Assembly: GCF_900167415.1 (NCBI RefSeq) | Contig: NZ_FUWU01000035.1 | Span: 1-34,428 of the forward strand | Length of the DNA: 34,428 nucleotides | Reading direction: 5' to 3' | DNA from: Fibrobacter intestinalis | GTDB taxonomy: Bacteria; Fibrobacterota; Fibrobacteria; Fibrobacterales; Fibrobacteraceae | Part shown: in pieces, positions 1-34,428 of the stretch | Layout: each line of letters starts with the position of its first letter | Position numbering within the stretch: the stretch's first letter is position 1 | The notes under the pieces: generated by a model | Database searches by the model: none | Seen by the model: only the letters and a program-made list of their open reading frames with translations | Told to the model about the DNA's origin: nothing | Made by a program: the position numbers and the translations under genes

Positions 1-818
1 TGGAACAGGCTTTGCCGGGTTTGATTGAACAGTCGCTTTTTCAAAAGACGATTTCAAAAAGTATTCGCGATGTCGTTTCATTTGAAAATGGCGTAGCGAG
101 TGTGCAGGACGCCTGTGGCGACAATTACGAAGTGGAACGCCCGATTGCTTACGGAAAATTCCTGCAACGCGTCCAGTCCAAGGAATCCGTGCCCGTAACG
201 CTGATGCACAAGGCCCTGTGCGATTTTGCGAACAAGGGCGGGAAGGTGATGTTCAACGAACGTACGCTTCTTAACGTATGCCAGAAAATTCACAACTGGA
301 AAATCGAACATTTGAAGGGACGGTTCTGCTACCAGAAAGTGAGCCGCACCCGAATTAAAAAGACTTGGCTCAACGACGAAAAAGGAAATGCGGAAAAGTT
401 CATATCGCAGGGACTCGTGGGCAAATTCGGGGACGCAAGTAAAGTGCCTGATAAGTATCTTTATAACAGCATTGCTTACGATTCTCCGCTAGAAAAATCC
501 GACATTCTGAACGGCATTGAAGGCGTTGAAGTTTATGGAAAAATTCCAAAGAGCACCATTCGCATCCCGACAATTCTCGGCGAAACCTACAGCCCGGATT
601 TTATGTACATCATTCGCCGAAAGGGCAAGAATGAACTGAATCTGATTGTGGAATGCAAGGATGTCGAAGACGCCGACAAGGATTTGCGAGGTAGCGAAAA
701 ACTGAAAATAGAATCCGCCAAGATGTTTTTCAAGAATATGGAATCCGAGGGAGTCAAAGTCCGCTTCGAAAAGCAACTCTCGGGCAAGAATCTCGAAGAA
801 ATCATCAGGGTGCTTTGA
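1..818 (+). CDS. Type III restriction enzyme Res subunit, C-terminal part
   Basis: The reading frame is open from the first bases of the window, so this is the 3' end of a longer gene whose start lies to the left. The visible 270 residues match the C-terminal region of type III restriction subunits: a 'YDSPLE' segment, 'IPTILGETYSPDF' and then 'LIVECKD', which together form a PD-(D/E)xK nuclease site (Asp of SPDF, then Glu and Lys of VECK). The 'LRGSEKLKIESAK' segment that follows is also typical. In this family the upstream part is a superfamily 2 translocase that works with a Mod methyltransferase to cut unmethylated foreign DNA. Helicase motifs and mod are not in view, so completeness is unknown. 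It lies at the edge of an island of damaged defence genes. Confidence 0.75.
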   Translation, partial: EQALPGLIEQSLFQKTISKSIRDVVSFENGVASVQDACGDNYEVERPIAYGKFLQRVQSKESVPVTLMHKALCDFANKGGKVMFNERTLLNVCQKIHNWKIEHLKGRFCYQKVSRTRIKKTWLNDEKGNAEKFISQGLVGKFGDASKVPDKYLYNSIAYDSPLEKSDILNGIEGVEVYGKIPKSTIRIPTILGETYSPDFMYIIRRKGKNELNLIVECKDVEDADKDLRGSEKLKIESAKMFFKNMESEGVKVRFEKQLSGKNLEEIIRVL

Positions 819-870
819 ATGTAGAGCTACGGAAGATTTGGTTGAAAAACTTTTGGGCAAGGGGAAAAAT

Positions 871-900
871 TTTACAATACAAATCTACTACAATTATGCA
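871..900 (+). promoter_or_regulatory. Putative promoter of the abiE locus
   Basis: TTTACA at 871-876 and TATGCA at 895-900 are separated by 18 bases, about 20 bases before the abiEi start codon. The -10 box falls inside the palindrome at 888-909, as expected for a self-repressed operon. The match to consensus is only moderate. Confidence 0.4.
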
Positions 901-909
901 TACTTGTAG
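888..909 (+). promoter_or_regulatory. Palindromic operator, probable AbiEi binding site
   Basis: A 22-bp palindrome with a single mismatched pair runs from ctacaa (888-893) to ttgtag (904-909), centred on atgcat. It overlaps the predicted -10 box and ends 12 bases before the abiEi ATG. AbiEi antitoxins are known to repress their own operon by binding inverted repeats in the promoter; the assignment to this site is inferred from position and symmetry. Confidence 0.5.
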
Positions 910-921
910 CAGGTTAATACA

Positions 922-1488
922 ATGTATAAGAAAACGTTCATAACGGCAAAAACGGTTTGCAAACAGGGACGCGCGCAGTATTACGCCACTCTCCAAAAGG
1001 CAAAAAAGGGAGAATTGGTTCGCATAAAGCGGGGTGTCTATGCTAAAGAAATCGACCTGAACGATACAATGATAGATGTCGAGGCAATCGCTCCCGACGA
1101 AATTCTTTGTTTATTTTCTGCATAGGAACATTCCGAACTTACGACGCAAATTCCGCAGCAATTCGACATTGCCATAAAAAGGGGGCGCAAAGTCGTTCTT
1201 CTCGAATATCCTAAAATCAGGCTTCACAACCTATCCGAAAATTCGCTGAATCTTGGTGTTTCTACGGCAACTATTTCCGGATTCAAAGTCAAAATTTTTG
1301 ACATTGAAAAATGCGTATGCGATGCAATAAAGTTCCGCAACAAAATCGGCATGGATGTTTGCATCGAAATCATCAGGAACTATCTTAAATATGGCGACAG
1401 GAACATCTCCAAGCTGATGAAATATGCCCGGGTTCTGCGTGTTGCCAAGATTCTTGAAATGTACATGGCAATGGGCTTGTCAGTATGA
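922..1488 (+). pseudogene. abiEi: abiEi antitoxin/repressor gene interrupted by an in-frame TAG
   Basis: The frame starting at ATG 922 encodes an N-terminal winged-helix segment (LVRIKRGVYAK) and stops at TAG 1123-1125. The same frame then continues without further stops to TGA 1486-1488 and encodes the rest of an AbiEi-family protein (LTTQIPQQFDIAI, KIFDIEKCVCDAIKFRNKIG, KLMKYARV). Family members have Trp after 'SA' at this point, so one TGG-to-TAG change explains the interruption. An intact product would be 188 residues, normal for AbiEi, the antitoxin and autorepressor of a type IV toxin-antitoxin phage-defence system. The downstream toxin gene is also broken, which supports real decay rather than a base-calling error. 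Confidence 0.75.
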
Positions 1489-1621
1489 GGAACAATGCCT
1501 TTTCCATCCGATAAAGGTTGCTCAACAAAGCAAAGAATTAGGTGTTGATTACCAAGTCATTCTCACTCGCTATTTTCACGAAAGATTTTGCGGTTTCGTC
1601 GTTGATTATGGGAGGAAATGA
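1485..1621 (+). pseudogene. abiEii: abiEii toxin remnant, frameshifted and truncated
   Basis: An ATG overlaps the abiEi stop, the usual abiEi-abiEii coupling. It encodes MRNNAFSIR and then hits a stop; shifting frame by one base continues as KVAQQSKELGVDYQVILTRY followed by FHERF, the conserved N-terminus of the AbiEii nucleotidyltransferase. The family signature breaks off after FHERF and the frame ends at 1621, so about 45 of roughly 300 residues survive. The catalytic nucleotidyltransferase motifs are missing, so no active toxin can be made. A loss of one base around 1512 would account for the first frame change. Confidence 0.7.
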
Positions 1622-1662
1622 GTATAGATTTAAAGAAGGCATTTGAAAAAAAAGGAGATTAA
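1618..1662 (+). CDS. Very short ORF with a strong ribosome binding site
   Basis: GGAGG at 1611-1615 precedes ATG 1618. The frame encodes only 14 residues (MSIDLKKAFEKKGD) and ends three bases before the next ATG (1666), which has its own AAGGAG. It could be a translationally coupled leader for the HNH gene or the start of a lost gene. No homologue is recognised. Confidence 0.3.
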   Translation: MSIDLKKAFEKKGD

Positions 1663-1699
1663 ATTATGATAAAAAAAGAAGTTGAGCCGATTTTGCAGA

Positions 1700-1707
1700 T
1701 TTTTTTT
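1700..1707 (+). repeat. T8 homopolymer at the HNH gene frameshift
   Basis: Eight T residues lie 12 codons after an ATG (1666) that has an excellent ribosome binding site (AAGGAG, about 7 bases upstream). As written, that start gives a 22-residue peptide. One additional T would join it in frame to the HNH reading frame, giving MIKKEVEPILQ followed by IFFYRFFGNEPL. The tract is therefore either a mutation, a phase-variation switch or a sequencing error. Confidence 0.6.
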
Positions 1708-1772
1708 ATCGTTTTTTTGGCAATGAACCACTAAAAATCGAAAAGGGAAACAATGATGGTTTTTATATAAAA

Positions 1773-2546
1773 ATGGCAACATCTAGTGAGGATGATATTT
1801 TTGTTGAATTGTGGTATGAAGATTGGACCAAGGAGAAGAAAGGAAAGGTATTTTCGATTTGTCTTGAATACAGCAACGAGAAGCTTTTTAAAGAGCACTT
1901 TCCTGAATGGGAACATTACAAAGAATGTCATAAAGATTTTTTTGAAATAGAAAGCCGTCCTGATTTCAATGACCTGTTTTTTCAGAAAGATGCAGATAAC
2001 CATTATTTTGCAGGAGTCTATATTGATCCTGATGACGAATTAGGTTCTCTACAAAGATTCTTTGAAAATGAAAAAATAAATAAAATTATCAAAAATAAAA
2101 AAATCACCTTCAGCGACCCAGGTGAAGAATTAGCGACACAGCGGATACAGCAGGTGTTGGCTCGTGTAGGTCAAGGTAAATATCGTGATGATATGCTGAA
2201 TTTATGGGATAAAGCCTGTTCAGTTACGGGATGCACTATAAAAGAATCTCTTGTAGCTAGCCATGCAAAACCATGGCGCGATTGCAAGCCTGCAGAAAAG
2301 ATAAATGCCCGTAATGGTTTATTGCTTGCCGCACATTTAGACGCTCTTTTCGACAAATTTCTCATTACTTTTGACGAAGATTGGAAAATAAAAATTGCTC
2401 CACATTTGGAATCAGAATGTAAAAGAATTGGTATCACCCCAGAAATGATGGTTAAATACGAAAAGCTAAAAAAACAAGACCAAGCGGAAGTTCAGAATTT
2501 TTTGAAAGAACATCGAAGAAGATTTAATGAAAAACAGAAATCTTAA
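1773..2546 (+). CDS. HNH-family endonuclease, 5' end frameshifted
   Basis: The C-terminal half is an HNH_2-type nuclease domain: 'RVGQGKYRDDML' (about 131-142), 'CSVTGC' (149-154), 'ASHAKPWRD' with the active-site His near 164, 'NARNGLLL' (178-185) and 'LDALFDKFLITF' (189-200). This domain is common in restriction-like defence nucleases. The N-terminal 120 residues are acidic and unrecognised. ATG 1773 has no ribosome binding site, and the frame stays open upstream to about 1686 with sensible coding sequence, so the true start was probably ATG 1666 in another frame, separated by a single-base slip at the T8 tract. As given the gene may be poorly translated or silent. It follows the abiE remnants directly. 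Confidence 0.65.
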   Translation: MATSSEDDIFVELWYEDWTKEKKGKVFSICLEYSNEKLFKEHFPEWEHYKECHKDFFEIESRPDFNDLFFQKDADNHYFAGVYIDPDDELGSLQRFFENEKINKIIKNKKITFSDPGEELATQRIQQVLARVGQGKYRDDMLNLWDKACSVTGCTIKESLVASHAKPWRDCKPAEKINARNGLLLAAHLDALFDKFLITFDEDWKIKIAPHLESECKRIGITPEMMVKYEKLKKQDQAEVQNFLKEHRRRFNEKQKS

Positions 2547-2565
2547 CCATAAACAGACGTAAAAA

Positions 2566-2631
2566 TCACATTTCCCCAAACACCACCGCATCCATCGCAT
2601 GCAACATTTTGGTGATAATTGTAAGTCTCCT
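2566..2631 (-). pseudogene. C-terminal remnant of the DUF3990-companion family
   Basis: Read on the minus strand this stretch encodes TIITKMLHAMDAVVFGEM and a stop. It closely parallels the end of the damaged gene at 6287-6723 (ADITKMAQTMDAVVLGE). Only about 20 codons remain. It marks a second, almost fully erased copy of that family about 3.7 kb away. Confidence 0.5.
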
Positions 2632-2659
2632 CGTAAAACGAGTAGCTTCCCCCCCCCAC

Positions 2660-2804
2660 CCGCCGAAATCAAAGTAATTGAGGACGGTTAAACGAAATCT
2701 TTCCTTACCCCTTCAATACCATCGACAGCTTCGTTCCATCGAAAGCCTTGCCCCAGCCGTCTTCCTCAGAAAATTTGGAAAACGCGACCAGCTGAGGATC
2801 GGGT
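2660..2804. repeat. 145-bp direct repeat, copy A
   Basis: This segment is repeated at 3383-3527 with only two mismatches by eye. It covers the 3' noncoding side and the last 32 codons of the minus-strand immunity gene. The sharp drop in identity just beyond both ends suggests recombination or gene conversion between the two cassettes. Confidence 0.9.
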
Positions 2805-3241
2805 AATGCGATATTCTTCTCTTCAAGCATTTTAACGATTGAAGAAAGCGTCTCAATGCTGCCTTTTCCATATTCCTCAATAACGGTATAGGCATATTCT
2901 TCTTCCATGTCACGGATGGCCTTCAAAATCACATTAACATCATCTTTTATTCCTGCATACAGATTTTTAATAGTAGTGTACTGTTCCTCCGTTATGTACT
3001 CATAAGGCCCATCTGGGCGATTGTAGCCATCGAATTCAAGCAGGCATTCCGGTAAAATATCGCACATGCTGTCGGCCCATGCATCCAGATACATGGAATC
3101 ATCCGTAAAACGCCAACATATTTCAAAAATGATTTTCCAATCCCTATCGGGGTAAACCACAGTGAAGTATTTTTCGGCGCACAGAATTGCGTATGCGACC
3201 CGCCCTCGCAAAGACACTTCGTTGAAAATATCCATTTTCAT
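2705..3241 (-). CDS. Putative immunity protein, paralogue 1 (Imm6-like)
   Basis: The product has 178 residues, is acidic and appears mostly helical, with no signal peptide. It is a clear paralogue of the gene at 3428-3955: both begin with a '(S)LxGRxAYxILCAEK...DW' block, share 'EEEYAY' near the middle, and end in an identical 32-residue tail. The resemblance to the all-alpha Imm6 immunity family is my impression only. An AGGAG sits before the ATG, in the last codons of a degenerate toxin tail, so this looks like an immunity gene that has lost its toxin. Immunity proteins bind and block a cognate toxin; which toxin is not shown by the sequence. Confidence 0.55.
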   Translation of the reverse strand: MKMDIFNEVSLRGRVAYAILCAEKYFTVVYPDRDWKIIFEICWRFTDDSMYLDAWADSMCDILPECLLEFDGYNRPDGPYEYITEEQYTTIKNLYAGIKDDVNVILKAIRDMEEEYAYTVIEEYGKGSIETLSSIVKMLEEKNIALPDPQLVAFSKFSEEDGWGKAFDGTKLSMVLKG

Positions 3242-3242
3242 T

Positions 3243-3300
3243 TTATTCTCCTAGGCTTTCCCAGCCGGTGTGATTTTCCTTGATACGCCCCTTAAGGGCA
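3243..3300 (-). pseudogene. Remnant of a second toxin C-terminus
   Basis: On the minus strand the sequence encodes LKGRIKENHTGWESLGE and a stop, immediately before the immunity gene at 3241. The deaminase toxin at 3968-4462 ends FKGRIQKNHTGWTE in the same position relative to its own immunity gene. Only this tail is recognisable; the frame stays open a little further upstream without similarity to the toxin core. Confidence 0.6.
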
Positions 3301-3382
3301 AGGGAAAATAAATTATTGAATAAAGCTTGGAGTAAATGCGAGCAAACGGTTTTTGAAAAACTTGACAAATAACAATCTGCCC

Positions 3383-3527
3383 CCGCCGAAATCAAAGTAA
3401 TTGAGGGCGGTTAAACAAAATCTTTCCTTACCCCTTCAATACCATCGACAGCTTCGTTCCATCGAAAGCCTTGCCCCAGCCGTCTTCCTCAGAAAATTTG
3501 GAAAACGCGACCAGCTGAGGATCGGGT
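3383..3527. repeat. 145-bp direct repeat, copy B
   Basis: This is the partner of 2660-2804, 723 bases away and in the same orientation. It encodes the identical C-terminal 32 residues of the second immunity paralogue plus its downstream flank. Confidence 0.9.
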
Positions 3528-3955
3528 GGTTGAATTTTGTTGTTTTTAAGAATCGCTAGAATTTCATCAATATATTCGAGACTTGCCGTTCCGTATCCAG
3601 GAATACTGGAATAGGCGTATTCTTCTTCTATGTTTCGAATGGCAAGTAAAATCTTGTTCAAAGAATCGTCAACATTCTTGTACAATTTTTTAAGATTTGT
3701 GTAGGTTTCTTTATCTATGTATTCAAAATTAGACGCTTCGAAAGATTCAAACTCAAACAAGTATTTTGGGATGTATTCCATAATTTCCCAGGACCACCTG
3801 TCAAGTGCTTCGCAATTCCCAAATTTCCAAAATATTTTAAAAACTAGCGACCAGTCCCTTTGAGGGTATTTTTCTGTGGCAAGTTTTTCTGCACAAAGGA
3901 TTCCGTAAGCGATTCGCCCAAGAAGAGAAATGTTTTTCAATGCGTCCGATTTCAT
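3428..3955 (-). CDS. Putative immunity protein, paralogue 2, paired with a deaminase toxin
   Basis: The product has 175 residues and belongs to the same family as 2705-3241: MKSDALKNISLLGRIAYGIL at the start, 'RDWSLVFKIFWKF' early, 'IEEEYAYSSI' near the middle, and the shared C-terminal block ending SMVLKG. It starts 12 bases after the stop of the deaminase gene, with AAGGAG nine bases before the ATG, so the two genes are almost certainly co-transcribed and translationally coupled. That arrangement is the hallmark of polymorphic toxin-immunity pairs. Function as the cognate immunity protein is inferred from context. The first 140 residues differ substantially from paralogue 1 while the tail is identical, a pattern expected from recombination. 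Confidence 0.6.
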   Translation of the reverse strand: MKSDALKNISLLGRIAYGILCAEKLATEKYPQRDWSLVFKIFWKFGNCEALDRWSWEIMEYIPKYLFEFESFEASNFEYIDKETYTNLKKLYKNVDDSLNKILLAIRNIEEEYAYSSIPGYGTASLEYIDEILAILKNNKIQPPDPQLVAFSKFSEEDGWGKAFDGTKLSMVLKG

Positions 3956-3967
3956 CTCGTATTCTCC

Positions 3968-4462
3968 TTATTCTGTCCAACCAGTGTGATTCTTTTGGAT
4001 TCGTCCTTTGAACGCGTGTGTGCAATTTTGACAAGCTGGCTTTGGTTGGCCAAAGCTTTTAGGTGTTGTGTGTATGGTAAATATATAAAGATTCTCCATT
4101 TTTGCTCCAGAATTCAAAGCCTTGTTTATAGCATGAACTTCGGCACAATTGCCCAAGTCATATTTGTTGAGAGATTTTGGCGGTAATACACCATTTTCTC
4201 CAAAGATTTGGGGATTTCGAAGGTCGTTCTCTTGAAAAACCCCTCCATTTCTTCCATAGAAATACCTGCCAGATTCGTTGTCATAAACTATGGTCGCTGT
4301 ATTAAATTGATCCTTTTGACGTTCTGATTTTTTTCCTAAACGTTCTTTTTCGCCTATAGCCCATTCTTTTACTCGCGATTGCATGACCTTTGCATCACGA
4401 TGATAAGGGCTGTTCGCCGATCCTCTAGTTCCACTGAACAAACCACTTGCATCTTGACCCAT
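3968..4462 (-). CDS. Orphan polymorphic-toxin deaminase domain (YwqJ-like)
   Basis: The 164 residues carry the cytidine-deaminase-fold signature: 'GNCAEVHAINKAL', with Cys106 and catalytic Glu108, and 'KPACQNC' with Cys144 and Cys147 as the other zinc ligands. 'TATIVYDNESGRYFYG' before them fits the first strands. The spacing and the N-C-A-E motif fit YwqJ-like deaminase toxins, which are usually C-terminal domains of large secreted proteins and are thought to deaminate nucleic acids or nucleotides. Here there is no secretion or Rhs/LXG region; an in-frame stop lies 13 codons before the ATG, so the domain stands alone. It is either an orphan cassette awaiting recombination onto a toxin carrier or a decayed gene. 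Confidence 0.7.
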   Translation of the reverse strand: MGQDASGLFSGTRGSANSPYHRDAKVMQSRVKEWAIGEKERLGKKSERQKDQFNTATIVYDNESGRYFYGRNGGVFQENDLRNPQIFGENGVLPPKSLNKYDLGNCAEVHAINKALNSGAKMENLYIFTIHTTPKSFGQPKPACQNCTHAFKGRIQKNHTGWTE

Positions 4463-4619
4463 TTGAAGTCCTCGATTAAACTTTTGTGGAATTTAACAAT
4501 GGGTTCAAAAATCTGCATTTCTTGATGAGAAACTAAAAAATAACGATTCTAGACAAATTTCAACATTCTATGTTTGATTCCCTTTATTTTTTTGACAAAA
4601 AAAAAGCAATTGTAATTTC

Positions 4620-5099
4620 TCAACGAGAAATATTTTGTCGTTTTTTGTTTGGTTTATCCCTTGTATGTCCAGCTAATTCCTTCAAGTGGTTTTCCTTTAG
4701 CAGCATGTTTGCGGTCGGAATGTCGACGGAATCGTGTTTTTCCAGCAATACTTTATATACAATATGTTCCTTTGAGTTGCCAAGGCTTAATCCAGCTTTC
4801 TGAAGTATAGACATAGACGTAGAAAAGTCAACATTCAGATCAATTAAGAGTGCTATTAAGGTTCTATGCTCAAATTTATAGTCTTTGTTGTACTTAATCT
4901 TTGAAAAAGTAGATTCTGGTATTCCTGTTGATAAACTCAACGCCTTGACCTTTTCCCCATAGCCTCTAGCAACAATGAATTTCTGGATGCTTTCAGAAGC
5001 GGAATCGGTGGAGCAGAGGATAATATTTTGCGTATCAGACAATATCTGGGACACTGAATTCCTGAGTGAATTCAATATAATCTCATCATTTGTCTGCAT
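4620..5099 (-). CDS. HTH-domain DNA-binding protein
   Basis: The 159-residue product holds a helix-turn-helix region (KALSLSTGIPESTFSKIKYN), then 'RTLIALLIDLNVDFSTSMSILQKAGLSL', a pattern seen in a family of XRE-like regulators common on mobile elements, and a helical C-terminus with a basic end. ATG 5099 is preferred; a GTG three codons earlier is possible. It follows the DUF4417 gene by 15 bases on the same strand, so the two form a likely operon. Target and role are unknown. The gene is AT-rich compared with the ribosomal operon, in keeping with acquisition. Confidence 0.6.
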   Translation of the reverse strand: MQTNDEIILNSLRNSVSQILSDTQNIILCSTDSASESIQKFIVARGYGEKVKALSLSTGIPESTFSKIKYNKDYKFEHRTLIALLIDLNVDFSTSMSILQKAGLSLGNSKEHIVYKVLLEKHDSVDIPTANMLLKENHLKELAGHTRDKPNKKRQNISR

Positions 5100-5114
5100 T
5101 TTTATCACTCGATG

Positions 5115-5837
5115 TTACTTTGCAAAAAGAGGCAGGTCTGTTGCATCCTTTTTAATGGAGATTCGTGTGGAAATTTTATAGCCACGCTTTTCAACATTGT
5201 ACTCAACGACATCAACTCCTTTCATTTGGCAATATGCTTTCATGTCATTGGGCATTATACCAAAGAACAGTGTTGTTTTTGGTCGAATTTGGTCTATCAT
5301 TTTCTTTAATCCTTTGTAAAATACTTCTCGGGAATCTTGTTCACCTTGGCAACCGTAGGGACTGACGAATACACAGTCTGGATTTTCAATTCCGCAAAAC
5401 AAAAAGTTGTAACTATATTCATCCTTATCAAAACGCACCAGTGGAATAACGATCAACCCATTTTGCTGACAAAAGAATGTTAACGCTCTTGCAAAATAAA
5501 CCTGCGACAATTTCAATGCCCGCGGCATATCGTAATAGATGCTTAAATCAGGCGCAACCAAACCGGCAAATCGCTTGAGTCGCTTCAGATACCGTTTGGG
5601 GTTTCGTGTAAATGCGATAAACTTGTAATCGTTTTCAAAGAAGTGAACAAAATATCTTTCAGGATGCTTTGACGTAAATTTTTTTGAGATGGCGATAGAA
5701 AACGGCACCATCAAATCGGGTATAACCTCGGTATTTCCGACTAAAGGAATTTCATATTCTCCGCGAAATTCCGCACCTTTGACAAGATACGCTTGAAATA
5801 CATCTAGGCGCTTGTCTTTTTTCAATTTTACTGACAT
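5115..5837 (-). CDS. DUF4417 family protein
   Basis: The 240-residue product matches the DUF4417 family pattern: 'GEYEIPLVGNTEVIPDLMVPF' near the start, 'VHFFENDYKFIAFTRNPKRY', 'LKRFAGLVAPDLSIYYDMP', 'RALTFFCQQNGLIVIPLVR' and 'VFVSPYGCQGEQDSREVFYKGL'. Members are typical of phages and conjugative elements and have no established function. ATG 5837 is chosen because GGAGGG lies six bases upstream; an eight-codon-longer frame has no ribosome binding site. The 230 bases before the gene are unusually rich in inverted repeats. With the HTH gene downstream it forms a two-gene unit. Confidence 0.7.
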   Translation of the reverse strand: MSVKLKKDKRLDVFQAYLVKGAEFRGEYEIPLVGNTEVIPDLMVPFSIAISKKFTSKHPERYFVHFFENDYKFIAFTRNPKRYLKRLKRFAGLVAPDLSIYYDMPRALKLSQVYFARALTFFCQQNGLIVIPLVRFDKDEYSYNFLFCGIENPDCVFVSPYGCQGEQDSREVFYKGLKKMIDQIRPKTTLFFGIMPNDMKAYCQMKGVDVVEYNVEKRGYKISTRISIKKDATDLPLFAK

Positions 5838-5850
5838 GGAGTCCCTCCAA

Positions 5851-5895
5851 AATGACGACAAACAAAGACATCCCCGTAGGTCGTCATTCCTACGG
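5851..5895 (-). promoter_or_regulatory. Competing hairpins in front of the DUF4417 ribosome binding site
   Basis: In the minus-strand transcript, CCGTAGG (5895-5889) can pair with CCTACGG (5880-5874), and AATGACGAC (5888-5880) with GTCGTCATT (5859-5851). The second pair uses the loop of the first, so they are mutually exclusive or form a pseudoknot. The 3' arm of the second helix ends about three bases before the GGAGGG of DUF4417. This arrangement could control translation start; that is inference. Confidence 0.45.
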
Positions 5896-5910
5896 AGAAA
5901 GCCTTATTCT

Positions 5911-6069
5911 TTTGGAAAAGAAAAAGGCGTGGGGTCTGTGTGAACTTACTCCTTTCGAGGCTCTGGTAAACCTGCAACTAGCATAAGCACAAACGACCCA
6001 CGCCCAAATAGTGTGCGTAAGCATTCGTCTTATTCTCGCTAGTTGTGAAATTTACCAGATTTCGAAAAG
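5911..6069 (-). ncRNA. Candidate structured RNA or attenuator leader upstream of DUF4417
   Basis: Read on the minus strand, a long interrupted helix forms between 6069-6030 and 5987-5950: blocks TTTCGA, CTGGTAAA, CAACTAGC and ATAAG all pair with their complements. A second helix, GGCGTGGGTC (6004-5995) with GACCCCACGCC (5936-5926), starts in the loop of the first and encloses its 3' arm, so the two are pseudoknotted or alternative. The second helix is followed directly by TTTTTCTTTT (5925-5916), as in an intrinsic terminator. The region could be a small RNA ending there or a terminator/antiterminator leader for DUF4417. No known RNA family is recognised. The rest of the gap to 6286 shows no gene. 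Confidence 0.5.
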
Positions 6070-6286
6070 AGAGAACAAGAGTTAAATTCAAAATAATCGC
6101 CGACCAGATGTCAAAGAAAAATGACGATTTGGTCTATGTCATCAGGAAATATAGTTTTTTAGAATGTCAAGACAAGCAAAGGCACGTTATTGGTGCAAGC
6201 AAAATGATGTATTATAGAGTTTTAAGGAATCGTCCCAAAACGAGGGGGGTATCCCCATCACCCCATCATTCATCACAAACGAAATT

Positions 6287-6723
6287 TCATTCCCCAAGCA
6301 CCACCGCATCCATCGTCTGCGCCATCTTGGTGATGTCGGCTTCGTGCATCAGGCGGTAATCGGAGAGGATTCGTTCCAAAGGATACTTGTCTAAAATTTC
6401 AGCAAACTTTTTTGCGGAGTGCCACTGGTAATAGGCAAGGACATGACCGCACCAGTATTCCGCTTGCGGGTAGAACGGTTCGTAAACAGATTCCAACAAT
6501 TTCTTCTCGTATTGCGGGAATGCGAGAATTGCCAATTCGTAACCGGATTTGCCGCACAGAAAATTCGGGTTGGCGTATTCAATTTGCGTCGGAATTCAGA
6601 AGCGAGAAAAACTTTTTGCACTTCATCTACAGACAAATTCAAATTGTAGAGCACCGCCTGAAAAAAGAATCCGAGATTCTTCTGGGCATCGCTCAGGTAC
6701 ATTTCACTATAGGCGGATTTCAT
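6287..6723 (-). pseudogene. DUF3990-companion gene with one frameshift
   Basis: ATG 6723 opens a frame encoding MKSAYSEMYLSDAQKNLGFF and FQAVLYNLNLSVDEVQKVFLASEF, then meaningless sequence. Dropping to another frame at about 6590 continues as TQIEYANPNFLCGKSGYELA, ILAFPQYEKKLLESVY and on to a natural end (ITKMAQTMDAVVLGE). A single lost base there restores a protein of about 145 residues. The family, small proteins with 'SGYELA' found next to DUF3990 genes, has no known function. Its start overlaps the end of the DUF3990 pseudogene, typical of a co-translated pair. Confidence 0.65.
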
Positions 6724-7207
6724 CGAGCAACCTCGGATTTCGAACGATATCGATGAAGTAAACGCCTTCGCTCGGACGGACTTTCCGCAGGCCTTCCAAG
6801 TAATTTCTTCGGGCGGCGCCATCTCGCTCGCGAAGGAGAAATACGAATCATTGGCGCGATAGCCCTCTATAACGTCATAATCCAGATAAGGCACTTGAAA
6901 TTTTTCCGTCAGGAACTCCAGATTTGTTCAGCCAAGGGGCGACTTGGGCGCAAAAAACCTGTTCTGCATCAAGATGGTGAGCCAGTGGAGAATGCTAAAG
7001 CATTCCGCCGACAAATCGAGCACCTTCAATTTTCGCAAATCCAATTCATAGGCGTTGGCAAAACCGTCTGTATTTTTTTGACAGGCCCATTCCATTGCCA
7101 GCTCCCGCTTCTGTGCAATAGAAACCCCATCCAAAGTCGTTGTGCCGGTTTTCAAATTTCAAAACGGGATGTTCGATTCACTTTTCTGAACCGTGATAAA
7201 CAAGCAT
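6707..7207 (-). pseudogene. DUF3990 (ADP-ribosyltransferase-like) gene, multiply broken
   Basis: From ATG 7207 the pieces of a DUF3990 protein can be followed across frames: VYHGSEK, then (frameshift) IEHPVLKFENRHNDFGWGFY and CTEAG, then (frameshift) ELAMEWACQKNTDGFANAYE, SILHWLTILMQNRFFAPKSPLG, an in-frame TGA at about 6926, and further in the same frame LTEKFQVPYLDYDVIEGYRA followed by NDSYFSF. Another shift gives LEGLRKVRPSEGVYFIDIVR and a stop at 6707. The 'YHGS' and 'DFGxGFYxT' motifs are diagnostic of DUF3990, whose fold resembles ADP-ribosylating toxins. At least three frameshifts and one nonsense codon make it a clear pseudogene. Confidence 0.75.
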
Positions 7208-7292
7208 GCCCTAAAGCTAAATTATTTGAAAATTTGTGTCAAATTTTTCACTACCAAACGAATATTCCATCCGATTGTTTTTTACATACAGA

Positions 7293-7322
7293 AAAACCCG
7301 GCTCGACCGAGCCGGGTTTTCC
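7293..7322 (-). terminator. Intrinsic terminator of the ribosomal protein operon
   Basis: CCCGGCTCG pairs perfectly with CGAGCCGGG around a two-base apical gap, flanked by A and T runs on either side. On the minus strand it is followed by TTTTT, about 20 bases after the rplQ stop. The symmetry means it could also act on plus-strand transcripts. Confidence 0.9.
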
Positions 7323-7339
7323 TTTAGAATCCAAGCGAA

Positions 7340-7819
7340 TTAGTTTTCCGCTTCCTTGGAAGCACCCTTGACCATGTCAACGGGCTTCGTTTCAGCTGCG
7401 GGAGCGTCCGTTTTTGGAGCTTCTTTCGCCTTGATTTCGTCTTCGACAAGCGAAACCAAAGCCATTTCAGCAGCATCACCGGGGCGGTTCGGACCGAGCT
7501 TCAGCACGCGAGTATAACCACCGTTGCGGTTCTTATAACGCGGGCCAATCACATTGAAAAGTCCTTGCAGGACCTTCGGGTCACGAACAATACGGGCGGC
7601 TTCGCGACGAGCGGAAAGATCGCCCTTCTTCGCATAAGTGACCAAGCGATCCACAACACTGCGGACAAGGCGAGCCTTGAGGAGAGTCGTGCGCACAGAG
7701 CGATTGATCTGTTCCTCTTCCAGGCCTTTGGCAAGGATGGATGTCGCGAGGCTACGGAGGATGGCGCGCTTATGCTGCGCATTCACACCGAGTTTCTTGT
7801 TTTTTACACCGTGTCTCAT
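7340..7819 (-). CDS. rplQ: 50S ribosomal protein L17
   Basis: The N-terminal 115 residues are standard L17 (MRHGVKNKKLGVNAQHKRAI; 'RNGGYTRVLKLGPNRPGDAAEMA'). At 159 residues it exceeds the usual length of about 127 because of a C-terminal tail of about 40 residues rich in Ala, Glu, Lys and Pro that is probably disordered. L17 sits near the exit tunnel of the large subunit. It is the last gene of the operon, directly after rpoA and before the terminator. Confidence 0.95.
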   Translation of the reverse strand: MRHGVKNKKLGVNAQHKRAILRSLATSILAKGLEEEQINRSVRTTLLKARLVRSVVDRLVTYAKKGDLSARREAARIVRDPKVLQGLFNVIGPRYKNRNGGYTRVLKLGPNRPGDAAEMALVSLVEDEIKAKEAPKTDAPAAETKPVDMVKGASKEAEN

Positions 7820-7824
7820 TTTTC

Positions 7825-8799
7825 TTAATCCTTCAAGTATTCATCGACGTTCATGCCAAAAGTAAGACCCATCGACGTCAATACCTCGTTAAGTTCAACC
7901 AAGGACTTCCGACCGAAGTTCTTGTATTTCAGCATATCCCCTTCCTTATTGCGGACAAGTTCTGCAATCGTATGGATGTTCGCCATACGGAGGCAGTTGC
8001 TGGAACGAACGGAAAGTTCAAGTTCGTCCACTCGCAAACGGAGGCGGCTGGCAATACGCTGACGTTCTTCATCCTGCACCGTTTCTTCCGGAGATTCGAG
8101 CTCTCCTTCAAAATTGATGAAGGCTTCCAAATGATCCACCAAAAGCTTTGCCGCATAAGCAAGAGCGTCTTCGGGGTCAATGGATCCGTCGGTCGTCACT
8201 TCCAGTTCCAGACGGTTGTAATCCGTTTTCTGTCCCACGCGGGTGTCGCTCACGTGCATCGCCACTTTCAAAACCGGGTTGAAGTTGGCGTCCATGGCGA
8301 TTTCACCGATAGGGGCGTCCGGATCCTTCAATTCGTCGGCAACCACATATCCGCGACCGGAAGAGACCTTGAGCTCCATGCTCAAAGAAGCGTTTCCAGA
8401 CAGCGTTGCGATATGAACGTCCGGGGTAAGGATCACCACGTTGGGATTCTCCTCGATGTTCGCAGCGGTGATTTCACCATCGCCCGACATATCCAAGCGA
8501 AGCGTTTCGTCATGATCGGAGAGCAGCTTTACACGAATGCTCTTCAAGTTCAGGATAATGTCCGTAACATCTTCCTTCACTCCCGGAATGGACGAAAATT
8601 CCTTTTCGACTCCGGCAATTTTTACGGAGACGATCGCAGCGCCTTGCAGCGAGGAAAGCAGCGTGCGGCGTAGAGCGTTACCGACAGTAATACCCCATCC
8701 GCGTTCCAGGGCTTCTACGACGAACTTCGCATAGCGCCCATTTTCACCGGTTTCCACTTTCTGGAAACTGCGCGGCATTTGGAGAGATTTCCACATCAT
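7825..8799 (-). CDS. rpoA: DNA-directed RNA polymerase subunit alpha
   Basis: The 324-residue product (E. coli 329) has the alpha N-terminal assembly domain ('GWGITVGNALRRTLLSSLQG' near residues 34-53) and the C-terminal DNA- and activator-binding domain ('NCLRMANIHTIAELVRNKEG', 'LKYKNFGRKSLVELNEVL'). The alpha dimer nucleates polymerase assembly. Two adjacent ATGs are possible starts; an AGGGG lies about nine bases upstream. It follows rpsK directly; rpsD, which usually separates them, is absent. Confidence 0.97.
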   Translation of the reverse strand: MMWKSLQMPRSFQKVETGENGRYAKFVVEALERGWGITVGNALRRTLLSSLQGAAIVSVKIAGVEKEFSSIPGVKEDVTDIILNLKSIRVKLLSDHDETLRLDMSGDGEITAANIEENPNVVILTPDVHIATLSGNASLSMELKVSSGRGYVVADELKDPDAPIGEIAMDANFNPVLKVAMHVSDTRVGQKTDYNRLELEVTTDGSIDPEDALAYAAKLLVDHLEAFINFEGELESPEETVQDEERQRIASRLRLRVDELELSVRSSNCLRMANIHTIAELVRNKEGDMLKYKNFGRKSLVELNEVLTSMGLTFGMNVDEYLKD

Positions 8800-8820
8800 T
8801 GGCGTTTTCCCCTGTTGATA

Positions 8821-9258
8821 TTAAACTTTTCTCTTCTTCTTGGGACGGCATCCGTTGTGCGGGACACCGGTCACATCACGAATCGTCAACACTTCGATAC
8901 CGACGTTCTTGATAGCACGGACAGCGGATTCACGTCCACCACCGGCACCTTTCACGCGGACATCGACCTTGCGAATGCCGAGGTCGTAGGCCTTGTGGGC
9001 GGCGGCTTCAGCAGCAAGCTGGGCGGCGAACGGAGTGCTCTTGCGGGAACCCTTGAATCCGGAATTTCCCGGAGAGCCCCAAGCGACAACGTTACCGTGC
9101 GCATCGGTGATCGACACAATCGTATTGTTGAAAGAAGCATTCACGCAGGCAATTCCCTGCACGTCAACACGCTTCTTACCTTTTTTAACCTTTTCCTCGG
9201 CGGGAGCAGCAGCTTCTGCAGCGGCCGGGGCGGTTTCTTTAACTTCTTCGTCTGCCAC
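8821..9258 (-). CDS. rpsK: 30S ribosomal protein S11
   Basis: Residues from about 30 on are typical S11 ('[20 protein letters not shown]', '[15 protein letters not shown]', and the conserved C-terminus '[17 protein letters not shown]'). The N-terminal 28 residues are an added low-complexity stretch of Ala, Glu, Pro and Lys, which brings the length to 145 against 129 in E. coli. S11 forms part of the platform and contacts the E-site mRNA region. It lies 11 bases after rpsM. Confidence 0.96.
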
Positions 9259-9269
9259 GGATCGTCTCC

Positions 9270-9638
9270 TTACTTCTTCTTGTTAGCAACGGTCTTCTTC
9301 GGGCCCTTGCGAGTGCGAGCGTTCGTACGGGTGCGCTGACCACGGACCGGCAACTTCTTCATGTGGCGGCTTCCGCGATAGCATCCGATATCTTGAAGGC
9401 GTTTGATGTTCAACGTCGTTTCTGCGCGAAGCTGACCTTCCACAGAATATTCGTCTTCAAGAACGTGACGAATCTTACCTTGTTCTTCTTCAGTCAGATC
9501 GTCGCACTTCTTCGTCTGATCGATGCCCAATTGAGCGCAGATCTTACGAGAGGTGAAAAGCCCGACTCCGTAGATAGCCGTCAGACCGTACTCGACAGTC
9601 TTGTTTTTCGGCAAATCGACACCAGCAATACGTGCCAT
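9270..9638 (-). CDS. rpsM: 30S ribosomal protein S13
   Basis: The 122-residue product starts [20 protein letters not shown] and contains '[12 protein letters not shown]', the helix-hairpin-helix-like part, and the basic tail '[17 protein letters not shown]' that contacts P-site tRNA. It makes intersubunit bridges with L5. It lies nine bases after rpmJ. Confidence 0.97.
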
Positions 9639-9646
9639 AAAATCTC

Positions 9647-9763
9647 CTAACCCTGTCTCTGCTTGTGACGGGGGTTCTTAGAACAGATGACGCGAAGAAT
9701 GCCCTTGCGACGGACAATCTTGCAGTTTTCACATCTTGGTTTGATGGAGGCTTTGATTTTCAT
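9647..9763 (-). CDS. rpmJ: 50S ribosomal protein L36, zinc-binding form
   Basis: A 38-residue frame encodes [20 protein letters not shown] followed by a run ending RHKQRQG. The Cys-x2-Cys, later Cys and His set is the zinc ribbon of the C+ form of L36. It binds 23S rRNA in the large subunit. The position between infA and rpsM is the normal one. Confidence 0.96.
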
Positions 9764-9783
9764 AGGTTAGACCTTTTTCCCTA

Positions 9784-10002
9784 TTACTTGTAACGGTAGG
9801 TGATTCTTCCGCGCGATAAATCGTACGGAGAGATTTCGACCAACACTTTGTCATCCGGCAAAATGCGGATAAAATGCCGGCGCATTTTCCCAGAAACATG
9901 AGCGAGAATTTCGTGACCATTTCCGAGGCCAACACGGAAGAATGCGTTGGGAAGAGCTTCCAGCACAACGCCTTCTACTTGAATGCCTTCTTCTTTAGCC
10001 AC
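9784..10002 (-). CDS. infA: Translation initiation factor IF-1
   Basis: The 72 residues (the same as E. coli) form a single OB-fold protein: [20 protein letters not shown], then '[20 protein letters not shown]' and the C-terminal '[12 protein letters not shown]'. IF-1 occupies the ribosomal A site during initiation. Its ATG overlaps the secY stop by one base, so the two are translationally coupled; adk and map, often found here, are absent. Confidence 0.97.
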
Positions 10003-11366
10003 TAGGATGCCATCCTGCCGCGAATGCGGCCATGTTTGAGGAAACCAGCGTAGTTATTGGTATGGAGATGGGCTTCGAGTTGACGAAGCGTGTCCAGCGC
10101 CACACCGACCACGATCAAGACCGAGGTGCCGCCAATATAGAAAGACATATTCAAAGCGTCTTTCAAATGCAGCGGACCGACACTGATTACAGCCAGGAAA
10201 ATGGATCCCGGAAGTGAAATGCGGGTCAAAATATGGTCAATATACTCAGCGGTCTTTTTTCCCGGACGAATGCCCGGAATGAAACCGCCCGACTTCTTGA
10301 GATTATCGGCAATGTCCGTTGGGTTGTATTGGATAGCCGTATAGAAGTAAGTAAAAAAGATAATCAGCGCGGCGAAGATTACGCTATAGGTGATATGTCC
10401 AGGAACGAATGCACCCGCAAAGGACTGCATCCAGCTCACGTTGGGCATCCACGAAGCGATAATCGCGGGCACGAACATAATGGAGGAAGCGAAAATGACT
10501 GGTATCACGCCGGCTGTATTCACCTTGAAAGGCAAATAACTGGCCTGACCGCCAACCACCTGATTTCGTCCGACCACCCTGCGCGGGCTTTCCAGCGGAA
10601 TACGACGAGTGGCCTGCTCCACGAATACGATGAAACCGACGATAGCAACCACAATCGCCAAGATGAAAATCTCGATGGCGAGCGGCTGAATGCCTTCGGT
10701 AAACATTTCGATTTCGCGAAGGAATGCCCTCGGAAGTCCGCCGACAATACCGGCAAAGATTATCAGGGAGATTCCGTTACCAACACCCTTTGCCGTAATT
10801 CTCTCGCCGAGATACATGACAAAGATGGTTCCTGTGGTGAAGGTAAGCGTAGCAAGTAACCGGAATCCGACATTGCCAAGCCCGGACTGGAATCCGTCCG
10901 TAAGCACAGAAATGCCCGTACCGGTTGCGGTGGAAACTGTTAAGCTCGAAAGCCAGACGGCAACACCCCAGCCCTGAAGAGCGCCGAGGAGAACCGTAAA
11001 GTAGCGCGTGTACTGATTCAGCCTTGCACGCCCTTCCTGGCCTTCTTTTTGAAGCATCTTGATCGCCGGAATCACAGAACCCATCAGCTGGATGAGAATG
11101 CTTGCGCTGATATACGGCATAATGCCCAAGGCAAAAACCGTAGCCTTAGCGAAAGCACCGCCGGTAAAGGAGTCGTACAAACCGAACATATTGTTGCTGT
11201 TTCGGAAATACTCCGCCAAAACCGTAGCGTCCACACCAGGAATGGTGATGTGCGAACCGATGCGATAAACAATGAGAATACCCAAGGTAAAGAGAATTCT
11301 TTTCCTCAGGTCTTCCATTTTGAAGGCGTTGACGAACCCGTCAATAGCTTTCTTAAGAACTTCCAT
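10002..11366 (-). CDS. secY: Protein translocase subunit SecY
   Basis: The 454-residue membrane protein shows the SecY pattern of ten transmembrane segments: '[12 protein letters not shown]' near the start, the plug/TM2 region '[20 protein letters not shown]', '[19 protein letters not shown]', '[19 protein letters not shown]', and the cytoplasmic loop and tail with '[20 protein letters not shown]'. It forms the protein-conducting channel of the inner membrane with SecE and SecG. It starts two bases after rplO. Confidence 0.98.
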
Positions 11367-11368
11367 TA

Positions 11369-11812
11369 TTAGACGAGCTCTACTTTGCCGCCGGCAGCTT
11401 CAACAGCCGCTTTGGCCTTTTCGCTGATAGCGTTGACTTTGAGAGTGACAGCCTTCGAAATCGTGCCGTAGCCCAAAACCTTGATCGGCTTCTTCACGCT
11501 GCGGACAAGACCCTGGTCGAAAAGAACCTTGGCGTCAAATTCGACAACACCGGAATTTTCAATGGCCTTGAGATTCACAATCTGCGTATCCTTCGGGAAC
11601 TGCGACTTGAATCCGCGCTTCGGGATACGACGGTGAATCGGCATCTGGCCGCCTTCAAAAGCAGCCCGACCAGCCTTGGCGCTCTTACGAGCACCGGCAC
11701 CTTTCTGACCACGACCGCCAGTCGTGCCCCAACCGGAACCCGGACCGCGGCCAATGCGCTTGCGCCCCTTAGTCAGAGCACTCTTAGCAGGATTGATACT
11801 ATTGAGTTGCAT
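11369..11812 (-). CDS. rplO: 50S ribosomal protein L15
   Basis: The 147 residues include the Gly- and Arg-rich N-terminus 'KRIGRGPGSGWGTTGGRGQK' and the conserved C-terminal domain ending 'EAAGGKVELV'. L15 is a late-assembly large-subunit protein with an extended N-terminus buried in 23S rRNA. It starts two bases after rpmD. Confidence 0.97.
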   Translation of the reverse strand: MQLNSINPAKSALTKGRKRIGRGPGSGWGTTGGRGQKGAGARKSAKAGRAAFEGGQMPIHRRIPKRGFKSQFPKDTQIVNLKAIENSGVVEFDAKVLFDQGLVRSVKKPIKVLGYGTISKAVTLKVNAISEKAKAAVEAAGGKVELV

Positions 11813-11814
11813 GA

Positions 11815-11994
11815 TTAAATTTCCTCGACCTTGATCATGTGACGGACAGCATTGATGATGCCCTGAATAGCCGGAGTCAAAGTCATTTCATTAGAGGTTC
11901 CAATTCCATGAAGTCCCAAGGACGCAATATTGGCCCGGTGCTTCGGAAGAGAATGGATAAGCCCCTTGACTTGGGTAATTCTTACTTTTTTCAT
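11815..11994 (-). CDS. rpmD: 50S ribosomal protein L30
   Basis: The 59-residue frame encodes MKKVRITQVKGLIHSLPKHR then 'ANIASLGLHGIG' and 'TPAIQGIINAVRHMIKVEEI', matching L30 over its full usual length. The ATG lies eight bases after the rpsE stop, and the order rpsE-rpmD-rplO is standard. Confidence 0.95.
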   Translation of the reverse strand: MKKVRITQVKGLIHSLPKHRANIASLGLHGIGTSNEMTLTPAIQGIINAVRHMIKVEEI

Positions 11995-12002
11995 TTTAGA
12001 CC

Positions 12003-12485
12003 TCAGGCGTTCTGACCGCGCAAAGCCGCGTAGTCATTTTTGTTCTTCTGCGTCGTGAGACCTTCGATGCAGGCTTGCACCACAGTGCTCGGATTGGAAG
12101 AACCATAGATCTTGGTAAGAATGTTGTGGACACCGGCGAGTTCCAAAACAGCACGGGCTGCAGCGCCGGCAATAACGCCAGTACCGGGAGCGGCGGGGAT
12201 CAAGCGGATGCGGGTTGCGCCGTACTTGATTTCCACATCGTGCGGAATGGTTCCGTCTTGAACATTCACTTCGATAAGATTGCGTTGAGCAGCCTCGGTT
12301 CCCTTGCGGATAGCTTCGGAGACTTCCTTAGCCTTGCCGAGCCCCACACCAATTTTGCCTTTCTTGTTGCCAACGACAACGAGAGCACTGAAGGACATCC
12401 GACGGCCACCCTTCACAGTCTTGGCACAGCGATTGATGTGCACAACTCTGTCTTCAAATTCAGAAACTTGTGTTTCGCGTTCCAA
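12003..12485 (-). CDS. rpsE: 30S ribosomal protein S5
   Basis: The 160-residue product has the N-terminal double-stranded-RNA-binding-like domain ('FEDRVVHINRCAKTVKGGRR', 'VGLGKAKEVSEAIRKG') and the C-terminal domain ('IPAAPGTGVIAGAAARAVLE', 'GVHNILTKIYGSSNP'). A TTG start at 12485 is preferred: AAGAGG lies just upstream, the resulting N-terminus (MERETQVSEF) matches family length, and it leaves an 11-base gap to the end of rplR. A longer frame runs into rplR and is unlikely. S5 helps maintain decoding accuracy near the mRNA entry. Confidence 0.93.
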   Translation of the reverse strand: MERETQVSEFEDRVVHINRCAKTVKGGRRMSFSALVVVGNKKGKIGVGLGKAKEVSEAIRKGTEAAQRNLIEVNVQDGTIPHDVEIKYGATRIRLIPAAPGTGVIAGAAARAVLELAGVHNILTKIYGSSNPSTVVQACIEGLTTQKNKNDYAALRGQNA

Positions 12486-12495
12486 AGTGTACCTC

Positions 12496-12867
12496 TTAGA
12501 ATTGGAGTCCGCCTTCACGAGCTCCCTCAGCGAGAGCCTGAACGCGACCATGATAAATGAAACCACCGCGGTCGAAGACAACGGCAGAAATGCCCTTGGC
12601 CTTCGCAGCGTCGGCAATGAGATTTCCGAGTTTCTTGCTCTGTTCGGTCTTGGAAAGCTCACCGAACTTCGCCTGGAAGTCCTTGGACGAAGTCGTTACC
12701 TGAACCAAAGAGGTGTGAGAAACATCGTCGATGATCTGAGCGATCATATTAGACAGCGTACGACGAACAGCGAGACGCGGACGTTCGGGGGTACCGCTGA
12801 CGGTCTTGCGAACACGCGCATGACGCGCAATTCTGGACTCGAGTCTTTTCTTTGCAATAGCAGTCAT
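12496..12867 (-). CDS. rplR: 50S ribosomal protein L18
   Basis: The 123 residues include '[20 protein letters not shown]', '[16 protein letters not shown]' and the C-terminal '[20 protein letters not shown]', the typical 5S-rRNA-binding signature. With L5 it anchors 5S rRNA in the central protuberance. It lies nine bases after rplF. Confidence 0.97.
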
Positions 12868-12876
12868 AACGTTACC

Positions 12877-13416
12877 TTATTTACCTGTCTTCTTGCCCTG
12901 CTTACGGCGGATGATTTCACCAGCATACTTGACGCCCTTGCCCTTATACGGTTCAGGACGACGATACTTGCGAATTTCTGCGGCAGCTTGACCAACTTTC
13001 TGCTTGTCAATACCCTTGATGGAAATCTTCAGAGGATCGACAGCCTTCAATTCAATGCCTTCCGGAGCCTTGTAGATGACCGGGTGGGAGAATCCGAGGA
13101 CGAGGTTCAAGTCCTTGCCCTTCTGTTCCACACGATAACCGACACCGACAATTTCCAGGTTCTTTTCAAAACCTTTGGAAACGCCTTCGACCATGTTCGC
13201 CACCAAGGCACGGGTCGTGCCGTGAATCGAACGGGTGAACTTCAAATCGTCCGGACGTTCAAACGAAAGCTGGTTGCCATCCAATTTAATCTTGATGAGG
13301 TCGTGAACCTTGGTAAAAAGCTTGCCGAGCTTGCCTTCCACCTGAATGTTCTGACCATCCACTGCGACTTTCACGTCGGCAGGGATATGAATAATTGCTT
13401 TTCCGATACGAGACAT
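12877..13416 (-). CDS. rplF: 50S ribosomal protein L6
   Basis: The 179-residue product starts MSRIGKAIIHIPADVKVAVD and has the conserved L6 signature near its end ('RKYRRPEPYKGKGVKYAGE'). Its two related domains lie close to the factor-binding site of the large subunit. Length equals the family norm and it starts seven bases after rpsH. Confidence 0.97.
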   Translation of the reverse strand: MSRIGKAIIHIPADVKVAVDGQNIQVEGKLGKLFTKVHDLIKIKLDGNQLSFERPDDLKFTRSIHGTTRALVANMVEGVSKGFEKNLEIVGVGYRVEQKGKDLNLVLGFSHPVIYKAPEGIELKAVDPLKISIKGIDKQKVGQAAAEIRKYRRPEPYKGKGVKYAGEIIRRKQGKKTGK

Positions 13417-13423
13417 CTTTACC

Positions 13424-13816
13424 TCACCAGACCTTTGCGATGACTTCGCCGCCCACGTTTTCTTTGCGAGCTTCGTGGTCGGTCATCACACCTTTGGATG
13501 TGGAGATAATAGCATAGCCAAGTCCGTTACGAACGCGCGGGAGCTTCGCGACATCGCTGTAGATGCGGAGACCCGAGCGGCTGACGCGCTGGATGCCTTG
13601 GATAGCCGGAACGCCGTTTGTGTAGCGAAGGAGAATTTTGAGGATTCCCTGCTTGCCATCTTCAACGACGACGAACTTTTTAATAAAACCTTTTTCCTGC
13701 AGAACGCGGGCGATTTCGCGCTTCTCGTTGCTGGCAGGGATGTCCACCACAGGCGCCTTTGCCGAAACGGCATTGCGGATGCGGGTGAGCATATCGGCGA
13801 TTGTATCTGTTGCCAT
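13424..13816 (-). CDS. rpsH: 30S ribosomal protein S8
   Basis: The 130 residues, the same as E. coli, show 'DTIADMLTRIRNAVSAKAPV' and the C-terminal signature 'GLGYAIISTSKGVMTDHEAR'. S8 binds the central domain of 16S rRNA early in assembly. In E. coli S8 is the autoregulator of the spc operon by binding mRNA near rplE; no equivalent site was identified here. Confidence 0.97.
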   Translation of the reverse strand: MATDTIADMLTRIRNAVSAKAPVVDIPASNEKREIARVLQEKGFIKKFVVVEDGKQGILKILLRYTNGVPAIQGIQRVSRSGLRIYSDVAKLPRVRNGLGYAIISTSKGVMTDHEARKENVGGEVIAKVW

Positions 13817-13829
13817 TGTTTAATGCTCC

Positions 13830-14015
13830 TTACCAGGAAGATTTGGTGATGCCCGGGATTTCACCGGCGAGTGCCATTTCGCGGAAGCAAATACGGCACA
13901 GTCCAAAGCGACGCATATAAGCGTGCGGCCGACCGCACCGCTTGCAGCGATGATAACCGCGAACGGTGTATTTCGGGGTGCGTTTGCACTTTTCGATCAT
14001 TCTTCTGCTTGCCAT
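13830..14015 (-). CDS. rpsN: 30S ribosomal protein S14, zinc-binding form
   Basis: The 61-residue product is the short zinc-type S14: '[20 protein letters not shown]' and '[20 protein letters not shown]' supply two Cys-x2-Cys pairs. It binds the head of the small subunit. The long non-zinc form is not seen in this window. Confidence 0.97.
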
Positions 14016-14023
14016 GGTATACC

Positions 14024-14566
14024 TTACTTCCTGAAGGGGAGACCGAGACCTTCGAGCAGAGCACGTCCTTCTTCATCCGTTGCAGCGGAAGTGACGAAAG
14101 AAATGTCCATACCGAGAGTCTGCGTAATTTTGTCGATGTCGATTTCCACAAAAATCGATTGTTCCTTGATGCCGAGCGTATAGTTGCCGCAGCCGTCAAA
14201 ACCGCGACGCGGGAGACCTCGGAAGTCACGCACACGCGGCAAGGAAATGTTGATAAAACGATAGAGGAAATCCCACATATTTTCGCCGTGCAAAGTCACC
14301 TTGGCACCAATTCCAAGACCTTCGCGGAGCTTGAAGTTGGAAATCGCCTTGCGAGCTTTCGTGACAACCGGTTTCTGACCGGTAATCGCGGCGAGAGTGC
14401 TGAGGGCTTCGTCCAGAACCTTACGGTTAGAAGCGGCTTCGCCAACACCCATATTGATAACGATTTTCTGCAGACGCGGAATCTGCATCACGTTCTTGTA
14501 ACCGAATTTCTGCTTGAGAGCCGGAACTACGGTCTTTTCGTAAACATCTTTCTTCATAGTGCTCAT
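14024..14566 (-). CDS. rplE: 50S ribosomal protein L5
   Basis: The 180-residue product has '[20 protein letters not shown]', '[20 protein letters not shown]' and '[20 protein letters not shown]', all canonical for L5. It binds 5S rRNA and forms the intersubunit bridge to S13. Start at the first ATG is assumed; a second Met four codons later is possible. Confidence 0.97.
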
Positions 14567-14576
14567 AGTTACGACC

Positions 14577-14882
14577 TCACAGAGCCTTTCCGGACTTGAC
14601 GCTTACGCGAACGCTCTTCTTACCGGCTTCACGAACGCGACGAGTACGAACAGGAGTGGAACCTTCGAGGAGCATCGCGTTGGAGATATCGATCGGAAGT
14701 TCCTTTTCGACGATACCGCCCGCCTGATTGGTACGGCTCGGCTTTTCATGACGCTTGTGAACGTTCACGCCGGCGACGATGATGCGGCCTTTTTTCGGAT
14801 CAACGCTTAACACAACACCGGTCTTGCCCTTGTGAGCACCGGAGATAACCTTGACGTTATCATTCTTTTTAATGTTAGACAT
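14577..14882 (-). CDS. rplX: 50S ribosomal protein L24
   Basis: The 101 residues contain the KOW motif at the start ('[20 protein letters not shown]') and '[20 protein letters not shown]'. L24 initiates large-subunit assembly and lies near the exit tunnel. The start codon overlaps the end of rplN by one base. Confidence 0.97.
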
Positions 14883-15250
14883 TAGAGCACCTCGGGTGCG
14901 AGAGAGATGATCTTTGTGAAATTGTGCTCACGAAGTTCACGGGCAACAGGTCCAAAGATACGGGTTCCACGGGGTTCGCCATCTTTCGTTACGAGAACGA
15001 CAGCGTTGTCGGAAAAACGAATAAATGTTCCGTCCTTACGACCGATTTCTTTACGGGTGCGGACCACGACAGCATCTGCGACAGAGCCTTTCTTCACCTT
15101 GCTCTGGGGGATAGCGTCTTTGACAGCTACCTTGATGATATCCCCGATGCTTGCATAGCGCCGGTTAGATCCACCCAAAACTCGGATGCAGGCGACTTCT
15201 TTCGCGCCGCTGTTGTCGGCCACGACCAGTCTTGTTTCTTCTTGAATCAT
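14882..15250 (-). CDS. rplN: 50S ribosomal protein L14
   Basis: The 122-residue product begins [20 protein letters not shown] and has '[20 protein letters not shown]' and '[20 protein letters not shown]', the full L14 pattern. L14 sits at the subunit interface and contacts helix 44 of 16S rRNA. Confidence 0.98.
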
Positions 15251-15274
15251 AGTTTTCGCCTTACTCCAGAAGGA

Positions 15275-15529
15275 TTACTTCTTCTTTGCCACAATCCGAA
15301 CCAAGCGCCAACGCTTTGTCGCGGAAAGGGGACGGGTTTCCATAATTTCCACGGTATCGCCAACTTCGGCTTCATTCTTTTCATCATGAGCCTTGAATTT
15401 AGCCGTGGATTTCATGATCTTGTTGTAAATCGGGTGACGCTTGCGGTCTTCGACCACAACCGTAATCGTCTTGTCCATCGCATTGGACGAAACGATACCC
15501 TGTCTCACTTTGCGAGAGTTTCTTTCCAT
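15275..15529 (-). CDS. rpsQ: 30S ribosomal protein S17
   Basis: The 84 residues match the OB-fold S17: '[20 protein letters not shown]' and '[20 protein letters not shown]', ending '[13 protein letters not shown]'. It is an early-binding protein of the 16S 5' domain and lies 17 bases after rpmC. Confidence 0.97.
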
Positions 15530-15546
15530 TTTCTGCTCCTGCCGGC

Positions 15547-15741
15547 TTAAGCCTTGGCCCTTTCGGTAAGAATCGTCTTGACCCGAGCGATATCCTTGCG
15601 GATCGAACGAGCCGTCACAGGCTTTTCTGCGCTGTTTCCGGTTTTCGCAGAGAACCGGTTGTTGAACAAATCCAGATTAAACTGGGCGAGTTTTTCTTTG
15701 AGCTGTTCTGTGCTCAATTCTCTGAGTTCGCGTGCTTTCAT
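15547..15741 (-). CDS. rpmC: 50S ribosomal protein L29
   Basis: The 64-residue helical hairpin protein begins [20 protein letters not shown] and contains '[16 protein letters not shown]'. It lies at the tunnel exit, where it forms part of the chaperone docking site. Its ATG overlaps the rplP stop by one base. Confidence 0.96.
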
Positions 15742-16154
15742 CAGATCTCCGAAGCCTCCACGATTTTAACTTTAATCGGCAGCTTCTGCGATGCTTCGCG
15801 AAGCGCTTTAATGGCAAGGTCACGGTCCACACCGTCCATTTCGAACATGATGCGACCCGGGAGAACCACTGCAGCCCAGAATTCAACGGCACCTTTACCT
15901 TTACCCATACGGGCTTCGGCAGGGTGACGGGTTACCGGCTTGTTCGGGAAAATGCGGATCCAGATGTGACCGCCACGCTTGATAGTACGAGACATCGCAA
16001 TACGGGCAGCTTCAATCTGGCGTGCTGTAATCCAGCACTTTTCGAGAGCCTGCAGACCATATTCGCCAAAAGCGATAGTGTCGCCGCTGGTCGCACGTCC
16101 CTTCATGCGGCCTTTCTGTTCTTTGCGGAACTTTGTTCTTTTAGGACTCAGCAT
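15741..16154 (-). CDS. rplP: 50S ribosomal protein L16
   Basis: The 137 residues begin [20 protein letters not shown] and include '[20 protein letters not shown]' and '[16 protein letters not shown]', the standard L16 signatures. L16 lines the A-site tRNA elbow-binding region near the peptidyl transferase centre. It starts two bases after the rpsC stop. Confidence 0.98.
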
Positions 16155-16156
16155 AA

Positions 16157-16822
16157 TTACTTCTCTCTCTTAGGTTCAGACGACAAGACGTCCTTGCCAA
16201 TCTTTTCGCCGTGCATGATCCAGACCTTGACTCCGACAGAACCGTAAACGGTCTTTGCGGTAGCTGTGGCATAGTCAATATCGGCACGAAGGGTGTGCAG
16301 AGGAACGCGACCTTCCGCATACTTTTCAACGCGGGCGATTTCGGCACCGCCGAGACGGCCACCGCATTGAATCTTGATGCCTTCGATGCCCATGCGCATA
16401 GCGCTCTGCATCGCACGCTTCATCGCGCGGCGGAAAGAAACACGCTTTTCAAGCTGGCGAGCAATGTTTTCTGCAACCAACTTCGCATCTGCTTCCGGAC
16501 GCTTGATTTCGTGGACGCTAATATAGATTTCTTTTCCGGTGAGATATTGGAGTTCGCTCTTCAAGCGATCCAATTCTTCGCCCTTTTTGCCAATCACGAC
16601 ACCCGGACGGGCGGTGAAAAGATTTACGTTCACTTTCTTGACGGTGCGTTCGATGCCGACCTTAGCCAGGGAGGCGTGTTCAAAACGCTTCATCAGGTAG
16701 CGACGAAGAACAATATCCTCATAGAGGAAATCGGCGAACTTATCATCTTTGGCATACCACTTAGACTGCCAATCATCGATGACGCCGAGACGAAGACCAT
16801 ACGGATGAGTTTTCTGACCCAT
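16157..16822 (-). CDS. rpsC: 30S ribosomal protein S3
   Basis: The 221-residue product starts [20 protein letters not shown], has a KH domain ('[20 protein letters not shown]') and the C-terminal signature '[20 protein letters not shown]' and '[13 protein letters not shown]'. S3 forms part of the mRNA entry channel and its helicase. It is slightly shorter than the 233 residues in E. coli because of a shorter tail. Confidence 0.98.
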
Positions 16823-16825
16823 AGT

Positions 16826-17182
16826 TTACTCCTTATCAGCGTTGTCAGCAACAACGACGGTCAAGTGAGACAACGGTTTTGCGATGCGGTCGGCACTTCC
16901 GTGAGAACGCGGACGCATACGCTTCATGATGGTCGCTCCATCGGCGGCAATCATATCGATTCTGAGTTCTTCCGTAACGACGGCACCCGAAGCCTTCTGC
17001 TTGAAATTCGCGACGGCGGACTTCAGAGCGTTTTCAACAATGGGAGCACCCTTCTTCTTATTGTGAAGAATGGAGAGCATGGCGAAAGCCTGATCAACAG
17101 ACTTGCCGCGCACCAGATCCGCAACCAGACGGAGCTTGCGAACACCATAACGGATATTCTTTACTTTTGCTGTAGCTTTCAT
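16826..17182 (-). CDS. rplV: 50S ribosomal protein L22
   Basis: The 118 residues contain 'RYGVRKLRLVADLVRGKSVD' and the beta-hairpin region 'TIMKRMRPRSHGSADRIAKP', which reaches into the exit tunnel and is the site of macrolide-resistance changes in other species. The ATG overlaps the rpsS stop by one base. Confidence 0.97.
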   Translation of the reverse strand: MKATAKVKNIRYGVRKLRLVADLVRGKSVDQAFAMLSILHNKKKGAPIVENALKSAVANFKQKASGAVVTEELRIDMIAADGATIMKRMRPRSHGSADRIAKPLSHLTVVVADNADKE

Positions 17183-17463
17183 TACTTGCTTCCTCCTGCG
17201 GCTTCAGCCTTGCGGTGACCGCGGAAGATACGAGTGGGAGAAAATTCACCGAGTTTATGGCCAACCATGTTTTCCGTTACATAAACCGGAATGAACTGCT
17301 TGCCATTGTACACGGCAAAAGTCAAACCGACCATATCGGGGATGATGGTAGAACGACGGGACCAGGTCTTGATGGGCTGCTTCTTGTCGGAGCTTGCCAT
17401 AGCCTTGGTCTTGACCAAAACGTGGGAATCCACGAAAGCACCTTTCTTAAGGGATCTCGACAT
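17182..17463 (-). CDS. rpsS: 30S ribosomal protein S19
   Basis: The 93-residue product begins [20 protein letters not shown] and has '[20 protein letters not shown]' and '[20 protein letters not shown]', matching S19 along its length. It lies in the small-subunit head and bridges to L5. It starts three bases after rplB. Confidence 0.98.
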
Positions 17464-17466
17464 AGC

Positions 17467-18300
17467 TTATGCCCTCTTCTTCTGGCGACGACGCACAATA
17501 TAATGGTCGGTACGCTTGTTGTTACGAGTTTTCTTACCCTTGGAGTTCTTACCCCACGGAGAGCAGGGGTGACGGCCACCGGAGGTTCGACCTTCACCAC
17601 CACCGAGCGGGTGATCCACCGGGTTCATCACGACACCACGGACAGACGGACGAATGCCGAGCCAGCGAGAACGGCCAGCAGAACCGGAATTCTCGTTCAT
17701 GTGGTCCACATTGGAAACCTGGCCGACTGTAGCCAAAGCATCTTCCGGAATCAGACGGATTTCGCCACTCGGAAGCTTGACCTGGCAAAGCTTGCCATCC
17801 TTGGCAACCAGTTCCGCACAGGCACCGGCAGAACGAGCGATCTGAGCGCCCTTGCCCGGAATCATTTCAATGTTGTGAATCGTCGCGTTCAGCGGAATGT
17901 CCTTCAACGGAAGGGCGTTGCCAAGACGGTATTCGGCACCTTCACCAGAATTGAGGACGTCTCCGACTTTGATTCCCGCAGGCGCAATGATATATTGACG
18001 CTTGCCATCGATATACTTGACGAGGGCAATGTATGCGGAACGGTTCGGATCGTATTCAATCGTTTCAACGGTGCAGGAAATGCCCGCGCGTTTACGTTTG
18101 AAGTCAATAATACGGTAGGATCTCTTGTGTCCACCGCCACGACGACGAGAGGTGATTTCACCTACGTTGCTGCGGCCAGAGCTACGCTTTTTTCCGACGG
18201 TAAGAGGCTTATACGGCTTGTCAGCGGTAATTTCCTTCTTATCGTTCAACTGCTTGTAACGCAGAGTCGGGGTAAGCGGTCTATAACTTTTCAGACCCAT
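17467..18300 (-). CDS. rplB: 50S ribosomal protein L2
   Basis: The 277 residues (E. coli 273) begin [20 protein letters not shown] and include '[20 protein letters not shown]', the SH3-like core, and the C-terminal '[20 protein letters not shown]' with the conserved His region needed for peptidyl transferase integrity. AAGGAG lies within the last codons of rplW just before the ATG. Confidence 0.98.
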
Positions 18301-18302
18301 GG

Positions 18303-18605
18303 TTACACTCCTTCTAACTCGGCAATTTTATTGCCGGCCTGCAAAGTGATGTAGGCTTTCTTCCAGTTGGACTTTTTGCCTACAGCAGTGCGTACTCGTT
18401 TCATCTTGCCGCGGTTGATCAAGGTATTGACCGAATCGACCTTTACATTGAAACGGGATTCGATTGCGTTCTTGATTTCCTGCTTGGTAGCGGAAAGACC
18501 GACCTTGAATACATACTTGCGGACACCCGTGCGCGGGTTTACCATATTCTTCGAAGAACTTTCGGTAATGTGCGGTTCTTTCAGAATTTCATGGAGTTCT
18601 TTCAT
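18303..18605 (-). CDS. rplW: 50S ribosomal protein L23
   Basis: The 100-residue product has '[20 protein letters not shown]', '[20 protein letters not shown]' and '[17 protein letters not shown]', typical L23. It is the main docking site for trigger factor and SRP at the tunnel exit. It overlaps the end of rplD by four bases. Confidence 0.97.
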
Positions 18606-19225
18606 CTGGAGCCTCCAGTGAGTTCACCCAGGGCATCCTGGGAAATCGCGATATTGTTAGCGCGGACAAGATCGTAAGTATTCACGTCCTGAACGCGAGC
18701 TGTACGAACCCAAGGAACGTTAGCCGACGAGAGACGGAGATTCTTATCGTTCGAGCCGACCAAGAAGAGGGCGTTACGCTGTTCGAGTCCAGCTTTCTTG
18801 ACCACCGAGAGGAAATCCTTCGTCTTCGGTGCGTCAAAGGACAGGCTTTCGAACACGAGAACCTTGCCTTCTTGGGCCTTATCGGAAAGAGCGGAATGGA
18901 AAGCGAGACGCTTGACCTTCTTGTTCACCTTTTCGAAGTAGTCATGGGATTTCGGACCATGAGCCTTGTTACCACGAACCCACACGGCAGAAGTATTCTG
19001 ACCAGCGCGAGCGCGACCAGTTCCCTTTTGCTTCCAGGGCTTTGTCGTACCGCCGCTGACTTGAGAACGGGTCTTGGTCTGGGCAGTTCCCTGACGGAGG
19101 TTGTTGAGAATCGCCTTGATGTGCAGATAAATGCAGACCTTATTCACTTCTGTGTCAAACACAGCAGGAAGATCTATTTCGTTTTTGAATTCGCCGCTAG
19201 CGGCGTAGAGCTTAGCCTTTGCCAT
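18602..19225 (-). CDS. rplD: 50S ribosomal protein L4
   Basis: The 207 residues include the conserved extended loop 'VSGGTTKPWKQKGTGRARAG' and 'VWVRGNKAHGPKSHDY', which reaches the exit tunnel, and the C-terminal globular domain. In E. coli L4 also represses the S10 operon through its leader RNA; here tuf and the tRNAs occupy the region where that leader would lie, so such control is not evident. The start overlaps the rplC stop by one base (TAATG). Confidence 0.97.
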   Translation of the reverse strand: MAKAKLYAASGEFKNEIDLPAVFDTEVNKVCIYLHIKAILNNLRQGTAQTKTRSQVSGGTTKPWKQKGTGRARAGQNTSAVWVRGNKAHGPKSHDYFEKVNKKVKRLAFHSALSDKAQEGKVLVFESLSFDAPKTKDFLSVVKKAGLEQRNALFLVGSNDKNLRLSSANVPWVRTARVQDVNTYDLVRANNIAISQDALGELTGGSR

Positions 19226-19842
19226 TAGCCTTTCCTCACCACGATGACTCCGTTCTTCGGGCCAGGAACAGCGCCGCGAACAAAAATCAAATTGCGGTCA
19301 CTGTCCACCTTAACCACCTGGAGATGCTTGACGGTGACCTTCTTGTTACCATACTGACCTGCCATCTTCTTACCCGGGAAAACACGACCCGGATAGGAGT
19401 GAGCAGAAAGACCGCCCGGTTCACGCATATTGTGAGTGCCGTGACCACGGGGACCGCTGTGGAAATTGTAGCGCTTGATCGTGCCGGAAAAACCGTGACC
19501 CTTGGAAATACCAGAGACGTCAACCATTTTCACTTCGGCGAAATCCGCAGCTCCGAATTCCTTGCCAATCGGCCAATCTTCAAGATTTTCCACGTCAAAT
19601 TCAGCGAGGTAACCACGAACGTCGAGGTTAGCCTTTTTGAAATGTCCAATGGTCGCCTTGTCGGCACGCGATTCCTTGATTAAGCCAAAACCGACCTGAA
19701 TGGCGGTATAGCCGTCTTTTTCTTCTGTCTTGTGGCAAACGACCACGCACGGACCGGCTTCGAGAACCGTTACAGGAACGCATTCTCCGTTATCCGTGAA
19801 TACTTGGGTCATTCCCAGCTTTTTTGCAAGAATACCGTTCAT
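19225..19842 (-). CDS. rplC: 50S ribosomal protein L3
   Basis: ATG 19842 is chosen: it begins [20 protein letters not shown], the usual L3 N-terminus, with AAGGTG about ten bases upstream, four bases after the rpsJ stop. A frame ten codons longer runs into rpsJ and is not supported. The product of 205 residues has the conserved '[20 protein letters not shown]' and '[15 protein letters not shown]' segments. L3 is an assembly initiator near the peptidyl transferase centre. Confidence 0.96.
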
Positions 19843-19846
19843 TGTA

Positions 19847-20155
19847 TTACACCTTAATTTCGACATCAACACCTGCGGGCAATTCCAATTTCATCAGGGA
19901 ATCGACCGTCTGCGGAGTAGCGTCCAGAATGTCAATCAAGCGTTTGTGGGTACGGGATTCAAACTGTTCCCGAGAAGTCTTATTGACGTGTGGAGAACGG
20001 AGAATCGTGTACTTTTGAATCTTAGTTGGGAGAGGGATAGGACCCGCAATGCGGGCTCCCGTATTCTTAGCCGTATTTACAATATCTTGAGCAGAACGAT
20101 CAAGCATACGATGATCGAAGCACTTCAAGGAAATACGAATGTGTTCACCAGCCAT
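19847..20155 (-). CDS. rpsJ: 30S ribosomal protein S10
   Basis: The 102-residue product shows '[20 protein letters not shown]', '[20 protein letters not shown]' and '[20 protein letters not shown]', the complete S10 pattern. Besides its place in the small-subunit head, S10 acts in transcription antitermination with NusB. It lies nine bases downstream of tuf, so both share one transcript. Codon use is mixed at the third position, in contrast to tuf. Confidence 0.98.
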
Positions 20156-20164
20156 TGTTATTCC

Positions 20165-21349
<1,185 letters not shown>

Positions 21350-21374
21350 AAAACATAGCCTCCGAATTGTTAAG

Positions 21375-21446
<72 letters not shown>

Positions 21447-21450
21447 ATTA

Positions 21451-21477
21451 CTCCCCTGCCGCATTCACGGCAGGGGA
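21451..21477 (-). promoter_or_regulatory. Perfect hairpin between tRNA-Tyr and tRNA-Thr
   Basis: CTCCCCTGCCG and CGGCAGGGGAG (11 bp, no mismatch) flank a six-base loop. No T tract follows, so it is unlikely to be a strong terminator. It may be an RNase processing site for the tRNA precursor or a remnant. Confidence 0.6.
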
Positions 21478-21488
21478 GATTTGAAACG

Positions 21489-21571
21489 TGGGCCGTCGTG
21501 GTTTCGAACCACGGTAGACGTAAGTCAACGGATTTACAGTCCGTCCCCTTTAACCACTCGGGCAACGACCC
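21489..21571 (-). tRNA. tRNA-Tyr (GTA anticodon)
   Basis: The minus strand gives an 83-base class II tRNA: acceptor GGGTCGT with ACGGCCC, anticodon stem ACGGA/TCCGT with loop CTGTAAA, a long variable arm, and T loop TTCGAAA. The anticodon GTA reads tyrosine codons. No CCA is encoded. Confidence 0.95.
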
Positions 21572-21579
21572 ATTTGTCA

Positions 21580-21652
21580 AGCCAAAGATAGGAATCGAAC
21601 CTACGACCGGCTGATTACAAATCAGCTGCTCTACCAGCTGAGCTACTTTGGC
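21580..21652 (-). tRNA. tRNA-Thr (TGT anticodon)
   Basis: The minus strand folds with acceptor GCCAAAG/CTTTGGC, anticodon stem GCTGA/TCAGC with loop TTTGTAA, and T loop TTCGATT. The anticodon TGT reads ACA and ACG threonine codons. It is the first gene of the tRNA-tuf-ribosomal protein transcript. Confidence 0.95.
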
Positions 21653-21665
21653 ACGAGTAACGCCA

Positions 21666-21694
21666 AATCTAGATGAATCTTGCGCATTTGTCAA
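21666..21694 (-). promoter_or_regulatory. Strong sigma70-type promoter of the tRNA-tuf-S10 operon
   Basis: On the minus strand TTGACA (21694-21689) and TAGATT (21671-21666) are separated by exactly 17 bases, and the first tRNA begins 14 bases after the -10 box. A/T-rich tracts at about 21716-21750 could serve as an UP element. Position and quality fit a growth-rate-controlled stable-RNA promoter. Confidence 0.8.
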
Positions 21695-21967
21695 GGAAAA
21701 TTCGCCGATTTCCCGCAAAAAAAATCTTTTTTCCCCTTTTTTCTTTTCATTTTTTTCGTTTTGTTGTGGACAAATTGTAAATATCCCCATTCATAATGTG
21801 GATAAATTTTAAAATCCTAAAATCGGAGCAAGACATTTCTTCCTTTCCTTATTTTCATGGTTGGCAAAAATTCCGACGAAACGCAGCCCTTTTCATAGCT
21901 TTATTTTTCCATTTCGAGTATATTTTGCCGGACAGCGGTCTCTCTTTTTCATTTTCAAGGAGGCGTT

Positions 21968-22417
21968 ATGGCCACCGCCACTTCGCATGTGTTTTCTCCC
22001 AAAATCAGCCCCGTTGAATATACGGCCCACATTGAAGTCCGCTACGCCGAAACCGACGCCATGGGAATCGTTCACCATTCCGTCTATGCCATCTGGTTCG
22101 AGCAAGCCCGAACGGAAATTTTCCGGGAAAACGGAATTCCTTTCAGCCGATTTGAAGCCGAAGGCTACCACAGCCCCCTTCTTTCTATAGAAACGCAATT
22201 CATAAAGCCCTGCCGTTACGGAGAAGTCGTCGATATCCAATTACAATTAAGTCAAATCGATCGTCTGCGTTTTTGCTTTACTTATAAAGTGACCGTTGGC
22301 GGCGAGCTTCGCACGACAGGAAAAACGACGCATATCTTCACCTTCCATGACAAGCCTTGCCGTCAAGCGCCCCAGCCGGTACTCGACACCTTTTTTCCTT
22401 CCGAAAACCCGTCTTAA
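21968..22417 (+). CDS. YbgC-like acyl-CoA thioesterase (hotdog fold)
   Basis: The 149-residue product contains 'VRYAETDAMGIVHHSVYAIW' followed by 'FEQART', the 4-hydroxybenzoyl-CoA thioesterase/YbgC active-site signature with catalytic Asp, and 'PLLSIETQFIKPCRYGEVVD' typical of the hotdog core. Such enzymes hydrolyse short acyl-CoA or acyl-ACP thioesters in the cytoplasm; in proteobacteria YbgC sits with tol-pal, but not here. AAGGAGG lies a few bases before ATG 21968. The residue preferences for substrate cannot be read from sequence alone. Confidence 0.85.
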   Translation: MATATSHVFSPKISPVEYTAHIEVRYAETDAMGIVHHSVYAIWFEQARTEIFRENGIPFSRFEAEGYHSPLLSIETQFIKPCRYGEVVDIQLQLSQIDRLRFCFTYKVTVGGELRTTGKTTHIFTFHDKPCRQAPQPVLDTFFPSENPS

Positions 22418-22472
22418 AAACCATGGATGGTCGGGAAACCGCCCCTCTTTGCTTCTCGCAGAAAGTTTAAAA

Positions 22473-22685
22473 TTATTCCGCGGGCAAAATGATTTCGATA
22501 TGATTCGTGCTCACATTTAAAAAATGTGTCCGAAAAAGGTCTTTTCCGGCGCGATCCGTTACATTGACCTGCGTCACCGCAATAAATTCCTTGTTCTCGC
22601 GAACGTAGTCGGTCAAGCGTTCGTCGCGCATCGTATCGATTTCACCCGTAATAATAAATGAGTCTGTCCAAATTTTTACCAGCAT
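22473..22685 (-). CDS. Small conserved-looking protein of unknown function
   Basis: The 70-residue product is soluble: MLVKIWTDSFIITGEIDTMR, then 'RLTDYVRENKEFIAVTQVNV' and a C-terminus 'NVSTNHIEIILPAE'. The pattern of a short beta barrel with 'RLTDYL..EFI' recalls DUF6812-type proteins, but that is a weak match from memory. It is convergent with the thioesterase gene. No good ribosome binding site is seen. Coding seems likely from the regular alternation of hydrophobic residues. Confidence 0.5.
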   Translation of the reverse strand: MLVKIWTDSFIITGEIDTMRDERLTDYVRENKEFIAVTQVNVTDRAGKDLFRTHFLNVSTNHIEIILPAE

Positions 22686-22783
22686 GGCTTAAATATAACC
22701 TTTCTGCGGCCATAAGGCCATCTCTAAAAATTCATTTTCAAAAAATCGGTTGCTTTAGAGTGACTAGTTGTCAGTTCTCAGTT

Positions 22784-22825
22784 CCAACTCATAACTCCCA
22801 ACTCCCAACTCCTAACTCTTAACTG
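22784..22825. repeat. Six degenerate 7-bp tandem units in an intergenic stretch
   Basis: The sequence reads as six heptads, ccaactc, ataactc, ccaactc, ccaactc, ctaactc, ttaactg, preceded by three inverse-like heptads (gttgtca, gttctca, gttccaa). The remaining part of the 303-base gap 22686-22988 holds no gene; a good ribosome binding site for the next gene lies at its end. Related sequence (ctgacaactgataac) occurs at about 26910. Confidence 0.6.
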
Positions 22826-22988
22826 CTCCCTGCCCTTCGATAAACTTAGAGACAGCCGGTTAGTGTGCTTCGACAAAGCCATTTTTAGAGGCGAGCATAA
22901 GAAATTTTTCTTCTTTGAAAAGGGAAGAAAAAAACTCCATCCCTCTTTTTTTGTTGTATTTTGATTTTGAATAAAAAAAGGAGTTTCT

Positions 22989-23816
22989 ATGGCGACGAAA
23001 AAACAAGAACCCGTGTTGGCCTATCAAAATCAGCAGTTTCTAGAAAGCGATGCCGGACGGCAAATGCGGATTCTCTCTGAATTTCGGGCTCCCGGCGAAG
23101 TGCTGGACCAAGCGAACGTCCAAAACACCATCGTTATGTTCGGTTCCGCGCGAACGCTGGGAACACGGGATGTGAAAAAACAACTCAAAGCGGCGACGCA
23201 GCCCAAAGAAATCAAACGGCTGGAGCGCCTTGCCAAAGTTGCGGAATATTACGATGCGGCCAGAGATCTGGCAAAGCTTTTCGGAGCCTGGGCGAACAAG
23301 CACAAAGACGGGCATTATGGAATTTGTACCGGCGGCGGTCCCGGCATTATGGAAGCGGGCAATCGCGGCGCACATGAAGCCAAAATCCCATCCATCGGAT
23401 TCAATATCAAATTGCCTTTCGAGCAGCACCCGAACCCGTATATCGACTCGCATTTGAATTTGCAATTCCGCTATTTCTTCATCCGCAAATTCTGGTTCCT
23501 GTTCAAAGCCCGCGCCCTGATCGCGTTCCCCGGAGGATTTGGCACTCTGGACGAACTGTTTGAAGCGCTGACCTTGATTCAAACCAACAAATTGCACGAA
23601 CAGATTCCCATCGTCCTGTTCGGAGAAGATTACTGGAACAATCTGATTAACTGGGAATACCTTGTGGATACGGGCATGATCAGCGAAGAGGATTTGAACA
23701 TCTTCCACCTGACGAGCGACATCGGCGACGCCTACGCCTACGTGACCCGCATTCTGGAAAAGCACAGCAAAGTGCCGTCCGCCACAGGAGTGCACCATTT
23801 CGGAAACCGCAAATAG
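22989..23816 (+). CDS. LOG family protein (TIGR00730-type nucleotide phosphoribohydrolase)
   Basis: The 275 residues carry a Rossmann-like fold with 'GICTGGGPGIMEAGNRGA' (111-128) and the catalytic/phosphate-binding 'PGGFGTLDE' (181-189), both hallmarks of the LOG family, which releases free cytokinin-type bases or cleaves nucleoside monophosphates. The N-terminal 45 residues and the insert at 55-95 extend it beyond the 190 residues of short LOGs, as in the longer bacterial TIGR00730 group. AAGGAG precedes ATG 22989. The kinase gene starts five bases after its stop, so the two are likely co-transcribed. Confidence 0.88.
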   Translation: MATKKQEPVLAYQNQQFLESDAGRQMRILSEFRAPGEVLDQANVQNTIVMFGSARTLGTRDVKKQLKAATQPKEIKRLERLAKVAEYYDAARDLAKLFGAWANKHKDGHYGICTGGGPGIMEAGNRGAHEAKIPSIGFNIKLPFEQHPNPYIDSHLNLQFRYFFIRKFWFLFKARALIAFPGGFGTLDELFEALTLIQTNKLHEQIPIVLFGEDYWNNLINWEYLVDTGMISEEDLNIFHLTSDIGDAYAYVTRILEKHSKVPSATGVHHFGNRK

Positions 23817-23821
23817 CTAAA

Positions 23822-24940
23822 TTGCGCCCCGTGATAAAAAATCGATTTGCCGAATTCTTTGACCGCTGGTCGCGAAAACTCGCCCTCCGCGAGCACTACT
23901 CGATGGACGATTACCAATGGTGGCTGGACCACAATCCGGTTTACCTGCATAGCGGAGCCGTTGAACGCATCCACCTGCAAGACCGCCTGACTCAAGACGG
24001 AACGAACGACTTGTTCCGCGCCAACTACTGGATTGAACGCCCCGGCGAAAGCGGAAAGCACGGAGAGCGACTTATCGTCGTAAAATTCTGCAAATACTAT
24101 GTGACGCCCGGAGCGAACCGTCTGCATCGCCTAAATATGATCATCAGCTCCTTCGAAGACGAAATCCGCATCAACAACCTGATTCGGGCGACCAATATCG
24201 AAGGCGTGGCGCAAAGTCTGGGCGGCGGCATCGCGGGGCGGCTTCCCTACCTGAAAATGGAACTCATCAAGGGCTGTTCCCTGGACAAGATGTTCAAAAC
24301 GGAACTTTCCGAAGAAGAATTGATTCCCCGCGTAGCGCAAATCGCCTACCTAGCCAACACGATAAGCCAGCTGCACTACTACCAGATTGTGCACAAGGAC
24401 TTAAAGCCCAAGAATCTTCTGCTGTGCCAGGATCCGTCCCACATCAACAACCACAAGATTCTGGTCTGCGATTTCGGTTACGCGCAGGCGAAACTGCGGG
24501 AAAGCATCACGGAATACGGCGGGCAAATGACGCCGGCCTACAGCGCTCCGGAACAAGCAGTCATGGGAGAAAATCTTTCCAGCTCCGTCGATTATTTCAG
24601 CTTCGGCATCATCATGCACGAATATCTGACCGGCAAGAACCCTTTCCCCGAGACCATCAAAATTTTTGCAGAAGACAACTTCCGCATTACGGAACGCTAC
24701 CTGGAATACCTGCGGACCGGACGGCAGAACGTCTTTGAAAGCGACCTGTTCCCCGAAATCCACGAATGGATTGACCAGCTGACGACTTTCGACAGCATCG
24801 AACGGATGCAGAAGAGCGAAAACCTTTTCAACATCGCCCATAAATTGCGGGAACGGGTGAACGCCCTGGGCTACCACGACGTCAATACCGACTTCCTGTG
24901 GAACCAGCTGCGAGAATACCGCGGCGAAAACAGGCAATAA
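23822..24940 (+). CDS. Hanks-type serine/threonine protein kinase
   Basis: The 372 residues have a complete kinase core: Lys88 in 'LIVVKF', Glu114 in 'FEDEIRIN', the catalytic loop 'HKDLKPKN' (191-198), 'DFG' (217-219) and 'SAPE' (241-244). All residues needed for phosphotransfer appear present. The first 60 residues are an unrecognised N-terminal domain; no transmembrane segment or extracellular PASTA domain is seen, so the kinase is cytosolic. The start is uncertain: TTG 23822 follows the LOG stop closely, a GTG lies three codons later, and neither has a clear ribosome binding site. Its substrate is unknown; pairing with LOG is suggestive only. Confidence 0.88.
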   Translation: MRPVIKNRFAEFFDRWSRKLALREHYSMDDYQWWLDHNPVYLHSGAVERIHLQDRLTQDGTNDLFRANYWIERPGESGKHGERLIVVKFCKYYVTPGANRLHRLNMIISSFEDEIRINNLIRATNIEGVAQSLGGGIAGRLPYLKMELIKGCSLDKMFKTELSEEELIPRVAQIAYLANTISQLHYYQIVHKDLKPKNLLLCQDPSHINNHKILVCDFGYAQAKLRESITEYGGQMTPAYSAPEQAVMGENLSSSVDYFSFGIIMHEYLTGKNPFPETIKIFAEDNFRITERYLEYLRTGRQNVFESDLFPEIHEWIDQLTTFDSIERMQKSENLFNIAHKLRERVNALGYHDVNTDFLWNQLREYRGENRQ

Positions 24941-24959
24941 ATTTCAATCCGAGGTCGTT

Positions 24960-26366
24960 ATGCTGCGCTTTTTCCATTTTTGCAAATCGCCATTCGCTTT
25001 CTATGTTCTTTTTGTCCTGCTGATTGGAGCCGTCCATTTGAACGTCCAATACGGGCCGGTTTTTGAAGAATGGTCGAAACATAGGAAGGCCGTTGCCGCA
25101 TTCGATAAATATTGGGAAACCGAAGGTGCCGAGACATTCCGGAAAGTCGGCGTAGAACCAACCGAAAAAATTTACCAGGAAGAGCTGGGCGACTACCTGA
25201 AACGCTTTGACGCAGAAAATCCGTCGCGGGTGCCCGAAAAACGCATCGCCCAAATGAAAGAGGAATTCCGAGACTGGTGGGAAAAGACGGGCAAAAAATC
25301 CTACGCCGTCAATGAAATCGCTCCCGACGAAAAACTGTATCAGTCCGAACTGAAGCGTTACATCCAAGGCTACACGAAAAATGTCGCCATCTATCGGTTA
25401 TCCTTTATCCCGGAAACATCGTCTTGGGTCGCGCTTTTCACCTGCTGGTTTTTATTCCCCGGCCTTCCCTCTTTTTTGCTTTTCGCCGTTGCGTTCCTGT
25501 TCGCCATCTGGATGCTCCAAAAACGCTGGGGATTTTTACAGCCCTTCCTTTTCTTTATCGCGGGAGTTTTCCTTTCCGGATTTATCTTTGCCGGGACTCT
25601 TTCCGCTTCTTATTTTGTTCGCTATGCGGACACGCCATATACGGGATGCAGCCTGGCTCTAGCTCTGCTTTTGGGAATGGTGGCTTTCGGTCCCAAGCGG
25701 GAAATCCCTAAAGCCGTGCCGTTTATCGCCATCGCCCTTTTCATCGCGGATGTCTTGCTGAACTGGAATGCCAATCCGAATTTGTTCGGCTGGGTCGCCA
25801 TTCTGGAAATCCCCCTTTTCGGACTGGGAGCGTTTATCGGCTTGAAAGTCCCCAAACTGTTCGGCAATTCGAGCACGAAAAAATCGCAGAGCACCCCAAG
25901 CGGCGAAATGAGCAAGGAAAACCCCAAAGTCCTTTTGCGGAAAAAGCTGGAAGACGCCATCGAACTGGCGAACAAGGCGGAATACGAGCACGCGTCCCAA
26001 ATCTTTTCCAAAAATTTTGCTTCCCTGTTCCGGGAAAACCCCGTGGATTCGGAATTTTTGCATAAAACCGCCGAAGCTCTGCTTTACCCCCGCTACTTCT
26101 TTACCATTCCGGGAATTGAGTGGTTCGCCTGGGGTTCCGAAGCCGAAAAGAAAGGGCTTTTTGAACTCGCCGTCCAATTATTTGAAAAGGGCGCATCCGT
26201 GGAAAAGGACGAAAAAATCCGTCGGCGCGGGCTTTTTTATGCGGGCGACATCCGGCTGCGAGCGCATCTGGACGAAGAAAAAGGCAAAGAGGAAATGAAA
26301 GAGGTCCTCAAGCTGGATTCCACGGATATTTTAGCCGCCGAAGCGCAAAAATGGATCGGAAAATAA
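24960..26366 (+). CDS. Rhomboid-like membrane protein with repeat and helical C-terminal domain
   Basis: The 468-residue product has an N-terminal membrane segment (about 9-28), an extracytoplasmic region with two related units of roughly 40 residues ('YWETEGAETF...YQEELGDYLKRF' and 'WWEKTGKKSY...YQSELKRYIQGY'), five or six membrane segments (about 145-300), then a soluble helical C-terminus that looks TPR-like. The membrane part resembles rhomboids in layout ('YTGCSLALALLLGMVAFGP' where GxSG is expected). The catalytic His position reads 'WVAILEI' instead of an H-containing helix, and the usual HGG/N motif is missing, so an active protease is unlikely. Rhomboid assignment is tentative. Confidence 0.5.
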   Translation: MLRFFHFCKSPFAFYVLFVLLIGAVHLNVQYGPVFEEWSKHRKAVAAFDKYWETEGAETFRKVGVEPTEKIYQEELGDYLKRFDAENPSRVPEKRIAQMKEEFRDWWEKTGKKSYAVNEIAPDEKLYQSELKRYIQGYTKNVAIYRLSFIPETSSWVALFTCWFLFPGLPSFLLFAVAFLFAIWMLQKRWGFLQPFLFFIAGVFLSGFIFAGTLSASYFVRYADTPYTGCSLALALLLGMVAFGPKREIPKAVPFIAIALFIADVLLNWNANPNLFGWVAILEIPLFGLGAFIGLKVPKLFGNSSTKKSQSTPSGEMSKENPKVLLRKKLEDAIELANKAEYEHASQIFSKNFASLFRENPVDSEFLHKTAEALLYPRYFFTIPGIEWFAWGSEAEKKGLFELAVQLFEKGASVEKDEKIRRRGLFYAGDIRLRAHLDEEKGKEEMKEVLKLDSTDILAAEAQKWIGK

Positions 26367-26382
26367 CTATTTTAAAGGCATT

Positions 26383-26775
26383 ATGAGTAACGTTCAAATT
26401 TTTGATACGACTTTTGCCATGACGATTCTCGTCATTTTGGCCGTTGCAGTCCCCCTGCTCCTGCTCCTTGCCAACTGGTTTCTGCATCCCGGAAAAATCA
26501 AACGGGTGCTTATCAAGAGTACCGCCTATGAATGCGGCCTCGCGCACGTCGCCGGTTCTGCCAACGAGCGTTATCCCATCAAGTATTACATGGTCGCTAT
26601 GCTGTTCCTGGTTTTTGATATCGAAGTCGCATTTCTCTACCCGCTGGCTGTCGTCTTTTTGTCCAGCCCGTGGAGTCTGCTCTTTGTGCTGCTGGCGTTC
26701 CTGCTGATTCTGGAGAGCGGCTACCTTTATCTTTACAAAAAAGGAATTCTGGACTGGAACAAGCTGTCCGACTAA
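26383..26775 (+). CDS. nuoA: NADH-quinone oxidoreductase subunit A
   Basis: The 130-residue product has three membrane helices and the conserved loop 'STAYECGLAHVAGSANERYP' between helices 1 and 2, with the key Cys of the NuoA/ND3 loop, and 'IKYYMVAMLFLVFDIEVAFL' in helix 2. It forms part of the quinone-proximal membrane arm of complex I. No other nuo gene is adjacent: a terminator follows after about 25 bases and the next gene is on the other strand. Confidence 0.92.
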   Translation: MSNVQIFDTTFAMTILVILAVAVPLLLLLANWFLHPGKIKRVLIKSTAYECGLAHVAGSANERYPIKYYMVAMLFLVFDIEVAFLYPLAVVFLSSPWSLLFVLLAFLLILESGYLYLYKKGILDWNKLSD

Positions 26776-26798
26776 AGACTTTTGCATTTCTCCTTGGA

Positions 26799-26828
26799 AA
26801 AGGCTTCTGAAAGGAAGCCTTTTTTTTG
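26799..26828 (+). terminator. Intrinsic terminator after nuoA
   Basis: AAGGCTTC pairs with GAAGCCTT around a short loop and is followed by a run of T (26820-26827). It lies about 25 bases after the nuoA stop codon, so the gene ends its own transcript. Confidence 0.85.
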
Positions 26829-26952
26829 TTGCGGCAAAAGCGGAGATTATTTTTTGATTAGGGAAATCGACTGCCAGCAGCATCTCCCATGCACTTTAAC
26901 CACTAGCCTCTGACAACTGATAACTTCCCAACTAATTGCCGTCCACTATTCC

Positions 26953-28041
26953 CTAGAACGCTTCGCGAATATAAACGGTCATTCCCAGATACTTACCGTC
27001 CACCAAGGAGAAGTCGCCCCGCACATACGTTTTTTCGCTTTTGTTCAGCAAAAAGCGTCCGCCAAATCCCGGCGCATAATGCCAGCGGTTACGGGCCAAC
27101 TGCGAAAAATAGGGTCCCACTTTTCCCGCTTCGAAAAAAATCGTTCCCGCTAGACGCCAAAAAAGAGTTTTTCTCAATTCCACCTGCGCCGAAAAAGCCT
27201 GCCTGTCCAAAAACATTCCCCGCTCCACGCCGCGGAAGCGTTTAATACCGTCCAACGTCGCCAGCATATCAAAAGGAACGTCGCCTTTTTTTACTTCGTA
27301 AAAAGTGCCCAGCGCCACAGAAGTTCCCCAAAACAAATAGGAATACGCCCGCAAATCCACCGTCTGCGAGAAGAAATCAAAATCGCTGCCGAACGACCCG
27401 GAATAAAACACCTGACGAAACTGCCCGAAAAATCCTGAAACCGGCCAATTCACATTATCCCGAAAGTCCAACGTAATCTGATAACCGGTGCCAAACCGCT
27501 TGCCTCCCGCATTTTCCGGCTTGTCCAAGTCTCCATGAGAAAACGAAGCGCGATTGTGCTCCAAATAAAAATAAGGGCCCACATGGAGAACCTGGGATAA
27601 CGGCGAAGGAAAAAGGCGCATTTCAAAAGGAACGCTCAGCTTGAAAAGATCCATGTCGTAACGCGTGTACAAATCCCTGTCGGGGTCGTTCCCTATTCCG
27701 TAATACTTCGCACGCCAATTCCAATAGATAAACGAAATGTCCGAGTGCAAAAAGCCGGAGAACAAATACAAATCCGGCGAAACATCCACTTCCAGCTGGC
27801 CTTTGGTGGTTCCCATGACCGCAAAATCGATGGCGGTCGCATTTTCTCCCGGTGCATCCGGTCGGGTAAAAAGAATGACCATCGCACCGTATTTGAGCCC
27901 CGTTTCTTCGGCATAGCCCAAAACCGGCAAGGCGGCAAACCGCTGGAAACTTTCTTCGGATGAAGTTCCCGAGTTCTCGGCAAAAGCCACTCCCATTGCG
28001 ACCAAAATCAGCAACGCCAAATACATCCATCTATTTTTCAC
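26953..28041 (-). CDS. BamA/TamA-like outer-membrane beta-barrel protein
   Basis: The 362-residue product begins with a signal peptide (MKNRWMYLALLILVAMGVAF, cleaved after about residue 21) and continues with alternating strands rich in aromatic residues, ending in 'YLGMTVYIREAF' with the C-terminal Phe recognised by the Bam machinery. 'GGKRFGTGYQITLDFRDNVN' and 'LDGIKRFRGVERG' correspond to the surface-antigen D15 core with its RG(F/V) motif. No POTRA domains precede the barrel, so it is a short Omp85-like porin and not BamA itself. Its start overlaps the end of hemH by 11 bases. Confidence 0.75.
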   Translation of the reverse strand: MKNRWMYLALLILVAMGVAFAENSGTSSEESFQRFAALPVLGYAEETGLKYGAMVILFTRPDAPGENATAIDFAVMGTTKGQLEVDVSPDLYLFSGFLHSDISFIYWNWRAKYYGIGNDPDRDLYTRYDMDLFKLSVPFEMRLFPSPLSQVLHVGPYFYLEHNRASFSHGDLDKPENAGGKRFGTGYQITLDFRDNVNWPVSGFFGQFRQVFYSGSFGSDFDFFSQTVDLRAYSYLFWGTSVALGTFYEVKKGDVPFDMLATLDGIKRFRGVERGMFLDRQAFSAQVELRKTLFWRLAGTIFFEAGKVGPYFSQLARNRWHYAPGFGGRFLLNKSEKTYVRGDFSLVDGKYLGMTVYIREAF

Positions 28042-29011
28042 ATGGACTCCCTAAATTTTCCCGCATCATTTCTTCGGCAAACCGCTTTACCCAATTCGCG
28101 TCGTCGTTCAGGCAAGAGACTCGTGTAAACCTCTGGCCTCCAGCGGCCAAAAATAAATTTCGCAATTCGACATCGATTTCATGGAGGGTCTCCAAATTCT
28201 CGGCGGTAAAGGACGGGCAGACCAGCAGCACTTCTTTTTGCTTTTGAGCGATTTGCGCAACGACATCCGTTGTGAAAGGTCCCAGCCACTTGCCATGCCC
28301 AAAGCGGCTCTGGTAAGAAAGAAGGACTTCGGCGTTCGGCGAAACTTCCCGTATTTTTTTTCGGAACCAGTCGAATTCCGCTTCGCAATCCCGGCTATAC
28401 GGGTCGCCCTTTTTCGCCCAGGCAACAGGAGTTCCATGAAAGGAAAAAACGATTGGTGAAATGCCGTTCCAATGGCGCAAGACATTTTGAAAAGTTTCTT
28501 CCAGCCAGACCGGATTGAGCGCAAAGCCATCGACAAAATCCATGGAAAGCTGCGGAAATTTTTGAAAACAGGCTGCGGCGATATCCCGGACGGCGACCGT
28601 CGTAACCAAGGAACGCTGCGGAAAAAGCGGAACGACACGAATTTTCTTTTTCCCCAAATCGGCAAACTCTTGCAGAGCGTCCGAAATGGATGGCTTCGTT
28701 CCAAATTCAAAAGCGTAGCGGACGGCAATGCGGGACTCCACGGCGGAAGCAATTCCTTCGGCAAATCGCCGGGTGTAATAGACCAGCGGCATTTCCCCAA
28801 GCCCCGCCTTCTGCACCATTTCTTGATATTTGCAGGCACTTTTCACCGAGCGTTTCGGCGCGATGATGCGTTTCAAAAGCCAGTTCCAAAAAAAAGGCGG
28901 ATTTCCCAAAGTGTGCCAGTCGCCCAAAAATTCGACCAGATATTTCTCTACGCTTTTCGGCGTAGCGTCTTCCGGGGAACCCAGCTGTACAAAAAGAATC
29001 GCATCGAACAT
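28031..29011 (-). CDS. hemH: Ferrochelatase
   Basis: ATG 29011 gives MFDAILFVQLGSPEDATPKS, the usual ferrochelatase N-terminus, with AGG five bases upstream; the frame 44 codons longer is not supported. The 326-residue enzyme has 'VVPLFPQRS' (126-134), 'FSFHGTP' with the catalytic His192, 'LSYQSRFGHGKWLGP' and 'CPSFTAENLETLHEID' with the conserved Glu residues. It inserts iron into protoporphyrin IX (or coproporphyrin) in the last steps of haem synthesis. It is the first gene of a two-gene unit with the outer-membrane protein, and no other haem gene is nearby. Confidence 0.92.
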   Translation of the reverse strand: MFDAILFVQLGSPEDATPKSVEKYLVEFLGDWHTLGNPPFFWNWLLKRIIAPKRSVKSACKYQEMVQKAGLGEMPLVYYTRRFAEGIASAVESRIAVRYAFEFGTKPSISDALQEFADLGKKKIRVVPLFPQRSLVTTVAVRDIAAACFQKFPQLSMDFVDGFALNPVWLEETFQNVLRHWNGISPIVFSFHGTPVAWAKKGDPYSRDCEAEFDWFRKKIREVSPNAEVLLSYQSRFGHGKWLGPFTTDVVAQIAQKQKEVLLVCPSFTAENLETLHEIDVELRNLFLAAGGQRFTRVSCLNDDANWVKRFAEEMMRENLGSPCEK

Positions 29012-29119
29012 ATCGCCTATTTTAGAAAAATCGTCTATATTTTCTACAGGTTTTCTAAAAACGACATGACTACAGACCTTGGGGTTCTTGAAAATGCGCT
29101 TCAGGGAAAAGGAAATTTG

Positions 29120-30589
29120 ATGACTCTCGCAGAACGAATGCATAAATTATTGGAAGAGCTGGATGGCGGCCTCATTGAACGGGAAGACATTTTTCGTTTG
29201 GCATTTCTCGCCGTTCTGACAGGACAGCCCACCTATCTGTATGGGCGCGCAGGAGCGGGAAAGCGGGCGATCATCAACCATCTCCTTGCCGGATTTTCGA
29301 ATTTGCAAGTCCAGACGTACGGGCTTCGCCATTTCGATTTGCCGCAAGCACCCATAGACTTGGCGATATTCACCAATTTCGACAGCGGCTTTCAGCAGAT
29401 GACAAGCGCCATCGACTCTTTTCTCGGGGAACACCTTGCGCATTCGCTCATCCTTTCCGGGCGCGCAAGACCCGACGCCGCCCTTCCCGAAGCCAAACTG
29501 GCGGACAGCATCCATCTTGTCCTCACCTTTCCCGACTCGGTTTCGCCGAACGCCCTGGAAACGCTGCTTTCCAAAGCCGGAGACCCGCAGCGTTTTTCCG
29601 TCACCGAAGAGCTGAAAATTTCCAAAGAAGAAATGCGTTCGTGGGAAAAGGAACTGGAAAACGTCGCTATTTCCCAAGACTCGCTCTCCCTGCTACAGGC
29701 GATTGCCACGGAATGCGAGCAAGGCAACATCTACATTTCTGCGAGCCGCTGGCGAGGGCTTGCCAAAATCGCCAGACTCCAAGCGCTTATCGCCAACCGA
29801 TCCGAGACAAGCATTACCGATTTTCTTTTCCTTTCCAAAGATTTGTGGGGCAAGCGAGCCGCCAACGAAGCGATTCGCAAAGGGTTTGACAATGGCATAG
29901 AACATTTTTTAAACACCTACGCCCCCAATCAGGAAGATTTGAAAAAAACGTTTCAAAATCTTTTGAACCAGACCGAACATTTCAAAAATTCCAGCGGAAA
30001 CCGTTATAAAACGGAAAACATCGATGGCGAAGAATACATCCGTTACAATGTCACCGTCTTCAATGAATCCATTGCACTCTACGCTCCCCTTTCCCGGCTA
30101 GGAACACACGAAGACTTCTTCCCATTGAATTCCCTGCACCGCGAAGAAACCCGAGCCAAGTGCAATTTCATGGGCGGAGACATCTGCAAAATTTCCATTG
30201 ACGCCAAAGCCAAGCGCAACGGGATGCGGGCATCCAGCCTCATCGTCGGGAATCCTTCCGCCAACACCGTCTATGAAGATTACGCCAAGCTCCCCTCCGA
30301 AATTTTGCAAACCAACGTTCCGGAAATCATCGAACAAAACAAGATCGGATTGCAGAACGCCCACGAGCAACTCTTCGACATTCTCAACCAGGTGCGCCAA
30401 AGCATTAAAAACCTAAAAGCACTCTATCAAAAATACTCGGGCTACCAAAGCGACCCCTTTTTGCTCATGGGTTCCTACAAGGATTTTATGAATCTCATTT
30501 TAAAACGCTACAAAGCGTTGGGGGATTTCAGCAAGGAACTGCAACAATACGAAGCGCTTTTGGCTCAAGCATCCACGGGAATCGCATAA
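29120..30589 (+). CDS. RavA/MoxR-like AAA+ protein with degenerate motifs
   Basis: The start ATG 29120 has AGGAAA upstream and gives MTLAERMHKLLEELDGGLIE, like the N-terminus of RavA; ATG 29066 in the same frame is possible. The 489 residues follow RavA in layout: AAA+ core, then helical domain ('RWRGLAKIARLQALIA' and 'FLSKDLWG'), then a C-terminal region of about 200 residues with beta-rich and coiled-coil parts. The Walker A segment reads 'GRAGAGKR' (42-49), lacking the Thr/Ser after Lys, and the Walker B position reads 'LAIFTNFD' without the Asp-Glu pair. So ATP hydrolysis is doubtful. The ViaA partner is not present here. Confidence 0.6.
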   Translation: MTLAERMHKLLEELDGGLIEREDIFRLAFLAVLTGQPTYLYGRAGAGKRAIINHLLAGFSNLQVQTYGLRHFDLPQAPIDLAIFTNFDSGFQQMTSAIDSFLGEHLAHSLILSGRARPDAALPEAKLADSIHLVLTFPDSVSPNALETLLSKAGDPQRFSVTEELKISKEEMRSWEKELENVAISQDSLSLLQAIATECEQGNIYISASRWRGLAKIARLQALIANRSETSITDFLFLSKDLWGKRAANEAIRKGFDNGIEHFLNTYAPNQEDLKKTFQNLLNQTEHFKNSSGNRYKTENIDGEEYIRYNVTVFNESIALYAPLSRLGTHEDFFPLNSLHREETRAKCNFMGGDICKISIDAKAKRNGMRASSLIVGNPSANTVYEDYAKLPSEILQTNVPEIIEQNKIGLQNAHEQLFDILNQVRQSIKNLKALYQKYSGYQSDPFLLMGSYKDFMNLILKRYKALGDFSKELQQYEALLAQASTGIA

Positions 30590-30601
30590 ATCCCAAAAGG
30601 A

Positions 30602-30754
30602 CTATCTGCTACAAAATGCGATCATCAGAAAAATCGCCACGAACAAGAGAAACGGCAGAATTTTCAATAAGAGCGTAATCGCGCAAGCGTCTTTTGCTGT
30701 GCCAAGACCGAAAAGCGTCAAAACGCCGAGCACGATGAGAAAAGTCGTCAGCAT
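30602..30754 (-). CDS. Small hydrophobic protein
   Basis: Starting at ATG 30754, the 50-residue product has two membrane segments (MLTTFLIVLGVLTLFGLGTA and 'LLLKILPFLLFVAIFLMIAF'). It lies just after the DUF486 gene on the same strand and may be co-transcribed. No family is recognised. Confidence 0.5.
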   Translation of the reverse strand: MLTTFLIVLGVLTLFGLGTAKDACAITLLLKILPFLLFVAIFLMIAFCSR

Positions 30755-30764
30755 GAATCTCCAT

Positions 30765-31106
30765 TTAACGGAAAGCGAAATACACCGCTCCAATCAGGCA
30801 CAACGCGGACCAGAGATAATCCCATTTCAGCGGCTGATTCATAACCAGCACCGCAAACGGCGCAAAAACAGTCAGCGCAACCGCTTCCTGAATCACCTTG
30901 AGCTGAACGACATTCAACGCCGAATAGCCGTAGCGATTGGCAGGCACCTGAAGCATATATTCAAAAAGGGCAATTCCCCAACTGACCACAGCGGCGATAT
31001 ACCACGGTTTGGAATCGAGAAACTTGAGATGCCCATACCAGGCAAATGTCATGAACAAATTGGAGCAGACCAAAACGCCCGCCGTAATCAAAGCGACTTT
31101 CAACAT
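30765..31106 (-). CDS. DMT-family DUF486 membrane protein
   Basis: The 113-residue product with four membrane helices shows the DUF486 pattern: 'CSNLFMTFAWYGHLKFLDSK', 'VVSWGIALFEYMLQVPANRY' and 'VQLKVIQEAVALTVFAPF'. The family is related to small drug/metabolite transporters, but no substrate is known. It overlaps the upstream membrane gene by seven bases and is followed by the small hydrophobic gene. Confidence 0.85.
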   Translation of the reverse strand: MLKVALITAGVLVCSNLFMTFAWYGHLKFLDSKPWYIAAVVSWGIALFEYMLQVPANRYGYSALNVVQLKVIQEAVALTVFAPFAVLVMNQPLKWDYLWSALCLIGAVYFAFR

Positions 31107-31942
31107 ATTCGTGAAGCATCCTCAAGGCAGCATCCATCCTGCCTATTTTGCTCATCATTTTTACCGACAAAATAAAGAGCGCACAAAACAAAAAAAGCTG
31201 TCGCCATGGCAGAATGAAAAGCAATCCAGGCGGCAAAAAGCGCAGCGACCAGCGCAAACATCGAAAAGGAAACCTCTTGAATGTCAGCAAAGGATTCGTC
31301 GTCCAGCGCATCAAATTCCGCCGGGGAAATCCCCCACAGCGAAAAAAGCAAGTCCCCGCCCGAAACGTCTTCGCCGACTTCTTCGGCAAGAGTGTGCTTG
31401 TCAAACAACGGCTGGATGTATTTGCAACAGTTGAAATCCGAAGCGACAGAAAGCGACGCTGTAATTCCCAAAAAGAACAGCAACCAGCGACGCCCCCGAA
31501 AAGCAGCCCGGGCAAGGCACGCACCCATCAAAATTCCCACGAACCATTCCGCGCCAAAAAAGAAATTCCACAAGACGCGAAGCGAGACGCTTCCCTGAAC
31601 AATGGAATAAAGCGGCGACAAGACCGTCAAAGCGACCGCCCCAAAGACGAACAAATTCCAAGTGTTTTGCAGCAATTTCTTTTCCCGAGTTTCTGTCGGC
31701 AAGCTCCGTAAAATCGCCCGGAACAAATAGGCGAATCCCCAAACCGAAAACAAAAATAGCAGAGGCAAAACGACATCCGCCACCGTGAACAAAGTCGAGA
31801 AAATGGAAAGCATACCCAAAAAATCCAGAGCATAAAGCCCCGCATAATAAAGCGCGCAAATCGGGACTATCGCCGCAGAAAGCAGAGCGAGAAAAAGCGA
31901 AAATTTTACGGGATACTTTTTCATACTCTTCAAAATTAGCAT
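31100..31942 (-). CDS. Multi-pass membrane protein of unknown function
   Basis: The 280-residue product has about seven membrane segments, an Asp/Glu-rich soluble stretch near 205-235 ('AEEVGEDVSGGDLLFSLWGI'), and ends in a short cysteine-containing tail. No family motif is recognised. ATG 31942 and an ATG six codons later are both possible; neither has a good ribosome binding site. It is the first gene of a three-gene minus-strand unit with DUF486 and the small hydrophobic gene. Confidence 0.6.
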   Translation of the reverse strand: MLILKSMKKYPVKFSLFLALLSAAIVPICALYYAGLYALDFLGMLSIFSTLFTVADVVLPLLFLFSVWGFAYLFRAILRSLPTETREKKLLQNTWNLFVFGAVALTVLSPLYSIVQGSVSLRVLWNFFFGAEWFVGILMGACLARAAFRGRRWLLFFLGITASLSVASDFNCCKYIQPLFDKHTLAEEVGEDVSGGDLLFSLWGISPAEFDALDDESFADIQEVSFSMFALVAALFAAWIAFHSAMATAFFVLCALYFVGKNDEQNRQDGCCLEDASRIC

Positions 31943-32072
31943 TGTTTACAAAAATTTCGCACTCTTTTTACAAAATGGCATTTTCTTTTCACCCTTATTT
32001 AAGTATACTATTTCCGTCTACTTGAGTTAAGAGACGAAATCGCCGGGAAGACAACCTTGGCAAGGGAAAAAG

Positions 32073-32192
32073 ATGAAAGAAGAAAACAAACGCCTGCTCG
32101 GCAGGGAATACGAAACCTGGAACAGGGAATTTTTCGTTAAAAGCAATCCGATTGACGAAGATGACGGTTCCTGGTGGAACGACGAAAAGTAA
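32073..32192 (+). CDS. 39-residue acidic protein of unknown function
   Basis: AAGGGAAA lies a few bases before ATG 32073; the product begins MKEENKRLLGREYETWNREF and ends 'DEDDGSWWNDEK'. It is acidic and tryptophan-rich, with no membrane segment. A clear terminator follows and a TATACT at 32004-32009 could be its -10 box, so it looks like a separate transcription unit. The good ribosome binding site and its own terminator argue that it is a real gene. No homologue is recognised. Confidence 0.55.
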   Translation: MKEENKRLLGREYETWNREFFVKSNPIDEDDGSWWNDEK

Positions 32193-32215
32193 ACCCGCCG
32201 TTCCAAAGCCCAAGC

Positions 32216-32250
32216 AACCCTGGAGATTTTCTTCGGGGTTTGTTTTTTTT
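32216..32250 (+). terminator. Intrinsic terminator after the 39-residue gene
   Basis: AACCCTGGAG pairs with CTTCGGGGTT (ten base pairs including G-T pairs) around an ATTTT loop, followed by TGTTTTTTTT. It lies about 24 bases after the stop codon. Confidence 0.85.
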
Positions 32251-32266
32251 TGTAGACAATCGTCCG

Positions 32267-32294
32267 TTGATTTATCGGCTACATCAATTATAAT
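32267..32294 (+). promoter_or_regulatory. Promoter of the restriction controller gene
   Basis: TTGATT (32267-32272) and TATAAT (32289-32294) are separated by 16 bases. The expected start of transcription, about seven bases on, coincides with ATG 32301, so the mRNA would be leaderless; no ribosome binding site is visible there. Several restriction controller genes are known to be leaderless. Confidence 0.65.
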
Positions 32295-32300
32295 AGAAGC

Positions 32301-32525
32301 ATGACAAATGGCGAATATAGCGAACTCGGCAAACTCGGAGAACGATTAAAAAATTGCGGAAAGAAAGAAATTTGTCGCAAGAAGACTTTGCCGATGCGAC
32401 TCAATTGGATAGAACATACGTGTCGGGGCTGGAGCGGGGCGTGCGCAATCCGTCTTATTTGACCCTTTTGAAAATAGCGAAAGCGTTGCATATAACGTTG
32501 AAAGAATTGTTTTGGGAAAACGGTT
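32301..32525 (+). pseudogene. HTH controller (C) protein gene with an A6 frameshift
   Basis: ATG 32301 starts MTNGEYSELGKLGERLKN and then loses sense. From 32354 the next frame encodes LRKERNLSQEDFADATQLDR, 'TYVSGLERGVRNPSYLTLLK' and 'ALHITLKELFWENG', a complete XRE-type helix-turn-helix domain. Adding one A to the run of six at 32348-32353 joins the halves as 'GERLKKLRKERN', giving a 75-residue protein, the size of restriction-modification controller proteins. Its stop overlaps the ATG of the endonuclease gene by one base. The homopolymer could be a real mutation, a variable switch or a sequencing error. Confidence 0.7.
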
Positions 32526-32526
32526 G

Positions 32527-33429
32527 ATGGACAAAATTAAGATTTGCGGAATACGTAGCCATTCAAAGGCTTCTGAAAAATATGTCGATGTCGTTTTTCA
32601 CTATCCGAACGGTATTTGCGTAAAAACTTCTGTTCCGATTCAATACAGAAGAACGGGGCTTGATATTCCAGAAAACGATTCAAATAAAATGCATGAGTAT
32701 CTTGAGAACGTTTACAAAGAAATAAATCCCGCAAAATGGAAAAATTGGAAAAAAGAACAGGGTGCATTTTGGAAAGGGACAAAAGCCGACGTCACAAAGC
32801 CGTTTTTTGACAAGCTCGCTGAAGATTTTAAATACAAATGCGTGAACTGTGAACTCCCGCAAAATCCGAACTGGGCGAGAAGGGTTCAGGACTTAAAAGA
32901 ATGTGGCTATACAATCGCAACAAAGCTTTCCGAATTTTGTCCGAAATGCAAAAAAACGACAACCCATTTGGTACTCGTGCCGCTTAAGCGCGGAGGAATA
33001 ACAGGATACGAAACGTGGAGTCCGAAACTTCGTGCAAGAATTGTCAACCTTTTGAAAAGGTACGACGCGTTCGAAGCGAAACAGACGAAAAAGGAAGGGC
33101 TTTTGCCCGACCATAAATTTTCGGAAATTCGTTGGGACAACAGCACAAAGCGAGAAAGCCTTGAAAATCTGACCGATGAGGAAATCCTGCGGGACTTCCA
33201 GCTCATTTCGAACCAACGGAATCAGCAAAAGCGCGAGGTTTGCAGAAAATGCTTTCAAACAGGCGAGCGCGGGATTATTTATGGAATTCCTTTCTTTTAT
33301 GAGGGGACTGAAAAATGGAATCCGTCGATTCCAAAGACCGGCAAGGAAGCGGAAAAAGGCTGCATTGGCTGCGGCTGGTATGATATTGAACGGTGGCGGA
33401 AAGAACTCATAAAAAAGCTTTCTAAATAA
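32527..33429 (+). CDS. Putative type II restriction endonuclease
   Basis: ATG 32527 overlaps the controller stop; the product has 300 residues. It carries three Cys pairs: 'CVNC' (105-108), 'CPKC' (138-141) followed by 'KKTTTH', and C-terminal 'CRKC' and 'CIGC' sets. The order 'WARRVQDLKECGYTIATKLS...CPKCKKTTTHLVL' is like zinc-binding HNH-type type II restriction enzymes. Context is the main support: it lies between a controller-type HTH gene and a convergent cytosine methyltransferase whose stop overlaps its own by eight bases. Recognition sequence cannot be told. The frame itself is intact. Confidence 0.6.
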   Translation: MDKIKICGIRSHSKASEKYVDVVFHYPNGICVKTSVPIQYRRTGLDIPENDSNKMHEYLENVYKEINPAKWKNWKKEQGAFWKGTKADVTKPFFDKLAEDFKYKCVNCELPQNPNWARRVQDLKECGYTIATKLSEFCPKCKKTTTHLVLVPLKRGGITGYETWSPKLRARIVNLLKRYDAFEAKQTKKEGLLPDHKFSEIRWDNSTKRESLENLTDEEILRDFQLISNQRNQQKREVCRKCFQTGERGIIYGIPFFYEGTEKWNPSIPKTGKEAEKGCIGCGWYDIERWRKELIKKLSK

Positions 33430-34144
33430 CGCACTTGCTGTAAGCCCCCCGAGGTTGAACAAGGGAAATCCTTTGAATTTTTTCCTCCGACCATTCGGAG
33501 GATATTGAAGAAAGCACTTTTTCAAGTCTGGCATTTATGCAAAGGTTCCGCTCGTTTTTTCTTCTCAAGATTCCTGCACAACCTACCGGAGAAATGAATA
33601 GATTTTCGGCAGCGTTTACTTCTACAATTTCGGCAATGTTTGAAGGCTTTATATTTTCCGGGATTTCCGTTCCGTTCAACACAACGCCGTCTTGAAGCGT
33701 TACAGGTTCTTTTCCCAAATCAAGCAAGAACGCAGAATCGCCCAAAGAAGCCGTCTTTGCCCACAATCCAAAGTCATCTTTGCTGATAAGGAATTGTTCC
33801 ACCGGGTAATTCTTAATTCTTGAACCAATCCATTTTACAACCGGCACTGCCCATGAATTTCCGACACCTTGATAGCGGTTTGTCGGTCGGACAGAATCAA
33901 CGAGCGTATAATTGTCCGGAAATCCCATTAGACGTTCGCATTCGAGCGGGGTAAACCTCCGAAGACGGTCGTCCTGCACAACAAAAAGAGAACCGTTATA
34001 GGCTGCGGCATTTCCGTTCCATTTTGTTCCATAAGCCGAATAAAGGCAGTCCGTGTATTCCCGGAAAACTTCAAAACGGTGTCCGTCCTTTTCTGTCCCG
34101 CCCAAGTTGAACTTGGAAAATTTTGGCAAAGCTAATAAGGGAGT
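33422..34144 (-). pseudogene. C5 cytosine DNA methyltransferase, N-terminal half lost to an IS
   Basis: The remaining 235-240 residues contain late C5-methyltransferase motifs: 'RRFTPLECERLMGFPDNYT' (motif IX region) and 'RYQGVGNSWAVPVVKWIG' (motif X), followed by a tail with 'LFISPVGCAGILRRKNERN' seen in phage-type enzymes. Motifs I (SAM binding), IV (catalytic Pro-Cys) and VI to VIII are missing: coding sense ends near 34144, where the end of an insertion sequence begins. No proper start codon or ribosome binding site remains. Methylation by this fragment is impossible, though the other half may lie beyond the IS. Confidence 0.75.
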
Positions 34145-34145
34145 C

Positions 34146-34428
34146 TGTCAGATCTGTTGGTTAGCCCAATAATCCTCACGTTCTCTTGTCGCATTATACA
34201 ATTTTGTTCTTCGTTCTGCAAGTCGTTCCTCCATCTTTCCTGCGAAAACCTCGTCAGGAGTCAGGAATCCGATTGCGGAATGTAGCCGTTCCGAGTTGTA
34301 GTAATTGATCCAGTCCGACATTTTCCTCTTTGCATCGGAATAGTCCTGGTAAGCGTCACGACGGACTTCCTCCGCCTTGAGGGTCTTGTGAAAACGTTCC
34401 ACTTTCCCGTTGCTTTGCGGATGGAAGG
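34146..34428 (-). mobile_element. IS3-like insertion sequence, one end, running off the window
   Basis: The sequence beginning TGTCAGATCTGTTGG at 34146 fits an IS terminus starting with TG, and the transposase stop codon lies inside it. The element interrupts the methyltransferase gene. The other end and the target duplication are outside the window. Confidence 0.7.
34148..34428 (-). CDS. IS transposase (integrase catalytic core), C-terminal part
   Basis: The frame is open to the window edge and encodes FHPQSNGKVERFHKTLKAEE, then 'DWINYYNSERLHSAIGFLTP' and 'DEVFAGKMEERLAERRTKLY'. 'NGKVERFHKTLK' includes the Glu of the DDE triad, and 'YYNSERLHSA.....TP' is the conserved C-terminal rve block of IS3-type OrfB and similar transposases. 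The first two catalytic Asp residues lie outside the window. The end of the gene overlaps the IS terminus. Confidence 0.85.
   Translation of the reverse strand, partial: FHPQSNGKVERFHKTLKAEEVRRDAYQDYSDAKRKMSDWINYYNSERLHSAIGFLTPDEVFAGKMEERLAERRTKLYNATREREDYWANQQI

Follow-up and report, generated by a model that had tools for sequence, protein, structure and literature searches.

Restriction-modification genes need careful expression, and the known controls of these genes are mainly protein-based. Attenuators are a known kind of regulation, and the leaders of processive antitermination (boxA/Nus, EAR, LoaP and put RNA) are placed before long or accessory operons. We know of no report of one structured RNA that many restriction-modification operons have in common as a leader. 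Structured RNAs neutralise AbiF (PMC12373285).

Here, we analyzed a 34,428-nucleotide stretch of Fibrobacter intestinalis DNA (referred to as the window), in which an operon encoding DUF4417 and helix-turn-helix (HTH) proteins had been proposed to lie behind a pseudoknotted leader with the layout of an attenuator. This leader is one copy of many of a previously undescribed RNA family, an earlier description of which was not found in the literature searched. Bacteria of the Fibrobacter type have up to about 25 copies in one genome. Judging from its sequence and predicted folds, the leader RNA probably decides between an early stop and continued transcription of the genes that follow.

Architecture of the leader

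The leader spans about 6087-5916 on the minus strand, 5' of the DUF4417 gene. The long interrupted helix of the original prediction consists of three blocks (6070-6062/5958-5949, 6058-6051/5970-5963 and 6045-6038/5982-5975), and the leader also holds an inner hairpin, with 6028-6015 paired with 6003-5989. The interleaved pairing joins GGCGTGGGTC (6004-5995) to GACCCCACGCC (5936-5926) and is followed by TTTTTCTTTT (5925-5916). Helix and interleaved pairing were thus both recovered where they had been placed, and the fold is far beyond chance, with z scores of -5.8 (161 nt) and -7.1 (301 nt) and no shuffle matching it. A further helix that the prediction had not included (6079-6071 with 6037-6029) belongs to the switch. 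The parts of the leader, named as they are used below, are as follows, all on the minus strand.

6147-6153, minus strand: promoter-like TATATTT, 5' of the RNA
6102-6134, minus strand: optional 5' hairpin GACCA...TGGTC, read from the sequences without covariation statistics
6071-6079, minus strand: A5 (CUUGUUCUC), 5' arm of hairpin A (fold 2), partner 6037-6029
6062-6070, minus strand: D5, outer helix of fold 1, partner 5958-5949
6047-6063, minus strand: H1, a conserved GAAAU/AUUUC stem with the loop CUGGUAA (block C), loop partner 5970-5963
6038-6045, minus strand: B5 (CAACUAGC), inner helix of fold 1, partner 5982-5975
6029-6037, minus strand: A3 (GAGAAUAAG), 3' arm of hairpin A or, in its alternative role, putative antiterminator extension
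6015-6028, minus strand: F5 (ACGAAUGCUUACGC), 5' arm of the putative antiterminator hairpin F, partner 6003-5989
5984-6005, minus strand: F3 or T5+E5 (GGGCGUGGGUCGUUUGUGCUUA), shared as 3' arm of F or 5' arm of the candidate terminator; the most conserved core
5949-5983, minus strand: Y, comprising B3, H2 (GG...CC stem with a complementary loop) and D3; assessed by X:Y duplex energies
5916-5948, minus strand: E3, T3 (UAAGUUCACACAGACCCCACGCC) and U-tract, 3' arm and tail of the candidate terminator; E and T 95-96% paired, with double changes
5844-5895, minus strand: second hairpin/pseudoknot and Shine-Dalgarno GGAGG; hairpin kept in the homologous locus L013, pseudoknot partly

From 5' to 3', the order is therefore TATATTT, the optional hairpin, A5, X, A3, F5, a loop, F3 (identical to T5+E5), Y, E3, T3 and the U-tract, where X stands for D5, hairpin H1 (loop C5) and B5, and Y for B3, hairpin H2 (loop C3) and D3. 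In fold 1, helices D, C and B link X to Y, with F inside; in fold 2, hairpin A5:A3 forms together with the T/E terminator stem, whose loop contains H2. The two folds have segments in common and are mutually exclusive. The optional 5' hairpin is absent from many copies; in L013 and L022 its sequences differ, yet they pair. The loop of F is either empty or holds an insert of about 60-200 nt. In long copies, such as L102 and L104, this insert has conserved parts of its own (CAGUUUGUC...GGCAACAGCCC) with apparent covariation, and it could be a sensor module that is missing from the short form.

A second helix set had been proposed at the ribosome binding site. It is present, as a hairpin (5895-5889/5880-5874) and a pseudoknot (5887-5881/about 5858-5852), but in the closest homologue, L013, the hairpin alone is kept, while the pseudoknot is down to 5 bp. 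This set is not a family feature of the leader RNA.

A recurrent RNA family with two competing folds

With at most 3 mismatches allowed, the core GGGCGTGGGNCGTTTGTGCTTAT has 18 matches in the genome from which the window comes, against none for a reversed pattern used as control. Family searches were made with a covariance model, R1, which found 32 matches in this genome, about 25 of them strong, and matches in 95 of the 168 genomes of the phylum Fibrobacterota. Strong matches are found in four genera of the Fibrobacteraceae, and sister genera have none or single weak ones. Weak matches in three other families of the phylum form a diverged subfamily of the same architecture, in which both sides had changed in 19 of 48 pairs among 8 sequences. 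As the model of this subfamily, R2, retrieves Fibrobacteraceae copies with E values down to 1e-14, the two RNAs are related. A search of Rfam 15 yielded nothing at the gathering cut-off except tRNAs and, with lax filters over 5830-6200, no match at E <= 1. The leader was not matched in a plasmid collection, and of 6 exact core matches in viral contigs none holds the RNA by the model; a phage or plasmid origin was thus rejected.

Conservation of the helices before other DUF4417 genes, which the original prediction had named as a check, was found in two genomes. In L013, a locus of a Fibrobacterales MAG, a leader nearly identical to that of the window precedes a 73% identical DUF4417 protein, and in genome G017 a leader with compensatory changes precedes a 45% identical one. 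G017 has a second copy 5' of hsdM, in a type I restriction system.

Covariation was assessed in about 120 copies overall; 110 served for ranking X:Y pairs, 102 for helices D, C and B, and 86 for A and F. It should be noted that some of the genomes are related, so that the copies cannot be counted as independent; this has little effect on the X:Y rank test but does affect the gene tallies given below. For fold 1, the X:Y duplex has a mean energy of -28.0 kcal/mol with its own partner and of -10.3 kcal/mol with the Y of other copies; its own Y ranked first of 110 in 95 cases and among the top four in all. Helices D, C and B, of 6-7 bp each, are almost perfect in 102 distinct RNAs, with D averaging 6.2 bp (19 G-U against 3 A-C) and C, formed by the H1 loop with 5970-5963, being nearly all Watson-Crick. 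Hairpin F shows 90% standard pairs in 86 copies. Most of its positions do not vary, and the case for its pairing is therefore made by conservation together with a single pair that clearly covaries.

For fold 2, the terminator helices T and E and the competing 5' hairpin A both covary. Taken together, A, T and E show double changes in 17 of 28 pairs, with 95.6% of cells paired, and helix A by itself has 96% standard pairs among 86 copies and double changes in 6 of 9 pairs. None of 500 shuffles reached any of the five measures used, and slid partners were 43-59% paired. These three helices contain 476 G-U against 27 A-C combinations, an excess which places the selection on the RNA strand and not on a DNA palindrome. 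As in an intrinsic terminator, the G+C-rich T/E stem is followed by a U-tract before the gene, with 95-96% pairing across the aligned copies, and as in an antiterminator, hairpin F and T have GGGCGUGGGU in common. The predicted energies of the two folds are nearly equal, with an average gap of 5 of about 80 kcal/mol; in the window copy, the minimum free energy (MFE) structure prefers fold 1.

Placement and downstream genes

The leader lies between a promoter-like motif and a gene. TATAWT was found 5' of 62% of 121 copies in what was a crude scan (38% of copies are without it), at 20-40 or 60-80 nt before the start of the model, two preferred distances that correspond to copies lacking or carrying the 5' hairpin. 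The 79 gaps between U-tract and start codon contain no such motif. In 97% of copies, an ORF of at least 150 aa follows on the same strand within 450 nt, as compared to 34% for upstream-divergent ORFs, and in 97% the long ORF starts 50-420 nt past the U-tract. An ORF of at least 8 codons preceded by a Shine-Dalgarno sequence occurs in 10 of 122 leaders, against 45-56 after shuffling. As such ORFs are depleted in the leaders, among which a leader peptide is not conserved, attenuation by a leader peptide was rejected.

The RNA is dispersed before unrelated genes. Among 118 downstream proteins, some of which match more than one family, Pfam assigns N6_Mtase to 15, C5 methylase to 12, Eco57I to 12, N6_N4 to 8, EcoRI methylase to 7, HsdM_N to 7, D12 to 4 and the Tsp45I restriction enzyme to 3, as well as FISUMP to 11 and DUF4417 to 4; in addition, the anti-phage names MADS2, DS11 and ProA come from NCBIfam. 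A count by residue motifs gives 52 methyltransferases, including most of the EcoRI-type ones. Roughly half of the downstream genes are thus DNA methyltransferases of type I, II and III restriction-modification systems, the remainder being restriction enzymes, defence candidates, FISUMP or lipoproteins and DUF4417, proportions that are indicative only, as the copies are the best-scoring matches from partly related genomes. Copies are often found in tandem and adjoining horizontally mobile genes. In the genome of the window, the leader is found at about 3 of roughly 17 C5-methyltransferase genes. Three subtypes associate with different genes:

Long form, CAAC-type terminator: 30 copies, before type II methyltransferases or restriction enzymes
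Long form, ACGA-type terminator: 29 copies, before lipoproteins, FISUMP and membrane proteins
Short form (as in the window): 57 copies, before type I, III and IIG systems and DUF4417

Long CAAC copies usually have a second, partial 5' half before the gene. In L068-L165, this partial copy (A5-H1-A3) lies 45-150 nt past the terminator, before the methyltransferase start, and has at its end, close to the start codon, a conserved GAGAGTGAACTCGTTCACTTTCA hairpin. The partial 5' half could compete with the first copy for the 3' half.

In the window, the leader heads the following operon, which is found directly behind rpoA and the ribosomal protein cluster:

5115-5837, minus strand: DUF4417 protein, 240 aa (PF14386, E 2.4e-39, 135 bits against a cut-off of 28.9)
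4620-5099, minus strand: HTH protein, 159 aa (weak match to HTH_26, E 0.03)
3968-4462, minus strand: YwqJ-like deaminase, 164 aa (PF14431, E 6e-5, under the curated cut-off)
3428-3955, minus strand: 175-aa partner protein (no Pfam match)

Of the DUF4417-HTH operon as proposed, the DUF4417 assignment is firm and the HTH assignment is plausible, its match being weak. The order of leader, DUF4417, HTH, deaminase and 175-aa protein is also found in L013 and G017. The HTH gene has a homologue at the same place in G017, and a similar ORF follows DUF4417 in L013; the deaminase is 80% identical in L013 and 59% in G017, and the 175-aa protein 74% identical in L013, with gene order kept. The deaminase and the 175-aa protein (3428-4462), which stand behind DUF4417-HTH in three genomes and are without a secretion domain, look like a toxin/immunity pair, the 175-aa protein possibly being the immunity protein. 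The notion of an RNA-controlled accessory system is supported to the extent that the gene follows a regulatory RNA not described before and is the first of an operon kept in three genomes.

The genome of the window (3.3 Mb) contains 11 scattered DUF4417 matches, mostly without the leader, so the window operon is one client of the RNA and not its owner. A leader specific to DUF4417 was rejected, since the RNA precedes many unrelated genes, chiefly of restriction-modification. Three of the 11 matches lie within 4 kb on one contig (C30), and the DUF4417 family may be mobile or defence-related. Its predicted structure is of fair quality (pLDDT 80.6), but the best PDB matches, TIM-barrel-like folds among others, have E values of 0.017 or worse, and no function is therefore claimed. 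PADLOC gave no match for DUF4417 and its partners. Elsewhere in the window are the cluster of ribosomal protein, secY, rpoA and tuf genes with tRNA-Thr, Tyr and Thr (7828-21652), and the C-terminal part of a C5-cytosine methyltransferase (33422-34129; PF00145 is matched over positions 269-323 only), which may be the remnant of a gene or have a start that was missed.

A putative attenuator and the nearest known systems

The best explanation, to which we assign a probability of roughly three in four, is that the leader acts in cis to attenuate transcription, by way of two folds that exclude each other and are nearly equal in predicted energy, and represents a new family of the Fibrobacterota. 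The attenuator layout of the original prediction is strongly supported by the covariation in about 120 copies and by the placement of promoter-like motif and gene; termination itself and a regulated choice of fold are what we infer from them. The RNA would be transcribed from the promoter just 5' of it. In fold 1, the antiterminator, the 5' half X would be joined to the 3' half Y by D, C and B, and the probable shape is a four-way junction with kissing H1 and H2 loops; F would then hold GGGCGUGGGU, the terminator would be blocked and the polymerase would continue into the gene. In fold 2, the terminator, hairpin A would form and free the F arm, and GGGCGUGGGUCGUUUGUGCUUA would build a long stem with the downstream UAAGUUCACACAGACCCCACGCC, followed by U5, and transcription would stop some 80 nt short of the start codon.

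As D, B and C vary freely among the copies of one genome, a common trans-acting factor presumably reads the invariant core (A5, F5 and F3/T5) in all of them. Given the restriction and defence genes that follow the RNA, a plausible signal would be one tied to infection, to the methylation of DNA or to the state of growth. In a speculative extension, which we consider unlikely, the RNA would respond to the same cue across the Fibrobacterota, be it infection, DNA damage, the methylation state of DNA or a small molecule, and would switch many restriction-modification and other defence operons on or off together. If true, this switch class would serve the phylum as an RNA-based master controller of its immune repertoire. 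A single biological theme is not established, because one subtype often precedes lipoproteins or FISUMP and not defence genes.

An unlikely alternative is that the leader is static and only one fold matters, either as a platform for an antitermination or stability factor or as a built-in partial terminator. The GCUCUU core in A5 is boxA-like, a protein could bind at the extremely conserved core, and the fold 1 preference of the window copy would agree with such a role; covariation in the helices of both folds is, however, needless for a static RNA. The rRNA leaders of relatives contain a ACCTTTAGAAAA-like sequence and not GCTCTTATTC, in a stretch that may not be the true rrn boxA, and this comparison does not support a boxA/Nus reading. 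A search for 16S in the genome of the window found none. Considerably less probable is a trans-acting RNA, in which the terminated leader of about 170-240 nt would be an RNA antitoxin or sRNA and the terminator would set the ratio of RNA to mRNA. Type III systems share the layout of promoter, structured RNA, terminator and gene, and AbiF is a precedent (PMC12373285), but the competing antiterminator is kept in all copies, tandem repeats of a toxin-binding unit are absent, and dozens of unrelated families follow the RNA. A DNA element, such as an attC-like folded single-stranded recombination site or mobile-element end spread with accessory cassettes, would account for dispersed, repeated and often tandem copies beside horizontally mobile genes, but is very hard to reconcile with structure that holds while sequences diverge and with the fixed places of the U-tract and promoter-like motif, and its palindrome or attC form was rejected by the G-U bias.

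A structured RNA common to dozens of unrelated restriction and accessory operons of one phylum would be a new control route. The leader would mark defence genes, making unannotated downstream genes candidates, and, as a well-defined bistable RNA, its signal can now be searched for directly.

The putative attenuator compares with known systems as follows. It resembles attenuating riboswitches and other attenuators in having a promoter, a 5' leader, exclusive terminator and antiterminator hairpins, a U-tract and a gene behind. Unlike attenuating riboswitches, it is without a known ligand or an Rfam match, both folds are very large, its two halves are joined by three paired blocks, flanked by conserved hairpins, and unrelated genes share the RNA. 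With the ribosome-mediated trp and his attenuators, it shares alternative leader hairpins that end at an intrinsic terminator, but it is without their leader peptide. Like type III toxin-antitoxin systems and AbiF, it places a structured RNA and terminator before defence-type genes; the RNA is, however, bistable, single and non-repeat, and instead of one toxin family it is followed by many families, mainly methyltransferases. Finally, it shares with processive antitermination leaders the position of an RNA ahead of long or accessory operons and differs from them in that the Fibrobacter RNA has a terminator/antiterminator pair of its own.
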